DNA of 64,000 nt from Agarophyton chilense (Eukaryota > Rhodophyta > Florideophyceae > Gracilariales > Gracilariaceae): positions 2,046,001 to 2,110,000 of the forward strand of contig JARGXX010000080.1 in assembly GCA_030374765.1 (NCBI GenBank). The letters run 5' to 3'. This document shows, in pieces, positions 1 through 64,000 of this stretch. The notes beneath the pieces are model-generated. The model was not told the origin of the DNA, made no database searches, and worked only from the letters and a program-made list of their open reading frames with translations. Every line of letters starts with the position of its first letter. Positions within the stretch are counted from its first letter, which is position 1. The position numbers and the translations under genes were made by a program.

Positions 1-2484
1 TGCTTCACAAGAGTCCCCAGTGAACCTCTGGGAAGACTTCAGTGTGTTGGGATATCATTTCTGATACTGAAAGTTGAATCAGCATTAGCTAAGATAAAAT
101 ATTTCAAACTGGAAACAGAGCAAGAATGATGATACACGCAGCCAGCGATTTCAATAAATGCATTGCTCCTAATAAAAGAGATACTAATCTTAGAACGTAA
201 ATTCATTGTGTCGCATATATCATGTGCACGATTAGCGGCTGTAAAATGTATAACACAGTATGACATTCTTGTGACATGAGCCATTCTTTGATATATAATC
301 TTTGTAGCAGTAGAGTTGTTGGCAAGGAAAATGTATAGAAGCTATTTATCTCCTTCTTTAGGGGCTTTGAGAGTCTCTTCTTTCAATGCTCTACTTACTA
401 GAGTCTCTACAATACACCAAGGTGAAGGCAGCGGATCCAATATTGCGATTAGGATTTTCAAAGTGCATGTTCAACGTTATGCCCCAGATACTCCCTGTAA
501 GCATTAAATTTAGATGGCATTATCGTTCTGATTTTGCAACGAGCAACTATAAGATCGATAATGCATGATAAAGAAAAGGAACCAAATAGGCGGATGTTTT
601 GTTCTTGTATATAGTAGATATTGTCAGACAGATAAACGGAAAAAGCAAGGCGAACTTGAAGCGAATATGTCAAGTCGATGTTTGCCTATATATGTGAAAT
701 CAGTTTCAAGTAAAGTACAAAGGGTGCAGGAACCTATATGAAGCAAAAAGTCGTAAATTACCGGAAAGCTGGAGTCGCAATGCACACTTTTATACAATAA
801 AACTTTCAACAGTAACTCGACAGAGTTATGGAAAGTGACTTAAAGTGAAACTTGACGATAATAAATGCTATAAAACTTCAAACAGATTATCTCTTTCCAA
901 GCAGAAGCTATCTGAATTAATATTTACGAATGATAAGGATTCATAAAAAACGAATGTTGGTGACCATATGTAAGGCATGAAATTTGGATTGTACAACCCA
1001 ATAGAATGCAACAGAGAGCACAGATAAAAGAGAGGGGAGAACATTAGAGTTCAAATGGGTAGCTACAACCAGCTTCGTCGAAAATTAATCAAGAGTACGA
1101 CCGAAAAAACGATATAAACCACACAAAATTAGTGTGACAGAGTACAGGAGACATTCTGAAGATTCGAATAAAACTCTTTGCAGTGCGTAGACATTTAGGC
1201 GTAAGAAATGCAACCACTGTGGCATGAGATTAAACTTGAAGAATATAAATCTGGCGAATGTAGGTGTATCATAAGAAAATGAAATAGGTGCCAGTTTAGA
1301 GGCACCCTAAATGAAGTAGCATACTCTTCATCGCACACGCCGACTTGGCTGAAAGTGGGAAAAGAACGTGGTGAGAGAAGCTAATAAAGGAATGGTGAGC
1401 TCCTGCAGAATTGTGTTTGCACAAACAGTTTTAGAATCGGGTACGGCTGTAAAGAATTGAAGCTATATTACCAGCGTTTAATTTACTTATAAAATTTTTG
1501 TAATCAACACAACACTTTTTCTGGCAGTCATTTGATGTCGCCGCCGTCCAATATTCTTCAAAATGGTAGTTTTCCATTCTCTGCATGCGCAGCAACATGG
1601 TATTTACTGGTATGTTTTCTCAATCATGTTCGAAGAAATACACTAGATATGGCCTGGAATGGGTCGACACTGTAGCTTTAAGATAAGTAGCATATAGTTC
1701 TGTTGAGACCTATATTTGTAACCATGATTTAGGAGAACCACATTCCTTTTGAATTTTTTGCAATCTACAAAATGAAGCGGACACGCGAAGCGCACACCTT
1801 TCACGGCTGGCCAAGCAAAGAAGCAGTGCGTCCTCGAAAACCCCATCATGATTTTTACCAGGTTTCAGCTGCAATGCTCGCAACAGTTTCTAGAAAGGAA
1901 TGGGGTCACCATGAAATTCTTGGAATTCAGTAACATTGCATGGTAGAGAGACTTATTTTGTAGTAGTGTGAATTTAATATGATTGCACATGGTGGTATTG
2001 TTCTTCTTGATGGCCTGGTCGCTGAAGCATAAAACAACAAAGCTAGTGTAATCAATGCTGTGGAAAAACGCAAAGTCGGTGTCGGAACAAGCTTCGGATA
2101 GATCGTTATTCGCGGTTTTTCGTCGTCCTCCAATTTCAATGTGTTCAAACTTGTGCCCCCTTCAAAGTGCCGACACTAGAAGATGACATGGATAACATCA
2201 TAGATTTATTGAGCGCAGGCTCAGGAAGTCACTCTCCGATTGCTTTGATGGGCACCAGCTACGCTGCGTATCTTTTATGATTCCGATAGCTCCAAAACTC
2301 TATAAATATATATGATATCGAAACGTACTGATGCCGATGTATTCTCAATTGAGAACGATGATCAGTGGGAGTGAGCTCAAAATGAATACTAAGAAACCAT
2401 CTTTTCGATACATGTGTAATGCATAATCATATGCAACAGGGGCATCAGTTTTTGGATTGTTTGGGACAAGCAGCAAAAACGCAC
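1..2484. other. Non-coding stretch, no gene seen
   Basis: Only short open frames occur here and none gives a recognisable protein or keeps a frame for more than about 80 codons. I see no RNA gene and no clear repeat within the window apart from the LTR fragment that starts at the right edge of this stretch. Confidence 0.5.
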
Positions 2485-2760
2485 GGTTTTCGCAACCTCT
2501 AGAAGGTTCCAGAATGCACCTGGAAAATGATTTATGTAATAGACGTGTATAGAGGCCTCTGGAAGCTTCCATAGAACTTTATGTAGAAAATGAAAGAATT
2601 GTCTTAGAAAAAAATGATATGCGTCTAGAACAGTTTAGAAGTGCCCTAAACCAATATATGAGAACAAAAGAGCACACGCTGAGTCGAGGAAAACAAACTC
2701 AAGTCAAGACAACGCAGAACTACCCGCATTTCAGTATACTTTTGACCATCATTGGTTATA
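2485..2760 (+). repeat. Partial LTR of the Copia family found at 51491
   Basis: This stretch aligns by eye with the first part of the LTR at 51491-51930. Shared landmarks include the CCAGAATGC/TCAGAATGCC block, AGACGTRTATA, AAGCTTCC-TAGAACTTT, an AATGATAT block, and the later AACTCAAGTCA block. The copy starts with GG instead of TG and similarity fades near 2750, so the 3' third of the LTR is missing. No internal retrotransposon sequence flanks it, so it is most likely a truncated solo LTR or an old insertion end. It is strongly diverged from the 51491 copy, which indicates age. Confidence 0.7.
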
Positions 2761-3160
2761 GTTCCAGAATACGTACATGATCAGTCTACTCCACATGTTA
2801 AAGTATTCCGCAACGCGAGGAGAACTAATATTGAGAAAAAAGACAGTAACTGTAGCGAAATATAGAATCGTTGAAAACGGTCTTATATCGAAAAGTACAG
2901 TACAGAATTGTCAGAATTTAAATCTCAAAACCGCAAATCGTAGTGGAGAAGGCTGAAAACCGTGGCTGATTTATCAATTCCTCTTATTGACTACAGTAAA
3001 AGCTCTCTATGATCGTACCAAAACGCTTCGCATTTTAATTAAGAAATCTTGGAAACGTAAAAAATAATTTTCGACACCAATCACTCAATTTTAAATACGA
3101 AGCTATAGTGTTGTATACTACCACACAGTGGCATCCGAGCGACCTAAAAAAAATGAAGTC

Positions 3161-3187
3161 CCACTCAGCCCACTCAGCCCACTCACA
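3161..3187 (+). repeat. Short tandem repeat, CCCACTCAG x3
   Basis: The 9-base unit CCCACTCAG is repeated about three times, the last copy being imperfect. It lies in sequence without any recognised gene and looks like simple slippage. Confidence 0.6.
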
Positions 3188-3788
3188 CTACCCAAAAACC
3201 AATCCTAGATCACAACCCCATTTAAATTTCCATCATCAGGTTTACTATTAAATTCGTAATTAATATTCCTAGTTTTGATATAAATTCCAAGCCCTATGTT
3301 GACATTCCCGGAAGCAGTTTCCTGTAATGACAGTTTTTTCATAAAACTGATTACGAGTGTCTGATTTCTGTGAGTCGGTTGCAGAATCCTGACGAAGTGA
3401 CTTAAACGAATTTCGGCTTAAGTTTCCACATGAATTTTCAAACTCTCATCTCGATCGTGCATTGTCACGTTGAAATATGTAAAGGCACTGCTTTAATTTG
3501 CTTCTAATGGCAGAAGTCGAACCGGGGATAATTAGTTGACTGCTTATAAACTTTATACGGTTGATCGTATCTCTTAAAAAACCTTGTCGCCTTGCTAACG
3601 TTCTCGCCATTAAATATCCTGATCAGCTAGGGGCCCTTTTTATGTTTCCCAGCTCTAGTAAAAGCCTCCATCCAACCGCCTAATCAATGCCCGATATTCT
3701 TCCGCCTTCCCGCCAAAAAGGCTTTTAAGTACTCATATACACTTTTTACTTCAAAAAATCTTGTCGTATCATGTAGCTGGGTATCCTT

Positions 3789-4190
3789 TTATAGTATTAA
3801 GACAATATCAGCCATGGCTTCCAGACCATGTTCTGGAATTGATAATCGATCCAGATTCAGCAAAAACCAATGATGGGGGTCACTGTTTTCGAACGTAAAA
3901 TCATTCTTTCCTATGGACTCCCCCGCAAAGCAATTTTTTCGGCAAAATGAGTCTTTCATGATGCTTGGCAAGATATTGCTCGCCAGGATTTGGACAGCGT
4001 TTCTCTCTTGTACCAGTAGAAAGGGGTCAACATGCCCGGCGTATGAGCAACCAAGCCCACTTCGAAGTTCCTCGAATATGCTTTGAATTCTCTTCTTGCG
4101 TCTCCACTTTTGTCGTCGTCGTGTGCTTTCTTTCTTTATATCCCCGTCCTTCATTTCGGGCGCCCCAGCAATGAGAAGCACTTCCCACAC
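3789..4190 (-). CDS. Unrecognised 133-codon open frame
   Basis: The frame is open for 133 codons in a region where most frames close within 60 codons. The predicted protein has a basic patch (RRRQKWRRKKR) near residue 25 and a Leu/Ile-rich C-terminus. I recognise no family and see no neighbour that explains it. It could be an exon or a remnant of a mobile element, or it could be chance. No start context or splice signal settles the ends. Confidence 0.25.
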   Translation of the reverse strand: MWEVLLIAGAPEMKDGDIKKESTRRRQKWRRKKRIQSIFEELRSGLGCSYAGHVDPFLLVQERNAVQILASNILPSIMKDSFCRKNCFAGESIGKNDFTFENSDPHHWFLLNLDRLSIPEHGLEAMADIVLIL

Positions 4191-6342
4191 GTCTATCTAG
4201 TTAAATATTGTCGTTATTGTTGTCATTCTGTTTGGTATTATGTCTTAGTACCGTCTCTATGATTTCGCAAGGCCAACTTGTTCACTTTAAACTTATTACG
4301 AAGTTTTGCCGACTTCTGAAGCTTGCCCTTCATTGACACCCTTCTCGAATCGTTGTGCCCGTCTCATTTTTCTCCTCATGCTTCCCAGTTGCAATTCTAA
4401 TCAACAAATATCACACTTGCCAACCTATGTAATGCCAACTACACCGCCAACTCGTTTGTGGCGCGCATAACGCCGAACGAGCTGATGAGACATTCAATAA
4501 CCCGAGCCCTAGGTGCCAATTCCAAGAGGCTTCGAATTCTTGTCAAGTGAAGAGCTTCACACACCGTTGAATAGTTTGTCAGTGCTTTGGAGATTATAAT
4601 TGCCCTTCAGAACTGTCGACAGAAACATAATGATCAGGGAACGGTTTGTTAACAAAAACAACTCAGATCTTCTTCTTCGCCTCCTGGTGTTTAGAACTCA
4701 AAGCCTTCCTTGCGAGGCTCGAGTTTCCCCGTCGCGGCAGTCGGACAAATAAATCGAGTCATTGCTGTAATCAACAACCACCCCTTCTATCGCCTGTCTG
4801 ACATAGACAAGAAAATCCTCACGTTTTGTTTCTTTTGGAATTATTTGTTAGTCTTTCAAGTCCTTAATGTCGTTAGCCATGCGATTGTTTGCCTTCTGCA
4901 AACCCTCCATTAGATAAATTCTTCTCTGAATTTCACTAGGGAGGGCAGTAGCTTTGTTCTCTGAATCGGAATCTATAACGGAGTCGGACACGTTGTCAAT
5001 CGAGCATTGACCCTGTTTGCTTCCCGGTGTGCATTCAGAACTCCCTCGGAGTTCTTGATCCGACAATGTTACGACTGGATTACTGAAAAGTTGAAAATCT
5101 CGCACTGGACGCATTTCCTTCGCTACTGAAGGAGAATGTTTTATCTTGAATACAACGCACTAAAAAAACCACTATACCTTCTTTAGAGATTTCTGGTGTG
5201 TCATTTCTAATTGAGCGAAGAAAGGTGTTTTTGCTCTGCGTCTTTTCTCCAAGATAAACTTACTCTAAAGAGCTTCTCTTGCTTTGTCCAATGCATAATT
5301 TTCCATGCTTTCGATCTAATTCCTGAGAGCCCCGTAGTTTGATACTTTATTGGTCGCATATCCATCACTTCTGAGAAAGGTCAACCCATTCCCTCCCGAG
5401 GACTACTTTAACCAGTAGTGCAGGCTTGCGCTTTTTCGAGGACTACTCCTATCTGAGCGAGCGACCGAATTATGTCCAGCCGTCTTCCAAACCTCATACA
5501 AGTCGAAATTGTTCTGGGCCTCGTATCAGCCAGTTTTCTGATATTTGTGCCTCCACAACAATACCCACAGTTACTACTCGACAGACCTTGGTGCTTTAAA
5601 GACCCCGCCCTGCATCATAACGTGAGGCACCAAGTCCAGAATTTTGAACAATAGTTTTTCAGAAAAACCTTCAAAAACCTAACACCAATAACAAAAAAAC
5701 GGAAAATTTCGATATACAAATTCAAAAAAACTTATAAGACTTGATTAACAGACAGACTGACTCCCCTTCCAGATGATACCTTCACGCGAGCTCCCTGATT
5801 GCACTGACGATAAACTTGCGCACGTGGGGAAATATTTTGATCACTAAATTAATGAAAGACCTTACATAATTCCGTTTCCGGTCTCGAATACATGCAACAC
5901 CGGTAAACCCCAATGAACAACAACGCGTATGAGAACTCACTTAAGCTTTGCATTTCGCCGAACGTAGCCTTAAAATATAGTTTTCACGAGCATACCACAA
6001 CCCCGGGCCAAAAAATACCGGTAATTTAATTTTCCCAGAAAATTGAAACAAGGCTCAAGATATCTTTAAAACATACCAATAAAATAGGTATCACTGCGTC
6101 TGTGTTCTCGGAAATCTAGTTTTAGCAGATAGTTTAGTATGCGGCAGGATATCTTGCAAAACATCTGCGAAAAATAACGGATCGAGGATGCAGAGGCAAT
6201 TTCAGTTAATTCTTAAGAGTGCCAGCCAGCTAGTTTTGGCTTTCGATTCTTTATCAAAATCCTGCACATTATGAATTGGAAACGAATGCGGAAGCCCCTG
6301 CTAGTTTACCGCCTATATTTGGATTCCAAAAGCTAGATGTGA
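4191..6342. other. Mostly non-coding, one acidic fragment at 4848-5114 (-)
   Basis: The only frame with protein-like texture is on the minus strand at 4848-5114, which is Ser/Asp-rich and ends in a possible short coiled segment (residues about 60-88). It has no recognisable domain. The rest shows short frames only and no repeat I could match elsewhere in the window. Confidence 0.3.
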
Positions 6343-7630
6343 ATGACAAAAGTCTGGCTCAAACACCCTCACACCAATCCATATCACAATGATACCGCCC
6401 AGAACCAACATCCACAATATGACTTGTTCTCGTCCACCGTCACTTTTCACCCGTCATTCTCCTCCTCACTCCCCGCAATCCCCACTATAAACCCTCTTTC
6501 TCCCTTCTTCTCTTCCCCATCAATACCCCTACTCCCAGCTCCAAACATCGTCCCAACTACCTTCTCCAACCTCAACCTACACTACCCACCCACACGCGTC
6601 ACACCTCACCCCGCCCCCGACCACTCTTCTCCCAAACAACTCTCCAATTCCTCACCTCTGTAGCTTCGCATCAAAACTATTTTCCTCCTCCCTCAACCCG
6701 CCGACGTCACCACCTCATATGCCGCCATCACCTCTAATAGCCCACGCACAATTCCCCCTTCACCACCTCCCCCATCGCCCTACTTTACAACACAACCACT
6801 ACCTCCAACTATCCTGCTCCTCCGCATTCTCTTCTCCGCAAACAACTCTTCCCAGTGGCGCGTTACCTGCGGGTGCCGCTCCTCATGGCCCGAAACCAGC
6901 AACGGATCTCTAAACACAACACAGATCGACCCCGAAAGGGCACAACCCCAAATGGCACGCGCTACAACCGCTCCCGCGTATTCAATTCCCCGCCATTTTA
7001 TTCCACATCTAAACACCCCCGAACCCTTTCTCCCAAAATTTTCTAAGACTTTCGGCATTTCCATTCAATTTTCTGTCAGCCCTTTCCTCTCTCATTCATT
7101 TCAATCCCCTGTACGCCTCATATTTGCGCTTATAACACCCAATAAACTCATGTTTTTTTCCTTTGCAGCCATCCCACGTCCTTCATTATTATAAAAATAA
7201 TTATTCCTTGTCCTCATACCCACTTTCCTCTTTCCCTATCACTTTCTTCACCTCTTCCATTACTTATACTCTACAACACATTGCCTCCCATATCTTTCCT
7301 TTTGATGTAATACTTCCGCATATTTTATATGAACAAAATCTCCTTCACAACATGTAGAACAACGCTCTATGCGTGCCCTCTATCTTGTTATTGTTACATG
7401 CACCCCTCTACTTCAATAAACATATCTCTTTGTCCATAAAAACCCAAATACACCCTCTTTCTCGCGCCCCTCTCCATCACAACTACCATAGTTCATCTCT
7501 CAGCTCTAATTGGTCTTCGAAAACTCTCACTCCCAAAGATATATCCTCCTCCACCATGGCGTTTCAGCCACTCTCGACTTTAACATTTTCCCTAAGAAAA
7601 CTTTCATCAGTTTCAATAATTGCTTGAAGC
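6343..7630 (+). other. Pyrimidine-rich stretch with Pro/Ser/His-rich frames
   Basis: The plus strand is strongly C/T-rich for more than 1 kb, giving Pro-, Ser- and His-rich translations at 6343-6663 and 7373-7627 with few Gly or acidic residues. The same texture, in opposite orientation, occurs at 42550-43620 and 44940-47500, where it accompanies transposase-like sequence. A decayed element of the same compositional class is therefore possible, but I could not align this stretch to those regions. A plain low-complexity tract is the alternative. Confidence 0.35.
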
Positions 7631-7865
7631 TCTAATTCTGCAAGAACACCAACAACTCACATTTTTCAGGAGCCTGCTCTTTTCTAACCAATGCATTGAA
7701 AAGGAGAAATGACCCAAATCGACCAGCTACTGCGCCAGAACCACTCTGACCACCGCTTCTTGTACAACAAAATCCTACTGTGTGACCTCCCACACCTTCG
7801 CCATGTATCCAAATACATTCGTTCTTTTGAATTAAAATCAAAATGATCTGCAACACAGAGTAGAT

Positions 7866-8075
7866 GTGCTCGAGACACAACTCATGGAGGAAGTTCATAT
7901 TCAAGCACAGCTGGCGGACAAGACGGCAGGAATGAGCGGTGGTCAAGTCGGAGCAGGTGGACAAGCTGATGCGACTATGAATTTTTTGCCGGTGACTGAA
8001 AGGAAGAGGAAGGCAACCGAAGACAAAGCTGATGGTTTAGAGCGATGTACTCTTTTCAAGAAGAGACGCGGATAA
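7866..8075 (+). CDS. Short basic ORF, unrecognised
   Basis: A 69-codon frame with a Gly/Gln-rich middle and a basic C-terminus containing KRKA and KKRRG, which resembles a nuclear localisation signal. It is too short to assign. It sits between the pyrimidine-rich stretch and the unidentified element on the minus strand, and may be the tail of a broken element ORF. Confidence 0.2.
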   Translation: MLETQLMEEVHIQAQLADKTAGMSGGQVGAGGQADATMNFLPVTERKRKATEDKADGLERCTLFKKRRG

Positions 8076-8216
8076 CGTTATGGATCGTAACTTCTTATGA
8101 GGATTGAAGGGTACGGCTCCTAGCTCCTAAGCACTTTGAGAACCAACTTGAATTGGAACAGAGTGCTTTGTTTAAAAAGTCTTTCATTGCTCTCCACCAT
8201 TGAAAAGTATATGTCA

Positions 8217-10570
8217 TCACAAACTCTCCTTACTCGACCTAGGTGTCAAGCTTTCAGAAATCTCTTGGACACCGATTTGTCCTTTCGGAGTCGGAAGAGT
8301 TACAGGGATAGAAGATGTAGTGGAAGGAACAGGGGCGACAGCAGGAGGTTGGAAGCCCACATCAAACGATGTTACCAGCATCTTCTTAAGATGCGGGAGT
8401 CTCTTCGATATCTTCCTTTCCCACATTGCAGGAATGGCCGCCCTTTTTAGTCGCGCGGTATGTCTGGTGACATATTCACGGACGCTATTCGTAAGGGTTC
8501 CTATCTCCAGTTGCCTGTTGCACACTTTCGGGAGCCCTATGTTCTTCATTTTCCCATATGTTCACACAGCTCGTAGGCCTGCTTGTAACATCTAATGAAA
8601 TGAAATCTCATGTCCTGAAACCTGCCCATTGAAGTCGCTCTCGATGCTCGTCGCACGTCATAGTGCTCCTGCAGGGTTTCTAGTGCGAACGCCATAGTGT
8701 CCCTCCTCAGTTCGAAGATCTTGTCATTCGAAAAGTATGTAGTCCTCATATCAGGGTACTCAAAGCATATTTCGTTCATCCTGGTCATAAATTACTTGTA
8801 CAGGTACATTCGTAAACCGAGGTCTGCAAAGGGCAATAGGTTCTTCGCGTCCATTGAGCCTATGACCTTGCGCTTCAACAATGCACCACGAAGCATTTTG
8901 TGCGTCACTTTCTTCAAGTCCACGTTCTGAAGAGTTCGCATAAACGACTGAATGGAATGGGGTTTGTCTCGAACTGACATCACCCATGCCGTAGCAACCG
9001 TATCGTTGAGCGCATTTCCAATGGGTATCACATCAGCCATGATCATCGGCGGCCCATCTTTCATTCTCAAGAACGATACACTTAGCTGACGCAGGATATC
9101 TCAAAGTTTTGCATTCCCCTCCATGTGCTCGAGGTACAAAATCAAGCGATATAAACCGTCTACCCACCAACCTATAATCCACAACGATTCGATTCCACTC
9201 GAACCATTTTTCACCTAAATTCTTCGGACCCAGAATCATGACACTCCAATCTGAAACAAACTTCAAGCTTCGGTAGAGCTCAACTTGCTCCTTTACTTCC
9301 TTCTTGTGGAATGACTTGACCTCTCGCACACCGTTATCCGGAATCTTGACAAGGCGAATGTCCACGACGAACGTGTCGTATACGTAGTCGTTCATGTTGA
9401 ATTCCGAATCCACTAGACTCTCGTTGATATCATCAAAAGTCGGCTCATCTCCGTAATCGAACAAGTCAACCTCTGCCTCCGTATCCAATTCCCTCGATCC
9501 CTTGTACTTCCCCTCACCATCATACCTACCCTTTTTATCCTCAAAAGGCAGCTGTGCGTACTCCACTTCCATCCGGGCGCTGCTCACCCCCTACACAATA
9601 GCTTGTGCCACTTCAGCCTGATACACTGCTAAGCTCTGACCTCCGTCGCTAGCAGTGCTCGCAGTCATCGCCAAAGCCTTCCGGTTTGGCCGAAACGGAA
9701 GTCTCTGGGGTCTTCGTTTGTGGAGTTTTTAGTCCACTGCCCCCGGGGATATTCAAAGGCGGCTTTCTCGGAGTCGCGCTGCGTCCTTAGCTCGGATCTT
9801 TCAATGTCACAACCTTGGCCTTCCCGCTGGTGATAATCGTCTTGAAGCTCGGACGCAAAGTTGCGCGGTGTCCCTCATCGTCCTCTTCGTCGCTCAAGCT
9901 AAGAATCTGAGGGATCGTGCGCGCCTCCACTGGGCTGTTCATGATCACCGTCTTAGCGGAGGGCTTCACGGCTGGAGGTGCAAACGGAGTGGCGAACGGT
10001 TTCAGTGGAAGAGTCGCCGCTTCGCCACCACAACGTTTTGTCATGTTCACGTCCCAGTAATAGAAAGAGTTGCTCTCCATGTATCCTAGACTTTTTGGTA
10101 CGGTATCTGTGGTTTTGAATGGATAAGGGTAGTCCATTTCTTTCTCATCCTAAATCAACACCTCCCATACCACCACGAGTTCCTGCCTCGCCTTTCGGAC
10201 CAGTTTGTGACCATACAACTGTCTCACCTAATCTCCCGTAGTCCTCCCCGTCGCATCAACCCCATCCCTCACAAATGCCTTCCAAACGCCCTTCTCCTCA
10301 CCATTCAGCGTGGTCACAAACAGAGTCATCTGTTTGTCAGGTTTCGGCTTCCTTGGTGGGGTTCCTACCTTCCTTGTCTGCCTTGCACCGCTGCGCGTTG
10401 TAGCCATCGCGTCGTTCCTGCTAGAAGCCGAAACAGGCGGCTTGGGTTTTTGAGACCCCCAAATGAGCTTCCTGTTCTCTGCGTTGGCGTTTTTGCGCCA
10501 TATGACGTGAACCTTTCGATAGGAGCCATGGAAACTCTCGCAGACAGTCACGAAAAGCAGGGCGCGCTGA
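8217..10570 (-). pseudogene. Broken ORF of an unidentified repeated element family
   Basis: Reading leftwards, protein-like segments follow one another: 10570-10228 (basic, with a TTRSGARQTRK motif), 10137-9787 (starting YPYPFKTTDTVPK), 9587-9033 (acidic N-terminus, then a segment with EWNRIVVDY), 9070-8546 and 8549-8217. The 9070-8546 part is a single frame broken by one TAA at 8792-8794, and the junctions at 9070/9033 and 8549/8546 are frame changes. The first segment has an inverted copy at 11230-11625, and the second has a direct copy at 40255-40520, so this is a multi-copy element rather than a host gene. I recognise no enzyme motif; a gag-like or accessory protein of a mobile element is possible. 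The 5' limit is set by loss of similarity with the inverted copy. Confidence 0.55.
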
Positions 10571-10689
10571 CAACGAAAATGAGCACCTGTCGGCTACGTA
10601 GCCGTTCGAAAGGGCTCACGGGTTTGATTGATCTCTCGCCAACGGTAGCGACTCGAGCCGTGCAACAAGAAAATGTGCCAAAAGATGAT

Positions 10690-11100
10690 TGACTGCGAAA
10701 AAAATCTTTTATTATGCTGCTGCGCTATTTGGAGAGCTTCTCGATACCGAACGCGGAGACAAACCTCCGATCAGGGTCCCAAAGTGGCTGCGACGGCATT
10801 TAAATGTGTTTGGCAGAGCTTTGCATCATGAAGTGCCGGACGAATCACTTCATCAATGGCAGCAGCATGTGCATCTAGAGCAACGTGAGGGACGACAGCT
10901 AAGCACACCTCCGTCAAGGCATCCTGTGATATGCGGCATTCGCCCAGTACAATGCCATCAGATGGGACAACCGCTGTTGCAGAATCATCACAAGACGACT
11001 CCACGCCGAGCACCAAGAAAAGGCCACTGCCAGAGCGATACCTCCGCGGATCGCTTGGGATGAATTTACATGTTAATTCGGGGATAAGATAGTCAGCCAA
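10690..11100 (-). pseudogene. Fragment of Qri7/OSGEPL1 (TsaD-family tRNA t6A synthase)
   Basis: TsaD-family proteins transfer threonylcarbamoyl to A37 of ANN-decoding tRNAs; the Qri7/OSGEPL1 branch acts in mitochondria. The fragment shows the N-terminal ASKHA signature VLGVESSCDDSATAVV, then the SQ, VVP and DAHAAAIDEVI segments, and ATLGP, where the family has a GPG motif. A TGA falls in the GPG position, after which CLRVRYREALQIA still matches the family in the same frame before similarity stops at a TAG and then at the neighbouring element. Only about the first third of a protein of some 350-400 residues is present, and the metal-binding HxxxH region is absent. The fragment lies exactly between two inverted copies of an element, which suggests capture or trapping. 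Confidence 0.8.
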
Positions 11101-11229
11101 CGAAAATGTTCGGCTGTGAGTTGTGGCGACGGCGGGCCGATCTGAACGTTCTTCGGGATACCTACATTCTTGTGGCGGCTATTGTGGGAACAAGCCCACC
11201 TGACGTAGACGCGTTGCGGGATTGAGAAG

Positions 11230-11625
11230 AGGGCGTGTAGACGTAATGGACGCCAGTGGGGGACGAAGGTTCCCGTGATGCGGCCTAAAAACGAAAACGT
11301 AGAGAACAGGAGGGTGATTCGGGGGTCTCGGAAATCCAAGCCGCTTGTTATGGCTTCTATCCAGAACGAAGCTATGCCTACAACGCGCAGCGGTGCAGGG
11401 CAGGCGAAGAATGTAGGAACCCCACCACGGAAGCCGAATCCTAACAAACAGGTGATTCTGTTGGTGACCACGCCGAATGGTGAGAAGAAGGTCGTTGGGA
11501 AGGCATTTGTGAGGGATGCGGTTGATGCGACGGGGGATTCAGGAAGATTTGGTGAGAGCGTTGCATCGTCACAAACTGGTTGGGAAGGCGAAGGAGGAAC
11601 TCGTGGCCGTATTCGAGGCAAACCC
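11230..11625 (+). repeat. Truncated inverted copy of the 8217-10570 element
   Basis: The translated frame matches the first segment of the minus-strand element: KVPVMRPKNENVENR against KVHVIWRKNANAENR, then TTRSGAGQAKNVGTPPRKP against TTRSGARQTRKVGTPPRKP, and KAFVRDAVDATGD against KAFVRDGVDATG. Nucleotide similarity also extends into the region after the shared frame (CACAAACTGGT, GGAACTCGTGG) and ends near 11625. It runs head to head with the other copy, giving inverted arms of roughly 400 bp with a spacer of about 660 bp. Confidence 0.8.
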
Positions 11626-11904
11626 GGCTCATTTTATTGTATTCATTTTTTCATGGAATTTTTCAAATAGTATTAACTGCATTGTAATAGGAGTGCCTTC
11701 ATGCAGTAAAAGAGTTTTAATTAGATTTCCAATACAATGTTCAAATAATTTCCAAATGATTTTTGAGGAAACCCGAGACAATGACCAGTGATTTCCGCAA
11801 TACTGAATATGAATTGAAAACTGTTCGACTTACGACTTTTTAATTGACGAGAAAACGAGCTTCACACGAGCATTACATGATTTTGCAAGGCACACACAGC
11901 AGAT

Positions 11905-14900
11905 TCAACTACAAAACCAAAAGCAGTTGCGCAACATTCGCTGCAGAATAGTAGAAAACTTAACTGCGAAAGAGTTTTGGATCGGAATTCTAAAAACATT
12001 TCCAGGTTTCAAAAGAAAGGGGATCCTGCGAAAGCTGTAGATATCATAGATATAAACAAGTCCTTGGAGAAGATAAACAAGTGAGAGAGAACTTGGTGTT
12101 GTTGGTTTCGTAAGGTAATAAGAATTTTGTACTGTATCAACAAAGTAGGTTCGTTTCTCCTTTCTCTTCTTCTTCTGCACGGTCTGTTCTATGACCGATA
12201 TCTGGTTCGACAACATACATACTCGCTTTATCGAAAGTCCACGGAACACTTGTCCTTCGCTCTGATTACCTGTTCGAAATATCTGTCCTTGCTCGCCCTT
12301 TTTCAAGATCTTTGTTGCCCATTGAATCAGGCAAAGAAGATTGTTCTCCCCTAAAAAAGCATGCTCAAAGAAGAGCAAATTTTTCCTGTACTACACAAAA
12401 ACCTCGTTTTCCTCGAATCCCTGAAAGTGTGCAGCACAAAGGCAAGCGGATCTAGTGTTCTCATGCAACTGATGCATAACACTGCAGCTGTATCTGGTGA
12501 CGTACTGGTCATTAGCTTTTTCATCAAGAAGTCGTGCCCATGCTTTACCATCTTTATGTCTCCCAATCTGCAAAGTAATTGTGGCTCTGGACGCTACGGC
12601 GTCCCTCAGGTCTTTTCCACTTCTTTCGTAGTAGCTCAGTTACAGCCTTCGGATGCTATGATTGACAGCTTCTGAAAAAGAAGAATACTTGAAATTCTTC
12701 TGAGATGACAGAGTGTAAATCCTTCGACTTTTGGAGCTGAACTTCTTCGCATAAGACTCTGTCTTTGACGTACATTAGCTTCAAGGAGAGAAAGTTCAAG
12801 GCCATATCTATAACAGTAAAGTTACACCGCCTCCTTCAGCCTCACGTTCTCCACGACAAACGCAGAAAACCTGGATTTAGAATTATAGCTCCTATTTATA
12901 CAGCCAACAGAGTTCTCGATACTCCATTGTGATACTAGCGCAAGAGGTCCACAAGATCTGACAGATTCTTCAAGGTGCAGGAGAAGATGATATACAAATT
13001 GCATAGTTCTTGTCTGTCTGGTTTGTACTGGAAGCAAGATTGTACAAAGTGGTGCGAAAATCGGTGAGCAAGCGACCCTACGGTAGCTACGTCTTTTTCG
13101 GACAAAATCCACCAGGAAAGAATCTGGCAGAGATCCACGAAAAGCTTCCATCCCGTCAAAAGATTCGAGAGAAGAATGCTTTCAAGGACTACGAAGCTCA
13201 GTTGAAATACGAATGCCTTCCATTTTGTTCCTTTTTAACTCTTGCGGTCTTCCAGACCTCTTTGAAATCTGATTCGATCATCGAAACAACGCCCTGCCTT
13301 GAGCAACCTCTCATTCAGTGTTTTAAGATTGTTTTTGTCTTGCTTGGCGAACATCGGAGAGCCTTCCTTTGTCTTCTCACCGAGCCAAATGGATACCACG
13401 TCTGGGGCAATGTTCTCAAACAAAAGATGAAGAGTGTCGATTGGAAAACTTCTGAATGGAGAGATGAGCGGCATACGCTCTATCAAAGCGCTGATAAAAT
13501 CAGATTGAACCCCGATATCTTTACATCCGAGATTGAGTTCGAGCTTGTTTAAGTGCTCAGAATGATTCTGTAAGTCTTTCATTGACGTAAGAATCTTTTC
13601 TTGGTCCCGGGGAGGCCATAACCTTGGATTCCACAACTTCTTTTTCCTTCGCTTTCCTCTGTCGTTTGGGAAAACATCAGTGGGGTAGCAGACATGATTT
13701 TATGTGGCATCAAAGGTACCTTTGATCGTGCAGAATATGCAAGGTACGAGAGCATTGTAGCCATGGAGGTTCGTCAATTTGTTCAACGCAGCCAGGTCTC
13801 CTTGAACGAAGAGAAGGTGAACCCGGATTTTGCGCTCGACAGCATCCCCTATTTTCACGGTTTTACCTCTCGCCAAATCCTTTAACTCCATTAAAATTGG
13901 TCGCAAGAAAGAAACAGGATTCTCTGGTGCGTTTGGACCAGGTATTACAGATACTGGAAGAATGATACTAACCTTGAAACGTTCGGAGGGTGGCAGATTA
14001 AGAATCAAAAGTACGACAGGCCAATAGTTATACTCACTGTTTTTGAATGCCAATACTCCATCAGTCGACAAAGATAGTAAAAGAACGTGCTTAACCATTT
14101 TCGTACCACCAAGCTCTACGACTGCCTCTTGGAAGCGCTTCCCCGAAACAAAATCTTCGAAGTGTTTCTTTGACCGGTCTTGACTTTTGCTTCTTTCCAA
14201 CGCATCCTGAAAGTAACAAAACAGCACAGGACCCCACACATTACTCATAATTTGGGCGCGAAGACGATCCCATATCGTAGTATGGCAGTATTGCGACACC
14301 GTTGCTGGATGCACTAGACACCGCTTGTGTTGACAGGAACGTTCGGTTTCGTGATCAGTAGTATCTATCGCTTCATGCCCTTTTTATAAGAACGGCAGAA
14401 GATCAAACTGTACGAATGACTCTCGAACTAAGGCCTTCGTAATTCGTCCCAAGATGAAAAAGAGGCATCTCGATCACGCAACATATCATTCATCATGGAG
14501 ACAGTAGTTCTTCCATGTTTCAATGCAAAAGCCAAGACGAAAGAATGATTCTCCATAAACTCAAGGAGCTGGCATTCTGGTAGGCTTTTCATGGCCTTCC
14601 TCTCGTCTGATTGGTTTAGTAAAGAAACGATTTCAGTTTTGTTGAAGTCATCTGACCTTTCCAACTCTAGAGCTTTCCTGATTGACACACTTCCTGACCT
14701 ATATGAATCCAAATGTATGGAGCACGAGTAGGATGAACTCTGGTTTGGCACTGCCGAATCTATTGAACTGCATGGCTGCGGCATGTCATCCAAATGGAAC
14801 TTCTGAGTATCAGGACGTGATCTTCGGAAGTTACTAATGAGTCCCTGTTCGAAATGTTTTGTAATTGAACGTTTCAAACTGTCCTCAGGAATCTGGGCGG

Positions 14901-15265
14901 GAGGCGTTAATGAAGTGCGAGAAGAACTCAAACTGTTTTCAGAAGAAGAGGTGGATGTGCAGATACTATTAGCTCTCTGTGTTGGTTGAATCGCTCGTGG
15001 CGCTCGGCGGTTCAAATGGGACTCCAGTCGAGGAGATTCGCCGTAGTGCCGGAAAGCGGTCAGGCGACTAATGACTTTCCCAAAAAAACGGACAGTGACT
15101 TAGCTTTGAGCAACGGTAGCCGGTAGAAGACATCTGTTCACAATTTGGAACGGCTGGAACGGTGATGAGATAACAGAGTTGATGGAGGATTGAAAAGAAA
15201 ATGTAATAGAGTTCACTCACATAGCGTGCACGAGCACGCGATTGAACGTCGAGAAACTTTCCCAT
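11905..15265 (-). pseudogene. Decayed CACTA-type tnp2 transposase
   Basis: Reading leftwards, a Ser-rich N-terminal part with HYGESPRLES lies at 15110-14428. The tnp2 core at 14314-13700 contains LSTDGVLAFK, WPVVLLILNLPPSERFK, PGPNAPENPVSFLRPI and HLLFVQGDLAALNK followed by PCIFCTIKG. A later segment at 13636-13235 has RSFPIDTLHLLFENI, the segment at 13151-12822 has LHLEESVRSCGPL, and a C-terminal tail runs 12573-11905. These follow the usual order of tnp2 proteins of CACTA (EnSpm) DNA transposons, which cut and paste the element. The core Asp lies in STDG. Stops and frame changes separate all segments, so it cannot encode an active protein. A GTGAGT near 15226 could be a decayed splice donor. 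I did not find convincing terminal inverted repeats. Confidence 0.8.
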
Positions 15266-15499
15266 TTTTCAGTTCGGTGATTCCAGTATGGCCGTCACTT
15301 GCACTTTTCAGCTCGGTAGAACTGCTCTTCAGTTGATTTTCATGATCTTGTCGTCAAATCCTCGAGTCGCCATCTCCAACAAACCCGAGATTATCTCACT
15401 ACTGATATCAGCAGATCTCTATTAGGACATCTTACCTTTCTCAACTCATTTTCATTCTTCGTTCTGGCACCGTGCAAAGTGTATTTCTAGAGCATCCTC

Positions 15500-16386
15500 A
15501 CGAAAATGGAGGCCGAGGAAAATTTTTCGTCGGAGAGTCGTTGGAACAAGCGATTGAAGATTTTAACTCCCACTCACCATCTGGAGAAGAACCCATCCCA
15601 CATCTGCCTTGATCCGGAAGAGCCTATTAGTATCGTGTTCTGAAGGCTGCTAGTGCGGAGATTGACGCGTCTGATGTTCTCCATCGATAATATGGAAAGT
15701 ACACTCTGCAAGAGATTGAGCAACTGTTCTCTAAGAGGAATTATGAACCCGAAACCGAGTTGAGGCGTATGATGGAGGCACTCGCTGATCAATTTGAGCA
15801 TCTGCAGACAACGAAGTGCCTGTGGAGTACGCATTAAGCAATCCAGACAAAGCTCGTAAACAAAAAGCCCGCCACGGTGAGGTCTAAACAAGACCAATGT
15901 AGACAGCAAAACATCAGGAATGGTATCGAAGCGGAACCCAGTGCGCGTAAAATTGAGAAGAGAGAACCAAACAGAGCACGAGTGAAACGAATGATTGCTG
16001 CTCGAAAGGAGAAAGCAAAGCATCGCAGAAAACCTTACAGCATGCATTTGAACTTGTTGAATGCGGATGATTCCTCTTCGTCGCACGGAGAGCATGAGAG
16101 TTCTGTTGTTACATGTCCGCGTCATGTAGTTACGGAGGAGCAGATGTATGTTCAACTTGGAAGGAAGCGCCGTCTTCAGAAACCCATTCGTGATGATCGA
16201 TCTTCACAAGAGCAGAGACGCAAAAAGCACAAGCAGACAAGAAAGTATGGGAGTCGCCAACTTCAGAGTTCCAATTCAATCTCTATTTCTATCTCAGATC
16301 GGTATGAGCTTGCAGGTAATCGATTATTGTCTGAAAACTCCAGTGATGAAGGCACAGATGATGAAAATCAGTCCTCGGCTAAATAA
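15500..16386 (+). pseudogene. Arg/Lys-rich, Ser-rich ORF, unrecognised
   Basis: A broken plus-strand frame starts near 15505 and becomes continuous at 15877-16386 (169 codons). The upstream part, read through two stops, has EIEQLFSKRNYEPETELRR and looks helical. The open part is rich in Arg, Lys, Gln and Ser, with ARKEKAKHRRK and a C-terminal acidic tail NSSDEGTDDENQ. This resembles a nuclear low-complexity or gag-like protein, but I recognise no domain. The minus strand also has a long frame (15574-16155), which I regard as the shadow of this one. Confidence 0.35.
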
Positions 16387-16959
16387 ATTGTAGCTCTTAA
16401 GACGCCTATCAATACTGTGAGGAAAGCTATTAGATGCGGTTCGTCAAGAGGATGATATCATTGAAAAAGCGCCGGAAATAAAGAAGACCAAGCCTGCCGT
16501 GAAGAAGCCATGACCTTCCATGCTAAGAGCTGCTGCAACTGAAGAGCAATCGAGCGAAAGATTGCTGACAGAAACACACCGAAAGAGATATAAAGGACCA
16601 CATGTTGCTCACTCAAAGCACTCCGAACACTGTGAAACATCGAAATATGATTAGAGGTCATCGAGATATGATCCATTTACTTCTGATTTGTAGTAATAGC
16701 AAAGTGTGAATAATTTAGGTATATTTCTGCAATGATTCATTTTGAACTCAAAGACTTCTCGATAATGATCTGCAGTATAACCATTACGAAGAGTCCAGAA
16801 AAGTGCTTTTGGGCAGGATTTTTGCTCTTCCAAGGAGTTTTAAATCTCATAAAGCAAACCCGGTCAGTTCCTGAAGTTAACGAAGGCAAAGTCCACATTG
16901 TACTCCAAGCTCTTTTTGCATTGTAATCAGCTTTCATTTCTTCGCAACACCAAAATTCG

Positions 16960-17720
16960 TTAAAGTGGAACAAAGTTATTGAACCGCTCCATTTGTACAA
17001 GAGCTACTATGACCGAATTTCTTGACAAAGAACTGAAGCAGCAATTGCCTAATGTCGTGATAGGATCAATCACTGGCGGTTTATCCATCAAATTGCAGTT
17101 CGTATCGCTACGGAGCACCGACGCCAGGTCGAATCGAAACCCATCCACACCCATTTCGTGCGTCCTGTACGAAACAATATCACAGAAAAGGTTTCGCACA
17201 ATCGTATTGTTACAATTAAGCGTATTTCCACACCCGGAGATATTCACAAGCGTCTTGCCGTTATCCTCCGTAATTTAGCACGTCGTGGGTGCCAATTTCT
17301 CCATGCCACGAAAACCGTGTCCAACATAGTTCTCATCCATTTCAGCCGTGTGGTTGTGCACCAAGTCCAGAGTCACCTCAATATTTCTAGATGAAGTGCC
17401 CACACCATTGTTCGAAACTGTCCTTTGACTGCAGCTGCTGAGCTACCATTGGTCCTGCACCAGTTCACACGCCCAGAACGTTTAGGTATAGTATGACGAT
17501 CCAGAATGGCTGAAAAGCTACCCGCCTTGTTCACATATTCACCGCCCGTCTTTCTTGAGAAGCCTCGTCCATGAATATCGAATCCTCCCAAGCAAGGTTG
17601 GTTTTCGCACAGCAAAGCAGTGTTCCAGTGCGCGAGGGTGTTCCGGTATTTCGGTATACGGCTTGAGGGGGACGCGAAAAGTACAATTGTCAAACTGTAG
17701 TTGGTGCGTATCGATGGACA
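16960..17720 (-). pseudogene. Isoamylase / glycogen-debranching enzyme relic
   Basis: Isoamylases hydrolyse alpha-1,6 branches and shape starch granules in plants and algae. Reading leftwards, DIHGRGFSRKTG corresponds to the usual YEMHVRGFT block. VKGQFRTMVWALHLE corresponds to the segment before region I, and after a frame change LVHNHTAE is catalytic region I. NISGCGNTLNCN and GVDGFRFDLASVL (region II, with the catalytic nucleophile Asp) follow. A stop breaks the stretch between regions I and II, and the region expected to carry the acid/base Glu has lost similarity. The piece corresponds to about a third of a 750-800-residue enzyme. It ends near 16960, and neither the N-terminal carbohydrate-binding part nor the C-terminal part is recognisable. 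Confidence 0.85.
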
Positions 17721-17780
17721 CGAAATTTGGATATCGCAAGTTGATGATCTGCAACTTCGTTTCTTCGAAAGTTAGAAAAA

Positions 17781-18623
17781 GTGCGATCAGTCCTTCACGT
17801 CAGGCTTGTTCCAGAAATGGCACGGAAACATACGATAGCAATGCCTGATGAGTTCCTCTGTATCGAACACCCAGTTTCAAAGTGCCGGGTGGAACAAGGT
17901 GTTACTGGTCAGCAATATGGTCATCGTTGTGTATTTTGTCGAAAACCCATTCATGATATCTGTGGTATGCCGCTTTCTTCAAACAAAGGAGAAGTGGAAG
18001 AAGGGTACGGTGTATTCCGTTTGTGCAGCAGGTGCTTCGAAAAAGAATCACTGAGCCACAGTTCACAACACGGTACAGGCTCGACTAAGATCATCGAAAC
18101 TGATTCGAGCCATTCCAAAAGCACTGTTTCTGACATTGAAGAGCACTTCTGCGTTCCGAATGATTTGGTACCGCACGGGACGAAATGTTTCACGATGAAC
18201 ATCGATCGGGTTCCAGAATATGATACAATGACAAAACTAACAGCCCATAAGATAAAAACCGCGAAAACCTGGCTCCAAAACTCATCAAATCTCCGCACTG
18301 AAAGAACCGCGTCTCTTTTTTGTCTTGGAGTTTCTAAATCCGCAATGAAGAAGAGGCTGTTTAGAAGCAAGGAATGTAAAAGAGGAAAAGAAAATAAAAG
18401 CCGAAGGGCTAAGTATAAACAGAATAAAACCAAAGTGAGAAACAACGAAGCCAATAAATTTGTTTGTTGTGACAAGAACCCTGACTCTCTGATGCGGTAC
18501 GAGAATTACATCTCCACTCTCGAACACGGTACAACACCAGAAGGTGAAATTCGTATTTTTCAGGTAAACCATACTTTTCAGATAAAAACGTGGTACCATA
18601 CATGGATACCAAACAGTTCTTAG
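17781..18623 (+). CDS. Cys/His-rich basic protein, 280 codons, unrecognised
   Basis: This is the longest uninterrupted frame with a plausible protein in the window. Near residues 45-85 it has a cluster of Cys and His: HRCVFCRKPIHDICG, then LCSRC, the spacing of a small zinc-binding fold of RING/PHD/BED type. The middle is acidic to neutral. Residues 190-225 are very basic (KKRLFRSKECKRGKENKSRR), suggesting nucleic-acid binding or nuclear import. Start is the first ATG of the open frame; an in-frame ATG at 17817 is equally possible. It lies between an isoamylase relic and a transposase relic on the opposite strand, so an element-encoded zinc-finger protein or transposase N-terminus is the leading guess, without a family match. 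Confidence 0.5.
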   Translation: MRSVLHVRLVPEMARKHTIAMPDEFLCIEHPVSKCRVEQGVTGQQYGHRCVFCRKPIHDICGMPLSSNKGEVEEGYGVFRLCSRCFEKESLSHSSQHGTGSTKIIETDSSHSKSTVSDIEEHFCVPNDLVPHGTKCFTMNIDRVPEYDTMTKLTAHKIKTAKTWLQNSSNLRTERTASLFCLGVSKSAMKKRLFRSKECKRGKENKSRRAKYKQNKTKVRNNEANKFVCCDKNPDSLMRYENYISTLEHGTTPEGEIRIFQVNHTFQIKTWYHTWIPNSS

Positions 18624-18719
18624 TTGAAGGAACTCAAATGCGACCAATACAGAATTATCTATTTCCTATCCGGAGAGAGAATGCTCATCGGGAACAAGTA
18701 GGGCAAAATTTCGTAGTCT

Positions 18720-19560
18720 TATGAGTTCGTCTGTTGTAGCACCATGACGTCATCTGCAGACCACTCGTCGGGATTGGACTTGTGGTTCATTTCTGCGGCC
18801 TTACCAAGAACCCACCACAAAAGGTAATCTCGTACCTCTGGACATCCACTGTTGCTCACTGATGCCTATAGTATCCAATTGTGCGACTGTGTTATTCTTC
18901 AAGTTGGCCTTTTGCAATTGTGCTTCTTTGCAAAGTCGAATGCAACTCTCTTACAAGCTGTGCCCATTATTTTATTTGTATTCTTGTTGTACATGACCAG
19001 TCTGCAGCAGTGGAGCTTCAATGCTGTGGCATGAATTAATTCCGCTCTTTACTGCTCCAGCGCCTTGTCATCTTGACGTTTAGTAGCTTCAATTCCGTAA
19101 AAGGTGAAGTCTTTCACCATTCTCACATAGAGATAAGTGTAACAAAACCAATCAGACCCTTTTGAAAACGGCTTTGGGAGGTGTAGATTGATGAAAGATA
19201 GAATCGTCCACTCCAATTGAGCCTCCACCATCTTTCAGATGTGAGGCCATTATATACTGGTGATTTCGTTACGCCAATCTAATCTCTCAATGACTGGAGC
19301 AATTTGATCTCTAGATGACTAAGGTCTTAGTAGCTGGCACTTCGATAGGCGGGACTTCCTGTCTGACGGTGTTCTATGGTTCTGCTTCACGCGGCATGTG
19401 TTGATCTTGATAGAAAAACGATAAGACATGTATATCACGATTCTCACAATAATAAGCCATATGATCTTTGGAACCGAGGATAATAGGAAGAAATGGTTTG
19501 GCCGTCGTTGACAGGCAATACTGATTATACGGTCCCAGGCTCACAAACCAAAAGGTCAAG
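18720..19560 (-). pseudogene. Possible transposase relic with CENP-B/Tc5-like HTH texture
   Basis: Several minus-strand segments look protein-like but change frame: 19559-19374, 19231-19049 (ending GIEATKRQDDKALEQ), and a segment near 18990-18890 with ACKRVAFDFAKKHNCKRP. The last resembles the CENP-B-type helix-turn-helix of pogo-like transposases, in which a similar VRRLAYEFAEKN pattern precedes a DNA-binding helix. A further stretch near 18850-18750 has LLWWVLGKAAEMNHK. No DDE catalytic core is visible. A piggyBac origin was considered for the 19374-19559 part and is no better supported. Confidence 0.3.
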
Positions 19561-20300
19561 GGGGACGAACTAAAACTGAAAGGTCACCTGCACAAATTTA
19601 GAAAAAGCTTTCCGTACAAGGTTAGAGTAGAAATGGTTGAAGCCCTTCTGTGTCTGGTCAAAGACAGTTCGACACAGGCCCGAGTTGGAATGTTAAGAAC
19701 CGCCGTGCTTTTCAGACTTTTGCAAAGCTCTGCTGACACAGGCGTCAGCAATTTGTGTAGGAAAATGCTGCAAACACCACAGTGGCGCCACTATTCAAGC
19801 CATCATCGCCAGTTTGAAGGGGGGAAGGTTTTGAACAGGATAGCACAGTCTGCCCGAAAGAAAGCTTCAATGCGCGACTTTGTTCATCCAACCAAAGATG
19901 CAACGTGACGGACTCCACGTCCAACTGGGGGGTGAGAACGCAACGACCGGTGGTGGATGCCAGCAAGAAACCCATGCCTTACATACCACGTTACATCCCA
20001 AACTAGGTTCCACCGCCCTCCTATTGTTGCAGCCCATCACCGCTTAGCGCCTCAAACGCGCCTCTCGCTTCCTCTAGTGAATGCTCATAATTGAGCACAG
20101 GTTAACTAAGCAATCTTTCTGCGGCCGTTGGAATTCGAAATATTTCTCAACACTAAAGAGAATCATTTCTCTTGAAGCCAAGGCAGCCTGCGCCATCAGA
20201 CGCCACCCTTCAAGCTTTGCAGTTCATCGGTTTGGATGATTGCCGGAGATGACGGGTGGAACCAGTCTATATAAACCTTGCAACATCCCGGAAATGCTAG
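19561..20300. other. No supported gene
   Basis: A 91-codon plus frame at 19633-19908 and an overlapping minus frame at 19745-19975 are the only open stretches; neither shows a recognisable motif. I see no repeat or RNA gene here. Confidence 0.35.
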
Positions 20301-20312
20301 CGTTAGTTACGC

Positions 20313-21517
20313 GATGTCACCAACTTTGAGGAAATTGAACAAATCGCAGAACGAACTTACGGTCAGGTGGCGATGGGGCGTGATCGACGATCCGTTGAGA
20401 TCGTCGCCCTCGATAAATTGCGAATTTTTCAAGAGCGGGAGGGCTTCCCCGTGACAGGTATCAGAAAGTTGAAAATGTTGAGGTCCCTGTGCCACGAAAA
20501 CATCGATAGTCCGAAGGACAATTTTACCGGTCAAAACAAATACCGGCGTTGCAACCGCGACCTCTTTGTTGCCTTCGTTGCAAAACTTTAAGCACGAAAC
20601 GTGCGAACGAATTTCATTTGTCGTGCACAAGCTTGTGACCTCTTGGAATGTGTTCTGCCGCCATCTTGGGTAAGACTCACTGGAGCACATGCTCGCTCCG
20701 TACGTCTTGTTCGACAGCAACACCCTAACCTACCACGCTCTCGAACGCCGCGAGGAAGGCTACGCCCCTTTATCGCAATCTACCACATTTGCCAAACTAA
20801 AACCGTAATTATTGGCAGCGAAACAAGCATGAGATTTATACGGTGTTTGAGTATGTATACCACGCCCTCACGGGCTTTATGAACACCTTGGGAATACATT
20901 TCTCTGAGGCGCAGGTAAAAATGTATGCTAAACCATTCCTGTGAGGGTTGTAAGACTTTCACAAACGTGAAGTTCTTCATCGTAATATCAAAGGATCTAA
21001 CTTACATATTGATAATAACAACGAAAACCTCAAGATTGCCGATTTCGGCATTGCTAGTACATTCAATGACCAATTGAAGCTTTACACAAATTGCGTCATC
21101 ACCTTGGAGTATCGGTTCCCCGACCTGTTATGGGAGGCCGAAGAATTTGGCCTGGAAATTGACATATAGTCAGTGAGGTGTCTCATCGTAGAGCTTTTAA
21201 CCAAAAAGCCTCTGTTCCCAGAAAAAGACGAGCCTTAGCTGCTGGAATTCATGTTAAGCGTGCTTTGCTGTCCAACGAAGAGCACGTGGCCGGGTTGGCA
21301 GCAACTCAGTCTGGGTCATACCGCCAAAATAGAGGCTTACGCACCGCAACTGCGTCACATACTGAGGCATCTCACTCCGGCTGCTTTAAATATCACTGAA
21401 TGGATTCTGAAACCAGAGCCCATACGACGGCTATCGGTACTTGAAGCTTTGAATCAGGAATGGTTCTCTTCAGAACGATATCCCAACTCCAGGGAAGAGC
21501 TTCCAAAGTATCGTTGA
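20313..21517 (+). pseudogene. CDKC/CDK9-12-type protein kinase relic
   Basis: This family phosphorylates the RNA polymerase II C-terminal domain with a cyclin partner. The N-lobe is at 20313-20590: NFEEIEQIAERTYGQV is the glycine-rich loop region, VALDKL has Asp where the ATP-binding Lys belongs, and EREGFPVTGIRKLKML is the PITAIRE-like helix. Similarity resumes near 20823 with YTVFEYV, HRNIKGSNL (catalytic loop, HRD Asp changed to Asn), KIADFGIAS (DFG), CVITLEYRFPDLL and SVRCLIVELLTKKPLFPEKDEP. It ends with WILKPEPIRRLSVLEALNQEWF near 21475. In-frame stops lie between FEYV and HRN (two), at DI-stop-SV replacing Trp, and after DEP. An unrelated stretch of about 230 bp (20592-20820) sits between N-lobe and hinge, either an insertion or a decayed intron. 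Loss of both key residues confirms it is dead. Confidence 0.88.
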
Positions 21518-21793
21518 ACAAATGAATTTCAAGCAAAGCAGAGACGAAAGGAAGCCCGATGAAGCTATTGAAATGCTAGTCTTCAAAGACACCGAAGATA
21601 TCATCCAAATCTTCTGAATCTGAGCTGTCCACTTCATGAACTGGTGCGGCGTGTATTTTGTGGATTGTATTTTCGTCTGCCGACACCTCGGGACGTGTGA
21701 TTTAGGCTATATTTTCCCCCATGGTATACTCCGCATCAAACCTTTCAGAACAAATTGCATCGGGGTGTTCTCTTTGCAGAGAAACACAGCGAT

Positions 21794-22565
21794 TTATCGG
21801 GTGAGGGACAAAGTCGTTTTCCTTACCACTTTGATTGTGTTTGAAATGGTTTGCCCTTCGTTTGTTACTTTACTCGACGCGGTATCTCTTTGAATTGAGC
21901 TCAACTGTGGTGTTGATACAGCTGCCGTGTTGGCGAAAGTGACGGTCATGGAAATCGCATAAGCCCACGTCGTTATTCTCTCGTACAGTGATTTGCCTTC
22001 ACTGATTTGGATATTTTTTTGTTCACTGCACAACTCTCTTCTTTTACTTGGAACTGGTGCGAATAAGGTCTTGGTCGTGTCAACATTTTTAGGTAGACTG
22101 CTGTTTAGAGGCATCGTCTTGAGTTCAATGGAAAACACGCCAGAGGATTTTTGTTCAACACGACTTCCTTGTAACGATTCATTTTCTGTTCTGAGGTCTT
22201 CGTTGTTTCTGTCTTCCCCTGAACTTGAATTAGGCAGATTTTGCTTTTCAGGTGAAGAGGTTTGAACAAACAATAGCAGCTCGATTTCGAGTATCCCTCC
22301 TTGCAATTGTTTGAATATGTTCTTTTCCAGCACGTGTAATCGCGATGGAATGGAAAGCATTGTGCCAGCGAATGGAAAGAAGTAGGAACGACCCACGAGC
22401 TTAACAGTGACCTTTTCTGCAGCTGGTGGGACTTCTGTGCCCACTAGATCGTTGTAACGAATTTTAAGAGACAAGAGGCCCCCATGTGTAACGCTCGACA
22501 GAGCCAGGGGTATGGCTGTGAAAGATTTTGGTTTTTTTGTTATCTTCGAATCAACTGCGTTTCGT
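21794..22565 (-). CDS. Unrecognised conserved-looking ORF, about 255 codons
   Basis: One frame is open from about 22562 to 21794, with TTG near 22474 or an upstream exon as possible starts, since no ATG opens it. The N-terminal half looks globular: SLKIRYNDLVGTEVPP followed by KVTVKLVGRSYFF and LHVLEKNIFKQLQGG, a beta-rich pattern. The second half is Ser/Asn-rich and less ordered. I recognise no family. The absence of an ATG suggests either that a 5' exon is missing or that the gene is a truncated relic. Confidence 0.4.
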
Positions 22566-23356
22566 ATTTAAGCCCACGCCACGTGTCCTTGGATCTTTCT
22601 GAGAATTCGACGTACTTATCTTAACTTTCTGAAGTAGAACCCGTGCCTGTGCTGATTGTGGTTTCGATACATCAGGCGGTTAAACGTTCTATGTTCCAGA
22701 ATTCTCACGGGATGTGTCTCCACGCCAAGGAGCTGCCACAGTCGGACCCGCAAGTGATCCATCGTTGCTGACCAGGGTTTGAGCCAATGCTTTCTTGTGA
22801 CCTGTTCGCTTTAGTTTTGTACTCTATTATATGCGCATGTGTTGCAGATGTCGAACTTTACTGAAAGAAGGTCCACACAATTGACAAACAAGAGCAACGA
22901 CAGAACATGGACACAGACTGCTTGCTAAACACAACCAACCATTGGCATTCAACAGATATGTAACTGGAGAGAGACAACGCGCCGAATTTGTAGTTCTGTA
23001 CTATGCATGTGGAGAGTATAAACTGGTATGTTTCAAAGGCTATATTCTTGGTCCACAAAACAGACGACGATATACGAATATTTGTGCTAAACTTCGACGC
23101 CGTAGACGACGATTTACTGAGAGACTCAGAGCCCTCCCGAAACGCTACGTGCAACGCTATCGGGTTGATTGTGCGTCTAAGTACTACCAGAATTTCACAC
23201 GCGATCTTATATCCTTGAACATGTAGATATAATTTCCGTAAGCACTGCATCAGCTTTTCTTCATTGGAGAGAATTATCGTGATAACTACATCAACCTATC
23301 TTGTCGCAAAACATAACTGATATCATCATCGTGTTCTTAACCATCATAATTCAACA

Positions 23357-23737
23357 ATGTTGAAAGCAAAAAAGGACAAGCATCCCCAACCACCGAAAAC
23401 CATGAAAGCATGGCGACCCGAAGCCGTATATCTAAAGATACGATTTGAAATGGCTTGTCCTTCACTGAAGCCCATGCCGAAACAAATGGTTGAAGATGCT
23501 GTTCATTCTGCTGTCACAAATATGTAGGGAATAGTTGGCGGAGCGGCTTTGACATACGAGTTTTTCACGTTTTATTTCATGGAAGATCGTGTCGATGTTA
23601 TATTCATACTCTCACAGCACCATCAGAAAGTGTGGGTGGCCATAATTATGCAGGCTACTTTCAAAGATTTCGCTGTGCGACTGGTGGTTGAGCGATCATC
23701 GTCATTCATCTTCTCGCTTTTTGATGAAAACCTCTGA
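23357..23737 (+). pseudogene. RNase P/MRP subunit, Rpp14/Pop5-like, with one internal TAG
   Basis: Rpp14 and Pop5 are small protein subunits of RNase P and RNase MRP, which trim tRNA 5' ends and pre-rRNA in the nucleus. From the ATG the frame runs 127 codons. The core AVYLKIRFEMACPS, MVEDAVHSAVTNM and GIVGGAALTYEF matches the beta-alpha-beta pattern of the family, and VDVIFILSQHHQKVW and FAVRLVVERSSSFIFSL match its later strands. Length fits the usual 110-165 residues. A single TAG at 23525-23527 (codon 57) interrupts the otherwise complete frame, and nothing else looks damaged. A recent pseudogene, a readthrough case or a sequencing error are all open. It lies about 0.4 kb from the DDX23 pseudogene, converging with it. 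Confidence 0.7.
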
Positions 23738-24289
23738 GCTTAGTATTCTTGGTGCCCGCCTTGTCCGCCCTTTTTTCCCCGAATCTGAAGAAATTTTGGG
23801 TTCTGCTTGGTTGGTCGATTGAGTCGCTCGGGGAAAGTGAGGGAAATTGCTGATTCCGGGCGTCTCGGGAATATTTGTCACGCCCATCCCACGAATGTTC
23901 ATTGTACAAGGAAAGGGACGACTGTGACACTCTTCGTACGGTGATGTGAGTATTCGCTTCGTGGCCGGGTAGTGTTCTAAGAATAAGCGTTAAAGAGTCT
24001 GGAAATGGAGGCTTTGAACGTGTTCGCGCTGAGAAGCTGACGATGCCTAGCGGAAGCCAGAGCCCGATGTCTCATAAACGGAAATCGAAATCCGCCAGAA
24101 ATGCCATTTTCAACTTAACTCTGGTTGAACGAGCAGTGCGTTATTGGTTTATTCTGTCATCTCCCTAGCTCCGTGGGCACCTTTTGCTTCCGGAAGTATC
24201 TCAGGCGGTATGTTGACCCCGCCTTTCTTGAGCAGTGATGCCAGTTGCGGAAATATATCTCTATTTATCTCCGTTTCTAGAAACCAAGC

Positions 24290-24294
24290 AGTAC
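24290..24294. repeat. Left target-site duplication AGTAC
   Basis: AGTAC directly precedes the TGTAGAGC end of the inserted element and is matched by the right copy at 25190-25194. Removing the element and one copy restores continuous DDX23-like coding sequence. Confidence 0.88.
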
Positions 24295-25189
24295 TGTAGA
24301 GCAACGCCCAGTTAGGAGATACTTGAAGATGCAACTCATAGAATGAGGATTGAACCCTCCGAGGGTTATGATTATGATCCCCTCTACGGTGTGCTGAGGT
24401 GGCACTGTTTTCTGGTTATAAGGGATAATTCGGATGGCCCATGGTTTGATTGGCCCCGTGATACACGTGGCTTAATTTTGGCACCGATTTTCGGATATTT
24501 GTAGAACGTTGGACTTTTGGGCCCTGGTAGTGGGATCTCCACGTGTATGGCCCTGAGCAAGTGTGCACTACTGTAGAGTTTAGTTAGTGGGCCCTACTTA
24601 GGGAGGCGAGATCTGACAGTCCGAGCTCAAAGTAAAGGGGAACCAAGGTTGGTCTTCGATACCTTTAGAGGTTCTTCGTCGCCATCGTTTCGGCCTTACA
24701 ACCCGGAACGGGCGCTGGTTAGCAACGCCTGCGTAGGTACACGACTCTACTTGGAGAGTGCCCACGTTTGGGCTCCGTGCAACCACCCCCTTGGGACCGC
24801 TCAGACGACCTGCGTGCACGATACCCCGTGGGGGTTCTGCTTACTTGTTGCGTGCTTTTTGTGTCTCCTTTCGAGGACAGGTTTTCGCCCCTGTATTGGG
24901 TTTCTTTTGTTGTTTTGCCCCTTTTCTAGTTCTCGGGTCCGGTGCCTGTTAGTGCCCGACCCTCGCCCCGTTTTTCCTCTTCGCCGGATTTTCCCCCATT
25001 CTTTGGGATACCCATTCCCGATCCACGGTTTCTACCCCTCACCTCCGTCGGTACTGCCGGAATCCCCCGTGGGAGTTACACCCCACCCTACGGGTGGAAC
25101 GGAGGGCTCTGTCTCTGAGTCTGCCTCCCCCAGGGAGCAAGGCTTCGAACACCTTGAGAGCACTTCCCGTCGCCGGGTTTTGCTCCACA
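24295..25189. mobile_element. 895-bp TG...CA insertion, probably a solo LTR
   Basis: The inserted segment begins TGTAGAGCAACGCCC and ends with the complement of TGTGGAGCAAAACCC, so its ends are imperfect 15-base inverted repeats (12 of 15 match) with canonical TG...CA termini. It is flanked by a perfect 5-bp duplication AGTAC and splits the DDX23 pseudogene inside the segment after helicase motif VI. TG...CA ends with a 5-bp target duplication are the hallmark of LTR retrotransposon integration, and the lack of internal pol sequence suggests a solo LTR left by recombination. Insertion plus duplication adds 900 bp, so the host frame is unchanged across it. A 201-codon plus frame (24649-25254) crosses the right end and is probably incidental. 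A small non-autonomous element is the alternative. Confidence 0.85.
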
Positions 25190-25194
25190 AGTAC
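25190..25194. repeat. Right target-site duplication AGTAC
   Basis: AGTAC directly follows the CTCCACA end of the inserted element and is identical to the left copy at 24290-24294. Confidence 0.88.
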
Positions 25195-27270
25195 ATTTTT
25201 CACCAGCTCTCCCGTTACGTCCAATACGACGCGTATAAGCCTCAATTATCTTAAGTAGCTCAAAGTTAATCACGTGCTTCACGCCTTTCATTTCAATGCC
25301 CCTTGCAACCACATCGGTAGCAATAAGGACTCCAAATCCATCCGAACGGAAACCCTCAAAAGTTTTTTCTCTTTGCTCTTGAGATTTACCAGAATTCATA
25401 CGGACTGATCGTACAGCTGAATTAGTCTCTACGTAACGACAGATCATTTTGCATCCACTTCTTGTATTCGAGAACACCAGAATCGGAGCTTCCAAGGTTT
25501 CCAAAAGTTCAATAAAACGGCCTCGTCGCCGAGCTTACGAACTAAAGAATTCTATTCGTTTTTCAGAATTATCAGCTGCTTTTCCGGTCTCTCCCATCGT
25601 AATTACGACGGGATCCTTGAAATAGCTCCTCGTCATACGGTCAACAGCCGGCGACATTGTGGCACTGTACATGAAAGTTTGGCGGCCCTCCTCCGGTATG
25701 CATTCAAGAACTTGAGCTAGTTGTGGTTCAGAACCCATGTCAATCATTCTGTCTACTTCGTCAAGAATCAGGTAGTTGCAATTCTTAAGTGCAGTCATTT
25801 GCCGATCAAGTACGTCTACCATTCGTCCAGGTGTGCAGACAACAACATCACAAACAGCTTGAAGCGACATTGCCTGTACGTCCTTTTCTTTACAGCCAAT
25901 ACTTGCAACAACCCTGTATCTCATCGGATAAGTACACTTCTTTGCTTCAGTTACTATCTGTAGAGCATGTTCACGGGTTGGGGCTACTACTAAGGCGTAT
26001 AGACCGTTGCTTGCAATGGTTGCACTCATGGTCGGCATACTCATCAAGTGAACTATCATTGGCAACACAAATGCAGCAGTCTTTCAGGAACCTGTCTCGG
26101 CTAAACCAATTCAATCACGCTTTTCTAGCCCAATTGGAATCGATTCCATCTGTATCAGAATCGGTTGCTCCTATCTCACAACCCTCTTCATCAAGTCAAG
26201 TATCTTGGGCGGTAATCCAATTTCATCCCAATCTAGAACGGGATTGGGTGCTGGAGCATTAGACGAGCGAATAGTCATCAAGAAATCTTCCCGAAATGTG
26301 CGCCATTCACGGTCACTCTTCTGATCTCTAGGTTTCTTGGACCAATGTCGTGCATCACGCAGGTGGGAGCGAACAGATCCTTTGAAACCAAAAATATCAA
26401 ACATACCTCCTAAATGACCTCTCCCAAACTGCGGGACCTGTATACCCAATCGTTGAATGTCATCATCGGCTGGTGTGTCGTCAGACTCATACCAACCAAA
26501 GCGAAACATTTTGCAGGAACCGTTGGCTCAGTCTTACGGAAAGCACACGTCGCTATTGCATCCGTGTGCAAATGAGGGACACTCGGGGAAAGTTGTCGCA
26601 GGCGATGGAGCACCCTTGATGTAGAGTCGTCAAAGACAAAGAGGATTGATATTCGAAGCACATCGAAGAGTTGAGCCCTCTCGGAGAAAAGAGAATAATG
26701 GGTGCAGGGTGGGCATCTGCTGGAAAAGGAATTATATCATGGCATTGGTCAAAGCAGAGAAGAAGAGCAAACGACCCGTTTTCATTTTCTCGCACGGTTC
26801 ACTGAAAGCTCTCGGATTCTTACAGCTTCAGAAACAACCATGCCCCCAAGTGCCTGGAAAACCTAATCACTTTCGTTTTCTGTGTTGCCACTTAAACTAA
26901 GATGCCTGAGGATAGGTCGGTTCATCGTAGCCGATTCTGGAAAATCTCTCAAAGCTTGGGGTGTGGTTTGCGTCCTTCATTTTTATCAATTTATTATGTT
27001 CTTGTGAATCGGAAGGAAAGTATTTCATGAAAAGAAGGACAGAACAGGCGTGCACTCGCAATAAGGATTCTGATACGCTTAAAGGGGCGTCGGAAGCAAT
27101 GACCAATGTGAAAATGATAGGCACCGAGAAAATGTAAGGGTAATGGATAACGTTTCATTTGCCGACAAATTTAGCACTGCAGATTCAAAATTTCTCAATG
27201 TAGGTCGAAGAGGTGGTATTGGAATCCTGGAATGATTCAAGAGAGGTCCTAGGCTTACGAGTACCTTGTT

Positions 27271-28654
27271 TTGGTGTCGGACCGGTGCGGAAAGAGCATC
27301 CCGGTTGATTATCTTAAACTGGGAATGCAAACGCGTGGTGTGATACAATGTTTTGCGGTTTGGAAACGGTGCGACTCCCCTCGTCCGGTCGGTATTAAAT
27401 GGGGATGGGCTCCTGGCGGGCGGACCTTCTCTTCTTCATCTGCCACCAGAAAGCAGCTCAGAAGTTTCAACGACTTTCCCCGAAAGCCAGCCGTCTTCAA
27501 AAACGCTGATAAATTTGAGAAGCAGACAAGTCTCGGTAACTTTCCAAGACATTCGTAAAACTTGAAATGAAGAACGTTGACGCTGCAGCCAGGCTTGGTT
27601 AGAGTACTGGAAATGACAAGACAGTCAAGAGCGTGCCGAAGAAGGCAGATCCAGTGGAGACGGTCAACAATTTTAGAAAGAATCATTCACCAGGCGATTA
27701 CGTCGATTACGATCTCTACGGTCGTGAAGATATTCAGGCGCTTAGTGAAGTGAGCTGTGACGCCAACCAGACAAACGGTGGCGAAAATAGGAACCGTACC
27801 AGTTCCTCGAACAACTCGTCTCGGAAGGCATTCATGGTTCCAATGAATCAATTGGGAAAGAAGTCAGGAGCTACATCGCAAAGCTTTCTGGGACCATGAA
27901 GTGCCTCGGGAAACACAGTTTGGAGGCGACCAGAGAAGAACTAGAAACTCTTCTAAATCCGATCACTAACAAGAGCCACTTGCCGTCGCTTGAGAAATCG
28001 CAAGCAGCCCCTAGCAACCACCAACTGCTGGAGGATGATCTACCAGCCTTGGCAGAAGAAAAGCCTGTAGGCCAGCATCTGGGGCATCAACGACTTTCGG
28101 GTGCGCCACGCAATGAGGTGCCTGAAGATGAAGAGGTCGTGATGGAAAATGCGCCCGGTTGCCACGAAGAACGTGGCCTGGATGAGACTTCTCGCCGCGT
28201 GAAAAGTAAGATTGGCAGCGAAGAAGATATCTTGGTGGTGGGGAAGGGCACAATCGTTGGCAACCTTGTGAAGCGGCGGTCGACGGGTAGCTTCGTTTTT
28301 ATGGACCCAACGTCGATGAATGGAAAAGGTGGGGAATCGCCTGATGCCGCTACGACGAGAGAAAAGACTTTGAGCCATGCATCAAAATGGATTTCGATGA
28401 GCGATGCAAAGTCGAATGATCCAAAGGGTCCAATGATTCTCAAGTTGAGAAAGCAACAAGGTAGTTCAACGCCGATTGGGTCTATTAGTGTAGAGGCTCT
28501 GAAAAGCCTGTTTGATGAAGACGAACCGCAAACTGCCGGAAAGGCTTTCATTCTGGGTGGCTTTGAGAAACGGGATGTGCAGCCAAAAAAAGAGATAATA
28601 GCCGTACATCAATGTATCATAACATGTGCCATTGTGGTCTATTGCTCGGGTTGA
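27271..28654 (+). pseudogene. Unrecognised ORF pair, acidic/basic low-complexity protein
   Basis: Frames at 27271-27558, 27633-27899 and 27896-28654 follow one another on the plus strand with frame changes; the last two overlap by 4 bases. The 28-kb part (252 codons) is the second longest plus-strand frame in the window. It contains TREELETLLNPITNK, a Glu/Asp-rich stretch, VVGKGTIVGNLVKRRSTG and LKLRKQQGSSTPIGS. I recognise no domain. The stretch lies directly upstream of a dispersed repeat (28868-29105) shared with 40025-40260, so an element origin is likely. Frames in the opposite strand over the same sequence are treated as shadows. Confidence 0.4.
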
Positions 28655-28867
28655 AGTATTCTACGCGTGGAACACGTGGAACGGAAGAGAGAGAGAAGCA
28701 AGCGGCAAGGCGAGGCGTGAATATCAGTGGCGACGATGATAGCGGTGTTGGACGCCTTCGATGGCTGTCAGGGATGCAGAACGACTTGCAGTTGAGCGCA
28801 AAGATGGTGAGAGCGGGTTCTCTGGGAACAGTTTAGCAGCGTACGACAGCAGAAGTAATGGGTTTTG

Positions 28868-29105
28868 ATCTTCATTTGTTTTTCGTTTTCCATATAGCGC
28901 GCTTTAATGAACAAGAGATTACGACTGCAGCTTCCCATTGAAATGTTAATTGCCAACTAGTTCCCGTTTTTTAAATGAAGTTTTACTTAGAGCACTGAAA
29001 ACTGTGCACCCTTGAGCACTGAAACTGCAATGAAAATATAAATTAAAGAAGGTCTACGCCAAATATCTAATGATTCTTTAATTGCTTTGAGTTTTGCCTG
29101 GGCAC
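28868..29105 (+). repeat. Dispersed repeat, copy 1 (with 40025-40260)
   Basis: ATCTTCATTTG, CTTCYCATTGAA/CTTCTTATTGAA, AGTTCCC, ATAAATGAAGTT-like blocks, TGCAATGAAAATATAAATTAAA and TTTAATTGCTTTGAGTTTTGCCTGGG correspond in the same order to the sequence at 40025-40260. It has no ORF and is AT-rich. In the second copy it lies directly upstream of the element frame starting near 40255, so it may be the 5' untranslated or promoter part of that element family. Here the sequence downstream differs. Confidence 0.7.
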
Positions 29106-29478
29106 GCAACAAGTCTGCGTCCACGCTTTTGTAGAGCACTTTCCGCTCCCGCACTGCGGCGTGGGCTGGTGCGCTAGAATATTGCCATATTTCTAGAACT
29201 GTGTGCGTTCGCTTTAAATCTGTTCCTGAGTGTCCTTCCGCTGCTTCTGAAATGCATCAGCAAGCAGCTCTGCAGCGATCTAAAGTCGTCGTGGTTCATG
29301 CTGTTTTTCTTGTAAGCCGCCCTAAATTGACGTTCTTTCTCCTTCATGAGCATCTCGCGCATGACGAAGGAGGCCAATCTTATGTCAACACGTTCTCATT
29401 CTCCGGTGAATGAGCTTTTTTCTCCTCTTTCTCCTGCATTGATAGAAGACACTGGTTGAAAGACAATGGTGGACATAG

Positions 29479-30087
29479 TTAGTCAACCCGTGTGATGAAG
29501 TATGTACCTATGAAACGGTAGTCAACGGTATTTGTTTCATCCGTCACTAGAGGAGCAATATTCTTTTGGGGCTCTGTTGGAAAATGGAGAGAGGCATCAA
29601 CCGGACTTGTGACGTCACCACCATCGTCGGTACCAGCATCGTAAGCAATCAATCTACCAACTCTTCTCTTCATGAAATTACCCCTTCGCACTAACTTAAC
29701 GTTGCTGATCTGACGAATAATCGTCAGATGACTTGCCTCTTTGCATTTCGCTATCCCCACTGTCGTCCCCAGCGACAGCTTAATTACTACATGACAGATT
29801 CGTGGATGAGTCTGTAAAACCAATCACCCTTTCTTGTTTGGTAACCGCCGAATTATTGCGTAAATCTTCCAAGTCGGACGTGTGCGTACGGCTCAGAAGC
29901 TTTTCACGAATGTGCCCGCATTATCCGGTAAAGGTGACATCTTCCTTGACCGAGTGCCGCTGTTGTCACTAATCAGCGATAGTTTTCCAACTCCAGCACT
30001 CTCTTCAGTAGAGATTTGCAGCGCGGTCGCATCCAACGGCGAAGTGTTAACGTTTGAACACTTCTTTCTGCGATATCGACGAGTCAT
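29479..30087 (-). pseudogene. Unrecognised broken ORF, about 200 codons
   Basis: A single minus frame from 30087 to 29479 carries two in-frame stops and otherwise reads as protein, with MTRRYRRKKCSNVNTSPLD at the start and RQISNVKLVRRGNFMKRR near the middle, followed by an acidic segment. No known domain is visible. The plus frame at 29882-30091 is its shadow. Confidence 0.3.
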
Positions 30088-30224
30088 TTAGCGGGTTTAG
30101 CCGGGCTTCTGAAACGCGGTGCGGGCTACTGCTGCCCGCTTTATGCTGTCTGGCTCCCATGTTCCAGTTTTTCTTCTTCTCGTGTTTCCGAACTGGTGCT
30201 GCCGTATGAAAAGATGGATGGTTG

Positions 30225-30955
30225 TCATAGGTACCGGCGCGTACTGAGGCGGAGAATACTATTGAGGATTGAAGGTTGGGCCGTAAACTCGGTGCGTGTT
30301 AAATAGCCATGATATGGAGCTGGGCTCATTCCGAATGGGTTGGTTGCAGTTGGCGCAGCATGATCTATATTAGTTTTCTGTGGTTTGGCAATGTAGACAG
30401 GAAAGGGCATATGACCGAACGAATTACTGAAAGTGAGAGACACAGGTTGGCGCATAAGGAGACTGAGATGAGGACTGTATTGAGACACCGAGGATAGAAG
30501 AGCATAAGGGGACACGACGGCGGGAGCACCGGACTCCATGGAAGCATGGAAGGCGTTGCTCACGATTTCGCTAGGGAATGGCCATGGAGATTTACGAAAT
30601 TCATCACGGCTCGGGGCGTAAATGGCACAAGCAATCAAGAGTTTGTCTAGATGAATATCCGGCCACACATCTTTGGAAGGCGGAATCTCGAAATACTCAA
30701 ACAAAAGAATCCACCGCACGGTTGTTGTTGCAGGGTTTTGTGGCGGCGTACGTTGGGAAGTAACTTCTTGACAGATTCCATCACGAGGCGAGTGTTGCTC
30801 TTGTACTGCACATGAAACTGGCGAGCGTTAGTTTTAGAAACTGGTTCGATAGAAGAAACCGGAAGACGGGAAGAAATGGTGCTTCGACCGGTTGAACGCA
30901 TGGAAGCCGTAGTTGGGATGCATATAGGATCCCGATAAGACACATTGTCCGCAAG
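30225..30955 (-). pseudogene. Unrecognised broken ORF next to the PSMA2 fragment
   Basis: The minus strand reads as protein from about 30955, with RQFHVQYKSNTRLVMESVKK near 30790, and after a frame change continues as an open 164-codon frame (30719-30225) with KDVWPDIHLDKLLIACAIY and a Pro/Ser/Ala-rich C-terminal half (FGMSPAPYHGYL). I do not recognise it. Its right end abuts the PSMA2 fragment on the other strand, so the junction near 30955 may be an insertion boundary. Confidence 0.3.
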
Positions 30956-30959
30956 AAAG

Positions 30960-31195
30960 ACGGCATCCTCTTGCTGGTAGCAGGTTTCGATGGAGAAGGG
31001 CCCCAATTGTGCCAGATCGATCCCAGCGGCAGTTATTTTGCTTTGAAATCTAGGTTGATTGGAAAGAATAGGGTGGGTGCGAAAACCTTCTTTGAAAAGG
31101 GTAATTCCGATGATATGGAACTCGGAGATGCTATTTATACAGTTATTTTGACTCTTAACAAAGGCTTTGAAGGTAAGGTCATTGAAATAACATAA
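30960..31195 (+). pseudogene. Proteasome subunit alpha-2 (PSMA2) fragment
   Basis: The 20S proteasome alpha ring gates entry to the proteolytic chamber. The frame LLLVAGFDGEGPQL, DPSGSYFALKSRLIGKN, AKTFFEKGNSDDMELGDAIY and TVILTLNKGFEG matches alpha-2 from roughly residue 130 to 205 of about 234. The preceding segment (the RPFGVS strand) and all N-terminal residues are missing, and the C-terminus ends early after VIEIT with a TAA. There are no stops inside the fragment. It could be an exon of a real gene whose other exons lie outside similarity, but the sequence upstream belongs to an unrelated minus-strand frame, so a truncated copy is more likely. Confidence 0.85.
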
Positions 31196-32270
31196 AAGCG
31201 AAGGGTAGCGATGTAAACACAATCAATTGCTGGCAACGAGAAGTCCTTTCAGTGTCACCACATTGGCTTTTTTATACCTCTCCGTTCGGTCTTTACACAG
31301 AATCAGCCCTTATGCCGGTGCTTCCTCTTCTTCGAAGCTCATCTGCCGCTCCTTCATTCAAGTTTTTGTGTGTAAGATCCCCCGAAGTAATGTTTGTTGA
31401 TCCTCTCGAAACCCGTCGCAAACATTCCAGTATTTCTGCTCCACAAACTAGCCCGATGATCAAAGTACTTCGTTGCTGTATTCGCCATAAACTGACTCTT
31501 GTGAAATATAGAAGAATAGACATTCTTTTGACCAATCTCGTCATAATCATCAAGTTTGATATTATCTTCTCCGCTTAAAAGCATTCATTCCCAATTTCAA
31601 AATACTCGCCAAATTCGAAATCAAGACCTCTTCCCTTCTCCTCCTTCACTTTCAAGAGTTGGTGGAATATTTTCTTCGAGCACGCGCCGGAGAAAAGTTG
31701 AAACAACTCTAGAATGTATCCATTAATTCTTGTTAGCTCCTAAGAAGACCTTTTAACATTACCAGAAGTTTTGCGCCAGGTTTCTTCCCAACGAGATTCC
31801 CGAACTTCTCCTTTCCAGCTACATTGTTCAAAATGGCAAAGTATTCTTCTTCATGCAGATCTTTGCACCCTTCTTCAAGATGGTCTGCTCAAATTCATAA
31901 CGAACCAAGCGATGAGGATTTACTGATGATGTTGCACTCTTACGAAGTACGATAAGTATCATTACGTAGTCCAAAGATTCAAAGTTCGTCCTCTGCTGTT
32001 TTGCCACGATGAAAAATATAGACTAAACATCACAGTATAAATTTTTTATTCCTTGCAATTGATTCGAAAAAAGTTTTCTGTGAGCTTTACCGAAGAAAAC
32101 TATTTTAGGCCCTTTACAAACGAAGAAACAAAAAGCCATCAACTAATGTTCAAGTCTGTCATATTTCACATATCAATATTATACGTCATTTTTACTACAA
32201 AACAAATAATGTTTTACGAATTGCAAAATAGAAGAATATGTTTCACCAAATATAAACAAACATGACATAA
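31196..32270. other. AT-rich stretch, no supported gene
   Basis: Frames of up to about 108 codons at 31252-31584 occur on both strands but give no recognisable protein. From about 31950 the sequence becomes strongly AT-rich. Confidence 0.4.
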
Positions 32271-32298
32271 CTCTCTCTGTTTCAGATCCATTCTTATT

Positions 32299-32636
32299 TG
32301 CGCCATTTAATAAGCTGTCCATGTTTACCAACTTATGCGCCATTTTAGCTTCTTGCACATGGCGATTATTAGTTACACAAATGAACAATTCTTAATTCAT
32401 AATTTAGCCACCAGATGTGCGCCATTAATAAATGACAAATCTGAACGCTATTTATGACCTTTTCTTGACTTTTTTAATGGTGCAGAAGTTATGAGTATGG
32501 AGTTCATACACTATTTTTTTTGAATAAATGTGCCATTTCATTCTTCTACCATTTTCGGAATGTCATAGAAATATCTTTTTATACGCCATTTATGACAATA
32601 CGAACCACATAGACGCCATTTATACGCCATTTAGAG
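32299..32636 (+). repeat. Cluster of dispersed CGCCATTTA-like motifs
   Basis: Within about 340 bp the word GCGCCATT, ACGCCATTTA or a close variant occurs at 32301, 32338, 32420, 32530 (TGCCATTTC), 32584, 32613 and 32625. Several copies continue as TTTATGAC or TTAATAAATGAC. All are on the same strand with irregular spacing. No gene covers them. They could be a degenerate minisatellite, the end of an AT-rich element, or protein-binding sites. Confidence 0.6.
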
Positions 32637-33013
32637 CATTTGAGTTTTGCTAGGGAAGGATTTATATCCGATGCATATCTATCAGCCTGGTAACAAGAAA
32701 CACAAAGATCGACATCTGCCTTTGTAGCACAATAAAACTGCAATACTCAGCCATCAGCCTTGCAAGAATCGCAATGATATTCCAGCGGAGCCTTGGCGGG
32801 CCTGAAGGAAGTTGGTACCGTTTGACATTCAAGGCCTGAATCGTGAAGGCAACATTTCTAAGTGTCGGAACTCACAGAGCACCACTACGATCTCGTTTTG
32901 TAATCGTTACATCCACTTAATCAGCTCTACTCCCGGCATCGAGAAGCATCTGAATGCCAGATTTCTCATCCTGGAGTTTCAGGTTTAATACAGGAAAAGA
33001 GCATGGGGGTGGG

Positions 33014-33695
33014 TTAAAAAATGGAAAAGATGCATAGTTTATCAAACCACATTGTTTCAGGAATCCATATGCACTCGCAGTATAGAGCATGAATCACCGG
33101 ATAGATAACGCCTGGCTCCAGTACCGGAAAGTAACCCGGTGGGACCCTTCCGTAATGAGAAAATGATAAATTTCTAGATCTATCTGTAAGAATCTTGATT
33201 CTTCGATGCATAACTTCCAGAAAAGAACTCCAGGAGAGCACGTTGCTCGATGTCATGAACCGCATTCATTTAAAACCGTTTCGCGAAGGAAGGCATAAAG
33301 ACCCCGTCGCCAAAACGTATTCAAGAAGGTTAATTGCTCTTGTCACGAATTCAAAAGGCTTTGGTATTGCGCTTTCCCGTTTTTCTTTCGTCAGTGCCTT
33401 CATCGCTTGTAGCACCAGACTATTCAGATTTCGGACGCAGCGAATTACGTCTTGATTTTCGGTGCTTCGTTGTTCCTTGTGATTTGTCATACAAGTTTCG
33501 CTCACTATCAATTGATCGGAGCCCATCAAACCAAAACCCTTCTACGTCTCGTTCACCTTTTAATGCCTTTTCCTTGAATGCAAGAAGCTTCAGCAAGACT
33601 TTACAAACTCCTACAGAACCTGCTGTAGCGTTCACAATAGCTATTGACGGGCGGCAGCTGGGCGCACACCCGCTCCAACCGCAATTGCAACGCAA
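33014..33695 (-). pseudogene. Unrecognised broken ORF, about 220 codons
   Basis: A minus frame from 33529 to 33014 has one in-frame stop after PSRNGFK and otherwise reads as protein, with SHYGRVPPGYFPVLEPGVIY and ALYCECIWIPETMWF near the end. A second overlapping frame at 33695-33420 with KVLLKLLAFKEKALKGERD may be its upstream part after a frame change. No family is recognised. Confidence 0.3.
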
Positions 33696-33854
33696 TGCGC
33701 TCCCTCGAGATTCACATGGCGCGAGAGTGCACCAGCTCGATTCATTCGTTCATTTCTGTACTGTACTACAGACTCTATATTATATACAATCTATACACGT
33801 TGCTCTACCGTTTATTATGAAATTTTTTTCAGCGTGTGCTGAACTTATCCTGAA

Positions 33855-34236
33855 TTGCTAATGCGAAGCGCCTTCGCCGTGTCCTCGACGTTGCCACTTT
33901 CACCTCCTCCATCGTCTTCGCTTCCTCTACCGCCTTCAACCCCCTGCTTCCGCTTTGCTACCACCTTCGCAACCGCCACAGCCACCACCGCCGTCGCTTG
34001 CGGCGCCGCCTTCTTTGGGCTCGCGGCAATCGCTCGAATCCTTGTTGCGCAGGTCCACGAAAACGTCGCTGCAGGTGGTCGCCGATGAATTTGAGTGCAG
34101 CATCACCCGCTGATGCAACCTGCGCCAAAGCTGGCACGGGTTCGGGGCGGGGGAGCCGGATTGATGGCATATGAGACGCCTCCAGCGTCGGCATGGCTTC
34201 CGTTATCATCCTGGTGAGGTTCATGATGATGGTCAT
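33855..34236. repeat. Low-complexity Ser/Pro/Ala/Thr codon tract
   Basis: GCC/ACC/TCC-type triplets dominate, giving Pro/Ser- and then Ala/Thr-rich plus-strand frames and Gly- or Arg-rich minus-strand frames (GGGGCGGCEGG, RRRRRKRRR). The composition differs from the AT-rich flanks. It may come from a low-complexity protein segment, but the strand cannot be decided. Confidence 0.4.
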
Positions 34237-35860
34237 GGTGCAGCTTATGATAAGGCTCAGGGCGTGCTACGTGGTGCGGTTCACAGAAAGTATACGGAGA
34301 AAGTTCATGTGTCGAAAACTGAGTTATTACAGTTGTGTCAGTAAAATGTGAGGGATGCAGAGGACAACACTACAAGAATGCGTTTAGTTATATTAATGCA
34401 GTTAAACTAAGGCAGCTAGATTATGGAGATGAGTTGAGGTCAATCAGGAAGCATTGTGCATATCGAGGGCGGCTTATTTACCTCGGCCTGGGCTTTGAAG
34501 ATCGTAGGACTGCTGATTAGAGCCATTCATGCCTTTAAGAACCAGTTTGAGATGCCTTCCACTCTAAGGATACATGTAGCGCGCACCTCGCTGGCGGAAT
34601 CAATTCATATACGCAGCAAGTGCTTATCCCCTGGCGCATTTGCCTCATAACACAAATCGGATCTTTCTACTTTGAGAAACATTAGGCGATGTCAACAGCG
34701 AGCTTTACAACTTCAGTGAGGCAAAACTAATCAGTCACTAATACGACCATGGGTGATAATGTTCGTGAAACCTAACAAAAAGATTAAGATTGGCGCTGCA
34801 GAGCACACTGAAACTAGTAGGAAGTTTAGTTTACAGGAAAAGATAGCGTCCTGAACGACACAAGAAAATTTCTATCGTTGTGGGTTTCCTATCGTGGTTT
34901 CCTGACGATTAGAACGACACAGGAGAGGACACAGACCATGCTATTGACCTTGTTACGAATACTGAAAACATTGTAGAAGAGCGACAGACGCACCGGTGCG
35001 AAAGCAGCTGATCATGACCGCACGATGGAGATCAGAAAAGATAGGTTTTGCGATAGTGAACGTCTCGAACGGAGAGCATCCCACCGAAGACTGATAGGCT
35101 CATAGTTTCTAATTAAAGACGGTCTTTTTGCTGCGGCTTCAGATAGCCAGTGTTGTACTTCGCTGACATTCTTATCTTGTAGATTTCTCGCTTTTCATAG
35201 GTTCATGTACAAATAGTGTACCCCGTTGATAGCCACAATACTACGAGGGGTATCGGAAAAATGTAATGATACAGATACCTGCTTTCTTGGGCTGCCAAGC
35301 GGCATCTTGCACTTGAAGCTCCTGTTCTCCGATGACACTGTCGATACAATTGTACATTTATTATCCGCAAAAATTGCGAGAGCACTGTCGGCCAGAGTTC
35401 ACAATAACCTCGTTTCCACCTCTAGAAATGCTTCGGAACTGCAGCAAAGCCGTAAATACAAGAAGAATGCCACTTTCAGTTTACGGTGAAAGCACAATAG
35501 CTTCCTTTTCGTAAACTCGTGGCATCAATATATAACCGTAAAGAGACATCTCGATGACCAGCAGACTCGACAACCAAAACTCGTCGCGGCCTTTCTATAG
35601 ATTCCCGTTTTCGTCAAGAAGAATAGGGAACAATTCTTCCGGGCAAAATATCTGTTGCATACTTTGACAACAGAGTATCTCCCCTAAACTGCCCCTTAAA
35701 ACTCTTTGCAGTGTACTACATCACACTAATAGTGGATGACTGAAACGTACCAATTGGTTTCTGGTATAATCCGTTTGATGCTTTTTTGGCACCCGTGAAC
35801 TTGCATGCTCTAGATTGCTCTCTCCCTCTGTTGCTATTTTGTGACCATCATATTTACCTT
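34237..35860. other. No supported gene
   Basis: Short frames only, the longest 87 codons at 35226-35489, with no recognisable motif. A small Cys-containing plus frame at 34335-34520 (KCEGCRGQHYKN) is noted but too short to assign. Confidence 0.4.
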
Positions 35861-35863
35861 CAA

Positions 35864-37480
35864 TCACCCTTCAAAGTTTATCTTCCAGATTCTTACCAAT
35901 GTAATTGGTATATGACGTGCAAGACACGGACATGTCACCAAAACCAGCCGAAGCGCCATTATCCGTAGCATACAAGAACCAGTTTTAATGAAGGTTGATA
36001 CAGAAATAGTAACGCCATCCCGGAGAGTAAACTTTGAAATCTCTGCTGATCTGATTCGCTGCAGCTGGGTTGTGTTTGTGACACTCCACATTTTCAGTAA
36101 AACTAGGCTTACCCACGTCTGCAACCGAACTATCACCGCTAAGCCAGTTCTAATCAAACCAACCTAGTCTACAGCTCGCGTCTTTTAGACCATCGACTTT
36201 AAAGTCACCAATTTGTATATCTAGGTTTCCATCACTGTCAAACACCAAACTATTCAAACAACGGTAATGGGTACATACCGGAAATTTAGTGAGGACTGGG
36301 TCGCCAACTTTGTTCAAACATTTGCAGTTAACTTCTTTGTTGACAAGCAAAATCTGACCGTCTTCCAGCCTCTATATACGTAAATCAGTATCCGCAGGAT
36401 TGAATGCCAAGCCAAGAATTGAAAGGCGCTTTCCATGAGAAGGCAATGGGCACAGATCGATTGCCTTCATGTCATGACCGACGGAAAATTCGTATACAGG
36501 GCTATCGATGGCTGAATGATAGTACCTCTGGTCCGGACCGTACATGATTCCATTAATCAATCTGAGCTCAATAGGATTGGAACTGTCACGCACGCAAGAC
36601 TCAAGAAACAGAATAGGAGGCAACGCAGAGCTTGAATACTGGATCGCCAACCCATTGGACGTACCAACCGTACTGGGAGCAGTAATGTTTACAACATCCG
36701 TTTTAGAACACGCAGGCATGGAGACGAAAACCTCATCGCCGGTAGATAGGTTGACAAGTATTTCAATTTGTTTATTGCCAAAGCCAATTTTCACGCCATT
36801 GAAAAGGCCGACGCCGTATTTTGCAGCAGTACCCCTGCCACCGAGCTGTGACGAACGAAGATCAACAACAGTTAGAACGGGAAGAATATGGGACATGTTG
36901 CATTTGAGCTTTTGTCCTTGGGCAGGATGTTGTAATTTAACGTCAGAAGGTGATGGGCGTGAGTAGAGAACTTGTACGGTTTGAAAATTGAAAACCGGAT
37001 AGGATTTGATACGAAGATGAGGTGGGCCTTTCGTCGGTTCATCAGAATCTAAAAATAATAGATCATCAAAAAGTAGACGAACTGCTCCAATATGAGTGAT
37101 GAAAACCTTAGTTTTCTTTCCACCAGTGACGAGGAAGTTGCTTCGCGTTTGAAACAGCTTCGATTTTTGGGAGTCCTGAAACTCTCCGGCAGACGCATAA
37201 TAAATATTTGAGACATTTGAAGCGAACAAAGGACGCTCACCTTGAGAAAGCTCACCAGGAAGCGAGGTTGAAGCGGAGGAAGACATTTCATCATAATAAC
37301 AATAAACAACATACTCAAGGGGGTCTTCGGAAATCACTGCGGCATAATCGGTGTTAGAATCATGGTGATTATTGGTGACAGTAAATCCAACAGTGGTCTT
37401 CCCGACTGGAAACTCGGCAATGGGTTTTGAACCAGCGACTACCAGTGGGTTTAGGTTATACTTGGTATTTTCAAAGCATT
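35864..37480 (-). pseudogene. Glucose/sorbosone dehydrogenase-like beta-propeller protein, broken
   Basis: The frame is open from about 37480 to 36372, with an N-terminal beta-rich segment (PVGKTTVGFTVTNN, IPT/Ig-like texture). It then continues through a TAG at 36372-36374 into LEDGQILLVNKEV, NSLVFDSDGNLDIQIGDF, KVYSPGWRYYFCI and LYATDNGASAGFGD. GLAFNPADTD, the DSDGNL...GD block and the ...YSPG...LYATDNG block are the landmarks of the soluble quinoprotein glucose/sorbosone dehydrogenase fold, a six-bladed propeller that binds PQQ and oxidises sugars outside the cytoplasm. At least three further stops lie between 36160 and 35880. The usual Pro-Gly-Leu-Arg-Asn block has become PGWRYY. I see no signal peptide because the 5' end is not defined. 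At more than 500 codons it is the longest single-frame host-like gene here. Confidence 0.65.
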
Positions 37481-38929
37481 TGCATCGTGAGGATTAAGGA
37501 TTGCCAGCCATTGAGAAAGACAAGGTACAGAATCTGTTAAAGATTGATATAAGCAGCTTTATGACATACGCAGACCTCTCATATTAAAAGATGAATAAGA
37601 AACGGAGATCACGAAGAATTTTCAGTGCTCAGAGATAGTCCGATATGATGCCGGTTTTGACCACCAGAAGCAAATGGATTGAGACCAGAGTGATAGGCTT
37701 TCGTGCGGAAGGATATCGGAGGTTATGAAGGCTGTGCAACTAAAAACAGAGGAGCGTGACCGCATCTGAGATGCATATATGGCATCCGGTCACCGAGCAA
37801 AGAAAACTTCACGACTTTCGTCGACTCGGCCTTTGGAAGGTTCATCTATTCCCTCAACGACTGGCTATCGGATCTAGGCAGCTCTACTGTATCGCTGGTG
37901 CTATCATGCTCTGAGCTGCTAATACACCTTACTTGAGATTTGTCAGACCTCATTGCATCCAAGATGCCTTTCAGCCGTCAGATCCCAGTGCGAAACTCGG
38001 CCAGGGCCGTGAACGCAGACTGCACGAGGCCGAGAGACGATAGCACATGCATGAATGAAAATTACACCTGGGTAAGAGCACCAAGTGGCACTTTTACGGC
38101 AAATTATTGGGTGTCAATCAAAGCGGTTGGCGCCAGTTGAGCCCATAATCGAAACGATGACGACATAATTTCTACGGTTCGTCTCAACCCGAGCAAGCTA
38201 AGTCTTTTTCAAACCACTGGACCGAAGCGCACAGAGAGCTCAATTTTTCGGATTCTTGACTACAATAGAACGCAATGCTTTCAGTAGAATCCCGAGCACG
38301 TACCAGCCCAAAACAAAAATCAGCTTACTTGCCTGCCTGTTCCCGGTTTAAAACTAGCAGGCGCCGTCACACTCGACTGATTACTAACGTCCTAACCAAA
38401 GAACAGCCCAATAGAAGAAAGACTTATGGCTTGTACACCTTCTACGGCAAAACAGAAAACACAACCAGATCAAACACACCCACTGAAATGACAGTGAAGA
38501 ATCGGACTGCACGAGAGGTGAACTTCATTACGTCCTTAGATATTCTCTGGTCAGAATTGCCAATGTCCGAAAATCCCTGAGAGAGCTTTTGATAGTTCAG
38601 ATTAGCAAAGTACTGTCGCAAAAGATGGTCTTTAAGGATGCTTCTCCACATCAGCGCAAGGCGTTGGGTTATCCAGTTGAACACAGATATAACAATAGGA
38701 CGGATTACAACTGCTCTCTCGTATAGGAGAAGCAGATTTGCAATTTCGATGCATCTCTAGCCTTCAGACTGTTCGATAACAACCTCTGAATCATGCTGAG
38801 CATGACGGCATAGAATGTGGCTGCGTAGACTAATACCACGGTTGCTGCAGTCGACTAGATGTATGTTCCGCCGCAGAGAGTATTCAAAGAGTTCTATGCC
38901 TAGAGAACGTTTTCGTCGCAGAATGAACT
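37481..38929. other. No supported gene
   Basis: A 101-codon plus frame at 38275-38580, rich in Arg, Thr and Asn, and short frames on both strands are present. None shows a recognisable domain or repeat relation within the window. Confidence 0.35.
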
Positions 38930-39674
38930 CTGCAAATCCAGAGCTTTAGAAACAAAGAAGAAGAACCTCTCCAAGTCTTCATCTCCGTTTGAGACTTCCG
39001 GAGATGACAGCTCTGGCAGCAGCAGCCCCACTGAGAGTAGTGACAGCACCGATAGTACCAGTAGCGAAAGCTACGAGAAACGTGCAACGAGACACAAATA
39101 TGGTGTGGTTAGAGATCTTTCGCAAAAATGGGATGGAATAAGTCCGGCAGCTGCTGCTGAATTCACACGGAAAACCCAGGGCATTGCGAAAATGAGCAAA
39201 CAAGGAACCACTTCGGTTGCTTCAAAGAAAGATGGAAATTATAGGGAGGTGGAGAACCCTTCAAAGTCTGAATCAAAAACGAAGTCATAGGGTAAATCCG
39301 GAGCAGAACTGAGTGCTGAAAAGAGAGACACATCAATCCAGAATGATACAACAGGTAAAGGGGTTTCAGAAAAGCCAGAGTCTCAAACTCAAAAACAACG
39401 ACGAAGCGATGCTGACGAGAACGGGGAACGAGAGAACCGCGCACCATTCAAACGTGTCAGAGTGGAAAAAGTTGTTTTCAAAGACGATCACCCGATGGAC
39501 AAACCATTTTTTTCAAAGACAGACACATATAGGACCAGGGCACATCGGTATTTGGCTGTTACAAAGAGGAAAGGGTTTCCCAAAGAAAATACAAAGAAGA
39601 AGCGACTCAGTCATAATCGAGAGAGACTCAGTATTGAAGATACCTCCTGGAAGTTCTCAGATGACTCACACTAA
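38930..39674 (+). pseudogene. Ser/Lys-rich broken ORF, unrecognised
   Basis: Plus-strand segments start with a long Ser/Asp/Thr run (read from about 38960 to 39060) followed by RATRHKYGVVRDLSQKWDG and a Lys/Ser-rich stretch (39105-39290). After frame changes the sequence continues to 39674 with DDHPMDKPFFSKTDTYRTR and KKKRLSHNRERLS. The texture is of a nuclear or gag-like low-complexity protein. No enzyme motif is visible. It lies upstream of the dispersed repeat at 40025. Confidence 0.35.
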
Positions 39675-40024
39675 TAAAATGGTCTAATGAAGAAGGGCTG
39701 AAAGGCCGCTTGAATGGTTCAGATTTCGCACACCATAAGCGACGCGACGGGCGATATGGAAAGAGACACATCTTCAGTGTCTGTTCGCGACCTAATGCAG
39801 CATAAAAGATGAGTGGACACGCCTGTTGGGAATCTCCGGGGGCGGATCAGAGGCGGAGTTAACGCACATGCGATCGAACGAGAAGGCATGACCCAGTGGT
39901 TTAAGGCCCCATGGCCAAATTAGCTCGTGGCCAGGGGAAAGTCGAGACACGGGTTTGCGTTTCGTGGATGTCACAGATTTGAATGATCAGATGTGCACGC
40001 TACGATGGTAATCTTATTTACGTA

Positions 40025-40260
40025 TCTTCATTTGCTTCTCGTTACAAGTACACAGGGCTCTAATGAAGACGAAATTAGAAATACCACTTCTTATTGAATT
40101 ATCAAGTTCCCAACGGTCTGAATTTCATAAATGAAGTTCGAAGTAGAGTATTCAAAACAGTGCAGCCTCGCACAACGAAATTGCAACGAAAATGCAAATT
40201 AAAAGTGGCACCTGCTGAAAATATACTGATTTTTTAATTACTTCGACTTTTGTCTGGGTA
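40025..40260 (+). repeat. Dispersed repeat, copy 2 (with 28868-29105)
   Basis: Matches 28868-29105 in the same orientation through a series of blocks, ending with TTTTTAATTACTTCGACTTTTGTCTGGG. It is immediately followed by the element frame at 40255, so this copy keeps its likely original downstream neighbour. Confidence 0.7.
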
Positions 40261-40626
40261 TGGAAGGTGTTGATACCGGATGAGAAAGAAATGGAATACT
40301 TTTATCTATTCAAAACTACAGATACCGTACCGAACAGTTTGGCAGATATGAAGAGCAACTTTTTCTATTGCTGGGACGTGAACATCATGAAACGTTATAG
40401 TGGCGAAACGGCGATTCTACCACTGAAACCGTCCTCCGCGCCGTCTGCAACTCCAGACAAGAAGCCCTCCGCTAAGAAAGTGAAGGAAAAGGAGCAAGAA
40501 GGGTGTTCGTCGTATGCGACGGAAGGTACGGTGAGCCACGAGGTGATGGGGAACAAAAGAAAGCCAGGAGGTCTGGTAACTTGTATTTGGACCGTTCATG
40601 ACATTCAAACCTTATCTATTAAGTAA
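40255..40626 (+). repeat. Copy of the FKTTDTVP element ORF
   Basis: The frame starting near GATGAGAAAGAAATGG gives YLFKTTDTVPNSLADM, FFYCWDVNIMKRYSGETA and LPLKPSSAPSATP, matching FKTTDTVPKSLGYM, FYYWDVNMTKRCGGEAA and LPLKPFATPFAPP in the minus-strand element at 10137-9990. DNA similarity begins just before, at GGAGGTGTTGAT, and is lost after about 40520. The family therefore has at least two copies of this part and an inverted partial copy of the preceding part. Confidence 0.75.
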
Positions 40627-40639
40627 GAGAATGGGACAG

Positions 40640-42500
40640 AGAGAGAAGCGAGGAGGCGACGGTTTAGTGGTTCCCATGGTGCTAACTTCCATGAAAAAGG
40701 AGAAGGCAATGAGGCACAGGGGGATGGTTCAGGAATGAATGAGGTACGTTGAGGCACTTCTGTCTCAAAGAAACACGTCTTTGAAGAAGCAAAGGACGAA
40801 ATACTTCCAGGTGGCGGTGAGACTGGGAGATGGAAGAAGGGCCAAGTTTGTTTTTCAAGGGCCTTACCAAGCGTGAGCGAGAATGAATGTATAGGGATGG
40901 AGCCTAAAGGAAAAGGAGTCGTTGTTGGAAGGAAGGAAGTAAGGATTCGCAGAGTCTCGGAACGCAGATCAATGCACAGGTCTTTTTATTCGCAGACTCC
41001 AGATCATGCAGTGAAGAGTGTCGAACAAGGGGGCACTGAGGGGTCAAACGACCGAGTGGGCGCCGGGAGACCTCTGAGAAAGCAGAGTGTGAGGGAGTGG
41101 GGGAAGGGAGGGGAGGTTAAAAAACGACAGAGACTCTGGAAAAGTGATGGGGATGAGGAGAAATAGGATGAGGATGCAATGAGCCTGGAGAAGAAAGGCG
41201 AACCTAAGGAGATGGATTATGGAAAAATGAAGTTAATGTGGCGGAATCAGCTGTTGACCGAGCTTGGAGACATGAAGGGGACCTGAAAAAGGCAAGGGGT
41301 GACAACACAACTTTTCAACTAAGTTTGACACTCGCACGGACGTAGATGAAGAGACTGGAGGGCGATTTTATGAAAAAGGACGTGCTGCTGACGTCATTGA
41401 AAGAGAGTCTCCGTGGTTGACCAGGTCAAGTGGGTGGCGAAGAAGGGAAGGGGGGACCGAAGGCCTACACTTCGTCTTTGCAGGGGGGGAATGATGAGGT
41501 GTTGTTGCATGTGGTGCGGATGCAGTTGGAGAATTCGATATGGAGAAATGTTGCAGAGATGGTGATGAAAACGCAGTGTGAAGAAGAATTGAGGAGTGAT
41601 CGGTGTTTGAGGAAGCGGATGTAACAGGCTCTCAGTCATGCTGTGGGGGTGCGGAAAAGGAATGGAAGGGATAGGTGATTTTTGGGTCCGGGGCATACTC
41701 TACTTGCTAGGAAACAGTCTAACAATGATGATGAAGAACTGAATGTGTTGTATGAAAAGCAGAAGATGGAGGGTCGGGAGATGTTGTTGCCAAAAGACGC
41801 GAATGTGGAGCCCGACATATCTGCGTGGAGGTTGGACAAACTGGAGAACAAATGTTTTTAACGGTACGATGTGACCTCGGCAAAGTATGGGAATGAACCT
41901 GATGACTTGTACTTCAAGAAAGGATTGAGTGTAAAGATGTTGACAGAGTTTATGGGTTCCTATATGGAGCAACCGTGAAAGGAAGGGGAAACACAGTATG
42001 TGGATGGAAGTGTGATGCACCTGGCCCGATTAGATGCCTGGATTGCATATGTGGTAGAGGTGTTGGATGAGGATGTGGGTAGAAGAGGGAAGCGACAGAT
42101 GCTGTTTTCGAAACTGTATGCGAAGCATCTGCCGGTTGCTGTGGAGGATATCTTACAGACAGCAAGAAGGAAGGTGGAGTAGAAGTATGGGGAGGAGCTG
42201 GTAAACCATGGTGGGAAGGATGGAGACCCGACTGAAGTGTTTGGAAATGAGGAACTTGAAGGAACCGTTGCGTTTTAAATGCCATCGAACCAACTGGTCT
42301 ATCTGAGTGATCGGTACGAGGTGTTTCTGGAGGATATGACGACTTTTCCCGTGTGTGTATTAGATTTCTACGTAGGACGTTGTATGCCTGAAGAACGCGA
42401 GTTTAGGGAGTTGCTAGCGAATGAGAAAGAAATTTAGGAGGCGAAATAGGAAGGGGAGGAGAGGGAGTGAGAGGAGGTGGAAGGCGGAGGTGAAGGAGAT
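40640..42500 (+). pseudogene. Broken ORF of an unidentified element, Glu/Lys-rich
   Basis: In one frame from about 41430 to 42440 the sequence reads as protein through several stops: HVVRMQLENSIWRNVAEM, ARKQSNNDDEELNVLYEKQ, DISAWRLDKLENKCF, FKKGLSVKMLTEFMGSYM, ARLDAWIAYVVEVLDED and LYAKHLPVAVEDIL. The start around 40640-41390 is less clear. The regular helical texture argues for real coding ancestry on this strand despite long Pro/Ser/His-rich frames on the other strand. I recognise no family. It converges with the minus-strand ORF at 42551-43619. Confidence 0.4.
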
Positions 42501-42550
42501 GTTGTGGATGAGTGATAACTTTCTTATCAGAAGATGGGCGGCATTTGCTT

Positions 42551-43619
42551 AGGGTTGATTATTTTGTAGAGAAATAAGCTCTCGCTCGAGGGTTGCGGTA
42601 AAATCTGTTGATATAGAAACGATGTTGATGCCAGGGAAGGGGCGGTAAGAAAGGGCGTGCTGGATAGTTCTGACGAACCACATGGACGGAACTGAGGATG
42701 GCGGAGGAGATAATGAGACCGAACCAGGGTGCGACATAGGAGCCAGATCGTCGGAATCTGTTTCCGGTGGGGAGAATGGTGTGGTCCTGTTCATATTCTG
42801 TTTCCCAACAGAGGATGATGCCTATCAGGGTTTCATCCACCTGATAGAGGGGAGTTGTGAGTTTGAAGAAGCGGACGATTGTATATTCGGCTTTGTGAAG
42901 ATCTTCATCTTTTTGGGAATGCGAAGCAGGGCGACGAGCCTGCAGACCCAAACAGTGAAGAAGTTGCAGTTAGCTGGTGAAGTACCGGACACGAGAATGT
43001 GGGAGAACTTTTGGAGTTTTAAAGGACCGAAGGCGGAGGCGGCAAATAGGCGCTGTGTAATGGGGACTGGTGATTCTCTGAAGCGGATGCAGTTGAGTGT
43101 TGGGTCAAAGCCTTGCAAGGCGGGGGTGAACCCACTGTGGATGAAGGCGGAGTTGACGAGGGAGAGAGAGGCTAAGGAAGGAGAGAGACAGGGCAGAAGA
43201 AGAGAGTCCGAGATCTTCGGGGCACAGGTCGTCAAAGGGTGAAATTGCGTCGCGTGAGATTGGGGTGATGAAAGAAAGGGTGGAAGAGGTGAAGAAGTTG
43301 GAAAGAAGGGCATTTGAACAGTTTGCGGTTGCAGGGAGGTACTAATTTGCAGTGATGATGTCGCGGAAGAGGACGGTGGTTCCCTCGCGGACCATGGAAA
43401 GCAGTCGACCACGAAGAAAGGCGGAGTTTGAGGTATAGGAAATGTGGTGGGGAATGGCGGTGGAGTTTCGGGAGCCTTCTGTAAGTTGGATTGCGTCGAC
43501 TGTTTCGCTGTGAGTGCTTGAAGATCTTCGGGATATGCGTCGACAGTGGTTTTTGAAGAGGAGGTGTGCGTGTTTGTAGATGCCGGCGTTAGTGAATTGA
43601 AGATCTCCGTATAGATCAA
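42551..43619 (-). pseudogene. Broken ORF of an unidentified element, convergent partner
   Basis: The open minus frame starts at 43619 with a Thr/Ser/Pro-rich segment, then reads FGPLKLQKFSHILVSGTSP. After a frame change near 42900 it continues as YTIVRFFKLTTPLYQVDETL, CWETEYEQDHTILPTGNRF, SYVAPWFGLIISSAILSS and HQHRFYINRFYRNP before a stop. The second part is protein-like with regular aromatic and Pro spacing but matches no family I know. It begins just inside the direct repeat at 43721-44402. Confidence 0.4.
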
Positions 43620-43720
43620 TGTCAGTAACTATGTGGTTCAGAAGGTAGAATTCGAGTGTTCCAAAGTGAATAGCTTGGAAAGGGGCCAGGACGGAGAAGG
43701 AGAGAGACTTGAAGTGCTTG

Positions 43721-44402
43721 TCTAACTCGTGTCATTTTGTGATTTCGATCTAGTTCTGTAGGAATGTGTCATTGAGGAAGATGAAGGGTGAACTGGTGGT
43801 ACCGCTTGGACCGTTCCCAGAGAGTGGAGCGTTGTTCGCGTCGTGCGAAGCGCGACGCAAAGTGAACCGCGTGGGAGCGCGACGCGAAGTGAGCCGCAAC
43901 GATCGGAGAACGTGATGCAGAGCGGTTCATCACAAATGAAATAGAAAGATCTTATTTTACGTGCAACGGGGACCCTTTCGGGTCTCCGTTGCAGGATCGC
44001 AGTATTACGCTATGACCATTAGGGTCATTAGAGGGCATTAAAGAGAATGTGCTGGTCATTTGAACGGTTCATAATAACTACAATACCTGCGCGAAATGAA
44101 TGATCATGCGCTAGATAGCATTCAGTATCACATTCATTCTCGGTAGAATTTATGGTCTAGGATGAATGAGCATCGAGAGATATCTCACAAGCTTTCTTCC
44201 ATTTTTCCTAGTGTACCGGTGATAGTATGGACGTTTGTTAGTGTTTTACACTTTCTTAAAAATTCATTTGGGCTAGTATTTTTGCGCTAGATACTCTGGC
44301 TTCGAAATTCTGCGGTTTTTTGGATGCTTTCTATAGACACTTGAGCACACCCAACCTAGAAATCTAGCACTCTATACTATCTTTCCGAAAACACAAGCGT
44401 GG
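43721..44402. repeat. 682-bp direct repeat, left copy
   Basis: Aligns with 47579-48261 in the same orientation from TCTAAC to ACGTGG/GCGTGG with almost equal length. Shared blocks include TGGTGGTACCG/AGGTGGTACCG, GCAACGATCGGA, TTTCACGTGCAAC-like and GGGCTAGTATTTTTGCG, and AAATCTAGCAC. It holds a GC-rich core (43840-43920) with two tandem GCGCGACGC-AAGTGA units and an internal palindrome of GCGTCG and CGACGC. No ORF. It could be a long terminal repeat, a shared 5' region of two related elements, or a segmental duplication. Confidence 0.8.
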
Positions 44403-44939
44403 TCTAGAGTGCGTGCGAAGTAGCATAAATCAGCGCTTTGAAAAAAAGTGGAGAACAGTTCCTTTTAGAGCTCCTAATAGTATGAAAGCTCAGAGAGGGC
44501 GTTCAGAGAGAGCACCAGGTTGTAAGTGAATTAAGTTTACCAGAGAGAGTGCGACCTGCAAGGAAACAAAAGGAAGGACTAATACAGGAGATAGACGGGC
44601 GAGCGCGCGCGGTGGATGGGCTCGAGCGTGCAGTAGATTGGTATGTGTGTGCGGCTTGCGGGCGAGCGCACGTATCTGCCGCTACAGGTGCAGTGGCAGT
44701 TGCGGTGACTGCACCAGCTGTAAATGCACGCACGACTACTGCTATAGTAGATTGGTACCAGATAACTACGGAAATGTAATAGCAAGCCAACTCGAGCGGC
44801 AGTGGCGACGACGCACGCTGAAAGGAAGCGGATGGCAGCCAAAGCATGAGTCGCCATGGCACCAGACTTACATGCAAGGGGATTACAATGACTCTCCATG
44901 GGCTTGCAAGAATGGGAGCAGTGGTGTCAGCGAAGGTTA

Positions 44940-46817
44940 GGTCAAGTTGAACAAGTGTAAACAGTGGATGCTGCAGAGAAGGCTGCAGCAAAACCGCAAT
45001 GATGGCGGTTTGACGGTTTTTGAAGTGACTTTGGAGAAAGTGATCGTAGTTAGGAGGCTGTCTAACTTTAAGCGTTCGATGTTTTCCAGACTGACGAGTT
45101 TAAAGATAAAGAAATGTCAGTGGTAAAGGGTTTCATTAGAGAAGATAGAGTAAGGGGTGAGAAGTGGGGATATATTAAGAAGGGGGTATGTTTCGAAGAA
45201 GGAGTGGCACGCGGAGAGGTAGTTTGTGCAGAGGAGAGATGCTTCCTGGTCTCTGAGAGTTCTTGCTACACGCAGTACGCAAGGTTGTTCGGCGTCGTTG
45301 GCATCCTTGAGAAGAGGGTCGTGTGCGGATCTGGTGAGACCGGTGTTGGAAACGGTTCGAGGGGATAGGGAAATGAGGTTGAGGTTGAGGTCGGAGCGAG
45401 GTGTTGGGCATCTGTGGCAAGGCTTGGATGGTTTTGTGCAGTGTAGGATGACGAGGATGTCTTTTGCTTTAGAGATGTCTGCAGCATTGTTTGAGATGAC
45501 TGGGTGGCACTGTCGGATGACCGGGTACTCATCACTGAAAGGGAAACCCTTTAGAGCGACTGCAGCGAGGGGTTCGAGGATGGTTTGTAGATATTCTTGG
45601 ATGAGTTCTATTCGGATGGTGCGGCTGATGGCTTAAGAAAGAGGGTGGCCTTCGATGGAGTCCTCTTCGGATGGGGAGGAAGGGGCTCCAATTGAGGGGG
45701 GGCAGTAGCCGAGGAGTGTGTAGTTCCAGGGGAGGCAATGGCGGCGAAAGGAGTCTAACAAGTTGAGGAGGGTGATTTGAAGGGGGTAGGAGGTGATAAA
45801 GAAGCTTTAGAGGGAGGTGGACGAATTGTTTGAGTAGAGATGGATGAAGCCGATGAAAGATTACATGCCAGAGATGTCGGCGTTTTGCCAAATAACATCT
45901 GGGTCTTGAGACTAGAAGATGTGGTGTTTGAGGTCCGGGTCGACACATATGCCGAGTTTTGAAGCTATGAGATGAGCGTGAGCGGGAGAACCATCTGAAG
46001 AACACCCTCTGACGGGGTGAAAGAAGGCGTTAGCGCGATTGACGTAGCGAAGTGGCTGGAGAAGGACATCTACGGGGTTTTTGAAGTAGAGAGTTGCAGT
46101 GGTGTTTGAGGGTTTGTGACAAAGGGTTGTAAATTTGAAGCCGATGGAGCGGAGAGTGTCCTCGAATAGTTCGGAATAACGTTGAAGGCAGTAGGAGACG
46201 GAGGTTACCTGTTCGATGAGTATTTGGGAGTAGTCGCGGACCTTGAGGAGGGTGATGAGTTCGTTGGATTTGCGTTTGCCGAGCTTGGTGGCGATGAATA
46301 AGATGTTGAAGATGGTGGGGTGGAGCTTCACGGGTGGCCGAGGGCTGGGAGAAGGGGATCGAAGAGAAGCGTGGAAATTTTAGGCGGTGTCTGCGGAGCG
46401 TATGGCAAGAGCGAGCTGTCTGGAATGGTAGACTTCCTCTTCTACTAGCGGAAGGTTGTTGGAAAGGCGGTTGGAGATGCAGAGGGAGCTGGTGTCTGCG
46501 GTCTGGAGGCGTGAGTGCTTCGTGCGCGGCAGGAATTGAGTGCCATCCTTCGGGGTGGTGGAGAGGAAGAGCTTGCGAGTGATGCGGTAGCCACACGGGC
46601 GCTGGTGTTGGGCAAGGGAGGCGTGGCCTTTTGTCTGAAAGGTGCACCATGGAAAGTGAAAAGGCTGCATGGTGCGAAGGGTGCCTGCTTGAAATCTCGG
46701 AATGTAAATCGGGGATGTGGAAAAGGCGTAGGACGAGGTGAGAGGGGGAGAATATATACAGGCTGGCGGTGAGGAAGATGCAGGGCGAGGACGGTAGGGA
46801 GAGTTTGAACCTATCAC
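44940..46817 (-). pseudogene. KDZ/Plavaka-like DDE transposase relic
   Basis: In one frame from 46817 to about 44940, with at least five stops (for example at 46380, 45912 and 45633), the translation reads as a Plavaka-type transposase. It has a Pro/Ser-rich N-terminus, TLLKVRDYSQILIEQVTSV, ITLLNLLDSFRRHCLPWN followed by LLGYCPP, and IELIQEYLQTILEPL. Then come FSDEYPVIRQCHP, VISNNAADISKAKDIL and the zinc-ribbon-like PCHRCPTPRSDLN. This order (SYxPxxLxLLN, LLGYIP, PL, H/R-P...ADxPE, C-P-CxxC) is the signature of KDZ-superfamily elements best known in fungi. The acidic residue expected in the ADxPE block is retained as Asp, but the following residues are changed. The segment lies between the two 682-bp direct repeats. 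A more distant tnp2-like origin is the alternative. Confidence 0.65.
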
Positions 46818-47578
46818 GCGTACTCACCAAAGTCTAATGATGCGCCAGATACGCGCCAGATACGCCCACAAGTCATGCAGCACGACAGACACGGCGAGTA
46901 TGTGGCTTACAAAGTGGGTTGGATTGAAAATATTCGAGCTTGTATATTTTTTGAGCGGCGGCGTGTCCTTTTGTTGATTGTGAGTAAGGTTATGGTGACT
47001 CTTTGGCGACCATACAAGCGGTACTGGGATCTTGGGATCCTGTGACATGATGTCGTCAGGACTGTGTGAACCGACCCCCTTTTGGAGGTGCGTGAGAAGC
47101 TGTTTTGAGTACGTGTCCGCGTGCATTTCACAAATGTTGACTTGTTTTATGTTTATGTGCGAACGGGGGGAGCGCGAGTAGAGGGTTACTTGATGGGGTG
47201 TGGTGTGGGAGGTGACGGGTTGACTAGCTTGCGATTGGCATGTACGTGGTCATTGTTGATCTGGGGCTTCGAAAATTTGTGGTCATGCGCGAGCTGACGA
47301 AGCGCAAAAGGGACGATGGGTGATGCCGCATGGCGTGGAGGGTGAGCGGGTGGATGGGTTGCGCAAGATTGGTCAAGATTGGACGAGAGGTGAGATAAGT
47401 GGTGGCTACAGAGGTGAGTGTCGTGTTGATGAGGTTTGGGTTTGTTTTGTGATGGAGATCTGACTTTTTTCTGTTTATTGATGCGAATGCAGAAAGTGGG
47501 GGCAAGACAAGGAGCACATGTTTGGCATAAGTAAGTTTGTTTCTAGGGAATGTGTTTGCATTAAGCCAGGAATTGGGT

Positions 47579-48261
47579 TCTAACTTCTGTGATTTTGTGA
47601 TGTCTATCTAGTTATGTAGGAATTTGTGCTTGACGAAGATGAAGGGTGGACAGGTGGTACCGATTGGATGGTTCTCGGAGAATGGAGGGTTATTCGCGTC
47701 GCGCGAAGTACTACGCAAAGTGAACCGCGCGGCCGCGCGATGTAAAGTGAAGCGCAACGATCGGAAGACGCGACGTAAAGCGGGTCACCACATATGAAAT
47801 GGGAAGATCTCATTTCACGTGCAACAGGGACCCGTTTTGGCTCTTCGTTGCAGGATTGCAGTGTTATGCACAGGGCATAAGGGTCATCAAAGAGCATTAA
47901 AGAGAATGTGCAGGGCATTTGAAGGGTTCATACTAGCTACAATACCTGCGCAAAATGTATTATCATGAGCTAGATATCATTCAGTATTACTTTCATTTTC
48001 GGTCGACTTCTTAGTCTAGGATGAATGAGCATCGAAATACATCTCTCAAGTTCTCTTTCATACTTCGTAGTGTGTCGGGGTTAGTATGGAAGTTTGATAG
48101 TTTTCTACATTCTCCCCAGAATTCATTTGGGCTAGTATTTTTGCGATAGAAATTCTGACATCAGAATTGTGTGTTTTTTTGAATGCTAATCATAGACTAT
48201 CTAGCCCACCCAAACTATAAATCTAGCACCCCATAATAGCTTTCCAAAAACACAGACGTGG
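47579..48261. repeat. 682-bp direct repeat, right copy
   Basis: Same-orientation copy of 43721-44402, diverged by roughly a fifth of positions by eye in the part I compared. Its right end is followed within 80 bp by the decayed start of the Copia element, so it may have replaced the Copia 5' LTR. Confidence 0.8.
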
Positions 48262-48373
48262 CCTGCGAAGAACTGATCACTTCTCCTTCCAATAGGGGTC
48301 CCCATCAGACATACACCATTAGCAAGCCTACTATGCCCAATCGATACCACGAGGAGATGGAGTTAAGCTTTAG

Positions 48374-49450
48374 TTGACCAAAGGCAGAGGCTTTAGTTTT
48401 TCCTCAAGTCTCCGGAATAATAATCCTTACAGAGGCTCTGGATTAAAAGAATATCATTGGAAATCAAATCCAAAACTGAACAAAATCGTGCAACAACCGT
48501 TCCAAATTAACAGAAATTGTATAAACGCAGAACTCTTTGATATTATAATATATTAATAACTGCTCATTCGAAAACCAGAAAGAAAAAGGAATTGCCAATC
48601 GCCATTTTCAAGTATTGCTAGAAGAATTGAACACGCAAAAAATCGACACGGAGATGATGGGGGAAAATACCTTTAAAATTGAGAAACGGAAAGGAGAAAA
48701 CAGGTCTTCATGGAATTCAAATTGATGAAATCTTTGAAGAAGAAAAACTATTAGAAGGCAGCCATACTAACAAAAGAAACGCCACTGAAAATGAAAAGGC
48801 TTCGATAGTTATCAGTCTTTCAGTAGACGACAATTAAATGGTTTATGGCGAATCAGCTAGGACGAGAACAGAAACATGGAACGCATTGTCAGAAATTTTT
48901 GAAAACGAAGTAATGGAACAAAAAATGGACTTACAATAACAATTTTTGTCGTGGAAACTTAAAAAAGAATAGCAAAGGAACATATTGAAAAACTGAACCG
49001 TTTAAAAAACCAAACTACATCAAATGTGTGTTCAAAACTCAAAAGAAGAATAAATTACGTGTCTAATACAAATTCTGCCAAAAACATACGAAAATATTGC
49101 AGTGACAATGGAAAACATGGCCGATATTTTAACAATCGAAGGAGTTCATGCCAGAATTTTGCGAGAAAAGTGTAAAAAAAGTTCTACATTTTAAAAAGAT
49201 CAAAACGGAAATTTCCTTCAAGGTAACCATATAAAGAAAAGTTCAAACCTTCCATTCAGCTGTCACCACTCTAAGAAAGAAGATCATAGAATTGGACACT
49301 GTCGTGCGGTGAGGGATGAGAAAAATTGTGTCTACAAAAAAAGGAAACACACTAAATATTCAACAAACTAATCAAAGTTTATAGGTCAAAGGGCTGCAAT
49401 TTTTTTAATGGCTGAAGCGGAAGACTCAAAATTGTAAGGAACATGGTACC
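48374..49450 (+). pseudogene. Copia gag, decayed
   Basis: Broken plus-strand frames read as a Ty1/Copia Gag: NNNPYRGSGLKEYHWKSN near the start, a later VYGESARTRTETWNALSEIF, and LPKTYENIAVTMENMADIL typical of the UBN2 Gag domain. A degenerate zinc knuckle FSCHHSKKEDHRIGHC follows near 49255, where the first Cys positions are altered. Gag packages the element RNA into particles. Many stops interrupt it. The 5' LTR expected upstream is not visible; TCGATACCACGAGG at about 48339 could be a decayed primer-binding site. Confidence 0.7.
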
Positions 49451-49469
49451 TGGATTCAGAGAAAATTAA

Positions 49470-51460
49470 CCCTTTCAAAATTAGACTCGGGGATCGAACC
49501 AAAGTCACTTCAAGAAAAAAAATTCAAATGCACAAAACTGAAAATAAAGAAACTAAAGTTTAAAATCTGTGATGTACTGCATGTACCCAGAAATGCTGCT
49601 TATACTTTATCTATTGGACAAATTGATGAACAATATCATACTGTTCACTTTCAGAAAGCGTTATGTAGAATAAGTTCAAAACAAAACAAGTAAACAATTG
49701 AAAACGTTCAACAAAATCATCAAGGTACTGCTTCAAAGCCTACCAAATGCAGGAAAGTATTTCTTTCTTTTATGCTGCCACACAAGAAAATTATGAAGTT
49801 TGGCAAACGAAACTAGGACACAACGGAGAACCACTTTTAAGACAAATGGTTTCGAAACAAACTGCAAATGAAATACCTACAAAACTAAAACCAAAGAAGA
49901 AAAACTCCTGCAAGGAATGTGTTATGAGAAAAAAGGATTCAAAAACATTTAAACCTCTTAAAGACTTTCAAGTGAAATCAACGCTGAAAGTTATACACAC
50001 AGATCTCTTGGATCCTATGAGAACGCTGTCAAAGGGAGGAAATTTTTATTTTATCACTTTTACAGATGATTACACTCGAAAATCTTTCGTTTATTTTATG
50101 AAAACAAAAGTCGAAACAGCGCAAAAAACGAAAGGATTTATTGAAATGGTTAGGAATCGAACAGGACTTTTGAACAAAAGCATTTGCAGTGACAGAGGTG
50201 GATATTATGTCTCTACAAAATCAGAACACGTTTCTAAATCGAAAAAACTTGTTCATGAGCCAACAGCTGCTCCCCTGCAGCAACAAAATGGAATTTCTGA
50301 GTGAATAAGCGTAGCACTATGTAAAGTAGCTCGTTGTTTTCTTTTTTAAAACAATTTTTCTAAAAGTTTTGGGATGAGGCAGTGCAGACGGCAAAAATAT
50401 TCAAAAAGATTATTCCAACAAAAACTTTAAAAGATATGAGTCCTGAAGAAAAAATTCCGTTAAGAAATCCCACCCTTCCAAATTTGAAGGTTTTTGGATA
50501 TAAGGCCTGTTTCGAAGGAAAAGCGAATAAAATGGCATGCTAAATCAAGACAATGCACTTTTACCCGATATAACGGAAAACACCATAGGTGCATGCACAA
50601 TAGTAAAGAAAGGCTTACAGTAAGTTCAAATTCACAGTTTCTGGAGCTTCAAAAAGAAAATGTTTTTCAAGTGAATGCGGAAGAAAACGAAGTTGAAGAA
50701 CCACTTGAAGAAAACAGTTCATCCACAGAAAGCTTTCAGAGACCAGAAAATCAGAGCGAGGATAATTTGGAAACAAACCAAATCGTCCCAAGAAGAACCA
50801 CAAGAGTCACAAAGACACCAGCAAAGCTTAATTATGAGCATGCCGAAGAAGCTGAAAATACTGCTACAGGAGCAGTTATGATGTTAGCAAATAAACAGCA
50901 TCCAAAATCATTTAAAGAAGCGACAACGACATTTGAAAGCATTATGGGACAGTTGCCATGAAAAAAGGGAACTCTTTCACAATAAAAAACATGGACTCTG
51001 GTACCGAAAGAAGCTGAAATGCATATTCATACACCAAAGTCGGGTTTATAGAATTAGTTAAAAAAACAATACACCAAGAAAGAATTTTCAAAGAGCGACA
51101 GATGTGCAAGGAAGTTCAACAAGAATATAGAAAGAATTATTCTAAAAAATATATACCTCAGTTATGAGAATGGCTTCTTTTCGAATTTTGCTTGCATTTT
51201 TTATGCAGCCAAAGAAGCAAATATGTCAAATGGACGTCAAAACAGCATTTCTAAATGGAGTATCAGAAGAATAACTATAAATGGAGCAACAAGAAAAAAG
51301 CCATGGTAAATCGATGCACATTGATAATAAGCCTTTTTATGTTCAAGAGATTGGGCAGAACAATTATATTTAAATCAAATACTGCCATATGAAAAACATG
51401 ATGGCCCATATCTTTATAAATGCTTTCAGAAATTACGCACGAACAATTTGTAATAATTTT
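49470..51460 (+). pseudogene. Copia pol (integrase and partial reverse transcriptase), decayed
   Basis: The pre-integrase region WQTKLGHNGEPLL and the KECVMRKK Cys motif start the open frame 49747-50304. The integrase core keeps its catalytic pattern: Asp in VIHTDLLDP, Asp in ICSDRGGYY and Glu in QQQNGISE. After a stop, the linker at 50494-50961 is Glu/Ser-rich. Reverse transcriptase remains as TLVPKEAEMH and MDVKTAFLNG near 51230 with stops and frame changes. The catalytic YVDD region and the RNase H domain are absent, because similarity ends before the polypurine tract. The element is therefore a deletion derivative that cannot transpose on its own. Confidence 0.88.
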
Positions 51461-51475
51461 GACTGTAGCAGTTCT

Positions 51476-51490
51476 AAAGGCGAGGGAGGG
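51476..51490 (+). other. Polypurine tract of the Copia element
   Basis: AAAGGCGAGGGAGGG is purine-only apart from one C and directly precedes the TG that starts the LTR, the usual place where plus-strand DNA synthesis is primed. Confidence 0.75.
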
Positions 51491-51930
51491 TGTTTTCAAA
51501 ACCTGTAGACAGTTTCAGAATGCCACTGGAAACCGGTTTAGGTAAAAGACGTATATAAGAGCCCCTACAAGCTTCCGTAGAACTTTTTGTAAAAAATTTA
51601 AGAACTATCTTACAACAAAATGATATTGGTGTAGAACAATTTAGAAGAACTTTGAAGTTACATTAAAAAATAGAAAAACAGACTGGTTCAAGTAGAAGGA
51701 ACTCAAGTCAGCACAACAGAATATTATCCGCGTTCTAGTGTACTCTGAACGATCACACACTCCTCTGCCAGTCTCTGGTAGTCTTTCTCACTTGTCGCGG
51801 TGCTATATTGTGTGATATTTTGAAGTCAGGTGGCTTATATTTTAGAGCACTGGTGGGCTTGCTCCAAGTGGCGGACCACTGGGTATTATTTATATGTTAT
51901 CTGGACATTCAACCTGGTACACAATATACA
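51491..51930 (+). repeat. 440-bp Copia LTR (TG...CA)
   Basis: Starts TGTTTTCAAAACC immediately after the polypurine tract and ends ATATACA immediately before a tRNA-iMet-like primer-binding site. The first 270 bp align with the solo fragment at 2485-2760. Having both a 3'-LTR context on the left and a 5'-LTR context on the right is unusual for a single LTR. Confidence 0.75.
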
Positions 51931-51942
51931 TGGTACCAGAGG
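51931..51942 (+). other. Primer-binding-site-like sequence (initiator Met tRNA)
   Basis: TGGTACCAGAGG is one base away from the complement of the 3' end of eukaryotic initiator tRNA-Met (TGGTAGCAGAGG), which primes many LTR retrotransposons. It touches the last base of the LTR. No gag sequence follows it. Confidence 0.6.
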
Positions 51943-52099
51943 TGAGCGCCGCACCCATTTCACGGAGACCACTTGGGCATCATGACTCTTCTTTTCCTCG
52001 CTTAGCATTCCTTACCCGGAGATCCGGACGAGCTTTAATAAAGAATCAGTCAACAAAGATTCCTCGAGCCATCTCGTATCCTACGCTCTATCTACGTCA

Positions 52100-54884
52100 A
52101 AGAGTTTTACTGTCCAATCTCGCTGGTGAATAGTGGCCTTGCAACCCACTACCAGCTCGCTGGTGTTTTAGGTGTACCTCTGACTTACCATTCGCTGCAA
52201 GCACTAATTCAGCAGTCTGAACTCTGTGGCAGGTTTCGCTTTTACCGCGAGTGGGGAAACTACGCACTCTACCCTTGTGACCTTCAAGTTTTGTATAATA
52301 CGAAGTGTATTTCAGATACGCATCTGGAAGTAGTGGGGTACACCGAACTGGAGGTTAGCTTTGACGAACCTTAGAAAAGGAGTGGTTTGCCACGGTTCAG
52401 ATGGGCATGTGTGATTATTCAAAATGGATCTTTAAAGTGTTCCCGGATCCTTTCCCCGGGGCTTAACGTAGAAAATTTCCCTGGTTAGAGCTTCCAAAAT
52501 GGATCTCCTTCGAGGCAAGTAGTTGGTCAAAGTCCCCTCCTGAATCAGAGTTCTCAAGCCGCTTATCATGCTGCCACTCTGGATTCTCTGTTGTTCCGTC
52601 GTCGATGCTGGACCACATTGCGTCATACCCAACGGCCAAGGCTTACCAATCTTGTGGTACGCACGAGATTAGGTCGGCCTGAATATTTTCCACGCACTCT
52701 TTATAGACCAGTTTGGAGTTACATTGCGCTAAACGAAGCGTCCACCGCATAAGGCCGCATGGTGGATAAGAAACAGTCAACCACCATCTCAGCTACGAAT
52801 GACCCGTGCACAAGGTAAAGCTCACACCCATTAGGTAGGGACGAAGAGTAGACAGTGCCTACATGACGTCGAGCCACTCCTTCTTTCACACGGAGTAGTT
52901 TTGTTCATGAACCTTAAGCGAGCATGATAAATAACTATTTGGGTTCCGTTTTGCGTCTGGGCTGGCCTCGGAGAGAGCACGAACAGCTTAGTAATCGCTT
53001 AATTTCATGTGTACCGAATATGGGATCCAGGTCTTTGGGAGGGAAGAGATTCGTGTCGCAGTGACAGCCATGTTCAAGATGTTAAATTCATTCTTGCGAT
53101 TTGATGTGATGGCGTCTCGTTTGGCGTCGGTCTTTTGCAGAGGAATGCGTTTAGAGATGCTGGGATGCCTGGAACGTTCTGGGTAAACCATCTGAAGACG
53201 TCAAAAAACTCCAGGAAGGAGCGTAGATCCATTTGAGTGCGTGGTTCAGTAGCCCTGGTGATCCACAAAGCATGAGGTTCTTTTATAATCAACCGCCTTG
53301 GTCGGAATATGTGTGACAGAAATTGCCACTATCCGTTTAAAAGACAGAATTCCTCAGATTCAGTGTTTTTTGGGTCTAGCATTACTTTCATCACATCCCG
53401 AACATGGGTGAGGTTGTCTTTAAAGACATTGGAGCAAAAGACGATGTTTATTAAGTAGAATAGATAACTTCGACACTTCTAGTGGGTCTAAAGATTGTTG
53501 AAGGCATATCGCATTGAAGCTTGTGTGGTTTTCAAACCAAAGTGCATCCGCTTGAACGGTAGGAGACTGTGTGACATAGAAAAGCAGTCTTTTGTCGATC
53601 TTCTTTCTTTACAGGGACTTGCAAAAGCTTCCTGTTACAGTCTGAGGAGTTGACCAGGATTCTGTTTTCGAGCGCATATAGGGGCACATGTATACGAGAA
53701 CTGAGGTATGATTATAGTATTTTGTCCGCGTTGAGCCTGCGATAGTCCCCATACAACCGTCGGGTTCCATCGGCTATGAATGCTAGTAAAACTGAAAACG
53801 CGAAGGGTGACTGAGAGTGTCTAGTCACTGTGGTACGGAATATCTTTTTCACTTGGAACTGTTCCTCTTCTCAAAGCTTTTAGTCGTGCCCAACACGAGT
53901 GTTGGGTAATCAAACAGGTTAGCAGGGTTAGGTCCATTCTGTGTTCTGTAGCACTTATTTCGCTTACTGAGCCGTCTCATATTATTTCAAGATCCCGTAA
54001 ATTCTTGCAGACACGATTTCTGGATGATTTCAGTACTTTTCTATTATAGAGCTCTTCTATGGCCTTCAAGTGGTCAAACTTATCGTTGGTTGTGACTGCA
54101 CGCTCTCCTGTGCGCGTACCGGTACTATATTTTGAAATACTGCACCATTTTTTCTTAAAGGCAGAACTCGATACCTTCTTTGACTGAACACAGTCTGCCT
54201 CGAAGTCGATGGCTTTTTTCGAGGAGACAAGTTTGGCGATTTTTTTTGTTGTCATATTTGTAGGAAACATCTTCATAAGATTCAGCCTGACAGATCTAAT
54301 TTTTTCTAAGTCAGATACTATGAAATGGTGCCAAGTTTGGAAATCAGGATCTGCAAGGGAATATATGGAGTAGTCTGTACAGATTCATTTGTGAAAGCGA
54401 GCTAGTACTTTTCGAAAAATGAGAGGAGGGGCTGTAAGACCCGGAAACAGTGTTGATAGGAATCGTTTTGTCTCATGTCATGGGCTCCTGGCGGGACAAT
54501 GACGTCGGAAACAGCACAGAGAATCATATACTTGGGCGAGGCAAGCGATAGTTCTTTAATTAGAAGGAGGGGTACTTGCTTTTGCGAATCCCGCTACTCC
54601 GGGCGACAGGCGATCGAAACTGAGGATCAGTTGTCCAGTTCCACCTGCGTGAGACCGGCTAAAAATGCGTCGAAAAATGCATCGCAGTAATCAAATCCCA
54701 GTATAACTGAAGCGGCTAAGGACTGGCGGTCAATAAAGTCAAGCTGCACCACAAAGATGCCCAGAAGTATACCAAAGTCGACAGTCCTTACCGTTTTCAA
54801 CGAAGGGTTGCGTTCTTCAGCGACTTCAGTTATCCTTCCGGGGCAGAAACGGTTCCTTCGTGGCAGGCGCAAAAGTATTTCCAA
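52100..54884 (-). pseudogene. Ty3/Gypsy pol (protease, RT, RNase H), decayed
   Basis: Reading leftwards: protease-like SLAASVILGFDYCD at 54884-54630, then reverse transcriptase from about 53830 with DYRRLNADKI, VPVKKEDRQKTAFLCH and MHFGLK. YLINIVFCS stands where the catalytic YLDD block belongs, so both Asp are lost. The RT-RNase H linker LRSFLEFFDVFRWF is at 53210, and an RNase H-type segment LRWWLT...LMRWTLRLA with VYKECVENIQAD lies at 52800-52680. Stops and frame changes are frequent. No integrase core is recognisable before similarity ends near 52100, and no LTR pair was found. Confidence 0.8.
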
Positions 54885-55177
54885 GAAAAAGTTCCGGCAA
54901 GCATTCGTGTCTAAGAAATGAGGAGATACCGCGCGAAAGTCGTCTGTATCGTTAACCTCTGAAGCAGGCTGGAACGAGTGGTTTGTAACTGACCGCTGCT
55001 GCGGGGTTGCAAGAAATGCATCACAAAAGTACGTCTAAGCTCGGCTATACGAGCCCATTTGGGCGAAATCCTTATCCTCCGACGTTAGGGGGTTCTGTTA
55101 TTCTACTCATATCGGCGTGCTAGTCAGAGGGAAGTTTCTATGCGGTGAGGTTTGCCCATGGCTGTGGCTACTGAATG

Positions 55178-55680
55178 TCAACAATATCCAGCTCTTACAG
55201 CCGATACATGACCAGGCGATCCGAAGGGCAAGCTGGTAATTTTTCCTCTAAAGCCGTTGATAAAAAAACGAGCAGTTGAAATATGTAAATCGAGCCGCTC
55301 CGAGTGGGGTGCGTTCGCATAAATAATGGACCTTTCTGTAGCCGTATTTAACGAATTTTTCGTCGTCTGCAGGAGTGCTGAAATCGAGAAAACAACGAAA
55401 GGGCCGACTACGAGGTGCACGTTGTCGTACATCTGTTTGGGGTGTCCATCAGAGATCACCGAAATTGATGGAGAAGGAGTTCCACGTAAATTTCTTTCAA
55501 ATGCTTTGACCTTGTAAGAGGACCACGTGAACGTATTGCATTCCCCTTGGCGCGAGTGAATTGGAACAGGTCGAGGTAAAGGATCTTTTTCTTGTCCTTA
55601 CGGTACTGAGCGACAAAGTTCATGAAGGCCAGTTCGAGTCCATTGATGGATTTCGTGCAGCATTTCCCATCGGGATACAT
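55178..55680 (-). pseudogene. Unrecognised broken frames upstream of Gypsy pol
   Basis: Two minus frames (55680-55456 and 55459-55178) overlap by 4 bases and read as protein (LELAFMNFVAQYRKDKKK; MYDNVHLVVGPFVVFSISAL). They lie upstream of the protease segment and could be Gypsy gag remnants, but no zinc knuckle or capsid motif is visible. Confidence 0.25.
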
Positions 55681-55699
55681 ATTATAAACTCAGTAAATA

Positions 55700-58010
55700 A
55701 ACGTAAGGGATAGATAATGATCGGTTTTAACCTCTGCAGGGGCCCAGTGTGTGATTTGTAAAGCGAGAATTATCGACCAAATGTCTGCAATAGTCGCATA
55801 CGGACGTAGCAGGTACTGAATAGCTTCAGCTCAGCACGTCATCTCTCCATCGGAGGCAATGAAAGAACCTTTAACAAAATCTTGTTGGTCTTCGGCTATG
55901 TCTCGTAAGAAATACGAAAAAGAAATATAGGCCTATTCATCATTCATTCGGAGCACATCAGCTCCAGTGAAGAAACAGGCGGGGATTTCAATTACCAAGA
56001 CTGGATTTCTTTTTAAAAATTTTTGTTTGTAATGCTACAATTTCAAGCGTCTGATGCAATATTTAAGACTGCCTTTCTTGCTTGTTGTAAGGTCCAATGC
56101 GGAGTGTATTAGCCGGTGATATCAGTAAAATTACAACTTTCGATACACAGGGTTCGTTGGAGTTTATTAAGACCGGAGTAACTCCTTCTCTTATAAAAGA
56201 ATATGAAAACACGCCCAATGAATGGTGACCATGTTGAGGTATAAAAGTGCCCTCCGCATTCGTTTTCAGAAATTTTGTTTGCAGAGCAGGAGGCATTTGA
56301 ATGATTCCAAGCAGAATTCGAGAATATCGACTATGTTTAATCGCATTTGTCGAGGTTCAGCCTTCGATTATGGCGGCTCCTACGAATGCCTGTTTGTAAG
56401 TCGCGGTGCAACTTAGCAGCCGGCTCGCCCGAGGAGGGTTCTTACATCAACATGGTATGTCCAAGCTCTCCAGATTAGCTCGAAACCGAATGAAACGAGT
56501 CTCAACCTCTTCCAAGAAGTTGGATGGTCTATTGAAACATTCTAACAACGAGTTGGCGTCTGACCGTGAGATATAAAGATCCTCAGAAATTCCGTTAACA
56601 GGGGTTTATTCTATTATTTTACGAAGGATGCCGACTTGGAACTACGGGTTGCACGAGAATGGCGCACCTGGTACTCTAAAAAAGATCCCCGAAGTGGGTT
56701 AACAACCTCCTTTTTTGGCGTAGGTGCTCCGGCAGCGGGTGGATCAGAAAAGGCCGGAGCCGGGCCAGCACCACCACTGGTAGTTGTGAACAGATACAAA
56801 CGAAGGGTCCTGTTGACAGTGGTAGCTTCACACGCCGAAAGATCATCTCTGTAGGCAGGGTGGATCCATCTCAAATCGCATATCTCGGAACGAACGAAGT
56901 ATCAGAACCATTCCCACCATTATAAAAGCGAATGAATTTCATTGCAGGTTCCGAACCGTAGAGTTTCCGAGAAATCCTCACACAAGCGTTCCGAACGGGA
57001 TGCTTCCAGAGTACGAAGAAGTTATCTAAAGATATGAAAACGCACACGTGTGATTGTTTTAAACGTTCCAGGCCGGGACATCACTTTGTAGTACTATGCT
57101 CTAAAATTAAAGAACTCCACAAAAATGTACGGGATCTTCTTAAAAGCTGGCGAAGCCAGCGAAAAAGCCATTCAACAGGGATGACACAACCAATTCTAAT
57201 TCAAAACAAAGCCCAGCTCTTTTCTTGTATCGCATGAAGGAGAGGTAGATTGTCCGTCTGCAAAAGTCATGAGACTGTCTCCTCCGAAGAGATGACGCGA
57301 TTAAGGATTGAAAAGAATTAGCAGAGCCAGTTCGAGCCACCCGTTGCAGGAAACAACCAAAAGTAAAACAGGAACAGGGAACTGAAAAGTCGCGATGTCA
57401 CCGAAAGTCTAGAATATAAGACAAAGCCAGGAACGATCCTTATAAAGGCGAAACCATATTATTCAGTAAGAGACTCCCATAACTGGGCCTCTTTGGATGG
57501 AAAGGGCAGATATATCACTCGTTAGTAACGCGCTATCCCACCATGTACCACTAGATTACTCCGTGTAGGAAATGAGGTCTAGAGTAGTGAAATATTCGTA
57601 CAGAAATTCGATTACGATCAATCCGATCAGGAATATCACCATCTTCACGGTACCGACAGTACAGTTTTAAATAATCAAGAGGTCACCCAGTTGGTTCCGT
57701 CAGGCCGAATCAACTCGACTCGACTGAATACCATTACAAACGCTTCCGCAGAAGCGTTCAACCTGTTCCCAACCAATCCATCCCTTGCAACCTATCCGGT
57801 GTTAGAATTTAATCCAAGCATACGCCGTCTAAAAGAACTTCAACCGCCCGAACCACTTCGATTTGAAATGAGAGTTGGGATAGAGAAACCCAACTCCAAA
57901 GCTTGCGATCTAAAATTGTTGCCTTCTCCGAAACTTCTCTGAATTCAGACCAAAAAGAAGCAATTGTGTTTTTGCAGAAACTACTTAGCGCTGTCCCTGT
58001 TAAGTACTAA
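55700..58010. other. No recognised gene; two unassigned frames
   Basis: A plus frame at 56636-56854 (Gly/Ala/Pro-rich) and one at 57691-57942 (RINSTRLNTITNASAEAFN) are protein-like but unassigned. The latter lies just upstream of the hAT element and could be unrelated host sequence. The rest consists of short frames. Confidence 0.3.
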
Positions 58011-58019
58011 CTAGTACCA

Positions 58020-59584
58020 TGGTGCGAAATGAGACAATTTCAGAAGATGAGGTCTAGGTTTTACAAAGGGTATCTCCTTCTTTGTCATGCTAACACTCAA
58101 AAAGATGCAGGGTGGCCTGTTTGTTCTCACGTTCAGTCTGAAAAATGCTCTATGAGTTCGTCGTTGAAGAAATAGAATACAGAATTGGGCACCTCCACCC
58201 TTAAGAACCACACAAAAACGCGGTATAGTGTCAAAAGAAAGCTACATTGCGTTGCTACTTCGAAAGAAAGCCAGACTCTTAAGAAGAAGGTGATCGAGTC
58301 TGCTGCAGTTCCTGTAACCTGTTTTATTCTTTCGATAAAGCTTTTGTTACAAGAAACAGGGTACGAAACACTTCGCAGAAGCCCGCATCGCTTCGAGACA
58401 GTCGATGCAACGGTTGATATTACTGAAATTTTGCCCTCTTCCATAAGTATTCGAGACGCAGTGCAAAGGGTCGCAAAAGAGGAGAGATAGTTTCATCTTG
58501 TTGAAGATTTTCCGGAGTTGTTGCAGTGCAGAGAAGTTGTAACATGCAACGGCGTTAAGGAGGATGTCAGTGAAACGAAATGTCGTAATATTTCACCCCT
58601 GGGAAGGGTGAAGTATTACGTCTTTTCATTTCACTACTCTCGGATTAGCGATTCCCGTATGTTGACGAGATGGAGAGACTTTCCACTAATGAACAAGTCT
58701 CAACACAAAGGGAGAGAATCAGCCATAGCGATTTAGAGCACTCTCGACCAAGCTTTCTCATCTCGGCTTGGAATTGAAATGGAAGTGTTCATGAAGAACT
58801 TTACATTTGTAACCGATTGCGCTTCAAATGTGCTGCGAATAGTGCCTGCTTCGTCATTGAGCCAGCGAGTCCCGTTCAGCGAGAAGTGGAAGGGATGCCT
58901 TTCACATCAGCTGAACACGGCCATGAAACATGTCGTAAATATCTTTTGTCCCAATAGCGTCATTGTCAAAGATGTGATTTCTATGAAGACTCTTGTGCGC
59001 ATATTTAAACACGAAAACTGGAACAATGAGCTACCAGATGGTTTTGTACTCATTCAAGTAGTGAAAACTAGGTTTGGTACGACGAAGGCTGTAGTAGAAC
59101 GATGCGTAGCTGCGTCGCAGTATGGCGCTAAGGTCATCAGTTGCAAAGAATCTGCTCCGGAAAAGAAGGCTTTTGAGAGTTTTTTTAAAGGAGACGATGA
59201 AGGCAACCTTCGCTTTCCAGCCTTGATCGCAGTTCCGAAGGCCTCAACACGATTAATTCCAACCTCATGGTAAGGATTGGTAACAAAGAGGGAATGTTGT
59301 TTTTGAGATTGTTGAGGGACGAAAAGCCGGCGGTGTGCATTGAGGAAGAGGTAATTACCGACTTGTGCGCCAGGAATTATTTCATTGCGCAAGGAAGCTT
59401 CTATGCTCGAAGTTTGTTTCTTGATGGAAAAAATGACCGTGATTCGCTGAGCGAACTATACAATGATCACTCCTCGCGTATTTTGGCCAAGTTTTTGGCC
59501 AGGTTTTGTGAGCATCTAACTTCTGTTTGTGCAATTCCTTGGAAAAGCAAAGCAGAAATTATTGAGACGTTCCAGTCATCCTGA
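58020..59584 (+). pseudogene. hAT-family transposase, decayed
   Basis: A BED-type zinc finger opens the frame: VCSHVQSEKCSM followed, through a TAG near 58172, by LGTSTLKNHTK. The helical segment at 58185-58487 ends in DAVQRVAKEER before a stop. The RNase H-like core follows with HYSRISDS, FVTDCASN (a catalytic Asp) and the CLSHQLNTAM motif typical of hAT. After it comes a long helical insertion (58779-59273), then a second frame (59267-59584) overlapping by 7 bases. The C-terminal dimerisation block of hAT transposases is not visible, and terminal inverted repeats were not found. It has at least three stops and one frame change, so it is inactive. Confidence 0.8.
58570..58634. repeat. 29-bp-arm inverted repeat (hairpin) inside hAT
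   Basis: Positions 58570-58598 and 58606-58634 are inverted copies with 25 of 29 positions matching and a 7-base loop (CTGGGAA). The arms begin GTGAAA on both strands. The hairpin lies in the reading frame of the hAT transposase. Confidence 0.85.
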
Positions 59585-61000
59585 GTGACAACTACCACTA
59601 GCATCGTGTGTTAATACTGTTAATTGTATGAGTCCTCCGTTGATCCTGCGCTCTGTTCAGAACTCCATGTATGGCATCTCTAATTCTATTGAATTTATTA
59701 CAATGATCTTATTGAAGTCCATTAGTCTACCAGTTCCATCTCTGTCGTCTTTTAAGCTGTTCAGTAGCTATTGAGAATATATGTATGGTTGAACTTGGTG
59801 AGTTCGTTGCGCTTTTCTTGATCACAAAACACAGTCGTACAGGTCCATTTCCATGGTACCGCGGTGGAGGGAATTGAGGGGGCATAGCATTTTACAGATC
59901 ACAGTGTGGTTCTGGTGCTCCATGCTTTGCCTAGTTTAACTTTCAAGGGTGTACAGATGCGAGATACGGCAGTCGGCTGTAGAGGACAAAGAGAAACGCG
60001 GCTCATGCTGCTCTTTTGCAGCAAGGATTTTGCTTTCTGTCTCAAACTGGGGGTAGTAAGTAAGGCTGGTTCTAAGGATTGTTTAGTGTGGAACAGAATG
60101 ATCGAGATATGCAAAATGCAGATAGACATATATCTCTATCTGCGCAAGGAGGGATTTGATTAGCACACACAGGACAGTTTCGGAATGGTCTACCGCACGG
60201 ATTATAGAGTATTCTGAAGCGAGGAACGTTCATAGTGGGAAGCAGAATGCAAACTGGGCAGAAGACGAGAGAAAGATGGCACGATAGACAAACTGATAGC
60301 GCGTGACCCGATGGCGATGAGCATATAGAGTACATATCCTGCGTACGTCATTCAACGATTGAAATTAGTTTGGAAACGACTGTTTCCCCCAGAAGCGATC
60401 GAGCTTCGCAAACGACTAGGATGGAAAGGAGGCAGCAGAAAACACGCGATAATGAACAGGACGTAGAAATAGTTGGCAGTGTTCCATGAACGAAGTGCAC
60501 TATGAAGCATCAGTCTTGAAAAGAGTTGGGCCTATGCTTCTTTCCGGGACCAACAACAGCAGTAACATATCGACGGTTGTAATTTAGAGGTAAGACAGCG
60601 CGAACACGAGAGGTCTTGGGCTTCTCTCGCATGGGTCCCTTGGGTGTTTGACGGCTCACCTTACCGGCACGAGCGAGTGTTCCGTCGACCCTTCTTTAGA
60701 TGGGGAACAATTATAAAGCGGAAGTTATGAAACGGTAACAACTCGTGCCCATTTTGTTCGGGGTTTCAAAAGGTTGATTCGATCGCGCAGATAAGTATGA
60801 GAGACCGGATGGTGCAATCGTGGTGCAGGTGGGGCGGCTATTGTGTTGCAGGAGATGAACGTGCATCCTGGAGAGCAAGACATCCAAGAACTTCCACCCT
60901 GAATACAGTAAAGAGAGGACTTGTATCATTGCCAATCTTGCACACATCGACAGGATGTCTATCTCTGCAAACCGTGAACTCCGGTGGAAGTGAGGAAGAA

Positions 61001-61806
61001 TCATCCCATGTCTGCGGAACGAAACTGTACTTCATGAGGGACGGACCGTGTACTTGTAGAACCGTAGTACACCTTTTTGATGTCCTGATTGATGGAAGTA
61101 TCAGATTCATTAGTAGCAATCTCCATCTTTGCTTGTGATTCTCGAAGAATCTCATTTACAAAACGAAGAATGGAAGTATCCGACGGATCTGTGTAGACAA
61201 GAATATCGTGTGCCAAGAATACAGCTAGAGATCTTTCGATGACCAATAGAACAGCCTAACTGTCTTCCAGTTAGATTCACCAACTTCCTGGGTTTGCACT
61301 GATAGAACATCAGCTGCATCAGATGCAGCTTGACTGTGCTTGTCAAGATTCATGAGCTTCAGTTTTCAACATGGGTCTGGCTTCCAATCGACCCCGAACC
61401 CACTGCTTTGCGTAATCTGAAAACTGGTTCACAACACGCACCATGTTCGCAATAAACTAACAACTGGCAGCTACTCTTGGTTCCCAGCTTGCTCTGATCC
61501 ATGCGAAAATCTGTTCCGACCCAAATAGAACGACAGTCATTAGCATCACTTTCTTCCTGTTTGCGAGCTCGCAGATACAACCTTTGTCGTTTTCCAATTG
61601 CCCTATATTTTCTTTGAACGTATCCAGTGTAGCATCAGCAGAAGCGGAGTTGTATTCCTCAGAAAAGCGGTCACACAGTTGATGAACAAACTCATAATCT
61701 CCTTGAAATACAGCCAATGAGAAAATTCGCGGACTCCTTCGGTTTCTTTTTGTGTGTAAAGCTCAACTAACCCATGACTAGTTTTCAAAGGGCGATTCAC
61801 AAGCAA
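61001..61806 (-). pseudogene. Unrecognised broken ORF, about 250 codons
   Basis: The minus strand reads as protein from 61717 to 61001 through several stops: YEFVHQLCDRFSEEYNSASA, KKVMLMTVVLFGSEQIFAW, then ERSLAVFLAHDILVYTDPSD and FVNEILRESQAKMEI. An additional frame at 61806-61603 may be its upstream part. The texture is helical and soluble. No family is recognised. Confidence 0.3.
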
Positions 61807-63420
61807 ATGGCAAGAATGGTTCTACAGAGAATGAAGTGCGAGGCCTGGCGCAGACGGCGTTGGCTTTAGATATGACGAGAGTGGCCGGACGAGGCGCCGC
61901 TCGCATTCGTGCAGCGAGAAAGGAAGAGAGGAGCAGCGCATGAAGGAGCTTAAGGAGAATTGCCGGAACGAACGACGGCGTCCTGCAGGAGAAACACTCC
62001 ACGGAAGCTTTTTACAAGCGCTCCTCTGCATCGTTGCGGCGCAATAGACCGTTCACCCAGACGGCGGTGCGTCAGGGACGGCCCAAACTTGAGCTACGGG
62101 GAGAACCAAACACGAAACGAAAAAAATGAGAGCGAGAAAACCTTTTAAACACCCCCTGCAGTTGAGGTCTAGCAACCCCATAAAAACACTAAAAAACAAT
62201 CGAAATGCAAACCAAACTAATTTATACCTTTTGGCACATCCATGACGGTTGTAGCTCTAGGTACTGGGCAGGCGACACGAACCCGCGCTCGGTCTCTCCT
62301 GGCCCGCCTTACTCAGACCAATGAGCAACACCGCGTAGACGACGGTCATTGACGGCAACCACGAAAATCATGGTGTTAGTCATTCCTGTCCAAATTAATC
62401 CGAATGTGGCATACGTGGATGACGATGACTGCCACTTTCTGATTACTTTGGATTTCGTTGTTTCTTTTCTACCAGTTTGTTTTCGGTTTTTTTCATTTTC
62501 TGAGGTACTCGTTATCAATTTGAGATACGTTTTAAGGGTCTGTTGTGCTTGTTAATATTTGTGTCACATGGTAACCAAAGAACACATTTAATTTTCTTTT
62601 TACAAATGTCAAAGCAGAAGTGCAATATTCATATTATACTGTTTGCTATTCTCATCGAATACCATTTATTCAGTCCGTAAAACCTGAATAACATGTTTAC
62701 TATCGCAGATATTTTGTAATAACTACCCCGGATATCGGTTCGTTAATAAGGAAATTCCGTGCGACGAGGAGCCTAGTCTAAAGCCATAATTATGGTCGGG
62801 CGAGATTTGATAGGTGGAAACACGAAGTCGCTAGCGCACTATGAACTGTAGCTCCCTTTATATACTTAAATTAAGATTTTTCATAAAAGTTGCCAATTTC
62901 ACTTATTTTTGCCGTGTCATACGTGTTAAATACATCCTGTTTGCTTCCAGCACTACTCCTATATCGTCTACGAGACCAATCCTTTATGAAACATGAAATC
63001 CGAAACCATAAAAAGCAGTTAAGCACCTCCCAGCCGGCCAGGCTACCCGTGGTAACCCTTGAGCTCCACCTTTAGTCTTTGTCCCTTTTCTGGTTCCAGT
63101 ACATTTTCTGAAGGGCCTGGCTTGGTCTTTAATGCTGCTGTATGTCTTTTTCGTGGCTTTTCGCTACCGTTGTAGGCCGTCTCTTTATCCATTTTTGTGT
63201 TACGCGCATTATACATTCCCACCAAGCGTATCTCTGTGTACCCTTACCGAGTGCACTGCAAAAGGTCTCCTTACTAAAACATACCCTCTCTTGTAATTTG
63301 CGCGTCTTCAGTGGTTGATTTCTCTCCCATGGGTCGTTCAGAAGTTTCTATATTCTGATTATAATTACTGGAAGCGAGGTAAAAACTCCTCGCCAATTAC
63401 CAAAATGGTTAACCCCCGGG
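61807..63420. other. No supported gene
   Basis: A GC-rich start (to about 62100) passes into AT-rich sequence with short frames only. I see no RNA gene and no repeat matching the rest of the window. Confidence 0.4.
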
Positions 63421-63483
63421 GATCCTCTTGAGAAAACGCCGGGCGCTACCAAAGCCCTTGGGATTGACATCGCTGTATAGGTT

Positions 63484-63993
63484 ATGCAGCCTTTTCAATC
63501 GCAGGCTAACAGCACTCGCAGTGCTCCCGCAAAGATCTTGCCACTCGTGGATAAACTGGAGCAAATACTACAATCGTACACTCCGACGGAACTCCAAGAT
63601 CGGTTGGAGACTGTGCAACACCAATCCTCATTGGGAAGGCCTCCAACAAAAACCACTTAGAATTGAGCCATGTACGCCATCTACGAAATTACCTGAAACT
63701 CTATGGAAATCTTTGGACGCATTAGCACAAACATGGAACAAGACCTCACAGATCTCCGCAGTTGGTTGCTTTTTGTGCTGATATCACCCGCGGAGTGTAT
63801 GATGATCGGCGAAATACACCACCAAATTACGGCATTGGTTACCGCAGAAATGAGCGCCAGAATGGACGCCCTTGTTTACATCATGGTATTCCAACTGAGC
63901 ACCTCTTAGATCCTGAAGAGCTTCATTGCAAAGAGTGTGCCCGCAAAGATGAAACGACTCCTGGAGCCCTTCCCTACTGGGTACCGGTTACCT
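63484..63993 (+). pseudogene. Unrecognised gag-like fragment at the right edge
   Basis: One frame from 63484 reads QSQANSTRSAPAKILPLVDK and LEQILQSYTPTELQDRLETV before stops. After a frame change, 63762-63993 reads DITRGVYDDRRNTPPNYGIGY and HLLDPEELHCKECARKDETT. The helical start and the Cys-containing end fit a retroelement Gag, but no zinc knuckle is complete and the gene may continue outside the window. Confidence 0.3.
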
Positions 63994-64000
63994 GAACAGA

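Follow-up and report, generated by a model that had tools for sequence, protein, structure and literature searches.

Two same-strand repeats around transposase sequence in Agarophyton chilense are separately derived copies of one end of a Plavaka transposon with short inverted ends

Plavaka transposons were formerly grouped with the KDZ elements (Kyakuja, Dileera and Zisupton), which are fungal DNA transposons, and are placed with the CACTA/EnSpm-like elements, not with KDZ, in PMC12730594. The parts of that study on which we draw describe PlavakaA, with TGT..ACA ends and 2-bp target duplications, and PlavakaB, with CATCA..TGATG ends, duplications of 2-3 bp and, in some families, a TET/JBP gene, and they report C(2)C and H(3-4)H motifs between the second D and the last E of the Plavaka transposase. 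The family described here resembles the Plavaka elements of Agaricomycotina treated in those parts of PMC12730594 (PlavakaA and PlavakaB) in its PF18759 transposase, its inverted ends and its 2-bp target duplications. Unlike the KDZ elements, for which the same source gives duplications of 7 bp (Kyakuja) and 8 bp (Zisupton), it duplicates 2 bp, and unlike PlavakaA and PlavakaB it ends in CGTC..GACG. By transposase and duplication it is a Plavaka family, its termini fit neither class in the parts of PMC12730594 considered, and the CGTC..GACG ends might conceivably define a third Plavaka terminus class.

The window, the whole stretch of 64,000 nucleotides that was analysed, contains two same-strand repeats of about 682 bp, R1 (43721-44402) and R2 (47579-48261), which start 3858-3859 bp apart and are 80.5% identical over 686 aligned columns, a similarity far above chance. 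The first-pass annotation had recognised this pair correctly and had read it as long direct terminal repeats around a decayed KDZ-type transposase, possibly a new element type. Two long same-strand repeats are indeed reminiscent of LTR retrotransposons, and the 682-bp copies do bracket part of a transposase. Unlike LTRs, however, R1 and R2 are not each other's closest relatives (R1 is nearer to a copy at locus L002, see below), they enclose DDE transposase sequence, and the ends of the window element are inverted.

Whole-genome searches with R1 and R2 gave 116 and 114 first-look candidates, respectively, 40 of which were scored in each case; the union of both searches comprises 47 distinct scored copies, on which the pairing count rests. 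Copies paired at a conserved spacing, the check proposed with the direct-repeat reading, were sought among these 47, and R1/R2 proved to be the sole same-strand pair within 20 kb; the remaining 45 copies have no such partner, which speaks against direct terminal repeats as an architecture. The copies are thus unpaired, as the first-pass annotation had anticipated should its proposal fail, but most of them lie within the same transposon family, with segment T or C (see below) adjoining, and not beside unrelated sequence. These comparisons show the 682-bp repeat to be the ~680-bp right-end region of a multicopy Plavaka family, a region that lies upstream of the transposase gene. The element's own terminus lies at position 44399 in R1 and 48258 in R2, and the same terminal sequence, up to a few letter changes, occurs in 26 places besides these two (the copy on C4, L035, and two copies on C71 end before the terminus and were not counted); in L044 the right terminus is without its last G. 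Beyond the terminus, the 26 places show 22 distinct flanks, one of which is common to L025, L026, L028, L031 and L033, and the L002 right-end flank is that of R1. An exact search of 44 loci for the R2 terminus with its flank matched no locus but L009, the window itself. Two right-end copies of equal extent (C71:377067-377668 and C71:409939-410540) lie on the same strand 32.9 kb apart and may represent a segmental duplication or an assembly duplicate.

Members of the family end in inverted repeats of roughly 26-45 bp (CGTCTGTGTTYTCGGAAAGCTAG...) and duplicate 2 bp at the target site. A motif scan found the reverse complement of the right terminus as a left end at window position 6097 and in L036 and L040, and a damaged version of the terminus forms the left end of L039. 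Behind each of these four left ends lies a conserved region of more than 400 bp, that of the window being 84.8% identical to L040, 86.1% to L039 and 83.2% to L036 (40 of 102 genome candidates were scored; the other left ends listed were not among the flanks read). The terminal 23-mer, with up to three mismatches, has 488 matches in the genome (245 forward, 243 reverse), and the reversed 23-mer, used as a control at the same threshold, has none. Pairing was performed on 74 exact termini, taken from 81 exact ones listed among the 488, with left and right termini told apart by one diagnostic letter. Among these 74, 18 neighbour pairs lie within 45 kb, of which 16 are inward-facing left/right pairs spanning 7.8-38.3 kb and the other two are outward gaps between adjacent termini on C70. 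Both flanks were read for 13 elements (C120, i.e. L039, was excluded on account of its damaged left terminus), and the 2 bp match in nine of them (C41, C12, C1, C113, C109, C121, C88, C2 and the window) and not at C98, C16, C68 and C3, compared with 18 matches in 156 when ends were paired across different elements; the match extends to 3 bp in none of the nine. Inverted ends elsewhere were what the first-pass annotation itself had named as evidence against its proposal, and such ends are present. An inverted-repeat search of 36000-54000 had yielded no element ends among 25 of 28 pairs listed because the left end, at 6097, lies beyond the searched range.

Comparison with uninterrupted copies shows that the window carries an old Plavaka copy, 6097-48258, that was later split by a 28.6-kb insertion. 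The element then measures 42.2 kb, or ~13.5 kb once the insertion is subtracted, and is bordered by TG at either end (the TG after R2 equals that at 6095-6096 before the left end). Its parts are as follows:

6097-6600, plus strand: left end, CGTCTGTGTTCTCGGAAA... terminal inverted repeat and conserved subterminal region (motif scan, left-end similarity)
6601-11612, no strand assigned: left interior, in the same order as in other copies (sequence comparison)
11613-40256, no strand assigned: insertion of other sequence, 28.6 kb (comparison with uninterrupted copies)
40257-41461, no strand assigned: segment A of the interior, which in other copies directly adjoins the left interior (comparison)
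41454-43720, minus strand: segment B, transposase residues 720-981 and further interior (tblastn)
43721-44399, plus strand: R1, inner right-end region with terminal inverted repeat (terminus scan, tree)
44400-45008, no strand assigned: M, beyond the R1 terminus (genome search)
45009-47363, minus strand: segment C, carrying the Plavaka domain and encoding transposase residues 1-605 (46823-45009) (tblastn, profile match)
47364-47578, no strand assigned: segment T, which in many copies separates the transposase from the right-end region (comparison)
47579-48258, plus strand: R2, the outer right-end region, whose terminal inverted repeat forms the right boundary of the element (terminus scan, flanks)

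The left interior is matched by C1:84851-88745 (window 6601-10497) and by C16:153769-160513, the latter being 1.75 kb longer and including an internal inverted repeat. In C16 and C3, the stretch matching the window up to 11606 or 11612 runs directly into segment A (window start 40257), so that the insertion is absent by coordinates, and L044 displays the uninterrupted site; 11613-40256 is therefore an insertion. It is preceded by CGTAT and followed by GGTAT, an imperfect 5-bp duplication. Same-strand repeats of 233 nt (28868-29100 and 40024-40256, ~69% identical) end exactly at its right junction and suggest that at least part of the interval is an old LTR-type insertion. Other observations in this region include a minus-strand fragment of a tnp2-family transposase (13700-14383, PF02992, Transposase_21, 49.3 bits), within DNA (11966-14600) that is itself repeated, e.g. 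at C95:53134-55768 (89%), and a minus-strand open frame inside the insertion (25535-26083) with a DEAD-box helicase match of 106.8 bits, possibly a captured or displaced host gene. Two inverted repeats of ~83% lie within the element, 10161-10515/11266-11618 and 9945-10171/40257-40483, and the insertion now separates the arms of the second. Since other copies match on both strands, such internal inverted repeats appear to be a family feature. Just right of the element end, a plus-strand fragment (49702-50304) matches an integrase core (37.2 bits) and, below the cut-off, gag-pre-integrase, and is presumably Copia-like.

The transposase of the family is best represented by L029:5319-8264, an unbroken 981-aa frame that matches PF18759, the Plavaka domain, with 73.7 bits (cut-off 26.3); the corresponding window fragment (45117-45632, minus strand) scores 25.7 bits, just below that cut-off. 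In tblastn alignments, residues 1-605 of the L029 frame match window 46823-45009 (72%), residues 720-888 match 43731-43225 (79%) and residues 910-981 match 43157-42942 (78%), and the gene accordingly runs across R1. The window counterpart of residues 1-605 is broken by stops into frames 46380-46823, 45912-46379 and 45117-45632. A decayed Plavaka-type transposase is therefore present, as first annotated, and lies on the minus strand, although PMC12730594 separates Plavaka from KDZ and puts it with the CACTA/EnSpm-like elements. The profile scans of the window fragment and the L029 frame listed no KDZ family for those frames. Nor is the gene confined between the repeats: residues 1-605 lie in the interior as had been proposed, but the C-terminal part lies left of R1, outside the reported interval, so that the left flank of R1 is transposase coding sequence. 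With the transposase extending past R1, R1 nearer to L002 than to R2, the 47 scored copies yielding a single same-strand pair within 20 kb and true inverted ends in the family, we give practically no credence to a new element type in which long, LTR-like direct terminal repeats surround a Plavaka transposase. No match to PF12851 (TET/JBP) was found in the genome, and 14 control genomes likewise gave none, so that this control was silent.

Where R1 and the 609-bp M sit, ~114 transposase codons are replaced or missing, namely residues 606-719 in the window; the corresponding gap in L002 comprises residues 604-714. The interval between B and C is conserved at 353-381 bp in the nine standard copies displayed; in L027, which is outside these nine, it is longer (~1.16 kb). 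M gave no tblastn match to the 981-aa L029 frame at E 0.001, on which ground we rejected M as the continuation of a divergent transposase. A nested insertion between B and C with a left end of its own was likewise rejected, as 6097 is the only left end found in the window and M is not the missing coding stretch; a left-end motif with four mismatches at 13656 has no left-end region behind it.

Phylogenetic trees, restricted to one locus per place and to loci covering at least 85% of the segment, grouped R1 with the L002 copy (support 99/99) and window segment B with L002 (100/100), and placed R2 among old copies elsewhere with no supported neighbour; L002 is absent from the segment C tree under this restriction. 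In line with the trees, R1 is 86.7% identical to L002 versus 80.5% to R2. A genome search with M (four candidates, all scored) found it outside the window at one place only, within C80:1924666-1925414, i.e. L002, at 88%; the other two candidates match just the start of segment C. The order B-R1-M-C is common to the window and L002, which lie on opposite strands of one contig ~164 kb apart, the B-R1-M stretch being ~88% identical and segment B being fused directly to R1. R1 and R2 are separately derived copies of one end of a Plavaka element with short inverted ends, and the direct repeats would have no role in transposition.

The extent of the kinship with L002 bears on how this arrangement arose. 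On the right, window 45009-45150 is 85-89% identical to L002 and 62-83% to nine standard copies, whereas beyond 45150 it is 40-79% identical to L002 and 74-96% to the same nine. On the left, L002 is 83-93% identical to the window over 42225-43715, where it scored higher than four standard copies in eight of ten 150-bp bins, tied in one and scored lower in one; over 41454-42224 it is 84% identical and ranks 36th of 40. These identities delimit an L002-related mosaic tract of ~42.2-45.15 kb (~2.9 kb), with kinship outside it at or below the ordinary family level; its right breakpoint lies at ~45150 and its left, which is less sharp, near 42.2 kb. That the window and L002 are copies of one duplicated block would explain why B-R1-M is common to both at ~88%, but kinship drops within the element on either side, on the left to family level (that same 84%, rank 36) and on the right to ~70%, so that a segmental duplication is improbable.

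L002 itself combines a standard segment B (72% amino-acid identity to L029) with a transposase part that is divergent (42-51%; at the DNA level, ~68-74% identical to the remaining scored copies), and its transposase parts on the two sides of R1-M stand in order, which fits replacement within a gene and two abutting elements equally well. The window might hold two adjacent elements, the first (6097-44399) with an internal deletion that fuses B to the right end, followed by host sequence (M) and a second, left-truncated element (45009-48258; C, T and R2). The direct fusion of B to R1, the family terminus at the end of R1, followed by TG as before the left end, and the occurrence of M at only one other place would all agree with this arrangement; against it, the end of B and the start of C are ~114 codons apart in the transposase, a coincidence if the two were unrelated, L002 has the same B-R1-M-C order, and the kinship switches at ~45150, not at 44399 or 45009. 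We regard it as rather unlikely, with perhaps some chance of being right. The alternative offered in the first-pass annotation, related elements with a common end region or a duplicated block, comes close to the data. Very probably, an old, split Plavaka copy runs from 6097 to 48258 and ends at R2, and its R1-M tract came from an L002-like copy; the element is an ordinary old mosaic within a large transposon family, not a new element type, and neither the mosaic nor the two-element arrangement gives the direct repeats a role. R2 would then be the right end of the window element, and R1 that of a different copy, in which segment B was fused straight to the right end, plus M beyond it. The likeliest route by which the tract entered the window element would be ectopic gene conversion or recombination, with an L002-like copy as donor. 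In the donor, a family right end would have abutted a divergent Plavaka transposase, an arrangement that probably, if with less assurance, goes back to the insertion of a copy with an internal deletion into, or next to, a divergent Plavaka element. Because the R1 flank also starts with TG, the 2-bp duplication cannot assign R1 or R2 to the left end at 6097. It is highly doubtful that B-R1-M-C is a heritable double-right-end Plavaka variant, in which the transposase could join the left end to either of the two right ends, R1 being an alternative end, and which was copied to L002 before both decayed.

Old transposon families of many copies exchange end regions, and a transposase can therefore come to lie by chance between two same-strand copies of one end. 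This does away with a misleading lead, a DDE transposon with LTR-like ends. For a large Plavaka family whose termini are unlike both classes in PMC12730594, it also establishes the true ends, the target duplication and the likely full extent.

Several observations concern other members and genes of these elements. Open frames that look similar by eye lie opposite the transposase strand in segment B of the window (41979-42182, plus strand) and in L029 (8689-9195, minus strand), possibly a second, convergent gene of the element. A second Plavaka group comprises L017 and L019-L024; its termini are related (CGTCAGTGTTCTCGG-like, differing from the family motif by three to four mismatches), and its open transposase frames measure 416-1137 aa, one frame containing a stop. 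Five elements with exact family termini are of near-equal length (10,990-10,997 bp; C68:3638636-3649630, C71:753139-764128, C79:653829-664825, C80:1427209-1438202 and C105:1189916-1200909); none of them is among the 123 Plavaka-domain matches listed from 235 candidates, and they are probably a younger non-autonomous group. L032, L034, L035, L006 and L007 form a group of 97-99.9% identity with a common right end, and are without the transposase segment in the stretches examined. In L034, positions 7185-7931 match TPR with 25.2 bits; the frame resembles, by eye, what we take to be a splicing-factor PRP6-like gene, and is possibly host cargo.
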